DNA of 64,000 bases, from assembly GCA_025618425.1 (NCBI GenBank), contig CM046842.1, forward strand, positions 30,059,581 to 30,123,580, in the 5' to 3' direction. Positions 1 through 64,000 of the stretch are shown piece after piece. Numbering within the stretch: the first letter of the stretch is position 1; every line of letters starts with the position of its first letter. Source of the DNA: Heliocidaris tuberculata (taxonomy: Eukaryota; Echinodermata; Echinoidea; Camarodonta; Echinometridae). The notes beneath the pieces are model-generated. The model worked only from the letters and a program-made list of their open reading frames with translations, made no database searches and was not told the origin of the DNA. Both the position numbers and the translations under genes were made by a program.

Positions 1-112
1 ATACAAAGGAAGAAGAAGAAATTACATGTACATCTATTACAGAGTAAAATCGGCACCCCCCCCCCCCCCCCCCCCAACCAAAACAAATACATGTAGATGG
101 AATCCTTCACAG

Positions 113-345
113 TATAATAATAATAATACTTGGATTTATATAGCGCCTTTTCCATAGGATACAAGGCGCTTGTCAATCAGTCTCTTTGACAGAGTTTTAC
201 AAGTAAGTTTTCATGTGTTTTTTGAAGATGTCTAGTGAAGCACTGTTTCTTAGAAATGATGGGAGATTGTTCCAGAGACGTATTCCACTGTGCTTATAAT
301 AGTATGCCCCCTACCAGTATATTTATACACACCCTTGTGTATACA
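113..345. mobile_element. Old SINE/LINE 3'-end-like repeat
   Basis: TAATAATAATACTTGGATTT and ATATAGCGCCTTTTCC, followed by a body with CTAGTGAAGCACTG and GTTCCAGAGACGTATTCCA, resemble the 3' ends of common marine-invertebrate retroelements. No coding capacity is visible. Confidence 0.4.
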
Positions 346-576
346 CTTGCAGGAAACAAGAGGCATAGTCCTTGCAGTGATTCATATCATTAATTGACAA
401 TGAGTGGATTAGAGGATAAGCTTATCCTAATCCCTACTAATCTATGGATTATCCTGAGGTGACAGACATGACAGAGTCCAATTTAACAAAAGAGCTTGTA
501 AAGTCATTCTACCAGGAAACTCCCATCTCCCTGATTCAACCAAAGCTCCAAATACATGTATGCTGGCATTTGTTAA

Positions 577-1020
577 CCCTTTCAAGACAATTAACCACAT
601 TTTGTGGTTTGGTTCAAATTCCTGGGCTCAATAACCTTTGATTCAGAGCTCTATAAGAAATACACCAGATGCATGAGTAGAAAGAGCACAAATTTCTGCA
701 CACACTACACATGTACATGTATATCCCTTTTTGTTACATGACCATACTGCGTTTGACACCAGGAATTTTTAAAACAAGAATAAGGTTTAAAACCATTAAA
801 TTGGCAACACAATGAGAGGTTCAAAATCATTGCTCTTTCTCAAAATTGGCAATTTTTTTAAACTTTTCGACAAAACTCCTAATATTGTTTTCAAAGAAAT
901 ATATGTAGCACCTTATTAGGACCACGTAGCAATACAAGTAAAATACTATTGTTGCCAATTTGAAGAAAAAAATGTGATCAATTGAGCCCTTAAATACATG
1001 TAATTCCTGTCCTGAAAAGG
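577..1020 (-). mobile_element. CCCTTTC MITE (TTAA target), copy 1
   Basis: This is a family of ~410-bp elements. Ends are CCCTTTCAGGACAGGAATTA and, as complement, CCCTTTCAAGACAATTG, flanked by TTAA on both sides, which suggests a piggyBac- or Kolobok-type target. This copy carries TACATGTA insertions at 721-ish and 995-1002 that other copies lack. Confidence 0.8.
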
Positions 1021-1444
1021 TTAAAACTCAAACTGTGAACATGGTACACTGTCAATAGTCTTACCATCTTCGTAAATGCCCAATTCTCAAGACTAAGTAA
1101 ATATTTACATGTATGTTTGAGGAAAAAAAATACAACACAGTACATGTACATCTACATGTACATGTTTAGAACAGTATAGAAATTGTACCCCCAGTGATTA
1201 CTACATGTACATGCAGGCATGAGATGAACCCAGTCCTGAATATGTTAAAAGTGTGTGTGATATCAAAGCTATGTCTACTAGGTGTCAACAAAAAAAAAAA
1301 AGGAAAAAGTGAATATCTTGTACAATAATATCAACAACAAAAAATACTCTTTGGAGAAAATAATTAGAAGCAAGTTGACCAACATCATAACATGTCCTCA
1401 TGACACCCTCTAAATATGAAATACATGTACATGTACATGTTACA

Positions 1445-1605
1445 TGTAATTATAATTTATAACCATAGTTAACAAAGGCACTCTGATATATGTTATTGTT
1501 GTGAAAGTGAAATATAGCAATACAAATTTATCACAGCAAATCTAGGGACTTTCACAGTATACTGCCCTCTTCATTGTTAACTATGGTTTATATAATTATG
1601 TAACA
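1445..1605. mobile_element. MITE ATAACCATAGTTAAC
   Basis: A ~150-bp element with inverted ends TTATAACCATAGTTAACA and TGTTAACTATGGTTTATA. A partial second copy at 1807-1916 shares GGCACTCTGAT, GTGAAAGTGAAATATAGC and GGGACTTTCACAGTATAC. Confidence 0.7.
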
Positions 1606-4600
1606 TGTACTTTCAACAGTTCAATTTAACTTTCAATGCATTTTTTCTTGAGCAAACTGGGCAAAGGTATATTGCATAGGAATAAACATTATATTGACGG
1701 CACAGGTTTCTGTATGAGGAAGAATTTTCAAGCCATTCTTAGCCTAAACAAAATGTTCAACAGTCAAATTTTTGGGCGGGATTTGCCGCCCACGGCATGG
1801 TAGGGGTTAACAAAGGCACTCTGATGTGTTACTGTTGTGAAAGTGAAATATAGCAATACAAATTTATGACAGCAAATCTAGGGACTTTCACAGTATACCG
1901 CCCTCTTCATTGGTGTTAGGGATCACCTAAAAAAGGTGAAATGATAACTTCTTCAAGGTGATGGTACAATGTAGCAGCAAGGGTAAGCCAAAATATTATA
2001 CAGTTCTTGCTCAACTTTTACTACAAGTACATTTGTACTCTCCTGTTTTTAGGCTTGTTGTGTTATTGTATTTCAATTTCTTTTGACTACAGTGTGAGTT
2101 TACAAGTAAGTGTAACAGTTTGGGGACTATGAGCAAATCCATTAAAATTATTTGGGGCATCAATAAAAACTAAGGAAAAGCTAACATCAGGTGAAATATT
2201 CTCTTAAAAACTTGTACATTTTCATGTACAATGTACATGGATTTCCCCTTTAGCATACTCATATTTTGCCTAAATCTTTCAAACAATATGCTTTTATATA
2301 CCTAGAGATAAAGATATACATGTACATGTAGATATTCAACTACATTATATGTACATGTACATGTGGGTTTACTCAGTATAAAGAAATAAGACATTTTGTA
2401 ATTACTGCAATTCTCTGCGACTGCACTAGTTGGTTTCTTTATTCATATTGCAAAAGATATTTGCTCTGCAAACAACTTGAAGACAAATGAAAGCCAACAA
2501 ACGTCTGCTACACTTGAAATGTAATACATGTAGTCAACATAATAATAAATGTACATGTATATACAGAAAATAGTACTTTATATCACTTTGCTACAGTGTA
2601 AATAGCAAAATACATGTACTTGTAAACAAAGATGCAACAGCTCATTGAGCCTTATCTATGCAAAATATGTCAAATTTATCATCCATAACCACCCCCACCT
2701 TCAGTCAGAGCAGATTTGCTATATAGCCATGAAATATGTATTGACTATACAATAGTCAAAGGGATTATTGACTACATGTATACAATAGTTCAAAGGATTA
2801 TTCTAGGTTGGTGTCATGCTCAATAAGTCACAAAGAAATAATTCTTTTGTTACTGTATTTTTTTCTTCACCGAATTCTCAGGAATCTGGTTTTAAGAAAT
2901 ACCAGCAGATACAAAATCATAGTAGACCTCCATGCAGGGTTCTCTCCAGTGCATAACACCCTTGACACTACATGTACAGTGTACCAAGCGGGGGGGACTT
3001 CAGAAAAACTTGCCTAGGGTAAATTCTCCCACCCCCAGACAAGGGTACCGGCAGTGGTAATGAATATCATAACAGGTACATGTATATTAGTGCATACTTT
3101 CAACCTCTTAATTTGTTTTGGTCCTCCCAAACCACCACATGTACATGTATGTAGGTCATTCAAGTTTGACCAATAATTGATGCATACTTTCAACATTAAA
3201 AATGGTTTTGGCAGTCTCAAAAATTGTATCTTTAGAAAATTCTTAACACTTGAACATTGCCATCATTAATTGGGTAGTAAAATTTTGCTGTGTACATAGC
3301 AGATGGGCTCAAAATACAAGTGCAAACACAAACAAGTATGCATTTCAAGAAAAACGTACTGTATTCCAAATTTATGACCATTCTTCAGACTACATACATG
3401 TACACAAACATTTCAGTCAGTACATGTACAGTGTCCAAATTGTTCACAGCAATATTACTTCAGAATCAAAACTAAACAGTTTATGAATTTAACCAAATTT
3501 GTGGTGGCAACCTCTTGAGTTAAAGGTACACATCAATTTGTCATGCCGCCAGCAGAAAGACTTAAGCGTGTTGCGCCATTCTCCTAAACACTGACATGCA
3601 CTATTGTATCAAGCAGCACATTTATATGTACATGTATGTACATGTAGGTCGTTAGCATTAAAATACTATGTGCTAATACATGTAGTTGATACAAAACTAC
3701 TCAAATTATTAGTACTGTGCATATATACATGTACATGTAGATGTACGTGTAGTTACCATCCATTTTCACCTTTTTTATCAATCAGTCTACAAAGAGAGAA
3801 ATCCCTGTCATGTTTTTAAAATGGTATACATGTACATGTACACAGCAATCAAAATCAGAAGCCAGTTAGCAGAAATTTGCTCCATGGCATGCACTAACGA
3901 CCTTCAGCAAGTGGCAAAATGAATTCATTGTTTACAGGCTATAGGGTTAATAATGACCGTTTTGTTCATGGAAATTTATTTTGGGTGTGATATATTAAAA
4001 GTCAGATTTCATTGCACTTTATAAAGGATTTTTTTCTACATGTAGAATAACACCTGATTTGTTTGATATCTTCTAAGAGATTATATATTACATGTATTCT
4101 TCATAAAATCACCATTGATGATAAGATTCTATATTTTTTTCTTTAAATTGTGTAAAATTACAATTATTGATTACTGGTTAATATCAGATACATGTATATA
4201 ATATTGATACACTATACATGTAGGCCTATATGTTATCGCCTTTATGGTTATCGTTATCATTAATTGCTTTATCGTCGTTTTTGTTCTCGTTAATACTTGT
4301 TCTTTGTTTTTGTATATATGTTAATGTATTTTGTCACCCTGCCTCTTGCCAGGTGAGGAGGAAATATTCCTCATCTTCTAGCAGAGGACCTGGTTATATC
4401 AATGTAACTTCTTTGATTTTCTTTAACTGAAATAAAGATGAATTATATATATATATTTTTTTATTTTTGTTTTCCAGAGGAGCTTTCCATCCAAATCTAA
4501 TTCGCTCACCAATCTCCAGGATGTTTTTGTTTCACTACTGGGAATGAAAACACTGCAATGAAGTCGTTTCAATTTAATCCTACCGCTGTGAAAAAAAACC

Positions 4601-4744
4601 ACAGGAAATATGGATCATTTAGGTGGTATTTCTGGATAATTGTTGACTACTAAAGCATCATCCTCAAACTGACCATCAAACAACCAACAGCAATGACCAA
4701 TTTAAGTCCAGGTTACACCTCATTACACCTACATTGTTAGGGAT

Positions 4745-5265
4745 TAAAGGGGAAGTCCACACTGAGATCAACTTGGTTTTAGAAGAAGCAGAATAATTAA
4801 AGAAACAAATCAATGAAAGAATGATCAAACTCCTATAAGAAAATTATAAAATAAGAAAGTTATGAATTTATGTAGTTGTAATCAATCAAACACAAATTGG
4901 CAACTCCGTAACGTATCTTGCGAGCTCATCTCTGATTTGCCCTGTACTGAAAAAAAAATCGTAAATTTCTGTTTTCTCTAAAGAAAATATTTTCATTATA
5001 CGTGCACTCTAAAGACTAGAATAGATAATCATTTCACTTATGCTTTTACACAAAACCTGTATGATACAATTCTAATCCTTCATCACAAAGAAAGAAAATT
5101 AAAATTTATGAATTTTTGTGTATGGAGCAATGGGAGAGGAGCTTGCAAGATACATGTCACGTAGTTGACAGTTTGTGTTTGATTGATTACAACTTCAAAA
5201 ATTCATAATTTTCTTATAATTTCTTATCGGACTTTGCTCAAACTTTCATTGATAGGCCTGTAGAA
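4745..5265. mobile_element. Old inverted-repeat element
   Basis: AGTTGTAATCAATCAAACAC at about 4870 is mirrored by GTGTTTGATTGATTACAAC at about 5175. The arms also share CTTGCGAGCTC/GAGCTTGCAAG and the AAAATTAT/ATAATTTT stretches. It begins after AAAGGGGAAGTCCACAC. Confidence 0.6.
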
Positions 5266-6179
5266 AATAAAGTATTTAATTGAAGAGAGCTATTTTATAT
5301 TTCATTGTGAAGGGCATCACTGAAGGAGTTGAAATTTGATGAAATTTGGTTGCCAAGGGCGCCTACTAAAATTATACTCCATAATATATTCAATGCCACT
5401 GATGGACAAAATGCCTAAGTACTCATAACCGATCAGGCTCTTACACAATATGATTCTTTGTTTCTACAAATTTGTCCTCTTCATTTTAATGGCTGTACAT
5501 GTATAAAGGCATCACTCCTTGTTTCATTGCAGAAGTCATCCCATACAGTACTTCTGCAATTGGTTTTCTTACATGATCACTGAAGATCAACATCATTGAT
5601 CGACACACAAAACACTTGCAGACACATTACCTATTGAAATCTGATCTTAATAGGAGGAGCAACTCTTGTCTTGGCATTCCAATTTCCAGTAATCGTTCAG
5701 CTGTGAACAATTGTCAGATTGATTTGTTTGCGAGAGAAAATCAATATGGCAAACAGCCTGCTTGAGAAAGGGAATACATGTATTTCTTTTGTACAAAAAG
5801 TATGCACTGGTATTTTTCAGTGGAAATTTATGAAGCCTACATGTACATGTACATGTACATGATGCAAAGTAATAGGTCTAATAACGATAAACTGATAAAG
5901 ATTATATGTACATGTAGATCTTGACAGGTCAATGGCCTCTGCTACCCTCTCAAATCGATGTCATCACTTGCCATTACAATATATATATTTCTCTTGTATC
6001 ATTTACATGTACACAAGTATGTATTTTTCATATAGGCTACAATATATTCTTGTTTTGTTGTTTATCCCCTTGTTATGATATTTATCTCTGAAATCATACA
6101 TTGTTTTATATACTTTTCAAGAGATGATAATAAAATAAAATAAATTATCATTACCATCGCTTTATTTTATCGATTATCA

Positions 6180-6350
6180 ACACAGTGCATATCAAGGAAT
6201 GTCTGGGTCAAGTGCCAGGATGGCAAGTGTCATTATTAGTGTCTTGCAGGCAGGGACTTGAACCCTACATGTCCATGTACCTTGTGATTCACAGCCCGAT
6301 AACTTATCCACTGACCATAGCACCTCTAAGTATTGCTGCATAACATGTAG
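6180..6350 (-). mobile_element. tRNA-derived SINE head, minus strand
   Basis: On the minus strand, GGTGCTATGGTCAGTGGATA (A box region) is followed by GGGTTCAAGTCCC (B box). This matches the head of the SINE at 24531. It includes two ACATG-type insertions relative to that copy. Confidence 0.7.
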
Positions 6351-6589
6351 TCTAGTATAGATCTACATGTACATACATCTTGAAAGATTGTACAGTACAT
6401 GTATGTAATCTTCTGTCACCAAGGAATTCAGAGTCAGATTCAGATTCAATTCAAATTTATTTTCATTCTCCATAAAAAAACCTACACTGTACACTAAGGC
6501 GACATGTAAACCATACAAATTAAAGACAAAATAAAAAATTATGGGAATGAGGGGTCAACAAGAAATAGCAAATTAAAATAGCCTTTTAA

Positions 6590-7000
6590 CCCTTTCAGGA
6601 TAGGAATTATTTCAGGGCTAAATTGTTCACATTTTGTTCTTCAAATTGGCAACAATAATATTTTTCTTTTAGTAAGTACTACAAGATTGTAATAAGGGGT
6701 AATGTCTTTGAAAACAATATACATGGTTAAAAGAATTGGCAAAAAGTTGAAAAAATTGCCAATTTTGATAAAAACAATGATTTTGAACCTCTCAATGTGT
6801 TGCCAATTTAAGGATTTTAAATCTTATTCTCCTTTTTAAAATTCCTGGGATCAAACGCAATATTCTGATATAACAAAAATGGACACAGTGTGTGCAGAAA
6901 TTTTTGCTCTTTCTACTCATGTATCTGGTATATTTTTCAGGGCTCTGAATCAAAAGTTATTGAACAAAACCACAAAATGTGGTCAATTGTCTCCAAAGGG
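6590..7000 (+). mobile_element. CCCTTTC MITE, copy 2
   Basis: A complete copy flanked by TTAA at both ends. It shares GTTCTTCAAATTGGCAACAA, GTCTTTGAAAACAATATAC, CTCTCAATGTGTTGCCAATT and the end CACAAAATGTGGTCAATTGT with the other copies. No coding capacity. Confidence 0.85.
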
Positions 7001-10000
7001 TTAATACACTGACCCCCAAAATTAGAAAAATAAATACATACTACCATACATGTATAACAAAACAAGCAAACAAACAAAATAGAGAGATGAACGTGCAAGT
7101 ATATCAAGTATTGTTTATGAGATGTGATTTATATGAACCAAAGGGCAATTGCTCTCTGTTTTGTATTAAAATGCCCAACCCACAGATGGAGGTTTAAGGT
7201 TGAATGGTGTATTTTGATACCTGTGGTTTTAGGAATGACAGACAATACGATAGGCGCAGATACACTGCGTGTAGGCCTACATGTGTATGAGGCAATATTT
7301 TACTGTTCAAAGAGCTAGTCACATATCACTGAGTGATAACAATGAAGATTAGATCTAACGGTAGGTCTATAGCAAAATTGGTCTAGAACCTACATGTACT
7401 GTACATGTGTATACATAACTATAAAAGATATTGGATAGATCGGTGTACACCGAAAAATCAGTCTGTTTTGTTCGGGGATATGCTCTGGCACTGAGACTAC
7501 ATACATGTACGTCTGGCTTCGAGGAGAGCCTCAAAAGTAAAAAAATGTATAAAACTCCAAAGTTCAAAAAGACAGATTTTTCTGTCAAATCCAGTTTCAC
7601 TTCAGCTCTGACTTCTTTGGATCCAATAACTTTTCTACTTACAGAGTGCGATAACCCCACTCACACTTACATGTACACATGTATGCAAGGTTATTTCAAA
7701 TAACTTCACACAATGGACCTCTGTACCTCTAAAATTGCTTCCCATATAGCATCTATAGGCGAGTGTGCATTCTTTACCTTAAGAGGTAGGTCAGTAGTCT
7801 ACATGTATGTTTCAAAGGAGCATGATCGCTGGCCCCAAAAAACAGCCTGAAAATTTCACTTGATCAAGCCCAAAATGTATTGAAGAAATTGTCAGGAAAT
7901 CATCCTAAAATGGAAAATGAAGTATTTTAAGTAAGAGGTCAACCACAATGGAATTTGACACAGCCCCACATATATATGATTGGATGGTTCCGTGAGTGGG
8001 TCTAGAACTTTTGGATATCGGTATTGATCATCGATTTATGCGAGATCTAATAAAAAATAATTAATGGGCCTTCAAGTTCAACACTGATTTCATTGGATCA
8101 AATACCTTTTCTATTACATCCACAAAAACTCACTTCCCCAATGGCCGAGTGAAAAGGGGCAATAATAAAAAGTTGTCACTCACTGACTCAGATGGGAAAC
8201 TGAATTTCACTTGCTCTCTCGCTCCCTCTCTCTTACTACTTAATAGAAACTCCTCGACAAATATATCCCCTGTTCAAAATCGTCACTACATGTCCATGCC
8301 ACTGTAACTGATTTAAATTGGTGCTGACAGGGACAATGAGATTGGCCTCTTTCTCTCCCCCACTCCACGACACGTCGCAATACCCTGATACTCTGGCAGC
8401 GACACAGCTACCACACCGCTACTGTTCAATTCATCGGCACTACAAATAATGATCATACATCACACATACGAACACAACAAAGTTTTAAAACTTTCAGCAA
8501 AACATCATTAAAACTTGACAACACCCGATTCATTCAAATCTCTCACGGCGACAAGCAGATCTACGGAATTCGGATAATCATAAGAGGTTTTCCAAACGTT
8601 ACCATGGTTATTTGGGTGTATATCCTAGCGGGAATTCCAAACCGGATGATAACTTTTCCAGGGCAGCAGCCGAAAGATTAAAGATGTGTCAGAAAAGTTG
8701 GACGTGGGTGGTACGTACGTGCGTGCAGATGCGGTATATGTGTGTAACGTACTATTGGAAGTGTACACGCCTACTCCATACCAATCATCAATGGGCGATT
8801 TTCGCGGGGCTTTGATTCCAGTTTCGCGAGAGCTATACACAGTACAGGTACCGGATTAGGGATCGCCTCAACAAAGTTTTCCCACGCTCAAGGGCATGCA
8901 TGACATACAGTACTTTAAAATATTTATTTAGGCCTATCTATTTCATTAAGTTCGAGTATGTTTTGTTTGGAAAACGAGATATATATAACTCTAATCAGTA
9001 ATAAGGCTGTGGACTGATCAGCGAAAAACTGTGGAAAAATTATTCAAGATTACACCCGAAGATTATTCCACTGAATTTGAATTGAATCCATATATAGGAT
9101 ATAAGGTTGTAATTCGTTCTTGTTATCATAAGTTATCTTTTGTTTGCTTTATATTTTTTATCAAATCGCTTTTTCTACCATTTACATAAATCGATTCGAT
9201 ATATGAATTAGGACAGTGGAAATATGCTTTTTAACTAATAAAATCATGGCTATCATGTGCGCTATCTGCTATGGATCTAAAACGTTACTTTCATTGTTTT
9301 GTTTGAGTATCAGTGTTGGAGAAATAAAACAGGCGAACATACAATCATTTGGTAAGTGGATATTGGGTAACTGATTAAAGAACGAAATAGGCCATTTTCA
9401 CTGTTACTCGATCGTATAACTCCTTGGTATAGCCAAGTTCGACTTTATGCTAGGTTACTGTATAGTCTATCCGATCTTGTATAAAATTCTACGCCTATAG
9501 CTCGTAGCAATATTAAGAGGCTTTACAAAGCAGTCGACTTAAAACTCACCTTATGCTTAATGCCGCAGATAATTTTCCTTGTTCAAAGTTCAACTTTTAA
9601 TTCCCTTATGTAATATGTTTGCATGTCAATTTCTTTTGGAGCATTTAATTGGAATTTATTTTGTAGGCGCCTTGAGCATCTCTAGAGATGGACAATTATA
9701 TGGGGGCTGTATATATTGTCATTATATGATCACCATTATCATTTGTATACTATATACTCCATATAATATCGCTCGTGAAATAAAATCGGTCGATTCTGGA
9801 CCAATGTTACATGACTATACTCAGTATTGCATGTTTATAGGCACCACAAGATACATTGTAAATACATCGACGGAAAATAAACAAACATCTCGAATTTTTT
9901 GTCATATACTCCACAGTAATAGGAAGGTAAACAACATGGAGTGTTTATTCTAGGTTTTATTGTGAGGGGAAAGGTTAACAATAGACATCACCAATCCAAC

Positions 10001-10994
10001 AATAGTACAACCAGCAATAAATACAACCTTAATCCAAAGTCAACGTCGCGTAGCCCTTTATTTTCCTACTTCTGTTTGGGTTATTAAATGCCTCGTGTCG
10101 TAAAAAAAAAGAACAAAATTGTGTGTGGGGGGGGGGGTCCCTTTTTGATAAAAAGAAATCAGAAATATAGGCATTAGCAGATCCAAGATTTTCTTGCAGG
10201 GTTGGATGGGTGGGGGTATAGTTCCGTTGAATCTCTGACAGGCAAAAAGAAGAAGTAATTAAATAAATGAAAAGGCCTTCAAAATTTTCCCGGTGGCGTA
10301 TATAGTCCAAAATTTCGCCGGAACACTCAAACATATACCCCCCCCCCCCTTCCTGGGAAACACCAAGCGGTGGTGAAAACAAGGGCAGAGGTTGATGCTC
10401 ATGTGCCCCCACTCCCAACTTCCTCCAGAAATAAGAAAGTGCCCCACCTTCAACAAAAAGTGCCCCTCCTGCGATATAATCAGTGCCCCTGATGATCTTT
10501 CCTAATATATTTCTTTGTTTTGTCAGTCTTATGGCCTGTCGCTCTAAAATGATCAAGACATAGCGGTGGCTTTTTAATCAGTTTCAACATTACTTTATTC
10601 ATTATTTAATGAAACCCTGATACATTTTAGTCATTTTAGTCAAGTAACACACAGCGTATAAGCAAAATTTAATTCTATTTATTTACATTTCAAAATTTAA
10701 AATAAAAATCATTGACAAAGTAGGCAACATGGCTGCCAACTATATCTCTCAGTCTCTCTTTATTTTTTATTTTTTATGTTCTAGCTCGCTCGCTTCGCTC
10801 ACTCGCAAAGAGCTACATAATTTATACAAGTCAAATTTTTTAACGAAAACTATAAACACGGTGTAAGTCATAAATAAAGGATAATGCATTCAATAATACA
10901 AAAGGTCTGTGTCTCTTTAAATAAATCTTTGTGGCATATATGCAGTTTTACCCAATTCCCCCATCAAGTTTGGGTAGGTGCCCCCTTTTCACAG

Positions 10995-11224
10995 AAGAAG
11001 AACATGAAGAAGAAGAAGAAGAAGAAGAAGAAGAAGAAGAAGAAGAAGAAGAAGAAGAAGAAGAAGAAGAAGAAGAAGAAGAAGAAGAAGAAGAAGAAGA
11101 AGAAGAAGAAGAAGAAGAAGAAGAAGAAGAAGAAGAAGAAGAAGAAGAAGAAGAAGAAGAAGAAGAAGAAGAAGAAGAAGAAGAAGAAGAAGAAGAAGAA
11201 GAAGAATTAAGAAGAAGAATATAA
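10995..11224. repeat. Pure GAA/TTC trinucleotide tract
   Basis: Roughly 200 bp of uninterrupted GAA repeats (more than 60 units, about 11005-11205), with a short degenerate tail. The glutamate, lysine, serine and leucine-run reading frames here are artefacts. No gene could be recognised around it. Confidence 0.95.
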
Positions 11225-12164
11225 TGAAGAGGAGGAGGAGGAACAAATAACAATTCCATGCAGAATGATGTAGGGTTCACTTCCGATAGATTCTCACCCC
11301 CCCCCCCCCCCAGGCGCGCCGGAAGCAGTTTGGGATGGGGGAGGGGGGCAAACATTCAAGGGGGCTCACCACCTTTCAAGGGCTCATGTCTTCTCACCCC
11401 TAAAAAAACACACACGCTTTCCCACCCTCTCACAACAATACAGATCCTACTGCTAAATCAAAATTTTACTCAAAATTTCTCTGACAAGCATTTTTGGGGT
11501 GTATTTTACTCGAAAATTCTCTGACAAGCAAAAAAAAAAAAAAACACCAAAATTATGCTAAAATTATGCTAAATTTTGTCAAATTGTGCTAAAAGCGGTC
11601 AAAATTCTGCCAGAAAGCAGAATTTTGCCCACTCTGGCAACCTTGCGTCTAATACAAAACCTCCACTACGTTAAAGTTTAAAGTTTGAATGCTTTATCTG
11701 TCTTCAGTGATCTCCATGAATACGAAAAATGAATACAAAGGCTTACAATTACGTAATAAAGCAATCAAGCTTTTAATATACACACGATTTTTACTCCTTT
11801 ACTTTATTTATAGGAGCATACAGATTAACAACATCTTTGAAGGTTTGGGCCAAACATTGAAATATAAATAAACCTCACAATATTTGGCAAATCTATATTT
11901 TTCAATGAAAAAAACATTTTGGAAAAAGGCCTAAGGTAAAGTTTTCATGATTCTGAAATCCTTCTCTCAGAAAGTTCAAAAACCCACACAGTGATGAAAA
12001 GTGGAATATGATTTGATAATCATAACAATCGTATTTATGATTTTTCCCGAAGATACAATCATAGTCATTAACCTTGCTTTAGCCGCGCTACGTTGATTAA
12101 GCCCTCAGGCAATCCTGAAGAGGTTTATTCCTGCCAATTAAGTACTCCTTTATTTCACCTGGAT

Positions 12165-12335
12165 GGATACTGGCAAAATTATGTAGGTTAATGTCTTGCC
12201 AAAGAAAGTTATAGTGCCGTGGCAGGGATTCGAATCCCGCACCGTGACCATGTGGCCAGCAAATGAGCTGACATGTGTGTTTGCTTCGGAAAATATGACA
12301 ATTTGTGTAAAATGACCGTGGGCGTGTCTTCAACC
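12165..12335 (-). mobile_element. tRNA-derived SINE fragment, minus strand
   Basis: The B box GGGATTCGAATCCC and the body motif AATGTCTTGCCAAAG in reverse orientation mark a truncated SINE. A related shorter fragment (GTCTTGCCAAAGGACG) follows at about 12978-13060. Confidence 0.65.
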
Positions 12336-13469
12336 ACGGTACATACCAATCAGCGGTGAGGAATAGCTGAACTCTATCTGACCTCCAGCTCTACATACAT
12401 CCCGGTGTATGTTGATTGCAAGCTGTGTGTTGGTCAGTGGTCAGTGGCAGTGCCATAGTGTGTACTGCGTGTAATACACACACACACACACACACTGACC
12501 TTATGTCAGAGGTGTCACTCAGAAATGTCAGCAGCCAAAGTGCAAATCCTTTCCAGCCGTTGGGTATAACTGAAAATAACGTGATATACACTTCAAACGG
12601 TTTATTATGATAAGACAACCTGCAAAGAGCCTATAGGGGTTAGAATGGGGCGGGGAGTGCCGTTTTTGCTCACATTTCTAGCGACCAGCCGTTTTTTAAT
12701 CAGTTCAGTAGCTGTACTGTACATGCGTAGGCTTGTATCATGATCCTGAGACTTGTACAACGTCTATGAATGTGGTATCGGGGGAAGGTCGCTTAACTTT
12801 CGGCAGTTCGGGCAGTTCGGTCAACTTCGTATGATCTAATTTTATGGCCTTCAGTCCGATGCAAACACACATGGGATCCCAATTGCTAGTCCCTTTAAGT
12901 GGATACTGCATGAGTAGACCTATATGAACTTCACATGGGTGTGGAGTAGACCTATAGTGTGGAGAATAGCAAACGTATATGTCTTGCCAAAGGACGTTAC
13001 TGCCATGGAACCTCGCCCATGGTCTGGTGACTTACCACGACACCTCTATATATTGAATATACTGGATCAACGAAATTCCTTTCGCTATCATCGTAAAAAG
13101 ACGATGACCGCGCGGTCATTGAACCCCCTGTAATGTTTGGTATGTCAGGAATGCACTAATTAACGCTTCACCGCGAAGATTGTTTTCGCTGATATGAACC
13201 GAAAGAGGCTAGACGATTTAACGCCTTGACTTGAAAGATGTATTTTCTGGAGGCACGCGTTTTGCCGGAGGATGATAATCCGCACGTTTATAATTCGGAA
13301 CATTTTGTTGGCGCATTATTCCGAAGGCTGGTCGTTTATCCTAAATGTCCAATACCAATATTGCTCCTGCGACAATCGCTCAGGGCTTTATTTAGTCCTA
13401 GATATAGGGATAGAGTTAGTGTTGCAGTCGGGATTTAGGTTAAGTTTATTGGGTTAGGGTTAAGTAACA

Positions 13470-14031
13470 CCATGGTCTCACTGGTCTTACGACCGACTGC
13501 CGACTTCCGACTTCCGACAACCACTGATCGGCAGTTGGTTGTCTAGAGATCGCAAAGAGGTCTTCGTCAATCTTTATTTGGTTGTCAGCGGTCGGCAACT
13601 GGTTGCCGGAGCATTTTGGTCAGCTGAAGGTTTGCACTGCAGCATCGAAAATCTTTCGCCGACCAAACTGGTTGTGGGGAGGTTTTTCTTGCTTTTCTAA
13701 AGGTGGGCGACAGGTCTGATCGCCGACTTATCTTTAATTCTCGTCGACCATCGTCGAGCGGATTTGGGTTGAAAATAAGGTCTGCGAATGATCGTGGAAT
13801 AATAAACGACCATTCGCCGATTGATTCCCAAACCATGACAGAGCACCGACAACAAACAGTAATCAAAAACACCCCCAAAGACTTTCATGATTGTGATGAA
13901 CGGCGACTATCCTGCAAGCGATCGGCAACTCATCGCGGACAAATGTTTCTTCCAGATTGGTTGTCGATGGTCGGAGCCTTTTTTGGTTGTCAAAAGTCGG
14001 CAGCCGGTCGTAAGGCCAGTGAGACCATGGC
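13470..14031. mobile_element. Inverted-repeat transposon CCATGGTCTCACTGG
   Basis: About 560 bp. The left end is CCATGGTCTCACTGGTCTTA, continuing CGACCG; the right end is CGGTCGTAAGGCCAGTGAGA, then CCATGG. Subterminal GACCGACTGCCGAC and GTTGTC motifs are repeated. The open frames inside are not recognisable proteins. Confidence 0.75.
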
Positions 14032-14275
14032 TTTAGGTCAGGGGCGGTGGAGCGTCTTTCAAAGTGGGGGGGGGGGGGGGCACCAGCAAAAATAAAGGCA
14101 CTTTGGGGAGGGAGGGGCACCTATACAAGGGGTGAACATAAAGCGAAAAGGGACTATTTTGTGACATTGGTATTACACTATACAGTCTAATATTATCAAG
14201 CATCACCTTTTTCCTTTTTATTGGGGTTCTGGTCACTACCTTCAACTTCCCTGTTTAGGAATTGTGTGTAATGGT

Positions 14276-14447
14276 CAGGGGCGGCGCCAGGGTATTTAAA
14301 TAGGGGGGGGGGCAAAATGACGCGTATAGAAAGTCGCACGTCGAGGGTCTTGAAATAACAAATAGGACTATAACAGTTATATCATAATTCCATGGCCTAG
14401 CCTTCTCTTCTCAATTTCCCCTTCTCTTTCTCCTTTTCCCCCCTTCT

Positions 14448-14479
<32 letters not shown>

Positions 14480-14537
14480 GCTCGCTTGAAAAATGATAGG
14501 GGCGGCCGCCCCCTGCCCCCCTGTAGCGCCGCCCCGG
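14276..14537. mobile_element. hAT-type MITE with 8-bp target duplication
   Basis: A 262-bp element has ends CAGGGGCGGCGCCAG and, as complement, CCGGGGCGGCGCTAC. It is flanked by the perfect direct repeat GTAATGGT at 14268-14275 and 14538-14545. An 8-bp duplication and CAGGGG-type ends are typical of hAT elements. The interior holds poly-T and G runs and no coding region. Confidence 0.85.
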
Positions 14538-15609
14538 GTAATGGTCTAACGATTCATGTGCGAGCGAGCGAGCGAAGCGAGTGAGAAAAAAAACAAATTG
14601 ACTTTTTTTTCTGATGCTGAAGTCCTTGAGTTATACATTATTTACAGCGATGTAATGAAAATGACAACAAATTCATTTTGGGGAATCTCGAATGATCTTT
14701 TAATTTGTACATTAAACCTGTCGTTTTCTTTAGGATTACACTGATATATAACATACTTTATGCAATCTGCTTGATTTCATTATATACTGTAAGAGCTAGC
14801 GAGCGTAGCGAGCGAGTTATGATGGGGACATTTTCAGAAAATATTGACCTTACTTCGTGTAATTATTGGCACATTCGAGGGAGCCGAATGAGTTGCTTGG
14901 GGGAGGGGGTGGGTACTGTGCTCCTTTTGCCCCCAGTTCACTGCAAAGCCGCACCGATTCTTTGAAGCTAGATATGGCTCTTTTGGTTTAAAAAAAAAAA
15001 GTTGGAAAAGTAGGTAAAAGGGGGCACTTATAAGAAGAGGAAAGGGCTCTTATCAGAGGTAGAAAGGAGCACTCACTTAGAATAGGTGAAAAAGGGCAAC
15101 TGTCAGAAGTGAAAAAAAAAAACAAAAACAACAACAACAAAAAAGCACACTTATCAAAGGAGAAAAGGACATAATAATATTAGAGAGAAAAAGAGGCAAT
15201 ATTTTGATTCGAAAAGAGGCACTTACCAGAAGGAGAAAAGGATACTTATTAGAGAGACAGGGTGGCAATTATCAAATTTGAAAAGGGGCACTTATCATAA
15301 GTAAAGAGGGGGCAATATTAAAAGAAGAGAAAAGGGCTCTTATCAGAGGTGGAAAGGAGCACTTATATGAGGTGAAAAGGGGCTTTTATGAGAAGAGGAA
15401 AAGGGCATATCATAGAAGGGAACGGGGTCAACTATCAGAAGTAAAAATGCACTTATCAAAGGAGAAAAGGGCATATATATGAGAGAAAACGGGGCAATAT
15501 TTAGATTCGAAAATGGTCACTTTTCAGAAAGAGAATAGGATATTCATCATAGAAATAAGGTGGCAACTATATCATATTTCGAAAGGGGCACTTTTCAGAA
15601 GGCGAAAAA

Positions 15610-15795
15610 AGGGGACTTATCAGAAGGGGAAAGGGTACTTATCAGAAGGGGAAAGGGTACTTATCAGAAGGGGAAAGGGTACTTATCAAAAGGGGAAAGG
15701 GTACTTATCAGAAGGGGAAAGGGTACTTATCAGAAGGGGAAAGGGTACTTATCAGAAGGGGAAAGGGTACTTATTAGAAAGGAAAAGGGGCACTT
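15610..15795. repeat. 22-bp minisatellite
   Basis: About eight near-perfect copies of ACTTATCAGAAGGGGAAAGGGT. They are embedded in a wider irregular field (about 14990-15890) of GGGGCACTTATCAGAAGG-like degenerate units. The open frame it creates (EGERVLIRRGKGTYQKGKGY) is an artefact. Confidence 0.9.
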
Positions 15796-16109
15796 TTAGT
15801 AGATAAAAATGGGCACTTATCAGAGAGAAAGGCGGCATTTTTCAGAAATAAAAAGGGCACTTTTGGGGTACTTAAAAAATGTGCATCTGTCTGGCATATT
15901 AGGGCAGTAAACTGAGCTATTTCTAGTTCTCATATTTTATCTCGTATATTTTGATGCAGCAAAATTGCATTTTCATTAAGATAAAGTGTCAATTTTAGAA
16001 AATTGAAAGTTGATATTTGGGCAATCGACGACCTCATGGCGAAATTGTGCTTAGCCTATCCTTTTCTTCTCCTCCAGTATTTCCTATATGCATTATGAAC
16101 CCTTTTTCA

Positions 16110-16350
16110 TTTTCGGAAATACGAATCCTATTAATCTTCGGAATTAAGAACCCTATATTGCATTTTCGGAATTATGAACCTTCGGATAAACGACCCTTCG
16201 GAATAACGCACCTTCGGAATTATGAACCTTCGTAATAATGAACCTTCAGAATTATGGAACCTTCAAAATTATGCAACAAAATATGGTAGGAATTATGAAC
16301 CCTCTGGTATTGGAATTTAGTATTTCGGAATTATGAACCTCCGGAGAAAC
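16110..16350. repeat. CGGAATTATGAACCTT short tandem repeat
   Basis: Irregular 14-18-bp units of TTCGGAATTATGAACC with variants (AACGACCC, AACGCACC). It lies just after the 15-kb minisatellite field. Confidence 0.8.
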
Positions 16351-17057
16351 GAACCTTTGAAAAAAGTTCCCCGAGAATACATCACCCCACCACAATATCA
16401 GTTTCATAGGCCTACATGTGTTTAGTGTAAATAATTCTGATGGATTGAATAAAACCTTTTTTCCTTCTTATTCAAGATCGTCTTTTCGCCATGATGTAGT
16501 TTTGTTTAAGCGTATAATTTTTTTATCAGCTCACAATAATAAAAAATAAAAATAAAAGATAAATGCCAGTTTAGAATCTATATTTATATTGGGAAACTAT
16601 TTTTGTAAAATCATTTACAAATTTGAAGCTGCAAAATGATACCTTGATGCAATGAAAAGTAATTCTATTCATTTGTTAACATTTTTTTGTTCTTCATATA
16701 AAATTATGCTTGTGCAGTGATCACATCTTCCAACTCCGGCATGATCAGTATGAAGTGAATCTGATAAAAACACTGAAGAACAACTGCTTTATCTTAGTAC
16801 ATTATCACTTACAGATCGTTTTTTTTTCCCTCTAGTTTTTCAGAGATCTTTGGGGTAAAAAAGAACTGAAAATGTAATGACATTTTCCTTGGTTTTTGGT
16901 TTTGTTTCTCCGAGGACTCTCGCGGAGGAGTCGGAGCGAAATAGGAACGAAAAATGTGATAACTTTTTTTTTTACCTCACTTGTCAGAGATTTTTCGACT
17001 TGCGCCCTCTGCGGCAAGAAAATCCTGAATTTTAATTTTCTTATTATTTTGTTTTAA

Positions 17058-17417
17058 GTGTACCAACCACCTGAAAAAAGAATTTGTATACTGCTAGGAA
17101 GTATAAAATTAACCTCAAAGAACTTTATCTGAAATTCTATAGGTCAACAGTATAGGAGTATGAAGGAAATAAAGGATAACATGAAGGTGCTCGCGCAGAA
17201 CCGAACCTCCAAGTTGGGTTCCACGCGAGCGCTCTTATTGGTGAGCGCGTACGGGTGCGTTGTAGTCTACTCACGAGTCGCTTTTATGGTTATAAAGAGT
17301 ATAATTAAACTTGTAATATCTCTTTATAGAAGTGATATTCGAAGCCCATATTTGGAATATCGTAGAATAACATGGAACCTCTAACAGAGTAAAATATTTT
17401 TTGGAGATTGGTACCCT
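17058..17417 (+). mobile_element. GTACC MITE (TTAA target), copy 1
   Basis: Ends are GTGTACCAACCACCTGAAAA and, as complement, AAAGGGTACCAATCTCC, with TTAA on both sides. Internal motifs are AGTATAAAATTAACCTCAAA and GAGTATGAAGGAAATAAAGG. It forms an inverted pair with the next copy. Confidence 0.8.
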
Positions 17418-17837
17418 TTAATCATCATCATCATCAATATCAATACCGTCATAAACATGGGCGAAAATTTGCAGGAAATTCTTTTCATCACGGGGGGGGG
17501 GGGGGGGGGGGGGGGAGCATAACAATAGGTCTTCCCCCTGATGAATAGAACTGCATAACACATATCCAACACAGGTCATAAATATCATCATCATCATCAT
17601 CATCACCATCCTTACCATGGGCCGAGGAACTGGGGGGGGGGGGGGGGGCTGCAGCCCCCCTTTTTTTAGTAGACACATTTCATAAAACCTTGGAAAAAAG
17701 GTTTGAAAATTGTCATTAATTAGTGATACCAAATCACCCCCCCCCCCCACTTTCAAAAATGCTCCGTGGCCCCTGCCCAAGCACAGACCTTAGTTTGACA
17801 CTTTATTAAAAAATATTGTATCTTTAGAGAAGCTTAA

Positions 17838-18202
17838 AGGGTACCAATCACCAAACATGATTTTGCTCTGTATGTTAGAGGTTGCATGTTGTTATACTAT
17901 ATTCAAAATATGGGCTTCAAATATTGATTCTATAAAGAGATATTGCAATTTTAATTACACTCTCTATAAGCGTAAAAGCGACTCATGAGTAGACTACTCC
18001 ACACACCCGTACGCGCTCGCCAAGGTAAAGGCTCGCGAGGAACCAAACTCTGAGTTCGGTTCCGCGGGAGCATTTTCATCTTATCCTTTATTTCTTCATA
18101 CTCATTAACTGTTGACCTATAGAATACCAGACAAAGTTCTTTGAGGTTCATTTTATACTTTCTAGATGTACACAAATCATTTTTTTAGGTGATTGGTACA
18201 CT
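17838..18202 (-). mobile_element. GTACC MITE, copy 2
   Basis: The reverse orientation of the preceding copy, from AGGGTACCAATCACC to GGTGATTGGTACACT, flanked by TTAA at 17834-17837 and 18203-18206. Between the two copies are poly-G/poly-C runs and ATC repeats. Confidence 0.85.
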
Positions 18203-18209
18203 TTAACCT

Positions 18210-18830
18210 GGGGGGTGATTCACTAACTGGGATCGATATCATTCCTAAAATCAATTTTCGGGATTGATTTCATTCCCAGCTTAAAATTAATTCCACCTTA
18301 CTGATTCACTAAATCGCTTTTAGGATGGAATGAATTTTATCATGAATATATATGAGCGCAAATGAATATTTACGAGCGCACTCATTCCAACCAATCAACG
18401 TACTCAAATTTCAGTCACCGCCCCTCAGTCACCCGACCTAATTCTCTACTTAGCGCGTAGCTAGTGCGCGTTACCTAGCTACTGCATTAATTGCGCGCAC
18501 GCATCGACTGGACATACACAGGGCTAGGCCATGGGCTTATGGCTAGGGCAATGGGTGTGCAGGCTAGGCAGGCACAGCGTAGCCGCGCCCAGGTTGGGGC
18601 GCGGGCGGGCATATGCAGTGGAGTGACCGTTTGTGATTGTCATGTTAGGAGCGATCCGGATCACTCCCAACCTTAAAATCAATTCAGAGGCTGGAATCAA
18701 TCCCAAATATCTTAGTGAATCAGTCACTAAAAGCGATATCGCTCTTAGGATGGATATTGTTCCTAAAATTGATTTTTTTCTTATTTGGGATTAATTTTAG
18801 CCGTTAGTGAATCACCCCCCAGAGTTCCTA
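18210..18830. mobile_element. Inverted-repeat transposon GGGGGGTGATTCACTAAC
   Basis: About 620 bp with ends GGGGGGTGATTCACTAAC and the complement of GTTAGTGAATCACCCCCC. Subterminal repeats of GGATTGATT and CCTAAAAT are present. The interior is GC-rich (18460-18640) and non-coding. No target duplication was identified. Confidence 0.8.
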
Positions 18831-18949
18831 CTGGTTGTGTCAGGAGCAGAGAAGGGCCTGTGGTAGTCTTACAATTCAGACTCTCCATTACGCGTTTCGA
18901 CTGACAAGGGTGGGTGCCTGCATACTAATCCTTAACCCATCACCGTCCT

Positions 18950-19095
18950 CATTTACATCCTCATCATCATTATCACCTTCATCACCATCATCACTATCAC
19001 CATCACCATCACCATCAATCGTCATCAGCATCAACATCATCACCATCATTATCATCATGATGATCATCATCATCACCATTGGTATACCTGTCATC
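18950..19095. repeat. CAT/ATC microsatellite
   Basis: Imperfect CATCAC/CATCAT trinucleotide and hexanucleotide repeats. A related longer tract is at 20335-20600, also with ATGATC palindromes. Confidence 0.85.
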
Positions 19096-19539
19096 AGTAG
19101 TTTACTTTAAGAAAACATGATTAAAAGTTAGAAAATGGTAAAAATCATCTATTTTTTAAAAACCTTTTAGTGATATATAGCCTATAAATTGTCCATTTTT
19201 AGATTGCTTATCTGGAAGTAAAATATCCAAAGTTTTTCCAGGATTTCTATAGAAATTAAACTTAAAAGGTCCATTGATCATTTTTCATTGAAAAAACACA
19301 AAGAAGAACCCAAGTCCTGCAAATTAGAATGAAAACAAAGCTGCTGCTACATGTATCTCATGAACAAAATGTAACATGAGTACTCCAACGTGAGTAACCA
19401 TTATTCCTGTGAAATCTGGAAAAATTATGGGTCCAGTAATTTCTAATTGTCACCCAGTCAGTCTCCCTAGCATGGTTCTTTGGAAAGGGTTACGTAATTT
19501 TTCAAGAAAGATTCATATTAACACACTTTTCATTTAAAG

Positions 19540-20115
19540 GAAACCCTGGGGAAAAAACAAATTTAAATGAAAAGAGAGGATAGAGAGAAGCAATTTAAAA
19601 AAAGTTGCATCAAAATTGGTTCAGAAATGAGAAAGTTATGAAAGTTTGAAAAATCTCAATTTACTTTCTATGGCGATCCTCCAATTGGCAATGTTGCTTC
19701 AAAGTGACAGGTTTAGTAGTACAACTCTCCTTTTGTTTTGTACACAAAATTTCATATTTTCTCCATTATCTCTAAAGATGCTGCTTGTCTTTTTGTGAAC
19801 TCAACATATGTTGTGTCAAATACATTTCCCCATGACATATCTTGAGCTAAGAAGGAGACAAGCTGCACCTTGGGAGATAATGGGGAAAATATGAAATTTA
19901 ATGAAACATATGGAGAGTTGTACTACTAAACCTGTCACTTTGAAGCAACATTGCCAATTTGAGGATCACCATAGAAAGTAAATTGAGACTTTTCAAACTT
20001 TCATAAGTTTCTCATTTCTTAACTGATTTTGATGGAACTTTTAAAAATTGCTTCTCTCTATCCTCCCTTTTTATTAAAAATGATTTTTCCCCAGGCTTTC
20101 ATTCTCCTTTAAGCT
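19540..20115. mobile_element. Long hairpin element
   Basis: This is a near-continuous inverted repeat. Left-arm motifs AGAAAGTTATGAAAGTTTG, CAATTGGCAATGTTGCTTC and AAAGTGACAGGTTTAGTAG reappear in reverse order and complement at 19905-20030. The ends are AAAGGAAACCCTGGGG and CCCCAGGCTTTCATTCTCCT. It is non-coding. Confidence 0.75.
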
Positions 20116-20807
20116 CTCTTTGCAATTTATGCATGTCCAAATCATGTAACATAACCGACACATTAGTTAGGCTAGCAGTAATTACTCTTCCTCTTCTAAG
20201 GTTTGGTTCTATGTATAGGTAATCCAATATGTATGCATTGTGTTAACTAAAACCGATACCTGTAATAAGAGAATAAGAGCTGAAGATGCAACTTTTCCTC
20301 TTCACATGTAATGTAAGTAACCGTAGAATTGCCCATCATCATAATTACCATCAATCATCATCATCATCATTATCATCACCATCATCACCAATTGCCAACA
20401 TAAGCATCACCATTATCATGATGATCATCATCACCATCATTCATCATAAATTACCATCATCGCCATCATCACCACCACCATTATCACCTTCATTATCATC
20501 ATTATCATCACCATCATGATTATCATTACCATTATCATTATCACCATCACCACCATCACCATCATGATCATTATCATCATCATTACCATCATCATCCCCA
20601 TTAACAAAACAAATGCCTAAAAACTAGCATTGTATATAATAACAATGTACATTATACAATGTATGACATTTATTTAGACACCATCAGAATAAAGATAAAG
20701 AAAAAGAACAAAAACAGGAAACAAACATATTAGAAAAATTGAAACAAAATTTTACATTTAATACAACAGAGTTGTACATAGACAAAGTTTGGGGGGAATT
20801 TTTTAAC

Positions 20808-20965
20808 AAGAAGGATCAGTGGTATAGCAGTGGACTCATAACCAGGGGGTCCTGGGTTCAGAACGTCATCGCTAAAGATGGGATAACAAAACTGGAGCGC
20901 CAGGAGTGGCATACGTGCCAGACATGAGTGCTAAACAAGAACCCATTATGATTATTATCACAACT
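20808..20965 (+). mobile_element. tRNA-derived SINE, internally deleted
   Basis: The head is GTGGTATAGCAGTGGACTC and GGGTCCTGGGTTCAGAACG. It jumps directly to the 3' end GGAGCGCCAGGAGTGGC, TGCCAGACATGAGTGC, with an ATTATTATCA tail, so most of the body is missing compared with the copy at 24531. Confidence 0.7.
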
Positions 20966-21485
20966 GCTCCAATTCCTTTTAGTAAGGCATTGGTCTTTAA
21001 TGACCAACTCCCTCAGTTGGGATTTAAAGCCATAGGTCCACTAGCTGCATATCCACAAGCATATTGTTGTTTTTGACAGCAGTCAGCTGGAATAAGAGAC
21101 AATCAATTCATAAATATTCTTATCAGAAAACAGAGAGAAAATGGGTTGGGCTTGTAATATCAGAGTCAACTTGCCCACATAAAACATAATTTATGCTGTC
21201 ATTAACCACGCCTAACTCGGCTTGACATTCATAGCTACAAGGAAACTCAGGGCCTATGTAGTGATAGTCTACAGTCAAGATACTTCAGACCCTGCATCAA
21301 CTGTTATGCCTGCGTATGCAAACTGAATAATTTAGCCATGGATGATTTCATCAATTTTTCTACGGTACGAAAATGTATTTACAAATCTACACAACATACA
21401 TAATTCACAACCTCTTTCGGAAGGATGAACCTAAAACAGCAAGGAGTATTTTGTAAGCGAAACGGATCACAAGATATTTTTTATC

Positions 21486-21627
21486 AGGGCCCTCTTCCAT
21501 AAAACTTTTACCAGTAACAATTTACAATAATTGTTATAAGCTACTGAAACAACTGCATTTGATTGGCTGAGAGCAACTTTGTCTTGGATCTGTGGCAGTT
21601 GCTAGTTTTATGAAACAGGGCCCAGGT
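21486..21627. mobile_element. GGGCCC hairpin MITE
   Basis: The ends CAGGGCCCTCTTCCATAAAA and TTTTATGAAACAGGGCCC enclose ATTGTTATAAGCTACTGAAA and GATTGGCTGAGAGCAA. Related elements follow: 21655-21822 (GGGCCCCTGTAACACAAAGG to GGGGCCC) and 22002-22150 (GGGCCTTCTTGCACAAAAAT to GCAAGAGGGCCC). Confidence 0.75.
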
Positions 21628-22424
21628 CCTGTACCACCATTGCAGGACTTTATCATCAGGGCCCCTGTAACACAAAGGTTTGCCAACCACTGCAAATTTG
21701 AAACAACGATTCTGATTGGTTAATGGTCAGCCTTTTGAACAATATGTGCATGCAACAATGATCTGGACTGGTCATTGCCATTTTGCAACTGATTGCAAAG
21801 CTTTTTTGTTAATGGGGCCCAATTGTGCACAAAGGATATGGTAGCATTACTAAGGCCCTACGCTGAGACAATATCCATTTCAAATGAAGCACCAAAGAGT
21901 ACCGAGTTCGCACCACAGGACATCAGGCCAAAATTTCTTGCTTACTGACTTCATTCACAATTGATGAAAAACTGTTGCATTGTCATCATATAGTGATACC
22001 AGGGCCTTCTTGCACAAAAATTTGCGATTAGACGCAACTCGAAAAATTAAATGGAAGTCCAAAATACGCGATCCTGACTGGTTGAAAATGAAGTTGCGTT
22101 GAATTTCTTGAGGTTCGTTTAATTGTAACTTCTAATGCAAGAGGGCCCAGAAGCTAAAGTAAAATATGTCGTAGGAAAGTGGCGGATCGAGGGAGGGGAC
22201 ACACTGGTCCATAAAGAATGGTCCATGAGGAACCCCCCTTGAACCCCAGCGTGATATACAATAGGTACACTGTGCCCCTATAATTGTCTTCTTGCACCCC
22301 CCCTTCAAATTTTCTCCCCAATGTTCTGCACTGTGCCCCCTCCCACTGTACCAAATCCTGGTTGTGCTCCTGTCGTGCGGGATGCATGTCACAGAATTTT
22401 CTTTTTGCAACCTAGCTTCTGCAT

Positions 22425-22500
22425 TTCAGGAGCATCCTTCTGGAGTCGTCAAACAACAGATTATAATTCTCATGGGCGTTCCTTATCGACTACAGTCTCA
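22425..22500 (-). pseudogene. Decayed duplicate of BAF53 terminal exon end and 3' UTR
   Basis: The minus strand reads TVVDKERP followed by TGA at 22470-22472, against [11 protein letters not shown] at 22585-22587. Similarity continues past the stop for about 60 bp. The spacing between the two stops is 115 bp, close to the period of the arrays around exon f. Confidence 0.75.
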
Positions 22501-22584
22501 CATTTCACAAAAGAGCCTAATCATAACCTCGCTTCGGTATTTTAGGTGCATCCTTCCGCAGTTGTAAACCAAGGGATTAGTTTC

Positions 22585-22665
22585 TCAAGGGCATTTCTTG
22601 TCGACTACTGTCTTCCCTTGTTCCTCATACTCCTGTTTAGATATCCACATCTGTTGGAATGTACC
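22585..22665 (-). CDS. ACTL6A: BAF53/ACTL6-like terminal exon g
   Basis: This is the last coding exon, of 27 codons including stop. It reads [20 protein letters not shown] and ends VDKKCP followed by TGA. It matches the BAF53 C terminus [26 protein letters not shown]; the terminal KCP is typical of the family. The acceptor is CCCTACAG. The seven exons total 740 nt including the stop, about the last 57 percent of a ~429-residue protein. Just beyond the stop codon (22425-22500) is a decayed tandem copy of the end of this exon and of the 3' untranslated region. No convincing poly-A site could be assigned. Confidence 0.95.
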
Positions 22666-22912
22666 CTGTAGGGGAGAACGGAAATAAAAATAAAGAAAAA
22701 GAAATTTTTTTCATTCATTTAAAGAGAAGATTGAGTTATGGTAAATATATCAATTTATTTATTTATCTTTGTCAGTTAGATTAAATTGGCAACATTAATC
22801 AAGTTAAGAATCCCTATTTTGGTCCCAGATTTGCTTCTCTCTTGGTGTCACATATTCCTGACATAGTTCATAGATACCTAGAAAAGATTTTCTTAATTTA
22901 GTAGAATGATAA

Positions 22913-23329
22913 GAACTAAAATATTCAAATTGGCAATACATTTCCGATCAGTATAAACAAATTCGAACTTCCTAGTGATGCCAGTAAGGAGCAACCCTTC
23001 CAAAAGCCTGATGTTTTTTTTAACGATAGGATAAGCAGTAAGATGACAAAATTGGCAAAACATAGTCCCATTTGTATAAATAAATGTTGGAGCTTTTGGG
23101 TGATGACAGTACAGAGCCATCCTATCCACTAGATTGCTGTTTGAAAATACGATAAGCAATGAAATGATCATTGGCGAAACCTAGTCCCATCTATATAAAT
23201 AAATGTTGGAGCTTTCTGGTGATACCAGTAAAAGAGTCATTAGATTGGTCTTTTGGAATAGGATAAGCAGTAAAATGTTTAAATTGGCAACATATAGTCC
23301 CATCTATAAACATAAATGTTGGAGCTTAC
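22913..23329. repeat. ~113-124 bp tandem array carrying exon f tail
   Basis: Three degraded units and the functional one repeat the motif ATAAATGTTGGAGCTT-(donor region)-exon tail. The GGAGC landmark lies at about 22965 (variant), 23089, 23208 and 23321, a period of 113-124 bp. In the decayed units the donor GTAAGC has become, for example, CCAAAAGC or CAGAAAGC on the coding strand. Only the last unit keeps a usable donor. Confidence 0.75.
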
Positions 23330-23440
23330 CAGTGAAGCCAGTATGGAGCCACCTATCCAGGAGCTGAATCTTCTCTCTGTTGAACTGAACCTCTTTTCTG
23401 ATGAACTGGTGCTGGAGTAGATCAGTTTCAGCTTCATATT
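23330..23440 (-). CDS. ACTL6A: BAF53/ACTL6-like exon f
   Basis: This exon of 37 codons reads NMKLKLIYSS, a serine-rich stretch, then ERRFSSWIGGSILASL. The end matches the family signature ERRFSSWIGGSILASL exactly, and the start matches SMRLKLI. The donor is GTAAGC and the acceptor TGGTCAG; phase 0 on both sides. Compared with vertebrate BAF53 (LIANNTTVERRFSSW) it carries about 8 extra residues that look like an internal duplication: KRFSSTERRFSS. Both exon edges are embedded in ~120-bp tandem arrays that repeat decayed copies of the exon head and the exon tail. Confidence 0.93.
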
Positions 23441-24020
23441 CTGACCAATCAAAACACAGGATAGAAAGATGATACTGACAAAGTGGAAAAACTGACCAAC
23501 AGGAGAGAGTGTAATAAATATGGGTCATTAGAGAATTGCTGGAGTAAAAAAAGCTTTATCTCTGACCAATCAAAAGACAGTATATAAGGAGGATAATGAG
23601 AAAATGGAAAAAAATTGACCAATGGGAGGGAGTGTAATAAGTAAGAATCTTTCAAATTATTGCCAGAGTAAGCTTCATTACTGACCAATAAAAAACATAG
23701 CAATGGCAAAGGGAATGAATCAATGAATCATGTCTGTGACCAATCAATACACAGGATAGAAGGAGGATAATGACAAAGTGAAAGAATCAACCAATGGGAG
23801 AGACTGTAATAAATAAGAATCCTTCAGGTCATTGCAAGAGTAAGTAAGCTTTATCTCTGACCAATCAAAACAAAGGATAGAAAGATGATAATGACAAAGT
23901 GCAAGAACTGACCAATAGGAGGGACTGTTATAAATATTGAGTATTGCTAGAGTAAGTAAGCTTTATCACTGACCAATCAAAACACTGGAAAGAAGGACAA
24001 TGAGAAAGGGAAAGAATCAA
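23441..24020. repeat. ~120 bp tandem array carrying exon f head
   Basis: CTGACCAATCAAAAC-type units start near 23441, 23562, 23681, 23734, 23857 and 23969 (spacings 121, 119, 53, 123, 112). Each unit carries a version of the acceptor and the first ~10-30 bases of exon f (AGCTTCATATTCTGACC in the functional unit, AGCTTTATCTCTGACC in others), followed by about 100 bp of intron. Confidence 0.8.
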
Positions 24021-24237
24021 AGCTAGGGTGATAATATCCAAACCCCTTTGGAAGTGTACAGAGACGTTATATAATAATATGGTGTGTGCTACACAAAAAT
24101 GGGTCCCACTTCTCCTCCTCCTGTTTCATCTTCCCTTTCTCTTTCTTTCTTTCTTCTTCTTTTATTCTTCTTCTTCTTTCTTGGTCTTCATCTTCTTCTT
24201 ATCGTTAGCAATCATCATCATAACTATCATTATTAAT

Positions 24238-24422
24238 GCAGTGAAACCTGTCTATAAAGACCACTCAAGGGAAACAGGAAAAGTGGTCTTTATGAGCAGG
24301 TGGTCTTTATGGACAGGTTCCTTTAATACATGTTGCAATGAAAAATGCTCTTCAAGGGAAACATAAAATGTGGTCTTCATAGACAGGTGGTCTTTCTATA
24401 TAGGTGGTTGCTAAAGCAGGTT
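24238..24422. mobile_element. GACCACCTG MITE, inverted copy
   Basis: This begins GTGAAACCTGTCTATAAAGA and ends GGTTGCTAAAGCAGGTT, the reverse orientation of the copies at 39672 and 56346. It lies in the BAF53 intron between exons e and f. Confidence 0.75.
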
Positions 24423-24530
24423 GGAATGTAGTACCATCATCATGATAGTTGCTTACTTACAAGCATACACATGCTTTCTTAGCAGTAAGGTAAAATAAAC
24501 CATCCAACATTCATCATCATCATCATCAGA

Positions 24531-24830
24531 GGTGTTGTGGTCTAGTGGATAAGTCCCCGGACTGTGAACCACAAGGTACGGGGTTCGAATCCCTGGTGCA
24601 GCACTAGTGTCTTTTGGCAAGACATTAATCTACATTTGCCACACTCGACCCAGGTGAGGTAAATGGGTACCCGCCAGGAATTAATTCCTTGAAATGCTAG
24701 AGCGCTGTTAGAGCAGCCATGCTAAAGCCGGGGTAATAATTGTGGAGTGCCAGGAGTGTCACGTCTGACAGACACGTGCGCAATACAAGAACCCACTATT
24801 ATTATTATTATTATCATTATATCATTATTA
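24531..24830 (+). mobile_element. tRNA-derived SINE
   Basis: The tRNA-like head has A box (TGGTCTAGTGGATAAG) and B box (GGTTCGAATCC) RNA polymerase III motifs. A conserved body follows (CTTTTGGCAAGACATTAATC; GGTAAATGGGTACC; GAGTGCCAGGAGTG-type end) and then an ATT-rich tail. It is the fullest of several copies and lies next to BAF53 exon e. Confidence 0.85.
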
Positions 24831-24871
24831 ATATTGATATTATTATCAATATCGCGATGGGTCCAACTTAC

Positions 24872-24967
24872 AGCTGGTATCTTGCTTTGTAGATCTCTAT
24901 GTAATCTGTCTGTGAACCCTCGTAATAAACTGTTGCCTCCGGTCACGATCACATTGCTGAACAGAGC
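24872..24967 (-). CDS. ACTL6A: BAF53/ACTL6-like exon e
   Basis: This exon of 32 codons reads ALFSNVIVTGGNSLLRGF, then TDRLHRDLQSKIPA. It contains the VTGGN glycine loop that is part of the actin-family nucleotide-binding site, and matches BAF53 [26 protein letters not shown]. The acceptor is CCTGCAG and the donor GTAAGT; phase 0 on both sides. A tRNA-derived SINE lies immediately downstream in the intron (24531-24830), and the 1.35-kb pyrimidine minisatellite lies upstream of the acceptor. Confidence 0.95.
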
Positions 24968-25134
24968 CTGCAGGAGAAAGGGAAACATGACAAAAAGAAC
25001 ACAATTTCTTAGTGTATTATTTTTTACTCAGATTGCTTTATGTGACTTTCTGTGTTCGGTTAGAAAAGACTTCTTTTTGCAGCTACTGATCTGTTTCTAA
25101 CTCTCTCTCTTTCTCTCTCTATCTCCTTTTCTCT

Positions 25135-26490
25135 TTGTTTATTTCTCTTTATCTCTCTCTCTTTCTCTTTCCTCTCTCCCTCTCTCTCTCTCTCTCTCTA
25201 TCTCCTTTTCTCTTTGTTTATTTCTCTTTTTCTCTTTCCTCTCTCCCTCTCTCTCTCTCTCTCTCTCTATCTCCTTATCTTATTATTTCTCTTTTTCTCT
25301 CTCTTTCTCTTTCCTCTCTCCCTCTCTCTCTCTATATCTCCTTTTCTCTTTGTTTATTTCTCTTTTTCTCTCTCTCTTTCTCTTTCTCTCTATCTCCTTT
25401 TCTCTTTGTTTATTTCTCTTTTTCTCTCTCTCTTTCCTCTCTCCCTCTCTCTCTCTATATCTCCTTTTCTCTTTGTTTATTTCTTTTTCTCTCTCTCTTT
25501 CTCTTTTCTCTCTCTCTATCTCCTTTTCTCTTTGTTTATTTCTCTTTTTCTCTCTCTTTCCTCTCTCCCTCACTCTCTCTCTCTCTATCTCCTTTTCTCT
25601 TTGTTTATTTCTCTTTTTCTCTCTCTCTTTCTCTTTCTCTCTATCTCCTTTTCTCTTTATTTCTCTTTTTCTCTCTTTCTCTTTCCTCTCTCTCTCTCTC
25701 TCTATCTCCTTTTCTCTTTGTTTATTTCTCTTTTTCTCTTTCCTCTCTCCCTCTCTCTCTCTCTCTATTTCCTTATCTTATTATTTCTCTTTCTCTTTCC
25801 TCTCTCCCTCTCTCTCTCTATATCTCCTTTTCTCTTTGTTTATTTCTCTTTTTCTCTCTTTCTCTTTCCTCTCTCCCTCTCTCTCTCTCTATCTCCTTTT
25901 CTCTTTGTTTATTTCTCTCTTTCTCTCTCTCTTTCTCTTTTCTCTCTCTCTATCTCCTTTTCTCTTTGTTTATTTCTCTTTTTCTCTCTCTTTCTCTTTT
26001 CTCTCTCTCTATCTCCTTTTCTCTTTGTTTATTTCTCTTTTTCTCTCTCTTTCTCTTTCCTCTCTCCCTCTCTCTCTATCTCCTTTTCTCTTTGTTTATT
26101 TCTCTTTTTCTCTCTCTCTTTCTCTTTTCTCTCTCTCTATCTCCTTTTCTCTTTGTTTATTTCTCTTTTTCTCTCTTTCTCTTTCCTCTCTCCCTCTCTC
26201 TCTCTATCTCCTTTTCTCTTTGTTTATTTCTCTCTTTCTCTCTCTCTTTCTCTTTTCTCTCTCTCTATCTCCTTTTCTCTTTGTTTATTTCTCTTTTTCT
26301 CTCTCTTTCTCTTTCCTCTCTCCCTCTCTCTCTCTCTCTATCTCCTTTTCTCTTTGTTTATTTCTCTTTTTCTCTCTCTCTTTCTCTTTTCTCTCTCTCT
26401 ATCTCCTTTTCTCTTTGTTTATTTCTCTTTTTCTCTCTCTCTTTCTCTTTCCTCTCTCCCTCTCTCTCTCTCTTTCTTCTCATGAATATT
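25135..26490. repeat. Pyrimidine-only minisatellite, ~70-75 bp unit
   Basis: About 1.35 kb of almost pure C/T on the plus strand lies in the intron between BAF53 exons d and e. Units contain CTCCTTTTCTCTTTGTTTAT (the G and A here are the only regular exceptions), then TTCTCTTTTTCTCTC and a variable CT run. The long open frames here on both strands are low-complexity artefacts. The pre-mRNA of the host gene would carry it as a purine tract. Confidence 0.9.
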
Positions 26491-26638
26491 TCCTGTAGTA
26501 CCCTTGGTTTCTGTTAACTGTTATATCTCTGTCTGAATGCTTTCATGATTCTCTTCATTTGGGTGGGGTTGAATATTCTGGAAAACAGCGCTCCAAGATT
26601 TGCTTATGCAACAAATACAACAGGCTTTAATTCATTAA

Positions 26639-26893
26639 CCCTTTCAAGACAGGAAATATTTCAGGGCTAAATTGATCACATTTTGTTCTTCAAATTGGCA
26701 ACAACAATATGTTTCTTTTAGTGCTACATGCTTCTAATTAGCTGTAATGTCTTTGAAAACAATATACATGGTTAGGAATTTTGTTGAAAAGTTTCAAAAA
26801 TTGCCAATTTTGATAAAAAACAGGGATTTTGAATCTCTCAATGTGTTGCCAATTTGTTGCCAATTCAAGGATTTTAAAGCTCATTCGCCGTTA
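26639..26893 (+). mobile_element. CCCTTTC MITE, 3'-truncated copy
   Basis: It begins at TTAA-CCCTTTCAAGACAGGAAA and stops shortly after the middle motif GTTGCCAATT, which is locally duplicated here. It lies in the BAF53 intron upstream of exon e. Confidence 0.75.
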
Positions 26894-27062
26894 AACATGT
26901 AGGATTGGGGTTAGGGTTGTAACTGGGTTTTAGGTTCAGTCTTGGGTTAGGGCAAGGTAAAATGTTTGGTCCAGGATGGTATTTAGGATTTAGATTTAGC
27001 GCAGGACATTGTGGAGCAATGGTTAATGGAGCAGGTGTCGAAGCAGAAGAAGAATTGCTTAC

Positions 27063-27143
27063 CCCTCGTATGTCTACGTCACAGAGTCCTACACTGGTCG
27101 TCACAACGTGGCTCATACTCAGCATACTGTTCCCATCAGCACC
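27063..27143 (-). CDS. ACTL6A: BAF53/ACTL6-like exon d
   Basis: This exon of exactly 27 codons reads [16 protein letters not shown], then [11 protein letters not shown]. It matches the BAF53 segment [27 protein letters not shown]. The donor is GTAAGC. The acceptor ACAG is preceded on the coding strand by an uninterrupted run of nearly 30 T, an extreme polypyrimidine tract that in the plus strand is the poly-A at 27148-27178. It is phase 0 on both sides. Confidence 0.94.
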
Positions 27144-27144
27144 C

Positions 27145-27179
<35 letters not shown>

Positions 27180-27452
27180 ACATGTAAGTGATAATCATGA
27201 AAATAAAAGTGTGACAACACTAATACTATGTTCTCATTACAGGGATTGACACAAACAGGCTTCTGATGCACCCCCCCCCCCCAGAAAATAGACAAATGAT
27301 CCATTTTTTCTGGTTTGTTGAAAAATTTAAGTTTATCATTCTATTGTTCATCCAAACAATTTTCATGAATATTCATTTATATGTTACCGGTAATGAATGA
27401 ACAAAGAAAACCTGTAGAAAGGAGCTTTCTAAGCATGATGTTTTTTATAACC

Positions 27453-27593
27453 TGGGCCCTATTTCATAAAACATTTTATCAACAATTGCAACAGATCTAT
27501 GACAAATTTGCTCTCAGCCAATCAAATGTTCTGATTTCATTAGCTTATGAGACTTGTTATTGATGACAAGTTTTATGAAACAGGGCCCAGGTT
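27453..27593. mobile_element. GGGCCC hairpin MITE, intronic copy
   Basis: From CCTGGGCCCTATTTCATAAA to TTTATGAAACAGGGCCCAGG, in the BAF53 intron between exons c and d. It shares GACAAATTTGCTCTCAGCC with copies at 32246-32390 and 62.2-62.9 kb. Confidence 0.8.
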
Positions 27594-27933
27594 AAAAAAA
27601 ACTATCCTGGAGCAGATCCTTCAATTCAAATTGCATTCTTATATATTTCTGCTTGAATGTATTCCACTGTTTTGCATATTTCTTTATATCATAATTCCTG
27701 ATTTTCATGCTTTCATCTGTATCAATATTTGACAAAATGGATGAAAAATCAACGATTAAGTTTGACTTGGGTACTGAGCAGTGTTTTTCATGATATCTTT
27801 TATTTCCTTCATACTCCGTAACCATTCACCCATAGAATGAATATTGATTCAAGTTTTGGGGGTTTATTTTATAGACTAGCTGTACAGACATCATTTTTTT
27901 CAGCTGATGAGTCAAAGAGCTGTACGACTTTAA

Positions 27934-28330
27934 CCCTTTTGAGACAACTGACCACATTTTGTGGTTTTGCTAAATAACTTTTGATTAAGAGCTCTAAAAA
28001 ATATAACAGATGCATGAGTAGAAAGAGCAAAATTTTTTGCACACACTATGTCCATTTTTGTTTCATGGCCATATTGCATTTGATGCCAGGAATTTTTAAA
28101 ACAAGAATAAGCTTTAAAATCCTTAAATTGGCAACACATTGTGAGGTTCAAAATCATTGTTTTTCATCAAAATTGGCAATTATTCAACTTTTTAACAAAA
28201 TTTTTAACCATGTATATTGTTTTAAAAAACATCACACCTTATTAGAACCATATGTAACACTACAAGAAAAATATTATTGTTGCCAATTTGAAGAACAAAA
28301 TTTGATCAATTTAGCCCTGTCCTGAAGGGG
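27934..28330 (-). mobile_element. CCCTTTC MITE, intronic copy
   Basis: A complete minus-strand copy flanked by TTAA on both sides, in the BAF53 intron between exons c and d. It is followed by a poly-C run at 28405-28425. Confidence 0.85.
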
Positions 28331-28452
28331 TTAAAGTAAAGTCATGGACCACAAACTTGTGAATTTCCTAAAAATTGTCATCCATTTGTCAGAGACATTT
28401 TACAGCCCCCCCCCCCCCCCCCCCCAAGCTCATCATGAGCAATAAGATTTAC

Positions 28453-28567
28453 CTTAACTAGTGATGTGTCAAAGAGCTTTTCTGGGATGCGATACCTCTC
28501 AGCACCAAACTCCCTGTTGTACCCGTTCGGAAATTCATACACCTCGGCTGGTAACTGCTCTGCAGTC
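28453..28567 (-). CDS. ACTL6A: BAF53/ACTL6-like exon c
   Basis: This coding exon reads [18 protein letters not shown], then [19 protein letters not shown]. It aligns to the BAF53 stretch containing [22 protein letters not shown] and NVK, part of the actin fold. The acceptor is GTTACAG and the donor GTAAAT. With the two bases carried from exon b it gives exactly 39 codons and ends in phase 0. A decayed second copy of this exon lies about 0.6 kb upstream in the same intron (29130-29215). Confidence 0.95.
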
Positions 28568-29109
28568 CTGTAACAACCAAGGGAAAAGGAAAGTTTGTTA
28601 TTATCAAAGGTAATATTTAGTTTTGGTACTACCTCAAAAACTTTTTGTCAGATTTCTTTGAATTTTGTTGATAAATAGCAGGATACTAGCAATACTATGA
28701 TGGTGTGAAGATTTCACCTCCTGAAGTGAAATATTTTACAAATAAGAGGTCAAAAATGGGTCAGGGATATAAACTCCCAACAATGGCAGCATGCACTATA
28801 CACTTTAATGCATGCAAAAAGCTATGAGAATTATGTGTATTCCACAAACAGTGACACACATGCAACAGTCTCGGGGCTTCACGTGGAGAGCAATCGGGGT
28901 GGAAAGGTCCTAGCGTAGGGCAGTATGTTAGCATTCCTTACAGATATTTACACTAAAATTCGCCGGAAATCACTGATGGAATACCACATAATCTCGTACA
29001 AACCTCTTTTGATTCAAGGAGAACAACATGAGACTATAATGAACACATTTCTTTGCAATTTCCTTTTTGCTACCAAAACTGTCCATGAGCTTTGAGGGGT
29101 AACAGTCTG

Positions 29110-29215
29110 TAATTGATTTACATGATATTGGGACATTATGATAAGCATCTCTGCACCGAACGCACTGCTATACCTGAAGAGGAATTCATATGCCTTGGCT
29201 GGTAACTGTTCTGCA
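29110..29215 (-). pseudogene. Decayed duplicate of BAF53 exon c
   Basis: The minus strand reads PAEQLPAKAYEFLFRYSSAF, then GAEM, and resembles exon c ([17 protein letters not shown]...FGAER). The reading frame stays open and an 18-base in-frame deletion is present near the end. The donor position still reads GTAAAT, but the acceptor ACAG has become TATG. Adjacent pyrimidine-rich intron sequence is duplicated as well. It is probably not spliced. Confidence 0.75.
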
Positions 29216-29699
29216 GGCATATCAACAGAGGGAAAGGAGGGTTGTCTTTATTCAGGGGTAAAGCGTGGGTGACATTTGTCCGATAACGATAACGATGAGA
29301 TTATCAATTATAGGTACATCCTACTACATGGTGTGTACGTGTGAGTATGCTTGTGTCTGTTAATTGTAGGACAGCTCTAGGGTGTACCTTTAATGAAAAA
29401 TCTTGTTATTGTTTTTGAACAAATTGACCCACGCTAAGCAGTCTGCAATTGAAAGTGAATGTGATATAGGGAAATCATGTGTATTTGACACTGTAATCAC
29501 ACTTATAATTATCTCTGTTATCATTAGTGCATGTATCCCTGTAAAATGGTAATTCTAACTCCCTATAATATGATCATATCATCAACATACCAAGACTTGT
29601 TTCCTCCTGCTCCAATGTCGAAAGCAACACTGGCATTAGCAAAGTTACAACCAACACCATCATAAAAACCTCCACAACCACCACCAATATTTCAGGTAT

Positions 29700-29744
29700 C
29701 ACCATCAAAATCATCATCATCATCATCATCATCAGCATTATCAT

Positions 29745-29779
<35 letters not shown>

Positions 29780-29877
29780 TTATCATCACCACCACGATCA
29801 TCATCATCATCATCATCACCACCATCATCATCATCATCATCAGCATTATCATCACCACCACCATCATCATCATCATC

Positions 29878-29908
<31 letters not shown>

Positions 29909-30357
29909 GCATTATCATGACCACCACCATCATTATTATCATCAGACCTCCCAACTTGTCTAACTGAAAAATAGGGATGATTTTTGCTCAAAAATAGGAA
30001 AGAAACAGCATTTCCTATAGGATTGAGTAGTAAAATTATCAAGAAAAATAGGAAAATCATATCAAAACAAGAGCATGAAACGGTCAAAATTCAGATTCTT
30101 TCCTCCAAATTCAGAATGGTTGGGAGGTCTGCATCATCATCATCATCATCATCATCACCACCACCACCATCACCACCACCATCATCACCACCACCATCAT
30201 CATCATCGTCATCATCAGCATTATCATCATCAGGTATCACCATCGCTATCGCCATCTCCACCACAACTTCCATCATCATCATCACCACCACCACCATCGC
30301 CATCACCACTACCACCACCACCGATTCCATTACCACCAACCACCTCCACCACTAGCA
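29700..30357. repeat. ATC/ACC microsatellite split by a MITE
   Basis: ATC, ACC and CAT trinucleotide repeats fill 29700-29942 and 30132-30357 in the BAF53 intron between exons b and c, ending about 15 bp from the exon b donor. The middle is occupied by a 189-bp inverted-repeat element. Confidence 0.9.
29943..30131. mobile_element. MITE inserted in the ATC microsatellite
   Basis: The terminal inverted repeats are CAGACCTCCCAAC at the left and its complement GTTGGGAGGTCTG at the right. Flanking DNA is trinucleotide repeat on both sides, so the exact target duplication cannot be read. The CAG start fits an hAT-type MITE; this assignment is inference. Confidence 0.75.
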
Positions 30358-30370
30358 TCATACAACTTAC

Positions 30371-30519
30371 TCCTCATCATATGGCGAATCCATGACCTGC
30401 AATGTGGCAGCCTGAAAGTCCTGTATCAACAGCTTGCTCATGTAATTCTTCCATGACCTGGTAACGTTGGGAAGCTCCTTCTCCTTGTAATTTGCTGGTG
30501 CACCCTCTTTCACCGGTTC
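30371..30519 (-). CDS. ACTL6A: BAF53/ACTL6-like exon b
   Basis: This coding exon follows the giant intron. It reads [20 protein letters not shown], then [17 protein letters not shown] and ends MDSPYDE plus two bases. It aligns to the BAF53 segment EAVREGSPANW...LPQVTRSWHNYM...VIQDFQAS...STYDE. The acceptor is CCTCAG and the donor GTAAGT. It joins exon a in phase 0 (IASK-EPVKEG) with no residues missing, so the 33-kb gap is a single intron and not lost exons. The exon leaves phase 2 into exon c. The upstream intron holds a large ATC/ACC microsatellite field only tens of bases from the donor side. Confidence 0.94.
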
Positions 30520-30950
30520 CTGAGGTGAATAAACAATCAGAAAAAGAATATCTTTTTATCATTCTTCATTCTGCATCAACTGTATGTGCCTGGGAGGCCC
30601 CTCCAGGGCTGGTTGAACGACGCATGCTCTGCGGTACATATAATTCATAACACTAACCAAATTCCTGAATTTAACCCTTGACCTAAGACTGTACCTAAAC
30701 CTAAACCTAAAGTAAAACCCAAGCATATCCCTAACCCCAACCCTATATCTTACAATGAAAAAAAGCCTGGAGCAAATGTCGCTGAAGCATATGTCAAAGC
30801 ACCCTAGGGCCACCAAGGTTTTGGCCCATTGGATGAACCTTCAAGAGCTAAATTTTGACTTAAAACGCTTTATATCATTGAAAAAACGTTTGCTACTACA
30901 AAATTGAAGAATAGTTTCTGTTCATATGTTCGCTTTCTATTCATTCTTGT

Positions 30951-31373
30951 AGTGTACCAATCACCTGAAAAAATAATTTGTGTACAACTGGAAAGTATAA
31001 AATCAACCTCAAAGAACTTTATCTGGCATTCTATAGTTCAACAGCTAAGGAGTATGAAGGAAATAAATGATAACATGAGTTTGGTACGGCCCATACTCTT
31101 GAAAAAGTCACTGTTAATGAAAAAAGAGCCGTCAAATAACATTTCTGCCCATGGGTCATAGTGTGTTAAAATCTCTGAACACAATAGGTGGATTTTGAAG
31201 TAGCCCTCGTAAATGAAAATAAAATTTTTACACTGGTGCGTCGAGTAATCTAATTAAAATTGCAATATCTCTTTATAGAATTAACATTTGAAGCCCACAT
31301 TTTGAATATAGTATAACGACATCGATCCTCAAACATACAGAGCAAAATATATTTTTTTGTGATTGGTACCCTT
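30951..31373 (+). mobile_element. GTACC MITE, copy 3
   Basis: This runs from AGTGTACCAATCACCTGAA to TGTGATTGGTACCCT. It is longer than the others because of a divergent centre at about 31080-31250. It lies at the 3' end of the giant intron. Confidence 0.75.
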
Positions 31374-31615
31374 TAAGTATGCCTCAACGTTATTCTTGAA
31401 CATGATAAATTGGGCATGAATATCTTCCATTGACATATAAACAAACATATATGACAGAGGTAACTGTTATTCTTCTTGGATGAAAAGCGTAGGACTTCTT
31501 AATTTAAACACAGTGTTGAACATTAACAATCTAGGGTGGGATTCGCCACCCATGCTATGGAAGGGGTTAATCCATGTCCAAGTACATGTACCTAGGGACT
31601 CTGCTCCTAGTATAA

Positions 31616-32023
31616 CCCTTTCAGGACAGGAATTATTTAAGAGCTAAATTGATCACATTTTGTTCTTCAAATTGGCAACAATAATATTTTTCTTTTAGTG
31701 CTACATGGTTCAAATAAGGTGTAATGTCTTTGAAAACAATATACATGGTTAGAAATTTGTTGAATACTTGAAAGAAATTGCCAATTTTGATGAAAAACAA
31801 TGATTTTAAACCTCTCAATGTGTTGCCAATTTAAGGATCTCAAAGCTTATTCTTGTTTTAAAAATTCCTGGCATCAAACACAATATGGTCATGCAATAAA
31901 AATGGACATAGTGTGTGCAGAAAATTTTGCTCTTTCTACTCATGCATCTGGTATATTTTTTAGAGCTCTGGATCAAAAGTTATTGAGCCAAACCACAAAA
32001 TGTGGTCAATTGTCTTGAAAGGG
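31616..32023 (+). mobile_element. CCCTTTC MITE, copy in giant intron
   Basis: A complete copy with the usual ends CCCTTTCAGGACAGG and TGTCTTGAAAGGG; the flanks have drifted to ATAA. Used here as a reference for the TACATGTA comparison, because it reads GGAATTATTTAAG with no insertion. Confidence 0.85.
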
Positions 32024-32245
32024 ATAACAGATAGAAATGTGCAGGTGTTCAATTACATGGGGATTTCCCCTTTCTCTTAACAAAATGCGCAATGGGTTCT
32101 GAACTTACATACTAGGTTGTGACTCTCCCTGCACAGGAGGTCTTCATTTATTTGAAAATAGGATCGCAATGTATCTATTTCAGAGAAGTGATTTTAATTC
32201 TCACACTATTTTTGAGTAACATCTTTTCTTTGGTGTTTGCACAGG

Positions 32246-32390
32246 GCCCTGTGTCATAAAACTTGTTATCAATAACTGCTCCATTTCTATGACAAATTTG
32301 CTCTCGGCCAATCATATTCAAGGATTTCAGTAGCTTACAACAATTATTGTAACTTTTTATTCATATCAAGTTTTATGAAACAGGGTTCTG
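32246..32390. mobile_element. GGGCCC hairpin MITE, giant-intron copy
   Basis: From GGGCCCTGTGTCATAAAACT to CAAGTTTTATGAAACAGGG, including ATGACAAATTTGCTCTCGGC. It lies between two CCCTTTC MITEs. Confidence 0.75.
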
Positions 32391-32607
32391 ATGTCTCCTG
32401 CTCACCGAACCCCCTAAGTACAGTATAGTCCTTAACCAATGACATGCCATAAGGTCAGATCTTGACAGTTAAAATATGGCCCTGAAATAAAGATAAAATC
32501 ATTTTTTTAGAATATCATCCCAGTTTTTAATTTTAACTGAAAATATTCATTCACCTTCACACCTTCATACATGTACATACAAAAATTAATGTATTGCTGG
32601 CTTTTAA

Positions 32608-33309
32608 CCTTTCATGACAGGAAATATTTAAAAGATAAATCAATCACTTTTTGTTCTTCAAATCTGCAACAACATTTTCTTTTAGTGCTACCTGGGGGTG
32701 TTTCATAAAGCTGTTCGTAAAGTTACGCATGACTTTACTAACGACTTGAATATGAAGTGCCAGATAGGATACTCAAAGTTTTTCCTGATGTTTTATCAAA
32801 GTGTGACTGTATTTCCAATAACCTCAATTAAATCATGGCAAAAAATATACTTTGCATTAAAAATGTTTGTTATAATAAGAATGTTAATCTACATCAGCAC
32901 AGTTCAACTTTAGTTGATGCCGTTAAAAATGATTGAGTATCCCATTTAGCTTGTCATATTTAAGTCATGCGTAACTTTACGAACAGCTTTATGAAAAGCT
33001 AATAAAATGTAGTGTCTTTGAAAACAATATTCTTGGTTAGGAACTTTGTTGAAAAGTTGAAAATATGGCAAATTTTGATTAAAAATCACTAATTTTGAAT
33101 CTGTCAGTGTGTTGCCAATTTAAGGATTTTGAAGGTTATTCTCATTTAAAAATACTGGCATCAAATGTAATATGGTCATGGAACAAATATGGATCAGTGT
33201 GTGCAGTGGTTGTTGCTCCTTCTACTCATGCATCTGGTATATTTTTTTGAACTCTGAATCGAAAGTTATTGGGCCAAACCACAAAATGTGGAACGTTGTC
33301 GCGAAAGGG
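32608..33309 (+). mobile_element. CCCTTTC MITE carrying a nested MITE
   Basis: The two halves (32608-32694 and about 32998-33309) make one CCCTTTC element. A separate inverted-repeat element has landed in its GTGCTAC region. Confidence 0.8.
32695..32997. mobile_element. Nested TTTCATAAAGCTGTTCG hairpin MITE
   Basis: The terminal inverted repeats are TTTCATAAAGCTGTTCGTAA, continuing to GTTACGCATGACTT, with a matching right end AAGTCATGCGTAACTTTACG, then AACAGCTTTATGAAA. The interior is AT-rich and non-coding. Confidence 0.85.
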
Positions 33310-33479
33310 CGCACCATGAACTACATGTAATTGACAGTACAAAGTTCTGCTTTCTATAACCCATTAACTCACGAAAACCACTTAATTACTTATTGAAACC
33401 ACACTTATGACAAGAAAAGTAAACAATAATTGATCCTTAAAGACAAGGGCAGTTTATGAGCTTTCTCATTCCTTTTATT

Positions 33480-36400
33480 CTCTAACATGAAAAGGAATAC
33501 TCTTGCAATGCTCTCCTAGTACTTGAAATAATGGACCTAATTTTTATGAAAAATCTTGGTGTGGTCCCACATATATACCCAAATGTTGAGTGCTTTTCAG
33601 CACGTTTAATTGTCATCAAGATTTAGTCAGTTTGATCACTGTAATCTATACCAAAACCTCAAAATAGTAATTATTCCTACATGTACTTACTATATAATAA
33701 TCCAATCAATATACAGTGTACTTTATATAACAGGGCTTCATGTATCTGACTTTTAAACGAACATTATATGCAGAACTGTTTACATTTCTGAAAAACGTTT
33801 CAACTATTTAAAACCAAAAAAAACCTCCTCAGATCTTTCCAAAATTGCTAGAATTTCACATTTTACACCAATGAAATCTCCTTTCAATATTTTCATATTC
33901 CCTTGAAATTAGTTTGATTTAGCTGTAAACTAAAACTAAAAAGAGATATTATTGGTTCTTTCTGTGCTCCGAAAGACCGAGTTCTTCACTGATCTCAAAC
34001 TAGAAAAACTAACATCAACAGATGCATGTGGGACTGGGTGAAAATTTGGCGAGATTTGGAGAAAAATTCATATTTTTCCACTGTAAAGTTTCATTGAATA
34101 TATAAACAGGAATCACCTGACTATTGCTTGAAATCAAATTTAAAGTGACAGGGAGTACTGACATGTAGCATACTGTAAAACCATTTAACATTTGCGAATT
34201 ACGCACATGCTTTAGACTTGCGAAGGTATCATGACATATTATTGAATCACAACAGACACAACACCGATTTTTGGGCAATTAGCGAAAGTTTCTTGCTGTC
34301 AAAATTGCTGTCGTTTAGAAATCGCAAAATCTACAGAATGATATGGTATAATATAGTATGGTATACTGTATGTGGTTGTGAAAGAATCTGATACATTTTT
34401 CTAAAATTTGATTGGTCTATTGATTAGTAAATATGAAATAAATTTGTATCAGGATGGTTTGGCTGTACAAATAATGAAAAGAACAGCATACATACAGGGG
34501 TTTAAAACAAAACAGGAAAGCAGCTCTACTTTGAGCACTTAAGAAATACCGGGTTTTACAAAAGTGAAACACGTACATGTACTTCACAGTCAGATAAATA
34601 CATACTTAAAATAAATTTTGGTTTACAAAAAAAGTGCTGGTTGTGATCTACTTGTACACTTCCTGTATAGAGATCATAATTGGTAATGAATTGCAGAGCT
34701 AGAAAAATAAATTTAAAGAGGATAAGAACTAATAAATAGTAATGAGCAAAGTCAGTTGAAATCATAACAAATTTGGCTAACAGCCATTATACTCAACTCT
34801 CAGCAAACACAAATCAAGATCTGTGATTTGATTAAATTGCAAATGCAAACTCTCTGACTTCTGAGGTATCCCAACAGTACATAAAGTTAGACAGCAAATG
34901 TGATGGACTGTTATAAGCTGATTTTATGATGGTTTCGAATCCACTTCTTAGCATTTCTTCCACAAACTTTTTGTCACATTAGCTTATCCTTGACATTGCA
35001 CTTCACAGTCGAAGAGGAAAGGAAGCTTGATTAGTGACCGCTCAGAAAGGACAAAATATCTCACCACAGGAACTGCTTGATTAGGATTACCATATATGCC
35101 TTGTGAGATCTATTGTACATGGAAGTTGATTTGGGTCATCTCTTTACAAATGCTGAACTTTAATAATGACGATATAAATCGCCTACTTTAAATAACACAC
35201 AACTATAAGTCTTGATACTGAAAGGTGTAGGTCATTTGCCAGAGTTATGAGCGGAAGCAGTTCTTGAGCGAATTTATCTACTCCTCAATGTACACGTAAC
35301 TTCGCATATTATTAAGCCATGCACAAATCATCAAGATATCTTCCATTAGAGATAAGGAGTTTGTTCCACAAAACCTATGATCTGAAGTCTTTCTTGCACC
35401 TGACTAACTGGCATATCAAAGCCTTCTGAAATCCACCAAGAGACATTTGCGTATTTTTTCAATAAGAGACGTGGAGTTTGTGACAAAGCAGCTATGATCT
35501 AAAGTCCTTCTTGCTTAAGACCTGCTTACAAAGGATTAAGCCTTTTGCTTTTGCTTTTAGAGGTGTGTCCTCCAACTATGTATGTACCACATTAGTGTAT
35601 ATTTTGTCATATATTTTGTTCAAAATACATGTACATTATTTTGCTCATTTATTACTTTGTATATTGAAAAGTTGGAAATAAACGTCTTTAAATTGAATTG
35701 AATTGAATTGAAAATCATCACAAGACAGTAGAACATTTATCATTCAAAATGCTGAGACTGACATAAAACAGCTATGACTTGAAGTACTTCTTGGACATTA
35801 CTAAATTGGATATTCGATAAAGACTTTTGAAAATCATCGGGACAGTCACAAACTTTCCCCTTGAGATTGTCAAATAAGAGGCCTACGAGACTGAGGTGTA
35901 ATCTTTTAGGACATAAGAAATCTTTACTCCATTAGTGACACTACAGTAATCACCAATCACCATGTCTAGTTCAAAGGCATCAAGGGTCCTTCTTTGCCTG
36001 TCGATTGTATGTGTAATGTCCTTGCTCTCCAGGGCAGTGCTTGCAAAAAGAGTACCAGGTACCCGGAGCACTGTGTCGCCAAGTGGATGTCAGCTGAGGA
36101 ATACAAGCCTTGGAACCAAAGCCACCTGTACTCATCTGAATCTCAAGTCTGTTCCTCAAGATCTTCCAAGGAACACAGTAACACTTGATCTCTCCTTCAA
36201 CAAGATAACAACCCTGTACAATGAGTCTTTTACCCATCTTCCAGACATCATTACCTTAGGGCTTACAAACAATATTCTCGTGAAGATAGAAAACAGCACC
36301 TTTGCACCTCTGGTTTATCTCAGAGAATTATCCCTAAGCAAAAACAGATTAGTTTCTCTTCCATCAGGTTTGTTTGGGGTGAATCGTCTCCTCTCTACAC

Positions 36401-39400
36401 TCATTCTAAGTAAAAACAGATTGACTTCTATCCCGAGTGATGCTTTGCCGTGGTCTACCAGTATTACCAAATTTGATTTAAGTGGCAACAGCATTTCCTT
36501 CATCAATCCGCAGGACTTCATACCCCTTCAGAATTGCTCATTGGAAAAACTGTATCTAGGATCTAATGCCTTAACGAACCTTCCTCTTAAAGTTTTCTCA
36601 TATTTGAATAATGTGACATACTTGTATCTTTCGAAAAACATTTTCCTTGAATTTCACCCCTCCTTCAGTTTAGGAAATGCTGTTATCAGGGAACTTTACT
36701 TAGAATCCTGCAAGATACGTGACATAATTCCATTGAACAAGTCACATGTTTTACTTAGAGAAAGGGCTAAAATCTCTGCTTTAAATCTACGAGAAAATAG
36801 AATACGTTACATCCCTGACTTTGCATTTTGGGGCTTGAATCACACAAAAATTGTTGTGCTTCAGGCAAACCAGATTGCCAGTCTATCAAATAGGTCTTTC
36901 TGTGGACTAGACCACTTGATTCACTTAGATTTATCTTACAATCGCCTAACCACATTAAACTTGGGTATTTTCTCCTGCAATAGAATGTTACAGCAATTAA
37001 AGCTAAAGGGGAATCTGATTGTACATCTATTCATCGGCTCATCAGGTCTATCTCTACTACATGAACTAGACCTTTCACACAATAACATCAAGGACATCGA
37101 AAGCAACAGAAACAACATAACATTTCCTTCACTGGAATACCTTAACCTTTCTTCTAACAAATTCACAGGGATCAGGAAGTATCTACTGTCGGGTTTCACC
37201 AATCTCAAAGTACTGAACATGTCAAACAATAACATCTACAATGTATACTCTCCAAAGTCTTTCACAAATCTAAGGTATCTCACAGAGCTTTACCTCACCA
37301 ATGAACGTTACCAAATTATCAACATGGCATTCTGCTACCTGGAGGCTCTACGCATTTTGGATTTATCATTTACACCAGTGAAATTAGCCTCCAAGAGTCA
37401 ATTTACAAACACCTCATCTCTCAATAGGCTTATCCTGCGTGAAAACAGTCTGAAGAGTGAAGATTTGTACAATATCACGACTAAACAATCTCTGTTTGAG
37501 GGGCTGGACTCTTTGGTAAGTCTGCATCTACAGTGGAATCAGCTTGACATGTTAGCACCTGGTACTTTTGATCCCCTGAGGAAACTCAGAATTCTGTACC
37601 TGTCTCAGTCTTCTATTAAAGTTCTGAGTCCCAGAGTTTTCAGACGCCTGACTTCTCTCGCAACATTAGATCTTCATGATAATGAGCTCTTAACACTCCC
37701 TCCTGATCTACTTCAAGAGCAGTACAAGCTTGGTGTCCTGTTCATAAACAACAACAAACTTGAGACAATTCCTAGGACTCTACTCAATGAAACCCCCTCT
37801 CTGCACACACTGCATATGCAAGGAAACCGGATCACTACAATAGAACCAAAGACAATGTTTCCAACAAACAGAACACTGCATCTAGATGCTTCTGGAAACC
37901 CATTTTCCTGCACATGCGATTTGAGCTGGTTTGTGAAGTGGCTCCGTTCCGGCACTGTTGAACTCAGGTATCCAGAAAAGACTTTTTGCTCGCTCACTTC
38001 CATCAAAGAAGAAATGAATTCACCAATCCTTTCATTCAACCCTGACCAGTACTGTGGCATTGATATTGTGATGATCACAGGTGCATCTTTTTCAGTCGTT
38101 CTGGTTGGGGTGATTTGCGTGGTGGCTTACAGAAAGCGCTGGTGGTTGAACTACAAAGTCTTCCTTCTCAAGCTAGCTATCTTTGGCTACATGGAAATAA
38201 ACCAAGACTTTGATGCCCAAGACTATGAGTATCAGCTCAACCTTATGTACATTGAAGATGACCAGGAGTGGGTGGACCGGGTCATGAAGCCAACGCTGCA
38301 AGAAAGGTTTCCACATCTGCAAAAAGTGGTCTTCGGTGACAACAATCTCAATATCGAGATGTTCTACATCAATGCTCTTCATTATGCCATTGAGAACAGC
38401 TTCAAGACTGTCCTGTTGCTAAGCAACAACTCAGTGGATGATGCCTGGTTCCTAACCAAGATGCGCATATCCCTAGAACATCTCAATGATACTAGACTGG
38501 ACAAGGTCATACTGATATTCCTAGAAGACATCCAGGATGATGACCTCCCTTACCTAGCCCGGTTATTCCTGAGTAAGAACAAACCTTACATGCTGTGGAC
38601 AGAGGATGAAGATGGCCAGGAACTCTTTTGGGCCCAGTTTGAGAAGAGCATGAGGGCAAACAGGGTACTCAATAGTGTTATTCCTGTTTAGCAAAAACAG
38701 CTCTGAAACAGAGTGTCCATAAACTCACGAAAGTGCCTTATGGCCAAGGACAAGTAACTCTGTCAGTCAAAGAACAATTTGGAGATCTTTTTTTTTTGTG
38801 ATGCCTTTCCAAGTGATCACTGGTAATGTTCTTGTTACAAAGAACAGAATTGTAACATTCAAAACCCTGCATGCAGAGATCTAATTACGAGTGAGTCTCG
38901 ACAGATCTTTTTCTCTTGAAAACCGAGCCTTGAGTGTTTTGCACTGGACGATATTACTACTATCAATATGAGCACTTGGGACAATGAATTCTTAAAATAT
39001 TTAAGCTTGTTGCAATCATGTCTATCAAACTCCAGTGTGGTTGGGTTGTCTATTGTATGGTTGTTAGGGAGTTTATCTCTTTGCAAAGTTTTGCAAATAT
39101 CATGAAATGTGGCTTGAAGTAGCATTACACCGTAATAATTATGAATATGAAATCCTAGTCATAGATTCTGTAGTATTTTCATGAAAATTAAAAAAAATAT
39201 GTTGATGCCTATTATGGGGTGCCAAGTGTAACAAATCAATCAGGCCAACTGTTTTCATGAATTATATCTTTCCAAGACCAATTTCAAGGACAACATCAAT
39301 TGCTAAGTTTGATTTCATTGCAAAATTCTTGATTTTATTACAGATCCTAAGTGTTACACTTGGCACCCCAATAGCTAAATAACATTTTCCGACCTGCATA

Positions 39401-39475
39401 AAATTGAATTTAAAATCTCACGGTTATTTACGTGTAAATTCATGAAAAGTCAGATTCCACTTCCGACACGGTATT
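33480..39475 (+). repeat. Segmental tandem duplication, copy 1 (holds intact TLR)
   Basis: About 2 kb of 5' flank and 0.8 kb of 3' flank of the intact TLR are alignable by eye to the flanks of the second copy (50160-55830). Examples are ACTCTTGCAATGCTCTC, AGGAACTGCTTGATTAGG and CCAGAGTTATGAGC upstream, and AAGAACAATTTGGAGAT downstream. Copy 1 alone has insertions near 34163-34331 (a TA-flanked MITE-like piece) and 35545-35712 (a short retroelement end with AATAAA and an ATTGA-type tail), plus roughly 540 bp near 33550-34100 that copy 2 lacks. Confidence 0.85.
35962..38691 (+). CDS. Toll-like receptor, single exon, intact
   Basis: This is a 909-codon uninterrupted receptor gene, probably a pattern-recognition receptor signalling through its TIR domain. 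An N-terminal signal peptide spans about residues 8-28 (LLCLSIVCVMSLL). Many leucine-rich repeats of the form LxxLxLxxNxL follow, from about residue 70 to 640. Then come an LRR C-terminal cap with CTCDLSWFVKWL (~650) and two further Cys, a membrane segment (~701-724: VVLVGVICVVAYRKRW), and a C-terminal TIR domain (~755-905). TIR box 3 (FW, in ELFWAQFEK) is clear. Boxes 1 and 2 are divergent: YEYQLNLMY and GDNNLNIEM in place of the usual YDAFISY and RDxxPG. The start was chosen as the first ATG with a good signal peptide. No intron is needed, as in most echinoid TLRs. It lies antisense inside an intron of the BAF53-like gene. The ligand is unknown. Confidence 0.95.
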   Translation: MSSSKASRVLLCLSIVCVMSLLSRAVLAKRVPGTRSTVSPSGCQLRNTSLGTKATCTHLNLKSVPQDLPRNTVTLDLSFNKITTLYNESFTHLPDIITLGLTNNILVKIENSTFAPLVYLRELSLSKNRLVSLPSGLFGVNRLLSTLILSKNRLTSIPSDALPWSTSITKFDLSGNSISFINPQDFIPLQNCSLEKLYLGSNALTNLPLKVFSYLNNVTYLYLSKNIFLEFHPSFSLGNAVIRELYLESCKIRDIIPLNKSHVLLRERAKISALNLRENRIRYIPDFAFWGLNHTKIVVLQANQIASLSNRSFCGLDHLIHLDLSYNRLTTLNLGIFSCNRMLQQLKLKGNLIVHLFIGSSGLSLLHELDLSHNNIKDIESNRNNITFPSLEYLNLSSNKFTGIRKYLLSGFTNLKVLNMSNNNIYNVYSPKSFTNLRYLTELYLTNERYQIINMAFCYLEALRILDLSFTPVKLASKSQFTNTSSLNRLILRENSLKSEDLYNITTKQSLFEGLDSLVSLHLQWNQLDMLAPGTFDPLRKLRILYLSQSSIKVLSPRVFRRLTSLATLDLHDNELLTLPPDLLQEQYKLGVLFINNNKLETIPRTLLNETPSLHTLHMQGNRITTIEPKTMFPTNRTLHLDASGNPFSCTCDLSWFVKWLRSGTVELRYPEKTFCSLTSIKEEMNSPILSFNPDQYCGIDIVMITGASFSVVLVGVICVVAYRKRWWLNYKVFLLKLAIFGYMEINQDFDAQDYEYQLNLMYIEDDQEWVDRVMKPTLQERFPHLQKVVFGDNNLNIEMFYINALHYAIENSFKTVLLLSNNSVDDAWFLTKMRISLEHLNDTRLDKVILIFLEDIQDDDLPYLARLFLSKNKPYMLWTEDEDGQELFWAQFEKSMRANRVLNSVIPV

Positions 39476-39486
39476 TCAGGATATAA

Positions 39487-39668
39487 TGTCTAGTAACACA
39501 TTGATCTACATTTGCTACTCTGCACTCAGGAGCAGTAAATGGGTACCTGGTAGTACTTTATTCCTTGAATGCTTTCAGTGCCTTAGGGCAGCTGGTCTAA
39601 AGCGAGGGTAATAATAGTAGTACTTTGTAGGTGCCTTGAGCATCCCCTGGGATGGATATGTGCATAAT
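39487..39668 (+). mobile_element. SINE body/3' end fragment
   Basis: It contains TGATCTACATTTGCTACTCTG, GTAAATGGGTACCTGGTAG, GGGTAATAATAGTAG and the 3' signature GTAGGTGCCTTGAGCATC. It lacks the tRNA-like head. Confidence 0.65.
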
Positions 39669-39671
39669 ACA

Positions 39672-39862
39672 GTCAAACCTACTTTAGCGACCACCTGTAC
39701 AGAAGGACCACCTGTCTATAAAGACCACACTTTTTGTTTCCCTTGAATAGCATTTCTCCTTGAAACATGTATTAAAGGAACCTGTCCATAAAGACCACCT
39801 GCTCATAAAGACCGCTTTTCGTGTCTCCCTTGAGTGGTCTTTATAGACAGGTTTCACTGTAT
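39672..39862. mobile_element. GACCACCTG MITE, complete copy
   Basis: This runs from CAAACCTACTTTAGCGACC to GTGGTCTTTATAGACAGGTT, with internal repeats of AAAGACCACCTG and CTCCCTTGAGTGGTC. It lies directly after a SINE fragment. Confidence 0.75.
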
Positions 39863-40931
39863 AAATATAGCTATTATCCTACAATATAATAAGCTACATG
39901 TAAGTATTTTGGGGAGTTTTCTTTGTTTTGAATAGGCGCCCCCCCCCCCCCCCCGGCTCCATTGGTCCCCTTCTTTCGGTGCGTACGTGTGGGGAATGCT
40001 TCTTGGGTGCTTGGGACGTACCTTTTAAGGATCCCAGTGCCATCCATATTTAAATAATTTTTTAAATTGTAATTTCTGGAGGGAACTGGTCACTATTTGT
40101 ACACGTGAGCGAGTGCTCTTGAACAAATGCTTCGTACTCACTCTGTATGTTGATCGCTTTTTACACGTGGACGAGTGTACCCTTGTTTATTGCTCAGCCC
40201 TACAGGGGAGGAAGTTCAGTTAGTCTCACTGTATGCATGTGCATGGTGATGATATCGACAGGGAGATGGGAGTTTGAGTTAAAACTCCCATCTTCCAGCT
40301 TCAATTTTTTTAGATTAAATTAATTGTTCCACTTGTTCTGTGGAAACTTCTTTACCACATCATTTTTCGAACTTTCTTTCACTTAAGTATTCTAGTTTTT
40401 TATGTAACTGAAATGTCATGAATGATAACATACTTTTTTTTGTTCGTTTTCTTCTGTGCCGGTGAAAAGTGCAGAACAAACAACTTTTCGTCGCTGCATT
40501 GTCGGCATGGCTGTGCTTGGATGTTCTGTATCGGCATACCTATTATTCTACTCAATCTCTCACTGTTGATTTACATACATGTACAACATCTTTATATCTT
40601 CATCTCCCTGTATTTCCTTTTTTTGCTCAGGCTCTCATGTATTTCCCCATATCTGTATCTACTACAATAGGCCTACAACGTACATGTATCTTTCTGTGTT
40701 TTTCTCTTTTGCTTTTATGTGGGCCTGTTTGATACTCTTCTTTCAATCTCCTGCAAATAGGGAATATCATTTTTATCAACAGTTAAACAGACAGGAATGA
40801 GGAAAATGGTCCTCATATTATGGGAAACAAGGTCAAATAAGGTCAAATAATGAAGTGGTACCAATATAAATTGTAAAAGTAGTAATATCGGCATTATCGC
40901 TGAACTTGGAAGATATCCTCTTATCATTGAG

Positions 40932-41640
40932 GTGCTAATTAATACTCTTAAATACTGGATAAGAAGGCGTAATATTGATCAAGATATGTATGATAGTTAT
41001 ATTGAAAACAAACGACTCTATGAAATCAACGAGTACTGCTGGTTAAGAAACATAAAAAAGATTTTAGATACTGTAGACATCTGTAATGATATAGAAATGT
41101 GTGAACCAGATGATGTACAAATGACCGACTGTGAGGGTAAGCTACAAGATATATTTAATAACCAAATAAAACTTGACCTTTTCCATGATAAAAACAATGG
41201 AGAGGGTAACAAATTGCGGACATATCTATTATTCAAAACTTTCATCAAAGAAGAAAAATATCTAAAAATTCTTACTGATAGAAACATAGACAAAACATCT
41301 GCAAACTTCGCATAAGTTGACATAACCTACCAATTGAAAAAGGAAGATACATCGCCCTCACAAAATACCAGCAAATATACGTTTTTGTGAAGAATGTAGT
41401 ATGTAAACTGTAGGAGACGAATTCCATTATGTCATGCAATGTGATAAATTTAGAATAAGAAGAGAACTATTTTTTAAATAATCTTAAAGCACTCAATGAT
41501 AACTTTGATTAACATAAACAGTATGGAGAAATTCATATTCATTATGTCACTCAAAGAAGACGCTCTCATAAAAGAATTTGCCAATTTTTTGCGATGTACT
41601 ATTGATCAACGTGGTAACCTTTAAATTGTTTATTATTAGA
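40932..41640 (+). pseudogene. LINE reverse-transcriptase ORF, C-terminal fragment
   Basis: An open frame (40932-41315) ends NKLRTYLLFKTFIKEEKYLK and TDRNIDKTSANF. After frame breaks it continues with HNLPIEKGRYIALTK and then DEFHYVMQCDKFRIRRELF, the cysteine-bearing C-terminal tail typical of invertebrate non-LTR retrotransposons. It is 5'-truncated and frameshifted, hence dead. The family (Jockey, CR1 or RTE type) is not certain. Confidence 0.65.
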
Positions 41641-41810
41641 CATATCTATATATAGTGTATATTATGTATATAATTCTTTTAATGGCTCTTTTCCTCATCA
41701 CCTTACACTACTTGTAAATAATCTGATAATTAATATTTCATGAAAGAGCATGTCTAGTTGATCAATTATGAGTATTTTGTTTTTGTTTGTTTCGAGTGCT
41801 ATACTATACT

Positions 41811-42412
41811 AGTGCTGGTATCGGCATGGAAAATCTATGTCGCCATGTCGCAATAAAATTATCGCCGATGTCGACATGTGTCGACATCTGGACATGAGTC
41901 AAACAAGTCTAAACTCGGGTCGCTCCCGTAGTGACCGTACACTATTAAACCAGAGTTACCCGACACAAATTCACAAGAGCTTTACATGGAATACATGCAC
42001 TATGTCCTCACGGGCTCACACTCGCAGTCATACTCACTTACAGTTCTCAAAGATGCACACTGTCAACTATTTGCCCCAAAATTTGTTTTGTATGATCCAA
42101 TTTATCAAGCATTAATGAAAGTCATGTGGTGCGAGTCAGCTAGTGTCGCAGATCTAGGCATGTACGTGTACGTAATGTATACCGGTCGTCGCAGCTACAT
42201 GTTTGTAGATACGCAGCGATCGTGTCGGCGCGCGCGCTGCTAATGCGTATGTGAAACAAATCACGTACGCGCGCACGACGCCACGGCGAGGTACATGTAA
42301 AAAGACCCATTTTATGTCGCCATCGGAGCATGCGTGTCGACATGTCGGCAAAGTCCAAAACCAGTACTTTTGTCGCCATAGTGGCGACATCAGGCGTGTC
42401 GATACCAGCACT
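41811..42412 (+). mobile_element. ~600-bp DNA transposon, 10-bp target duplication, copy 1
   Basis: The ends are AGTGCTGGTATCGGCA and, as complement, AGTGCTGGTATCGACA. The element is flanked by ATACTATACT at 41801-41810 and again at 42413-42422. Subterminal regions are rich in TGTCGCCA and GTCGACA. A 92-codon open frame (41837-42115) is shared with copy 2 but resembles no transposase I know. This is a non-autonomous element; a 10-bp duplication would fit Mutator-like or IS4-like groups, but the class is not determined. Confidence 0.88.
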
Positions 42413-42559
42413 ATACTATACTCACGATATATTGTTCTGTTTTTGTCATAACTGTGTTACTCTTAATATTATTATTATCATTATTATTGTTCTGATTACT
42501 GCTGTTATATTCGAGCAAAATATTGATGGATATGTCAATGAAGTTCAATGAATAAATAC

Positions 42560-42905
42560 ATACATACATACATGTAGGTACTTTAGCAGTCTTTAACTGA
42601 TCTGATATTTGTCCAGAGATAAAGGATTCATTAAAAAGCCAACACAGATGCTTTGCATACAAAAATATGGTCTTTTTAACAAACGTTGGATCTATGTCAT
42701 CATATCCAGCACTTTTATCCACTTTCAATTCTTTAGCATGGTAATTATTTCTGTTTCAGTAACAGGTTTCAGAAATGGAGAATTCATATAACTGCCTGTC
42801 AGTTACTGTTTAAAATCTTTTCTCAATGCAGGTGTCAAATGATTTACAAGAGAACTTGCAATTTTACTGAAATACTCATTAAATGCCTCTGACATTTCAA
42901 GTTGA
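42560..42905 (-). pseudogene. LINE reverse-transcriptase fragment
   Basis: The minus strand reads EAFNEYFSKIASSLVNHL upstream, then KSAGYDDIDPTFVKK and LCWLFNESFISGQISDQLK. This is the start of a non-LTR reverse transcriptase domain (KSxGxDDI... LFNxSLxxGxxPDxLKxAKV). Frameshifts and stops are present. It is cut at the right by the MITE at 42926. Confidence 0.75.
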
Positions 42906-42925
42906 TGAGTTCTTTCAGACTGAAT

Positions 42926-43118
42926 GGCCCGAATTCACAAAGGAGGTTTGGTTTAAACCATGGTTTAAACCCCCTCCTGGGGTTTTTTAAGCGTATGTGC
43001 ACACGGAATCCGATCCAATCATATATTTTCTTTGAGCGCGCGCATGGGCAATGTGCGTTTATTTACGCTTATTTTAGTACGCTTACGGAGGTTTAAACCT
43101 CCTTTGTGAATTCGGGCC
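42926..43118. mobile_element. MITE GGCCCGAATTCACAAAGG
   Basis: A 193-bp element with ends GGCCCGAATTCACAAAGGAG, then GTTT, and the complement. AAT occurs on both sides, which could be a 3-bp Harbinger-type duplication. It interrupts a LINE fragment. A fragment of the same family is at 45868-45889. Confidence 0.75.
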
Positions 43119-43779
43119 AATGAGTTTGTATGCTGTGTATTGGTACACTGAATATTTAGGTCACTGTTTTGCTGTTTGGAATCACCATGATTTTTTGTTG
43201 GTATTACTCCTTAGGTACCGGGTTAAATTGCTGGCTCCACTCGCTGAATTTTGCCGTGTTATCATGGCGTGCCTTGGGATTGGGATAGTTAAAATGGTCT
43301 TGGAATGTATTTTGGCACATTATTTTTTCTTTTTATAATTTCATGATGTATGTTCTCACTGTCGCAGATCTTTGGGTCCGGTTCAGGCTCTATACAATAA
43401 TATGAATTATGATGATAAAGATTTGAGGAGAAGAGTTTTGGAAAGTGTAATCTTTTGGTAACTTGAGTAGGAGTAAATTTTTGATTGTATGGAATAAAGT
43501 GCAATTTGTGATTGAGAAATTGGGTATGGAGCCTGTTCCGGCTTGGGGATCTTTGAACGGGGGAAGCACTCCTCCATATGTGTGCTATGGGGCGGGGGGT
43601 CTTTGAGGGAGCTGTGCTTTCTTGGACACGATACATTGTAACTTAATCATGGTGGTTCTCTCTTATATGTCTTTTTAGGTGCTCTGTCGTAGACAGATCA
43701 CCTCTTAATTTCGTCAGAATTTTCTTTATTATTTATGTATTTATTTATTCATTCATTTTTATTTTTCCGGCACTTTCTT

Positions 43780-44880
43780 GTGAACACAATTTCTCAAGAT
43801 CGGCAAGATCAATTTTCTTCAAATTTTCGTCAATTATCAGGCCCTATGAGATCAAGTTCCTGTATCTTTTTCAAGGTCATCAGGTCATCGTGACGTCATC
43901 CATGCGCCATTTTGTGAAATCACATTATCGATCATATCTTCATAACGAGTCATCAAAAATGAACCATATTTAACACACATGAACTTCAGGTCAAGGGTCA
44001 ATGTAACATGTCAGCAAAAATCTGCGCGCACATCACGACGCACACGTACGTGCGCGTCAGAATTTAGAAATGCTCAAAATCACTTTTTAATCAAATTAGA
44101 GTACGGTTCAGGACATTTTAAGCATTTCAAAATTTTCCATGCGTGAAAACGCTGTTTTTTGCATGGTTTGTATTCCTGACACTAATCTTGACAATTTCCA
44201 ACTATTTACAGTCATTCTCAACCTTCTATAATGCCACAAGCGTGCGTCAAACTTTGAAATTCGTGCGCGTCAATGGGCAATATAATGTAAAAAGTGGTAA
44301 AGACATGTCTATATAAAATCTGCCATAGCTCGTCAGAATGCATGGAAACCCCCCAATTTTTTTTAACATATTCTGAAAGCCTATGAGTTGTAAATATGAA
44401 TTCATGAAAAAAAATTGGGGGTCGATCCATCGGAACGCCGTCATATTTGCATATGAACTCAAAAATTCGATTTTGAAAAAATGACATCATAATTTTTGTA
44501 TTCATTTGACAATATTTCAGTTAATAGGTTGTCGATTTTCTTCCAAATTTTGATATGTTGTAGCTGAGGCAATTCTCTACAAGACCAGTAATCACCATTT
44601 TCCATTTTGACAAAGGGATCATGGTATATTTTTGCGATTAATGGAGGCATGTCAATTTTTCACATTTTGCGTGTATTCTCTATGGGACATGACTTTTTCT
44701 CAAATCTTGATTCTACTTTCCCGTCTTCTTTGAGCAGTATCTCTGTAATTTCTGCTCGATTTTCTTCCAAATTTTAGTATGTTATAGCTGAGACTATGAG
44801 CTTTCATAAATGTGCTCTCCAATTTTTGATCAAATGACGGGATCATGCCCATTATTTAACTACAAAATGTCATTTGACAA
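43780..44880. repeat. Unclassified interspersed repeat block
   Basis: CAAGGTCATCAGGTCATCGT, GATGTCATCCA-like and GCGCCATTTTGTGAAA motifs recur in a second copy at 48950-49300 (CAAGGTCATGAGGTTATCGT, CAGGCGCCATTTTGTGAAA). Within the block, GATTTTCTTCCAAATTTT occurs repeatedly. Minus-strand open frames of up to 95 codons are not recognisable proteins. Confidence 0.6.
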
Positions 44881-44889
44881 TCCCTTTGT

Positions 44890-47021
44890 CAGGCCTTCAT
44901 TTTTGAGGAGCGCGATCGCACTGGCGCTCTTACCGCGCTCCTCAAGCCATAGTCAGAAGCACTAACGACAGCGCTCCTTATTTTTTTTCCATAGTAGCCT
45001 ACATATTAAAACCTCTTCTGTAAAAACAATGTCATGTTAGAGTGCTTATTACGAAAACAAACCAGTGCTTTATTACGAAAACAAACCAGTGCTTTATTAC
45101 GAAAACAAACCATCAGTGTTCCCGGCCCGACCATAGTCGATGCCCAATTCACAACTCACGTAGTTTCACGTCACGTACCGCACCGTATACCACCGGCACC
45201 AGGCGCCGGGCCCAGTCCTATGCTAAAGCTACGCAGGTCCAGCTACACACCATACAAATCACATACACGCCAATGCGACGCGTTCAAATTGGGGTAAAAT
45301 ACACAGCGATACACACAGCCAATATCAATATCAAGATTTGCATTCATTTATTGCATGTGCGTAGCTTTAGGACCTCTCATTTTCCAGAACAAAATTTTGA
45401 CACCGGGATTGATATCGACCTGAAAGAAGATATGCGTTCTTGACATTTGGCCGTCGTAACTTTCTCCACAAATCAACTTTAGAATATGTAGAATTGGGAT
45501 ATGGAAATGAAATTTGTACAAACCAATGATTTTTATGACTTTCTAGCTGATGAAAACAAAATGCATAGCTTTAGGTCCCCCCATCATACATTCTCCGAAA
45601 TATTCATTATATTGTGACCTCACCAGCGATGTCAGCGAATAAATAATGTCGACTTAAACTAATATTTGCCCTTTCGATACTTCATTCACGCGATTGGGCC
45701 AAATTAACACCAGCCGCCAACTAGCCAGCTGCTTTTGACCAATCAGATCCCACCATTCCTCGCCCATTCATAAAAGTTTGCTCATAAATTGATTACTAGT
45801 ACTCGTCCAGCTTCGTAATCTAGTACTAAACATGCACATCCACGCCATGAGTAATTTTAATTTAATCCACCTTTGTGAATTCGGGCCATATGCATAGTCA
45901 AAGAAGGTTCTATCAAGGCCTGGGCTGATTCGATCGATGGGATCGCTACTGCACATATCCATGATCGTGTTTGCAAACAACTCGGAGCAGAACAACTCGA
46001 CTTGAAAAATCATTTTTCCACCGAAATCATCGCCAAATCGTGAAATCGAAATCAATTTCAAATTCACGATTTGGTAATAATTTCGGTGGAAAACCCATGC
46101 TTTTTCAAGTCAAGTTGTTCTGCTCCGTGTTGTAATGCAGACCCAATCGCTGGGATATAGATGCGCAGTAGTGATGCGCAGTAGCGATCTCATCTATCGA
46201 ATTGGCCCAGGCCTCAACTTCTTTATGTTTAAAGTTAGACCTAATGTTAGATTACAAAACTGGACCTATTTCTAAAATGTTTAGATTTTCTAACCATTTT
46301 CAAAATAGGATATTGTCAGAATGAATTATAAAATACAACTATTAATAAAATTACAAATGAGTGAAGCTTATATCCAACAAGAATAATTGTCAGACTCAGA
46401 GTAAAAAAAAAAAACGGTCAAGTAGACCCTAATAATTTTCCACATTCAATCGACCCCTAATGTTACTGATTTATTTGCATGAAGAAGAAGAAAATACTTT
46501 TCAGTATTATAAACAAAAATTATCACATTGGGGTTAAGGAGGTGGGTTTGGACTGGAGGTTTTTTTGTTTTGTTTTTTGTTTGTTTGTTTTTTCTAAACC
46601 ACTTTGGGGGGGGGGGGGTTGCCAGAATTGTTATTGTCCACATTCATTTGTAATTTCACATTTAGAGGGTACAAATGAATGTGGATCTTTCAGAAATTTC
46701 CTGAAATTGGGAGCATTTAAAGTTACAATTAACCATGGGTCATGATGAAAACGAAGACAAAATCACGGTAAATAAAACAAATGCAAGGTTGAAAAACATT
46801 TTTTAATTGTTAATGGTCATCATTTATTTGTGTTTCGCAGAATAATCAATAGGTACAGTATTGCATTACAATTTTATGGAAAATTGACATTTTAGCACCT
46901 TTTATTAAATTGAGCTCCTCAAAAAGCACAGGAGAGTGATTTTAAGGAACTCAACTGAGCTCCTCGAAAAATAAGGAGTGTGATTTATGGAGCTCCACCA
47001 AATTCTAAATGTGAAGGCCTG
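44890..47021. mobile_element. ~2.1-kb element with CAGGCCTTCA ends
   Basis: The left end is CAGGCCTTCATTTTTGAGGAG and the complement of the right end CAGGCCTTCACATTTAGAATT. Both are followed inward by GAGCTCC/GAGGAGC repeats. CTTTGT occurs directly outside both ends (44884-44889 and 47022-47027). The interior includes a 24-bp x3 repeat (45041-45112) and a nested hairpin (45917-46212). No transposase was recognised, so it is probably a non-autonomous hAT-like element. Confidence 0.55.
45917..46212. mobile_element. Nested long hairpin element
   Basis: An almost complete palindrome of 296 bp. GGCCTGGGCTGATTCGATCG opens it and its counterpart closes it. GGAGCAGAACAACTCGACTT and AAGTCAAGTTGTTCTGCTCC form the inner arms. 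Confidence 0.75.
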
Positions 47022-47052
47022 CTTTGTTCGTTTATGTGTTATCTCTATTGGA

Positions 47053-47121
47053 AATATTTTGGTCCATTGGTAAAGCACTTGCCTCCCATTCCGGCGACCC
47101 CAGTTCGATTCCCGGTGGGTC
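47053..47121 (+). mobile_element. tRNA-like SINE head
   Basis: GGTCCATTGGTAAAGCACTT resembles an A box and CAGTTCGATTCCCGGTGGG a tRNA T-arm with B box. The 5' acceptor strand does not pair with the 3' GGGTCCA, and a poly-T tract follows. Most likely a retroposed tRNA-like head and not a working tRNA gene. Confidence 0.45.
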
Positions 47122-47579
47122 CATTTTTTTTTTTCCCTTTCATTTTACCATCTTCTTCGACTATTATAACATATACCATCACAAACAATGTAATAAACTG
47201 CCTAATTTTACGTGTTGTGTCTATTGGAAAGTAGTGTGCAGTAGTTTGTGTACAATCTCATTCCCTGTCGTGTATTAAAGGGTCTCTGAGGTCAAAAAAA
47301 ATAATTTGTATACAATTAGAATGTATAAAATTAACCCCAAATAACTTTACCCGGCATTCTACAGGTTAGCGGTTAAGGAGTTTGAAGAGAATAAAGGACA
47401 GCGTGAACGAACGACGCGCGGAACTCAACTGGAGTTGAGTTCCGCGCGAGCAGTTTTCTATGCGTGTGCGTTTTTTTATGTGTGCACGTTCGGCGAAAGC
47501 CAAGACGTGATAGTGGAATTATCGCGATCGCACTATCGCGTTGTCGTCTGCTATGTACAGCCCCGGGGCTGACAAACAC

Positions 47580-48665
47580 TCGAAAATTGATTTGGGGCGG
47601 AACTTACAGATATTATTCAACCCTAATGAAACAACAAATAAATAAAGGATACAACGCAAAAATGTTTTTATCCAATTGGAAATTGATTTGGAGCGTAACT
47701 TATGGATAATCTACAAACCAGATAAAACAAGAAATGAATGAAGTCATACAACGACGAATGTTTTTAAAGAATCAAAAATTGATTTTAGGTGTAACTTACG
47801 GGATTCTATACCCCAAATTAAACAACAAATGAATGAAGTATACAAACCTAAAATGTTAACATCGAATAGAAAATTAGTTCGGCGCATAAATTACAAAAAA
47901 TCTACAGACCAAATGAAACAACAAATAAATTAGAACTAAGACGCAAAATACATTTATCGAATTGAAAATTGATTTGGCGCTTAACTTAGGGATACAACTC
48001 AAATAAAACAAAATGAATGAAGTATACGACGCAAAATGTTTTATCGAAATGAAAATTATAAGTTGGGGCGTAATTTATGAAGAATCTACAACCCAAATAA
48101 AAGATGAAGTGGATGACGTATACAACGTACATTTTTTTATATCGAATATAAAATTGGTTCGGCGCATAAATTACAAAGAATCTACAGACCAAATGAAACA
48201 TCAAATAAATTAGAAATAAGACGCAAAATACGTATATCGAATCAAAAATTGATTTGGCGCTTAACTTAGGAATAATATACAACCCAAATAAAATATGAAA
48301 TGAATGAAGTATACAACGCAAAATGTTTTTTTTTGTTTGTTTGTTTTTGTGTTGTTTTTTTTTTAACTGGAAATTGATTTGGCGCGTAACTTACGAATAA
48401 TATACAACCCAAATAAAACATCAAATGGATGAAGTATACAACGCAAACTGTTTTTATCGAACTGAAAATTCAGTTGCCGCGTAATTTATGGAGAATCTAC
48501 AACCCAAACAAAACAACAGATGAATCAAGTATTCAACGCAAAACGTTTAAATCGAATAGAAAATTGCTTTGGCGCATAAATTACAAAGAATCTACAGACA
48601 AAATGAAACAACAAATAAATCAGAACTAAGTCGCAGAATTCATTTATCGAATCGAAAATTGAAAG
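47580..48665. repeat. ~97-bp tandem array, about 12 units
   Basis: Units begin AAAATTGATTTGGCGC, continue GTAACTTACG, ATACAACCCAAATAAAAC and GAAGTATACAACGCAAAATG, and end TTTTTATCGAAT. Unit starts fall near 47582, 47677, 47777, 47868, 47964, 48050, 48148, 48244, 48366, 48464, 48559 and 48653. Alternating unit subtypes (GATTTGG vs AGTTCGG) suggest a higher-order two- to three-unit repeat. It lies between the TLR copies. Confidence 0.85.
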
Positions 48666-49649
48666 TGAAGACGTTCCTGAATCGATATATCGTTAGGTGA
48701 GCTATCGTGATCGATCGACTAGTCTTTGCTCAAGTCTTATTTATATTAATTTTTGGGGGTATTTTATTTTCAAAAATCAATATCTCCTGTATCCTGTCAC
48801 CGTTGAATGTCGTGTTATGTTTTCTGGGGTTGATTTTGTGTAAGCTAACTATACACAAATTATTTTTTCAGGCCTCAGGTACCCTATAAAGCTAAAGGGA
48901 TAATCTCCCACATGTCCTGCAATATCAAATCGTCCAGTTCGTTATCCCGATTTCTCAAAATCGGCTCAGTCAATTTTCTTCATATTTTCATCGGTCATCA
49001 GTCCTAATAAGGTCAAGTTCCCACATCTATTTCAAGGTCATGAGGTTATCGTGATGTCATCCAGGCGCCATTTTGTGAAAATCAACTTATGGTCATATCT
49101 TCATAACGAAATGTCATTTCTCTTTCATATTTGGCATGGTTAAGGTCACTGTCATTCCAGTCAAGGTCATTTTGTTAAACGCGCGCCCATGCGTGCGCAA
49201 AATTTAGAAATGATCCAAATCCTCCCAAATTCATTTTGCACACGTTTTATACCATTTCAAGCACTTTTAAAAAAATCGCCATAAAATTGAACCTGAAGGG
49301 GCGCTATGCCACTTAGGTTATCGTGGTTATTGTCATCATTATTGTTGTCATTATGATCATCATTATCAGTACATGTATATCATTATCGCCATTCTCATCA
49401 CTTATATGACCATCTTATCATCATTGTCGTCAACATTATTATTATCATCTTGCAGAAATATTATCACATCTGACAAAGCAATTTGCCACAGGGACAGACA
49501 GACCACCTAATTCGTCCTCAGTGACGAATTAAATTTCTAATTCGTCTTCAGTGACAAATTAAATTTCTAGTTATGAAATGTTCTTGTCACTTTTTCTTTC
49601 CTTTTTACAATAACTGCTAATTATTGATAAATTTTGTGATTCTATTTGA

Positions 49650-49860
49650 CTATGAAACAATAAAACATATAATTAAAAAAAAAAGTTTATTAGTTATATT
49701 TAGGTTATCTTTAATAACATATTCGGGACTGTTATTTTGACGTTTTTGCTTTATGATTTCATTCAAGTATTTCCAGGTCTTTTTGATATCATTTCTAACA
49801 GCATGAAATTTTCTATAGAAATATTCTTGCTTTGCATGCATAATGTCATTATTTCATGAA
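49650..49860 (-). pseudogene. LINE ORF2 fragment, pre-RT region
   Basis: KQEYFYRKFHAVRNDIKKTW, then KYLNEIIKQKRQNN, resembles the linker between endonuclease and reverse transcriptase in non-LTR elements. A short fragment only. Confidence 0.6.
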
Positions 49861-49924
49861 TTTATTTTCAAGTGTTCATAATTACTCTCACGAGAAGGAG
49901 ATGGTTTCAGAATGAATTTCTTAT

Positions 49925-50130
49925 ATGACATCCTTTGGCAAGACTCTAATCTACCTTTGCCACTCTCCACCCAGGTGTAAATGGGTGCCTGATATGCTTG
50001 AGTGCTAGTTACTTTGGCGGCTCGGCTATAAGCAGGGCAATAATGTCTAAGTGACATTAGCGTCACTGCATGATGGATATGAGCCGTATATAAGTAGCCA
50101 TTATTATTATTATTATTATTATTATTACAG
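49925..50130 (+). mobile_element. SINE body fragment with ATT tail
   Basis: TTTGGCAAGACTCTAATCTACC, GTGTAAATGGGTGCCTG and GCAGGGCAATAATGTC match the body of the SINE family. The fragment ends in an (ATT)n tail at 50100-50128. It lies just upstream of the second TLR unit. Confidence 0.65.
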
Positions 50131-50392
50131 CTTGTTTTTCTTTCTACATCTCTTCCTAAGAAAATGAAATGAAATGCTCTTGCAATGCTCTCATACTTGA
50201 AACACTGAAACAAATTTTTGTGAAAAATACATTTGGAATTACCTGACTATTACTCAAAATCAAATTTAAAGTGACAAGGAGTACTGATATAGTATATTAT
50301 CATACAGAATGATGTGGTGTATACTGTATGTGTTTGTAAAAGAACACATTGTTCTACTGAATGGTCTACTGATTCGTAAATCTTAAAGTGTA

Positions 50393-50558
50393 CCAACTCG
50401 GAGTTGGGTTCTGCGCAAGGGGTTTTTCATGTTTTCCTTCATTTTCTTCATACTCCTTAACCGTTAATCCATAGAAAGCCAGGTAAAGTTTTTTGAGGTT
50501 GATTTTATACATTCTAACTATACACAAATTATTTTTTTAGGTGACTGGTACACTTTCA
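50393..50558 (-). mobile_element. GTACC MITE, deleted copy in TLR unit 2
   Basis: TTAAAGTGTACCAACTC opens the element and GGTGACTGGTACACTTTC closes it. The interior is the reverse-orientation GTTCTGCGCAAGG ... GAGGTTGATTTTATAC block. The corresponding place in TLR unit 1 (~34430) has no such element. Other fragments are at 47281-47400 and 48845-48892. Confidence 0.75.
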
Positions 50559-51818
50559 GAAATATCGCGTTTCACGAAAGTGAAACATACATGTACTTCA
50601 CAGCCCGATAAATACATGCTAAAAAAATATTTTGGTTAAAAAAAAAATATTCTGGTTGAGATCTACCTATACACTTCCTCTGCAAAGATCATAATAGGTA
50701 ATGAGCTAGGAAAATCAATTTCAAAAGGATAAGAACTAATAAAAAGTAATGTGCAAATTCAGGCACAGTCATAACAAAGTTTGGTAATAGGTGTTATCTT
50801 CAACTCTCAGCAAACATAAATTAAGATCTGCACAATTTGATTCAAGTGCAAAGGGAGACTTTCAGACTTCTAAGGACCTCCCAACAGTACATACATGTAA
50901 AGTTAGCAAATGCAATGGACTTTTAAGAGTTGATTTAATGATGGTTTCGACTCCGCCTCTTAGATTTTCTTCCACAAACTTAGTTTCCATTAGATTATCC
51001 TTAACAGTGCACTTTCCAGTCGAGGAGAAAAGGAAGCTTGATCAGTGACCGCTCAGAAAAGACAAATATTTCACCATAGGAACTGCTTGATTAGGATTAC
51101 ATGTACCATATATGCCTTGTGAGATTTATTGTACATGCAAGCTGATTTTGGTCATCTCTTTACAAATGCTGAACTTCGATAATGACGATGTACATGTAAA
51201 TCGCCTACTTTACATAACACATACAACTATATGTATAAGTCATGATATTGAAAGGTGTAGGTCATTTGCCAGAGTTATGAGCTGAAGCAGTTCTCGAGCG
51301 GTTTTATCTACTCCTACATGTACACGTAACTTTGCATATTATTAAGCAGTGCACAAATCATCAAAATATCTTCCATTAGAGATAAGGAGTTTGTTCCACA
51401 AAAGCTCTGATTTGAAGTCCGTCTTGCACCTGATTATTAAACTGGCATATCAAAGCCTTTTAAAATCCACCAAGAGACATTTGCATATTTTTTCCATTAG
51501 AGACGTGGAGTTTGTGACAAAGCAGCTATGATCTAGAGTGCTTCTTGCTTAAGACTTGCTCACGAATGATTAAGCCTTGTGAAAATCATCATGAGACAGT
51601 GAAATATTTATCATTCAAAATGCTGACACTGATGTAAAGGAGCTATGATTTGAAGTACTTCTTGGACATGACTAAACTGGATATACGATTAAGACTTGAA
51701 AATCATCAGGACAGTCACATATTTTCCCTTTGAAATTGCCCCAAAAGAGGCCTACGAGACTGAGGTGTAATCTTTTAGAAATCTTTACTCCATTTATAGT
51801 GGCACTAAAGTAATCACC

Positions 51819-54546
51819 ATGTATGGGTCAAAGGCATCAAGGGTCCTTCTTTGCCTGTGGATTGTATGTGTAATGTCCTTGCTCCCCAGGGCAGTGCTTA
51901 CAAAAGAAGTACCAGGTACCCTGAGCACTGTGTCACCAAGTGGATGTCAGCTGAGGAATACAAGCCTTGGAACCAAAGCCACCTGTATTCACCTGAATCT
52001 CGAGTCTGTTCCTCAAGATCTTCCAAGGAACACAATAACACTTGATCTCTCCTTCAACAAGATAACAACCCTGTACAATAAGTCTTTTACCCATCTTCCA
52101 GACATCATTACCTTAAAGCTTTCAAGCAATATTCTTGTAAGGATGGAAACGGCACCTTTGCACCTCTGGTTTATCTCAGAGAATTATCCCTAAGCAAAAA
52201 CAGATTAGTTTCTCTTCCATCAGGTTTGTTTGGGGTGAATCGTCTCCTCTCTACACTCATTCTAAGTAAAAACAGATTGACTTCTATCCCCAGTGATGCT
52301 TTGCAGGGGTTTAACAATATCACCAAATTTGATTTAAGAGTCAACAGTATTTCCTTCATCAATCCCAGGGACTTCATACCCCTTCAGAATTCCTCATTGC
52401 AAACACTGTATCTAGGATCTAATGCCTTAAGAAGTCTTCCTCTTAAAGTATTCTCATATTTGAACAATGTGACATACTTGGAACTTTCAAAAAATGTTTT
52501 TTCTGAATGGCACATCTCCTCTCTTTTAGGAAATTTAGAAATAAAGAAACTGGTCTTGGATTCCTGCAAGATACATGACATAATTCCATTAAAAAGTCAC
52601 ATGCTAATGTCACTGACTTTCCCCAAATCCTTGGATTACATCTTACAGGTAACCAGATAATGTCAATTCCAGACTTCGCATTTTGGGGTTTATATCAAAC
52701 AAACATTCTTGAGCTCCAAGGTAATCGCATAACTATCCTATCAAACAAATCACTCTGCGGATTAGACCGGCTTATGAAACTGGATCTGTCAAGAAATCAT
52801 CTAACTTCCCTAACATTCCGCATGTTCTCCTGTAATAAAATGTTACAGCACTTAAAACTGGCTAAGAATAAAATTGTAAGTTTCTCTACTGATACAGTAT
52901 TCGGTCTTTCTTCACTCTATTACCTAGACTTGTCAGGCAATAATATCAAGGAAGTCAAAAGCCATTATCGTAGAACAACTCCTTCTATGGAATACTTGGA
53001 TCTTTCTTTTAACAAACTGAGAGTCATCAATAAATATTTCCTAATGGGGTTCATTAATCTGAAAATACTGAAGATGTCCCACAATGACTTGAATAACCAA
53101 TACTCCCAAAATGCCTTCACAAAGCTTAAACACCTCAAAGAGCTCTATCTGGAAAATGAGCGTAACCAATATGTAAATAAAGCCTTTCGGTACATGGAGT
53201 CTCTTAGCATATTGAAGTTATCATTTTCAGAATTGCACCTAAGGTCCAAACGTCAATTCACAAACCTCTCATCTCTTTTAACACTGAGTATGCGTGAAGA
53301 CAAAGTGGAGAGTGCTGATTTATATGATATCAAGACACAAGAATCACTATTTTTTGGACTAAAATCTTTGAAAAAGCTCAACTTGAGAGGGAATCGGTTA
53401 ACAATTTTAGCACAAGGTACTTTCGACCCTCTAAAGAAACTTCAAGTACTTGACCTATCCCAGTCTTCTATTAGAGTGCTCAGTCCTGGAGTCTTCAACA
53501 GTCTGACTTCCCTAGCACAATTGGATCTGAATGATAATGAGATATTAATACTCTCTAACGATCTACTTCAAGGGCATTACAAGCTTGGTGTCTTGTACAT
53601 AAGCAAAAACAACCTTGATTTCATCCCCAAAACTCTGTTCAATGGAACCCCCTCTCTGCACACACTATATATGCAAGGAAACAGGATCACTACAATAGAA
53701 CCAAAGACCATATTCCCAACAAACAGGACACTGAAACTAGATGCTTCTGGAAACCCATTTTCCTGCACATGCGATTTGAGCTGGTTTGTGAAGTGGCTCC
53801 GTTCCGGCAATGTTGAACTCAGCCATCCAGAAAAGACTTTTTGCACGCTCACTTCCATCAAAGAAGAAGTGAATTCACCAATCCTTTCATTCAACCCTGA
53901 CCAGTACTGTGGCATCAACGTTGTGATGATTACAGGTACATCCATTTCAGTTGTTCTAGTCAGTGTAATTTGCTTGGTGGCTTACAGAAAGCGCTGGTGG
54001 CTGAACTACAAAGTCTTCCTTCTCAAGCTAGCCATCTTTGGCTACGAAGAAATAAACCAAGATTTTGATGCCCAAGACTACGAGTATCAGCTCAACCTCA
54101 TGTATAATGAAGATGACCAGGAGTGGGTTGACCAGGTCATAAAGCCAACGCTGCAAGAAAGGTTTCCACATCTGCAAAAAGTGGTCTTCGGTGACAACAA
54201 TCTCAATATCGGGATGTTCTACATCGAAGCTCTTCATTACGCTGTTGAGAACAGCTTCAAAACTGTCCTGTTGCTAAGTAACAACTCAGTGGATGATGCC
54301 TGGTTCCTAACCAAGTTGCGCATAGAGCTAGAACATCTCAATGATACTAGACTGGACAAGGTCATACTGATATTCCTAGAGGACATCCAGGATGATGACC
54401 TCCCTTACCTGGCCCGTTTGTTCTTGAGTAAGAACAAACCTTACATGCTGTGGACAGATGATGAAGATGGCCAGGAACTCTTTTGGGCTCAGTTTGAGAA
54501 GAGCATGAGGGCAAACAGGGTGCTCAATAGTGTTATTCCAGTTTAG
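51819..54546 (+). pseudogene. Toll-like receptor paralogue with two frameshifts
   Basis: This is a tandem copy of the intact TLR, similar over its whole length and near-identical in the signal peptide, LRR cap and TIR domain. It is read in three consecutive pieces: 51819-52193 (signal peptide and first LRRs), 52147-52660 (more LRRs) and 52660-54546 (remaining LRRs, LRR cap, membrane segment VVLVSVICLVAYRKRW, full TIR). The first break, near 52145-52150, is a one-base deletion relative to the intact copy. The second, near 52615-52635 in a run of T and C, lies where the two copies also differ in length. The last 628 codons stay fully open, and TIR changes are mild, so loss is recent or the breaks are assembly errors. 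A protein starting at 52660 would lack a signal peptide. Its 5' and 3' flanks are also duplicated. Confidence 0.85.
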
Positions 54547-55110
54547 CTTCAACATTGGCTAAAAAAGCGCTTAAACCGAATATCAAGAAAATTTAAGAAA
54601 CGCCTTATAGCCAAGGACAAGTAACTACATGTATGTTGGTCAAAGAACAATTTGGAGATTTTTTTTTTCTTTGTGATAATGCCTTTCCAAGGGATCAATG
54701 GTAATGTTCTTGTTACAAAGAACAGAATTTTTTTTGCAACATTTAGAACCGTGCACTGAGTTATCTAATTATGGGCAAGCCTTAATAGATTTTTCTTTTT
54801 TCTCTCAAAAACTGGGCCTTGATTGTGTTGCATCGGTTGGTATTTCTACTATCAATATGAGCATTTGGGAAATTGCATTCTTAAATTTCATATTCAAGCC
54901 TCTTGCAATGTCTTTAAACCATAATTATAAAAATATGAAATCCTACAGTATTTTTATGAAAAATTAAAAATGTTGATGCCTATTATGGGGCGCAAGTGTA
55001 ACACTTATGACTCCATTTTGAAATCAGTGATTTTGGTGATAAAATCAATCTGGCTATTTTGCTCTTGTGGACAAAATCAGCTACTAAAGTTACACTTGGC
55101 ACCTCAAAGT

Positions 55111-55702
55111 AGTGCTGGTATCGACACGCCTGATGTCGCCACTATGGCGACAAAAGTACTGGTTTTGGACTTTGCCGACATGTCGACACGCATGCTCCGA
55201 TGGCGACATAAATGGTTCTTTTTACATGTACCTCGCCGTGGCGTCGTGCGCGCGTACGTGATTTGTTTCACATACGCATTAGCAGCGCGCGCGCGCGACA
55301 CGATCGCTGCGTATCTAGCTGCGACAACCGGTATACATTACGTACATGTACATGCCTAGATATGCGACACTAGCTGACTCGCACCGCATGACTTTCATTA
55401 ATGCTTGATAAATTGGATCATACAAAACAAATTTTGGGGCAAATAGTTGACAGTGTGCATCTTTGAGAACTGTAAGTGAGTATGACTGCGAGTGTGAGCC
55501 CGTGAGGACATAGTGCATGTATTCCATGTAAAGCTCTTGTGAATTTGTGTCGGGTAACTCTGGTTTAATAGTGTACGGTCACTACGGGAGCGACCCGAGT
55601 TTAGACTTGTTTGACTCATGTCCAGATGTCGACACATGTCGACATCGGCGTTAATTTTATTGCGACATGGCGACATAGATTTTCCATGCCGATACCAGCA
55701 CT
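55111..55702 (-). mobile_element. ~600-bp DNA transposon, 10-bp target duplication, copy 2
   Basis: This is the same element in inverted orientation, very similar to the copy at 41811-42412 by eye. It is flanked by the perfect duplication ACCTCAAAGT at 55101-55110 and 55703-55712. It sits in the 3' flank of the TLR pseudogene at a site that is uninterrupted (GGCACCCCAATAGC) in the flank of the intact TLR. Confidence 0.88.
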
Positions 55703-55848
55703 ACCTCAAAGTCAAATAATCTCTGGCGACCTGCCTAAAGCTGCATTCAAAATTTAACGGTCAATTATTCCATGAGAAATCAGCTTCCAGTTTCTATGTT
55801 CAAAAGAAAGTTCTTTTACACCACTGTACATGTATGCATACATGTATA

Positions 55849-56320
55849 ACCAGGTCTGTGAGTGGGGTTCCAAAAAAAGAGCGGAAAAAAAAGCTGAAAC
55901 TAGTTTACCTGATCTATTTACTTGTCTTCCGCTTCATATCTGACATAATGCAGTTTGAACGGCCGCCCACTGGCGGCCGGCCCGACACATGCGGTGGCGT
56001 GGTCTACTGTTCTCCGGTATACAAATGCAAGCAGCATGAACTTCACATTGCGCGTGAAGGCAAAACACATACAGTACATATGTACATATTATACGATGGT
56101 ACGTTGTTTTCCATAATTGGTCGCAAGAGAGCTAGACTCCGCTCGCTCTAACAGCCGTTTAGCTAGACTACGTGTCCAGCCATTTAAAACCATTGACATA
56201 ATGGTTGCCGATAAAATAGCGGGAATAGCACACTGGAAAAAAGCGGAAATTGAAATCGGCGAGAATAATTTTAAAAAGCGGATTTCGGCTAAAAAAGTGG
56301 AAGTCTCACAGGCCTGGTAA
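55849..56320. mobile_element. Probable inverted-repeat element CAGGYCTGTGAG
   Basis: The left end is CAGGTCTGTGAGTGGGGTTC and the complement of the right end CAGGCCTGTGAGACTTCCAC. Both are followed by AAAAAAG or AAAAAGCGG-type sequence. About 470 bp, GC-rich and non-coding; no clear target duplication. Confidence 0.55.
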
Positions 56321-56403
56321 CCTTACATTTTAGACCTGCAAAAGGGATCATTCAAACCTGCTTTAGCGACCACCTGTATAGAAAGACCACCTGTCTATAA
56401 ATA

Positions 56404-58564
56404 CTGTATACGCCATATATTTCGCCGGGGGGGGGGGGGGGGTTATTTTCGATAATTTCGCGAATCGCGAGTGGGTCGCGAATTTAACAACACGCCAAAA
56501 TATTTCCAACATAAGAAGTCGGTTGAATTTGTTGTCTCCTGGTCAGAAATAGGGGTGGGAGTTTCGGGTATTTTTTCAATTCGGGAACCCGACTATTTTT
56601 CGGGCGGGTTCCCGGTTACCCGAAAATGATATAACACGAATTACAAGCCAATATTTACCCCTAAGAAGCTACAAACACTGTGGGAAAACTCCTTTGTGTT
56701 TGGCAACTGAAATAAACCATTCAAGGAAAAAACAAAAACAAAAACAAAAACAACAACAACAACAACAAAACAGGCGGAGGAAATCGCGTGGGCGCAAGAC
56801 AGGATAGGCATAAGCCGCCTAAATCTAATCTGTAGAAATTGTCTACCGTCTAATCATGCCAGCGCGCCAGCGCCTTAAGTAGTCACGCGCGGTCAACAGT
56901 CCCTCGCACATGTTTATCCAAAATACATGAATGTACATGTACTTATAAAAAAGGAAGGGGAATACAAAGAAATCTTATGAAGAAAAACTCGTTTGAGACG
57001 ATGATCATGATGATTCTTAATAATTTTGTACGGGCAGCTCTTGGGAATTTTGACATCGTGATCGTAGAGATCGAGTCACTTACTCACTTTGTACACAAAC
57101 TTCACTGTTCACACGGAGTATTGATTTGCCTGGCGAAAATGGCGAGCTTTCTGTAGTATATCTACACTCCTCATACTCTAATTATACACATTGCGAGTCC
57201 TCACGCACGCGGTCATCGTCTCACCGACAGTTTCATTCTCAACGTGTGATCAACCCGCCAATTATTGAAATTCACACACACGTACCACTACTAGTACACA
57301 TAAAATCATCAATACATGCCGGGTCCTCTCTCTTCGCCAGTAGCACCATTGATATCATCATCGATCATCATAATCATCAAAGACATCATCATCATATCAT
57401 CATTATCAAGATAATAACATCATCAAAACAATTATCTTCATCAGACATCAAATATCATCATTCATCAAACTCATCATTCATAAAAAAAAAATCATCAAGC
57501 CAACATTTTCTTCTCTGTCCGACTGCAACTACATCCTTTAACACACACATGCGGTTCCCTTTTGAAATTCGATCTGTTTATACAAAGCGCCTTTCCGCCC
57601 AATGCCGCCGCGGTATATGAAAGGAAAAAAGAAAAAAGAAAAAAAAAAGGCGCATACCTTCATTGGCTGGCTGGCATATGACTTGTCATGACTTGTTATT
57701 AACGGACCGCTCATGAAATGACGTCACAAGCCCAATTTTATGAATGAAAATGTTAATCGCGCGCACTGTAGACATCCTTTGCTTCTCACAGCCTTGCTTT
57801 TCACTTTCGCATGAACAATGAAGGATATTATTTTGGATATATCGTTCATGTACTCTTAATCTGATTTCAGTAATTGGTAACTTCTTTGCTAAAGTTTCAG
57901 GATATTGTGACAGTGTCAGATCGTGATCGTCGATACCTGTTTAATAGTGTACGAGTTGTGAGATGCCACGTGCGAGTGTGGAGCGACTGTTGAATATGCA
58001 TGAGTTTGTAAACTTTACGCCCGTTAATCGCTCATAGACTTATCGTTCACTGCAAAGAAGGGGGAAGGGCACTAAATGCAAATTATGTCATGAGTTCAAT
58101 GAACCAATGAGCAGTCTCCGAATAGCGGCAGTGAGCTTTGCTCTCTGTGTATACGAATGTGTAAGGTTATGTTTCACAGTGAGTTGAACGAATCAAAAGC
58201 ACATCACTGCAATGGTGCGCTAGAGTGCTACATGGATTTTTTTTACATGTAAATAGTAAATGGCTGTTCGACGTTCATCTACCGCCTTGTCGTGTACATA
58301 CATAGGTGATAATTAAATACTCATTTTCGGGTATCGGTTATCTAATATTTTGACCCGGGTCCCGAGGCTCTCGGGCGGGACTCGGGTACCCAGTTTTTAG
58401 TCCCAGTCCTAGTCAGAAATTCACCACTTCGCTTTGCAAAAGTACGTCATCACCGCTGTTCGTAGATTTGAGAATTTTACGACTGCGAATTCAACCACTC
58501 GCGAAATAGTCTGGTTAGTCCTATTCGCGAAAATTTATGGCCGCGAAATTTATGGCTTATACAG
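56404..58564. mobile_element. Tc1/mariner-like MITE (outer), TA target
   Basis: The left end is CTGTATACGCCATATATTTC and the complement of the right end is CTGTATAAGCCATAAATTTC. Each is flanked by TA (56402-56403 and 58565-58566), giving a TA target duplication. Its own DNA is only about 285 bp, with GCGAA-rich subterminal sequence. The rest is the nested hAT-like element. Confidence 0.8.
56550..58411. mobile_element. hAT-like non-autonomous element (inner), 8-bp duplication
   Basis: An element of about 1.86 kb is flanked by GTCAGAAA at 56542-56549 and 58412-58419. The left end is TAGGGGTGGGAGTTTCGGG and the complement of the right end TAGGACTGGGACT. The interior has an ATC microsatellite (57345-57500), a short ORF without recognisable similarity and no visible transposase. 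Confidence 0.8.
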
Positions 58565-58844
58565 TACCACATTTTATGTTTCCCTTGAAAAGTGTTTCTC
58601 ATTGAAACATGTATTAAAGGAACCTGTACATAAAGACCACCTGCTCATAGAGACCGCTTTTCTTGTCTCCCTTGAGTGGTCTCTATAGACAGGTTTCACT
58701 GCACATGTACATGTAGTGCCTTTAAGGTATAACTTATATTGATTACCTATCGAGACTGACTATCATCAAATGGATTGTTCAATGTAATATGATGAACCTT
58801 AACTTTTATAATGTATGTGTAACTGCTTGTAATGTTCTTGTTAA

Positions 58845-59253
58845 CCTTTTCAGGACAGGAATTATTTAAGAGGTAAATTGATCACATTTTGTTCTTCAAA
58901 TTGGCAACAATATTATTTCTCTTTTAATGCTACAAGATTCTAATAAGGTGTAATGTCTTTGAAAACAATACACATGGTTAAAAAAGATGGTCGGTAAGTT
59001 GAAAAAGTTGCCAATTTTGATAAAAAACAATGATTTTGAACCTCTCAATGTGTTGCCAATTTAAGGATTTTAAAACTTATTCTCCTTGTTAAAATTCCTG
59101 GGATCAAATGCAATATGGTCATGTAACAAAAATGGATATAGTATGTGCAGAATTTTTTGCTCTTTCTACTCATGCTTGTGGTATATTTTTTAGAGCTCTG
59201 AATCAAAAGTTATTGAGCCAAACCACAAAATGTGGTCAATTGTCTCGAAAGGG
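58845..59253 (+). mobile_element. CCCTTTC MITE, copy near 59 kb
   Basis: A complete copy from AACCTTTTCAGGACAGG to TTGTCTCGAAAGGG. It contains no TACATGTA at the 5' GGAATTATTTAAG site. Confidence 0.85.
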
Positions 59254-59849
59254 TTTTTATCAGGGTTTTAGCTACGCCGGGCGGCACTAGGCAGGGCCGC
59301 CCACCACTCATGATTTCCACCAGGCACTCTGGGTCGAGTGTCACTTTCCCGCTTGGCACTATTCTTCATAACCGAGGTTCAACATATACGCATATTATCT
59401 TCATTGAAAATGACCTTGTCATGTGTTAATTACACAGATACCAAGCAAGATCCTCTGTTATGCCTTGTCAGATTGACAATGGGTGGTTTACATAATCCTG
59501 ACAATACATATAGTTTTTTTTTTAAACCAGGATTTTTCTCTTGGTAGTGTTTGAGATATTCACTTCTTGTTTATTTTCCATTTCCTTCCATGGCTGCGCC
59601 AGCGATCATACGTACACATACATGTATACACGTACGTGTACACAATGAAACAAGGGCAAGGCAAAGCGTAGCATCCCCTCGCCGGGTACAAGCGGCCTAT
59701 ATACATTGTACGTCAGAACAAGTTACCTCCATTATACTATTATATTACTAGGTATGGAAGTTACTAATACCTGGGGAATGGATGTACAGAAAGTTTACTA
59801 CTTTATGGAATGACCCATGAGAAGATCTGAAAATAAACTTTCTCATGTA

Positions 59850-60360
59850 CATAATTGGCAATTTTTGCATATTCAATGAGCTGTGACATCTGACCTTTGA
59901 CTTACATACTCGACAACATTACTTACGTTATCGAATGGAAACCACTTTTTCACATACATTAATAGCTATTTTCGCATATTTAATGAACTGTGAACTTTGA
60001 CCTTTGACCTACATACTCGAAGATCGAACTTGAGCTATATCTTTATACCATGTACCTTCTTCCCAAATTTCATTACAATCTGTCTAACATTAAAGTTAGA
60101 ACGGAAACCACATTTTCAGATACATAAAATAATTAGCTATTTTCCCATATATAATGAGCTATGAACTTTGACCTTTAACCTATATACTCCAAAATCACAC
60201 TTTGGCTGTATTTTGATACCATTTTCCGTCACACCAAATTTCACTAAAATCCGTTGAAAATTACTGAAGTTATTGAACGGAAACCACATTTTTACATACA
60301 CAATTACATGTAGCTATTTTCGCATATTTAATGAGCTATGACATACTCTAAGATTGGACT
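59850..60360. repeat. ~150-170 bp tandem repeat, about three units
   Basis: Repeated landmarks are TTTCGCATATTTAATGAGCT, GAACTTTGACCTTTGACC, TACATACTCGA and GAACGGAAACCACATTTT. Each unit is diverged. No coding region. Confidence 0.75.
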
Positions 60361-60368
60361 TACACAAT

Positions 60369-60549
60369 GGACTGCTTTGTGTTAACTGCATACCGCACTT
60401 GGTCCAAGAACACCTCACCCGTCCACTGATCTCTCCCTCGTCCACTAGTCAGATCGAAAACGCGTCCAACATGATATTGCCGTCTTCTCTAAAACGTGAA
60501 CCTTGCTTCACCTACTTTGTATGCAGTTAACACAAAGGCAGTCCATTGT
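60369..60549. mobile_element. MITE CAATGGACTGC
   Basis: A ~180-bp element with ends CAATGGACTGCTTTGTGTTA and, at the right, TAACACAAAGGCAGTCCATTG. Its GTATGCAGTTAACACAAAG arms extend the inverted repeat to about 30 bp. Confidence 0.8.
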
Positions 60550-62224
60550 AGCTGGGAGGATCTAGGACAGCCTTCACGTTGACACTATCGAAGACCTTCT
60601 ACTGTTTTACCAATGGAAGAAGAATTTCCTTATATGGATAGTAAATGCTATACTTATACTTCAGCTTATTCTTATACTTATACTTATGTTGGAGGATACA
60701 AAATTGACCCTCCTTTGTGTTAATAAACAATGTGTTCTGAAACAAAAATAAAGAGTTATTTCATGAGACAAGAAATAATAGTTGTTGCCAATGGCAGTTG
60801 ATTTCAACATCAACAACTCTATTCTTACTACGTTTCATTTGAAAATGAAGCTCAGTATGTTACATTTCAAAGCACATCTTGTACATGATCACAGTATGGC
60901 TTGAACGCCTATGTCTGCGTATCGCCCTTGCCTGCGTGATTCTGGTAAAACAAAACACACAACGTACACAAACTTTTCCTCTTTATTATAGCAATGTATA
61001 TATTCATGCAAAAAAAGGGTAAAATATATTGAGAAAATATCTTATTTCAGTGATCTTATTCGCAAGCCTCGAAATGCTGTCTTTTGTGTAAAAAATCCTG
61101 AACTGCTTGTAAACTGAATGAGTGTGCAGACATGGCTACTGTCATATTTGCAATGTCAAAATCACATGACTGCCTTTTCTTATCAAGTGAAAATGGTATC
61201 ATTCTTGCTCAAATTTTGCCGAGATTTTTCACACACTTGCTTGTGAAAATATCTGGAATAGATATGAAATTAAGTATTAGAAAAACATAAAAGAAGATCT
61301 TGTTCAATTTCAAGTCAAATCTTAGGTGCGCAGACATAGAGCTCCCCATCATACACTGTATATATCTTGGCTGTAGAAAATGTAAAAAATTGGGACCTAC
61401 GTGTATATAATGTACAAAGGCAAAAATATGCAAAAAATGTGTTACTGGAAAGATTACAAAGTGTAAATAATAAATTGCAATTGTCTTGGTAAATGTATGG
61501 AGTGTTCATATTCAGGATGGTCCACAAGGGGTTTTAACATGTAACAGCGACAGGTTTGAATTTTGAAACCACAGGTTTGAAAATCGGAGACAGGTTCAGA
61601 TCTCTTAACTATCTCATATTCAAACCACATTAATCATGAAATATTAGTCGTAAAATCTGTTTCAAAATGCTCAAAATATGCCTGATATTGCACCAGAAAG
61701 CCTCAGAGAACCACATAACTTCCAGGGCCGTCAAGGAGGCTCTGGACTCCGGCTGCAAGGGACGTTGCACTTCGCATGATACATCAGTTCATACTTTTTC
61801 CCAGTTGCAATTATGCATGTTTGAATTTTTGTTGGTGGACCACTCTACATATTATGTGCCACTTATTTATCATTTTTTCTTCTTATATAATCTACACTGT
61901 AGCATACTAAAGAGTTCTGTATCAAGCTCAAACTCGGTGCCTCTTTTGGTTATCTTTTCTCTTCTCTCTCTCTCTCTCTCTAATTGTGCTTAATATAAGA
62001 CATAATGTATCAATTAATCTCTCTCATTCCTAATATTAACCAGTCATTTATTCAACCTTGGAATATTTACGTTTACGTCAGATGTAATATTGCATTATGA
62101 TTAAATACTTTTTTGAGAAATTTGGTGTAAATAAACAAGTAAATAAACATGGCTAATGTATATTTTTTTGCAAGTTTGTCAAATATGCCTGCATATATCT
62201 TGTTGTCATAGTCTTAAGAGAACC

Positions 62225-62893
62225 TGGGTCCTGTTTTATGAAACTTGTTATCAATAACAAGTTGCAATAATTGATATAAGCTACTGAAATCCTTGCATCT
62301 GATTGGCTGAGAGCAAATTTGTCATAGAAATTTGGTAGTTGTTATTGATAACAAGTTTTATGAAACAGGGTCCTGGGCCCCGTTGCATAAAACTTACGGT
62401 TAATGGTAACTCTGCTATCAATGGTAACTACCATGGTAACATCACTCAACAGCCAATCAAAATCAAGGTTTCCATGGGAGTTACCATTGATGGCAAAGTT
62501 ACCGTTAATGGTAAGTTTTATGCAACGGGGCCCAGGAAACTGTTTCATAAAACTTGTTATCAATAACAACTACCAAATTTCTATGACAAATTTGCTCTCA
62601 GCCAATCAGATGCAAGGATTTCAGTAGCTTATATCAATTATTGCAACTTGTTATTGATAACAAGTTTCATGAAACAGGGCCCAGGTGCTTGTGGAAAGAG
62701 AATGTCTTGTCATTATAGCATTTCACATCACATCTGGGCCCCATTTCATAAAACTTGTTATCAGTAACAACTGCCACATTTCTACATGTATGATAAATTT
62801 GCTCTCAGCCAATCAGATGCAAGGATTTTAGTAGCCTATAACAGTTACTGCAACCTTTTACTGATAACATGTTTTATGAAACAGGGCCCAGGC
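62225..62893. mobile_element. Cluster of four hairpin MITEs
   Basis: Three GGGCCC-type hairpins (about 62225-62375, 62533-62685, 62733-62893) surround a different one (62376-62535). The latter has ends GGGCCCCGTTGCATAAAACT and AGTTTTATGCAACGGGGCCC and internal TTACCGTTAATGGTAA-type repeats. The copy at 62733-62893 has TACATGTA at 62783-62790 where its sisters have TA. Open frames here are mirror-image artefacts of the palindromes. Confidence 0.8.
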
Positions 62894-63560
62894 CTTCGCA
62901 GACCTGCCATTTTGAAATTGACATACAAAGGCCAAACTAAGCCCTTCTGACTATTCATTTCATAAGATGCTTCCTCAAGGATAATCTGATTTACATGCAG
63001 CAAGTACAAATACCTGTGTATCAGTATACAAAATAAGCACTTGAATTAAATGCAATATTATATAGGTTGGTATGAAGATCTGCCATTTTGTCACTGATGT
63101 AAGCCAGTTTGTAATTAATACATGGGACAAATGACCCCGATATGACCCTTATTTGTATGCGCATGCACATCTGTTTCAGTGGATACGCTACTTGTTCAAC
63201 AAGTAAAATCATACCGGTGCGTGCATCACGGTGCGCACACTATGAAAGTGTATAATAAAGGTCAATTGTACTCGGTGCAAATGCCTTTATCTGCACGTGC
63301 GCAAATTTTGTAATCATGAACTGGCTTATCTGAAGGGCTAAACTAACTACATGTAAGTCCTGATGATTATTAATTTCATAAGATTTTTTCTACAAGTACA
63401 GTACATAAATGAATAAATGAATATGTGTATCAGCGAACAGAATAAGCCTTTACCTCAGACGCAATCCTGTAGCCTGGCACAAAGACCTGCCATTTTGACA
63501 TTGGCATTTGAAGGGCCAAACTAATGCCTTCTGAATATTCATTTCATAAGATGCTTCCCC
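62890..63560. repeat. Tandem duplications around BAF53 exon a donor
   Basis: Repeated blocks include GACCTGCCATTTTG (62904-, 63080-, 63485-) and TTCATTTCATAAGATGCTTCC (62957-, 63538-, and a variant at 63371-). Together with GTGTATCAG...AATAAGC blocks they show at least three serial copies of exon-tail plus intron DNA. Nothing else recognisable is present here. Confidence 0.7.
63440..63480 (-). pseudogene. Decayed duplicate of BAF53 exon a 3' end
   Basis: The minus strand reads PGYRIASE followed by GTAAAG, against PAYRIASK and GTAAGG in the functional exon. The flanking intron (ending near 63605 for the real exon) is repeated too: ATCAGCGAACAGAATAAGC occurs at both. A third, more decayed copy lies at 63015-63095. 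Confidence 0.8.
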
Positions 63561-63626
63561 TACCATAGTCCATTATGCATGGGGCACAATGAAATATGAG
63601 TATCAGCGAACAGAATAAGCCCTTAC

Positions 63627-63733
63627 CTTAGATGCTATCCTGTAGGCTGGGACGACCTCTATCCTCTCATCTTCAAAGAACTCCTTACATTGCATGCTGA
63701 TGAAGTCACCTCCTAATGGACTCTTTACAATAG
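63627..63733 (-). CDS. ACTL6A: BAF53/ACTL6-like exon a (first exon in window)
   Basis: This is an internal coding exon of an actin-like 6 (BAF53/Arp4-type) nuclear actin-related protein, a shared subunit of SWI/SNF (BAF), INO80 and TIP60/NuA4-type chromatin complexes. The minus strand reads [14 protein letters not shown] and ends PAYRIASK, matching the central BAF53 segment GIVKSPLAGDFITMQ...MIASK as I recall it for vertebrates. The acceptor is CTTACAG and the donor GTAAGG. The exon begins with two bases of a split codon, probably Ala, and ends in phase 0. The next exon is 33.1 kb away. Partial decayed copies of this exon lie on both sides. Upstream exons (roughly 180 residues) are outside the window. 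Whether it is orthologous to ACTL6A or ACTL6B is not decidable; invertebrates generally have a single gene. Confidence 0.93.
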
Positions 63734-63822
63734 CTGTAAGATAAGACAGTATTCACAGTAGTGAATGTAGATATATGAATATTCATATCATGACTACTCA
63801 AAAGCATGAATATTGAGACGTA

Positions 63823-63872
63823 ACTCCCTACATTGCATATGAAGTCACCCCCTAATGGACTCTCTACAATGG
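63823..63872 (-). pseudogene. Decayed duplicate of BAF53 exon a 5' part
   Basis: On the minus strand an intact acceptor (CTTGTCTGACAG) leads into a near copy of exon a: AIVESPLGGDF, then a 4-base deletion relative to exon a that shifts the frame. The intron just upstream is also duplicated. The usual exon continuation and donor are missing. It lies about 140 bp upstream of the true exon and could compete as a splice acceptor. Confidence 0.8.
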
Positions 63873-64000
63873 CTGTCAGACAAGACAGTACATATCATTA
63901 ATATTCAAAATATAAACTTACAAAAGCATCTATGATCCTGGCCATAATTGACAGGTATTTTGTCTACATTTATACTGACAAAAGAACATTGGAGCTATGT

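Follow-up and report, generated by a model that had tools for sequence, protein, structure and literature searches.

Exact six-base gains of a palindromic octamer at TA in sea urchin DNA, possibly the excision marks of a mobile element

The window, by which is meant the whole 64-kb stretch of urchin DNA that was analysed, contains two TLR units. For an 803-residue query from the ORF at 35950-38691 the closest relatives come from Strongylocentrotus purpuratus, at 72% identity, and Lytechinus pictus, at 65%.

34539-39016, plus strand: TLR unit 1, with an ORF at 35950-38691; the aligned part is without the gains described below
50555-54909, plus strand: TLR unit 2, with an ORF piece at 52579-54546; it bears the gains

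Repeats of several kinds accompany the two units. An element of ~415 bp whose ends resemble TTAACCCTTT..AAAGGGTTAA, and which is probably a MITE of the piggyBac type, is present in seven copies, some of them partial (573-1026, 6584-7004, 26635-26898, 27928-28340, 31611-32034, 32999-33312 and 58840-59256). The members of an inverted pair, 41810-42413 and 55110-55703, are 97% identical by BLAST and 99% without gaps. They have TAGTGCTGGTATCG ends, and the second copy has CCTCAAAG on either side (an 8-bp duplication), ends and flanks which suggest that the pair is hAT-like. Related copies with CAGTGAAACCT-type ends, at 24220-24433 and 39665-39877, form a candidate TA-target family. There is also a CT-rich satellite of ~1.4 kb with a 61-67 bp unit and three frames open (25102-26477), a diverged tandem array of ~95 bp units (47582-48662), and a set of long inverted repeats, or fold-back elements, whose arms are 70-90% identical (17053-18206, 19537-20103, 62219-62689 and 4809-5253).

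The octamer TACATGTA occurs at 79 sites in the window. In 100 dinucleotide shuffles it averages 1.6 and never exceeds 6, so that the excess is ~50-fold; the trinucleotide expectation is 3.1. Its abundance is not a matter of chance. When overlapping sites are merged there are 73 runs, and their distribution is very uneven.

23-7807, no strand assigned: dense TACATGTA cluster, with 49 of the 79 sites

Of the remaining sites, 1 is in 8-31 kb and 29 are in 31-64 kb. Counted as runs, the segments 0-8, 8-31 and 31-64 kb have 43, 1 and 29, for 638, 1589 and 2437 other TAs (chi-square P ~7e-30). The stretch 8000-31000, with its single site, separates a very dense stretch from one of moderate density. 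The ORFs of the TLR units (taken as 35950-38691 and 52000-54546) have no TACATGTA where 4.1 would be expected (P=0.017). A second palindrome, TAGGCCTA, is present at 5 sites (4221, 7272, 8929, 16407 and 40668; 0.4 expected) and was dropped as a further test case, being too rare. TACATGTA may be frequent in the DNA of urchins and molluscs. In viral contigs TACATGTACATGTA matches at least 120 stretches; among the matches listed there are 273 octamers in 982 kb, ~240 of which the pattern itself requires. Two repeat strings had 0 matches in viral contigs, and one had 0 in genome contigs.

The exact form predominates. On both strands together the perfect palindrome is counted 158 times, while its one-mismatch neighbours, in 12 classes of 4-10 each, total 82 where ~36 (dinucleotide) or 54 (trinucleotide) are expected. 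This slight excess, clearest for TACGTGTA/TACACGTA (8 versus 0.8 expected, the most strongly raised neighbour), is what decay of TACATGTA would give, and in TACACGTA, as a product of decay, the flank bias described below persists at 11 of 12 positions. Judged by that bias, decayed copies would make up ~11 (95% range 0-28) of the 66 one-mismatch forms. With so few, most TACATGTA sites look young, or maintained; the age estimate of 0.037 substitutions per site that follows from ~11 decayed copies (range 0-28) is too wide for dating. With TACATGTA masked, shorter related strings are near background, TACATG at 67 (52 expected) and TACATA/TATGTA, the 4-bp type of scar, at 59 (61.5 expected).

Comparison of the two TLR units gives the first view of how the octamer arises. 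The sites concerned, none with an assigned strand, are as follows.

50892-50899: TACATGTA, private to unit 2; exact, counterpart TA at 34882-34883
51098-51105: TACATGTA, private to unit 2; exact, counterpart TA at 35088-35089
51191-51198: TACATGTA, private to unit 2; one substitution nearby, counterpart TA at 35175-35176
51228-51235: TATATGTA via a 6-bp difference (alternative reading TATGTATA); counterpart near 35204
54626-54633: TACATGTA, private to unit 2; 6-bp difference, counterpart near 38759
34574-34581: older TACATGTA common to both units; partner at 50588-50595

The flank alignment, of 991 columns and 88% identity, has 17 indels. Four of these are of 6 bp, three creating TACATGTA and one TATATGTA, which is one transition away from it. 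The private TACATGTA at 54626 is beyond the coding region, and all five private differences sit in unit 2. A first-pass annotation of the sequence had listed four such sites, each as a plain TA turned into the octamer. Base-by-base alignment bears out its 6-bp differences and adds a fifth, at 35204/51228. Three of its octamers (50892-50899, 51191-51198 and 54626-54633) are where it placed them, and the second is real but lies at 51098-51105 instead of 51108-51115. The change from plain TA is exact at 34882/50892 and 35088/51098. Beside 35175/51191 there is one substitution of the kind it had mentioned, and at the fourth site the six-base difference holds but the unit 1 counterpart reads TC, not TA. 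Taken alone, the TLR pair may reflect either gain in unit 2 or loss in unit 1, either state being potentially the older. Two further pairs, at 51315 and 55343, differ by point changes, for which decay of the opposite copy is a possible reading; opposite 51315 stands TCAATGTA, a decayed-looking form of TACATGTA.

Polarity comes from the MITE, and other paralogues extend the comparison (again no strand is assigned).

995-1002: TACATGTA in the piggyBac-like MITE copy 573-1026; plain TA in 5 of 5 informative relatives
708-721: 14-bp gain ending in TACATGTA (714-721), same MITE copy; absent in 5 aligned relatives
62783-62790: TACATGTA; plain TA in the local paralogues near 62572 and near 62336
42196-42207: TACATGTTTGTA at TA, a 10-bp difference in a hAT-like copy; partner plain TA near 55317

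Since all five informative MITE relatives have a plain TA, site 995 is a polarised gain (the copy 27928-28340 is without that stretch and 32999-33312 is truncated). The alignments for 62783 are weak, at 60-65% identity, and six further ones among the 8 listed were uninformative. The comparison used at most 8 alignments per site, and poor matches at 6364, 6396, 49370, 60305 and 63348 were dropped. The TA is duplicated in the product at 995, 50892, 51098 and 62783. Where related copies can be compared, then, the alignments indicate that TACATGTA arises by an exact 6-bp gain at a plain TA. TACATGTTTGTA at 42196 is a possible aberrant scar, and its 10-bp gain suggests CATGTTTG as a candidate element end. 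Not all sites are recent: the pair 42292/55223, within a mobile element, and the pair 34574/50588 are each shared by both copies and so are older. In the non-coding parts of 10 alignments within the window, 5 of 7 six-bp indels create TACATGTA, the other two being TATATG and TTTTTT. This was a hand tally, from which coding columns, with two six-bp indels of their own (GTATTC and TTATCG), were removed by hand.

The flanks of the 73 runs show a symmetric preference. A at −3 together with T at +3, giving ANNTANNT, is found in 34 runs (7.0 expected); A is at −3 in 63% of runs and in 31% of other TAs, while −1 is poor in T and −2 in G. The bias persists without ATG and ACA flanks (58/112 versus 28%). 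When six sites are read in the copies without the octamer, 7 of their 12 flank positions fit it (P=0.046, letters entered by hand), so that the bias appears to precede the gain and, on these small numbers, is probably a target preference. At 51098 and 62783, two of the six gains, neither side fits. We take the ANNTANNT preference to resemble the target consensus of Tc1 and Sleeping Beauty (SB). In the masked window, TACATA/TATGTA (n=59) carries a weak form of the bias, with A at −3 or T at +3 in 41% versus 31%, and a few of these may therefore be +4 scars.

The reading that we favour, though tentatively, is that TACATGTA is the uniform excision scar of a TA-targeting cut-and-paste element with self-complementary CATG tails. 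An element of the Tc1/mariner/IS630 type would enter at TA, with ANNTANNT preferred, and the TA would be duplicated. On exit, the cuts would keep four terminal bases, CATG, as a single-stranded tail on each flank. As CATG is its own reverse complement, the tails could pair and, once sealed, leave TA-CATG-TA, a net 6-bp gain per exit. Self-complementary tails predict that the excess should lie with the full octamer, as it does. What the window itself shows is the exact 6-bp difference at TA, the direction of that change in a MITE copy, one prevailing product, the symmetric flanks and the absence of octamers from the TLR ORFs. An element with CATG ends, cutting with a 4-nt stagger and having its flanks religated, would then have been present in the past. 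A stagger of four nucleotides is that of Minos.

Passages from work on related elements give precedents for the separate steps. Tc1/mariner elements are described as cutting two to three nt inside their 5′ ends before joining to TA, and the family member ISY100 as cutting two nucleotides inside (PMC2170065). When the cut vector backbone was treated with T4 ligase the predicted TATATA junction was obtained (PMC2170065), so that religation of the cut ends gave a single exact junction, as is proposed here; the ISY100 tails would likewise be self-complementary. The ISY100 tail is of 2 nt and the result was with purified protein and ligase, whereas the tail proposed for the urchin, CATG, would be of 4 nt. 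For mPing, an excerpt reports that complementary overhangs lead to precise repair (PMC4561436). By the logic of ISY100, a 4-nt CATG tail would yield exactly TACATGTA; this would account for the prevalence of one product, for the TA duplication and for the flank preference. Paramecium internal eliminated sequences are similar in being TA-bounded, with a Tc1/mariner-like end consensus, and in their precise removal, but their programmed excision is scarless, with one TA left behind (PMC3464196).

Several points count against a scar with CATG tails. Tc1/mariner overhangs are given as 2-3 nt in one review, against the stagger of 4 nt. Two scans of the 64 kb, with its 79 octamers, found no inverted-repeat element of the form TA-CATG..CATG-TA (the second left out arms beginning CATGTA and gave the best ten pairs), so that the first-pass annotation's suggestion to look for elements with compatible ends led to none in the window. 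The best CATG inverted pair, 26765/28214, proved to be two opposite MITE copies, and the 600-bp pair 41810/55110 has ends and an 8-bp duplication that are hAT-like and not of the TA type. No transposase family was seen among the 20 of 241 window ORFs compared with Pfam. Very many excisions would be required if the density of TACATGTA is general. The uneven distribution (49 sites within 8 kb but a single one within 23 kb) is not predicted by the scar itself, and the two gains that are without the flank preference also weigh against it. On a separate point, among the open-licence papers listed, titles and the openings of abstracts describe neither TACATGTA in urchins nor a CATG-tailed scar, which is weak evidence of absence.

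Addition of CATG at TA in one step by an enzyme or repair route, with no large element, is unlikely. A variant would place ACATGT between the T and the A. It would account for one dominant exact product, and both the high octamer density and the failure of two scans to find a candidate element in the window are in keeping with it, whereas a ANNTANNT preference and a TA duplication are expected of TA-transposases. We know of no enzyme for exact CATG addition at TA, which counts against such a route. The pattern would be an animal counterpart, spread by insertion, of cyanobacterial HIP1 (GCGATCGC), with which it has in common that one exact palindromic octamer is strongly over-represented (here 79 versus 1.6, in one window). 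The gain of HIP is modelled as biased point mutation in a review (PMC4390886), which cites a study whose title refers to spread by nucleotide substitutions (PMC4390886). The urchin octamer differs in that it belongs to an animal and arises at TA by a gain of 6 bp, and its differences between copies are 6-bp gains and not substitutions at near matches. That the urchin genome is being seeded by one-step enzymatic CATG insertion, an insertion-driven HIP in an animal with no large element, is in itself unlikely.

That TACATGTA, as the core of ANNTACATGTANNT, is a functional protein-binding site supplied by insertion and kept by selection is rather improbable. The dominance of the exact octamer (79 versus ~11 derived-looking one-mismatch forms, 95% range 0-28) and the strong clustering speak for selection. 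The differences in the MITE copy and the TLR flanks are, however, 6-bp gains rather than substitutions, the flank bias is seen also in copies that lack the octamer, and decayed-looking forms do exist (TATATGTA at 51228 and TCAATGTA opposite 51315).

Quite improbable too is the classical Tc1-type scar, in which 2-nt CA tails from both ends are kept to give TA-CA-TG-TA. This was the form that the first-pass annotation had given to its excision idea. Six added bases at TA, a duplicated TA and a symmetric preference are all supported, while the detail of two terminal bases on a CA..TG element is not. The sequence fits CA..TG ends, the copies at 24220-24433 and 39665-39877 have CAGTGAAACCT-type ends, and the flank bias of TACATA (41% versus 31%) is in the same direction. 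CA/CA tails are, however, non-complementary, so that mixed scars are expected, yet TACATA/TATGTA is without excess (59 versus 61.5). In the C. elegans soma the typical Tc1 scar (78%) is +4, according to one excerpt (PMC13148408). Germline products are given as highly variable, with non-complementary 2-nt 3′ overhangs, 26 distinct products being found among 103 animals (PMC4490562). The common feature of Tc1 and Sleeping Beauty is a duplicated TA, the scar consisting of TA, element end bases and TA, but Tc1 scars are mixed and in the soma typically +4, whereas the window octamer is one dominant +6 palindromic product. A single class did make up 32 of 39 Tc1 products in polq-1 mutant worms (PMC4490562), showing that host repair can make scars uniform; by analogy, repair alone could have done so in the urchin. 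The 2-nt reading is weakened as a whole. For Sleeping Beauty, the scar is C(A/T)GTA in a passage of one review and is printed as TAG(T/A)CTA in a passage of another. The corresponding TACWGTA is present window-wide at 22 sites (e.g. 2851, 8906 and 14785; 11.6 expected), with A at ±3 in 21/44 flanks, an excess hinting, as one string among many examined, at other TA scars in the window besides TACATGTA.

Production of TACATGTA by microsatellite-like (ACATGT)n slippage and decay, which the first-pass annotation had offered as its main alternative, is very improbable. Some sites border partial repeats (flanking ATG 21 versus 3.7, ACA 13 versus 3.3) and six adjacent pairs exist. Single runs, however, are 68 of the 73, and six adjacent pairs compare with a mean of 3.4 from random TA insertion (range 0-9, P=0.135), no tandem excess over independent placement; independent insertion fits, so that neither run lengths nor adjacency call for slippage. 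Nor do the octamer-lacking copies at 995, 51098 and 62783 have a repeat seed. A flank-weighted simulation expected 18.7 adjacent pairs (range 11-26), perhaps an overcount since its weights were partly learned from repeat-like neighbours; the 6 seen are a result against simple weighted insertion. An assembly or copying artefact is barely credible, given the older TACATGTA sites common to paralogues and the retention of the flank bias at 11 of 12 positions by decayed TACACGTA.

Most likely, then, a mobile element is behind the uniform TACATGTA mark, though none was found within the window. By extrapolation from one 64-kb window, such gains would extend through the genome. Among medium-sized indels in the alignments made, such 6-bp gains rank with the more frequent, which would bear on indel models for the lineage if the window is typical. 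If no element exists, a novel insertion process is at work. If TACATGTA is an excision scar, it would illustrate how self-complementary tails allow a TA-element to depart with marks that are uniform and preserve the reading frame. A single string would then record the element's jumps even after the element's loss, and an assembly would reveal how often it inserted, which targets it chose and where it was active.
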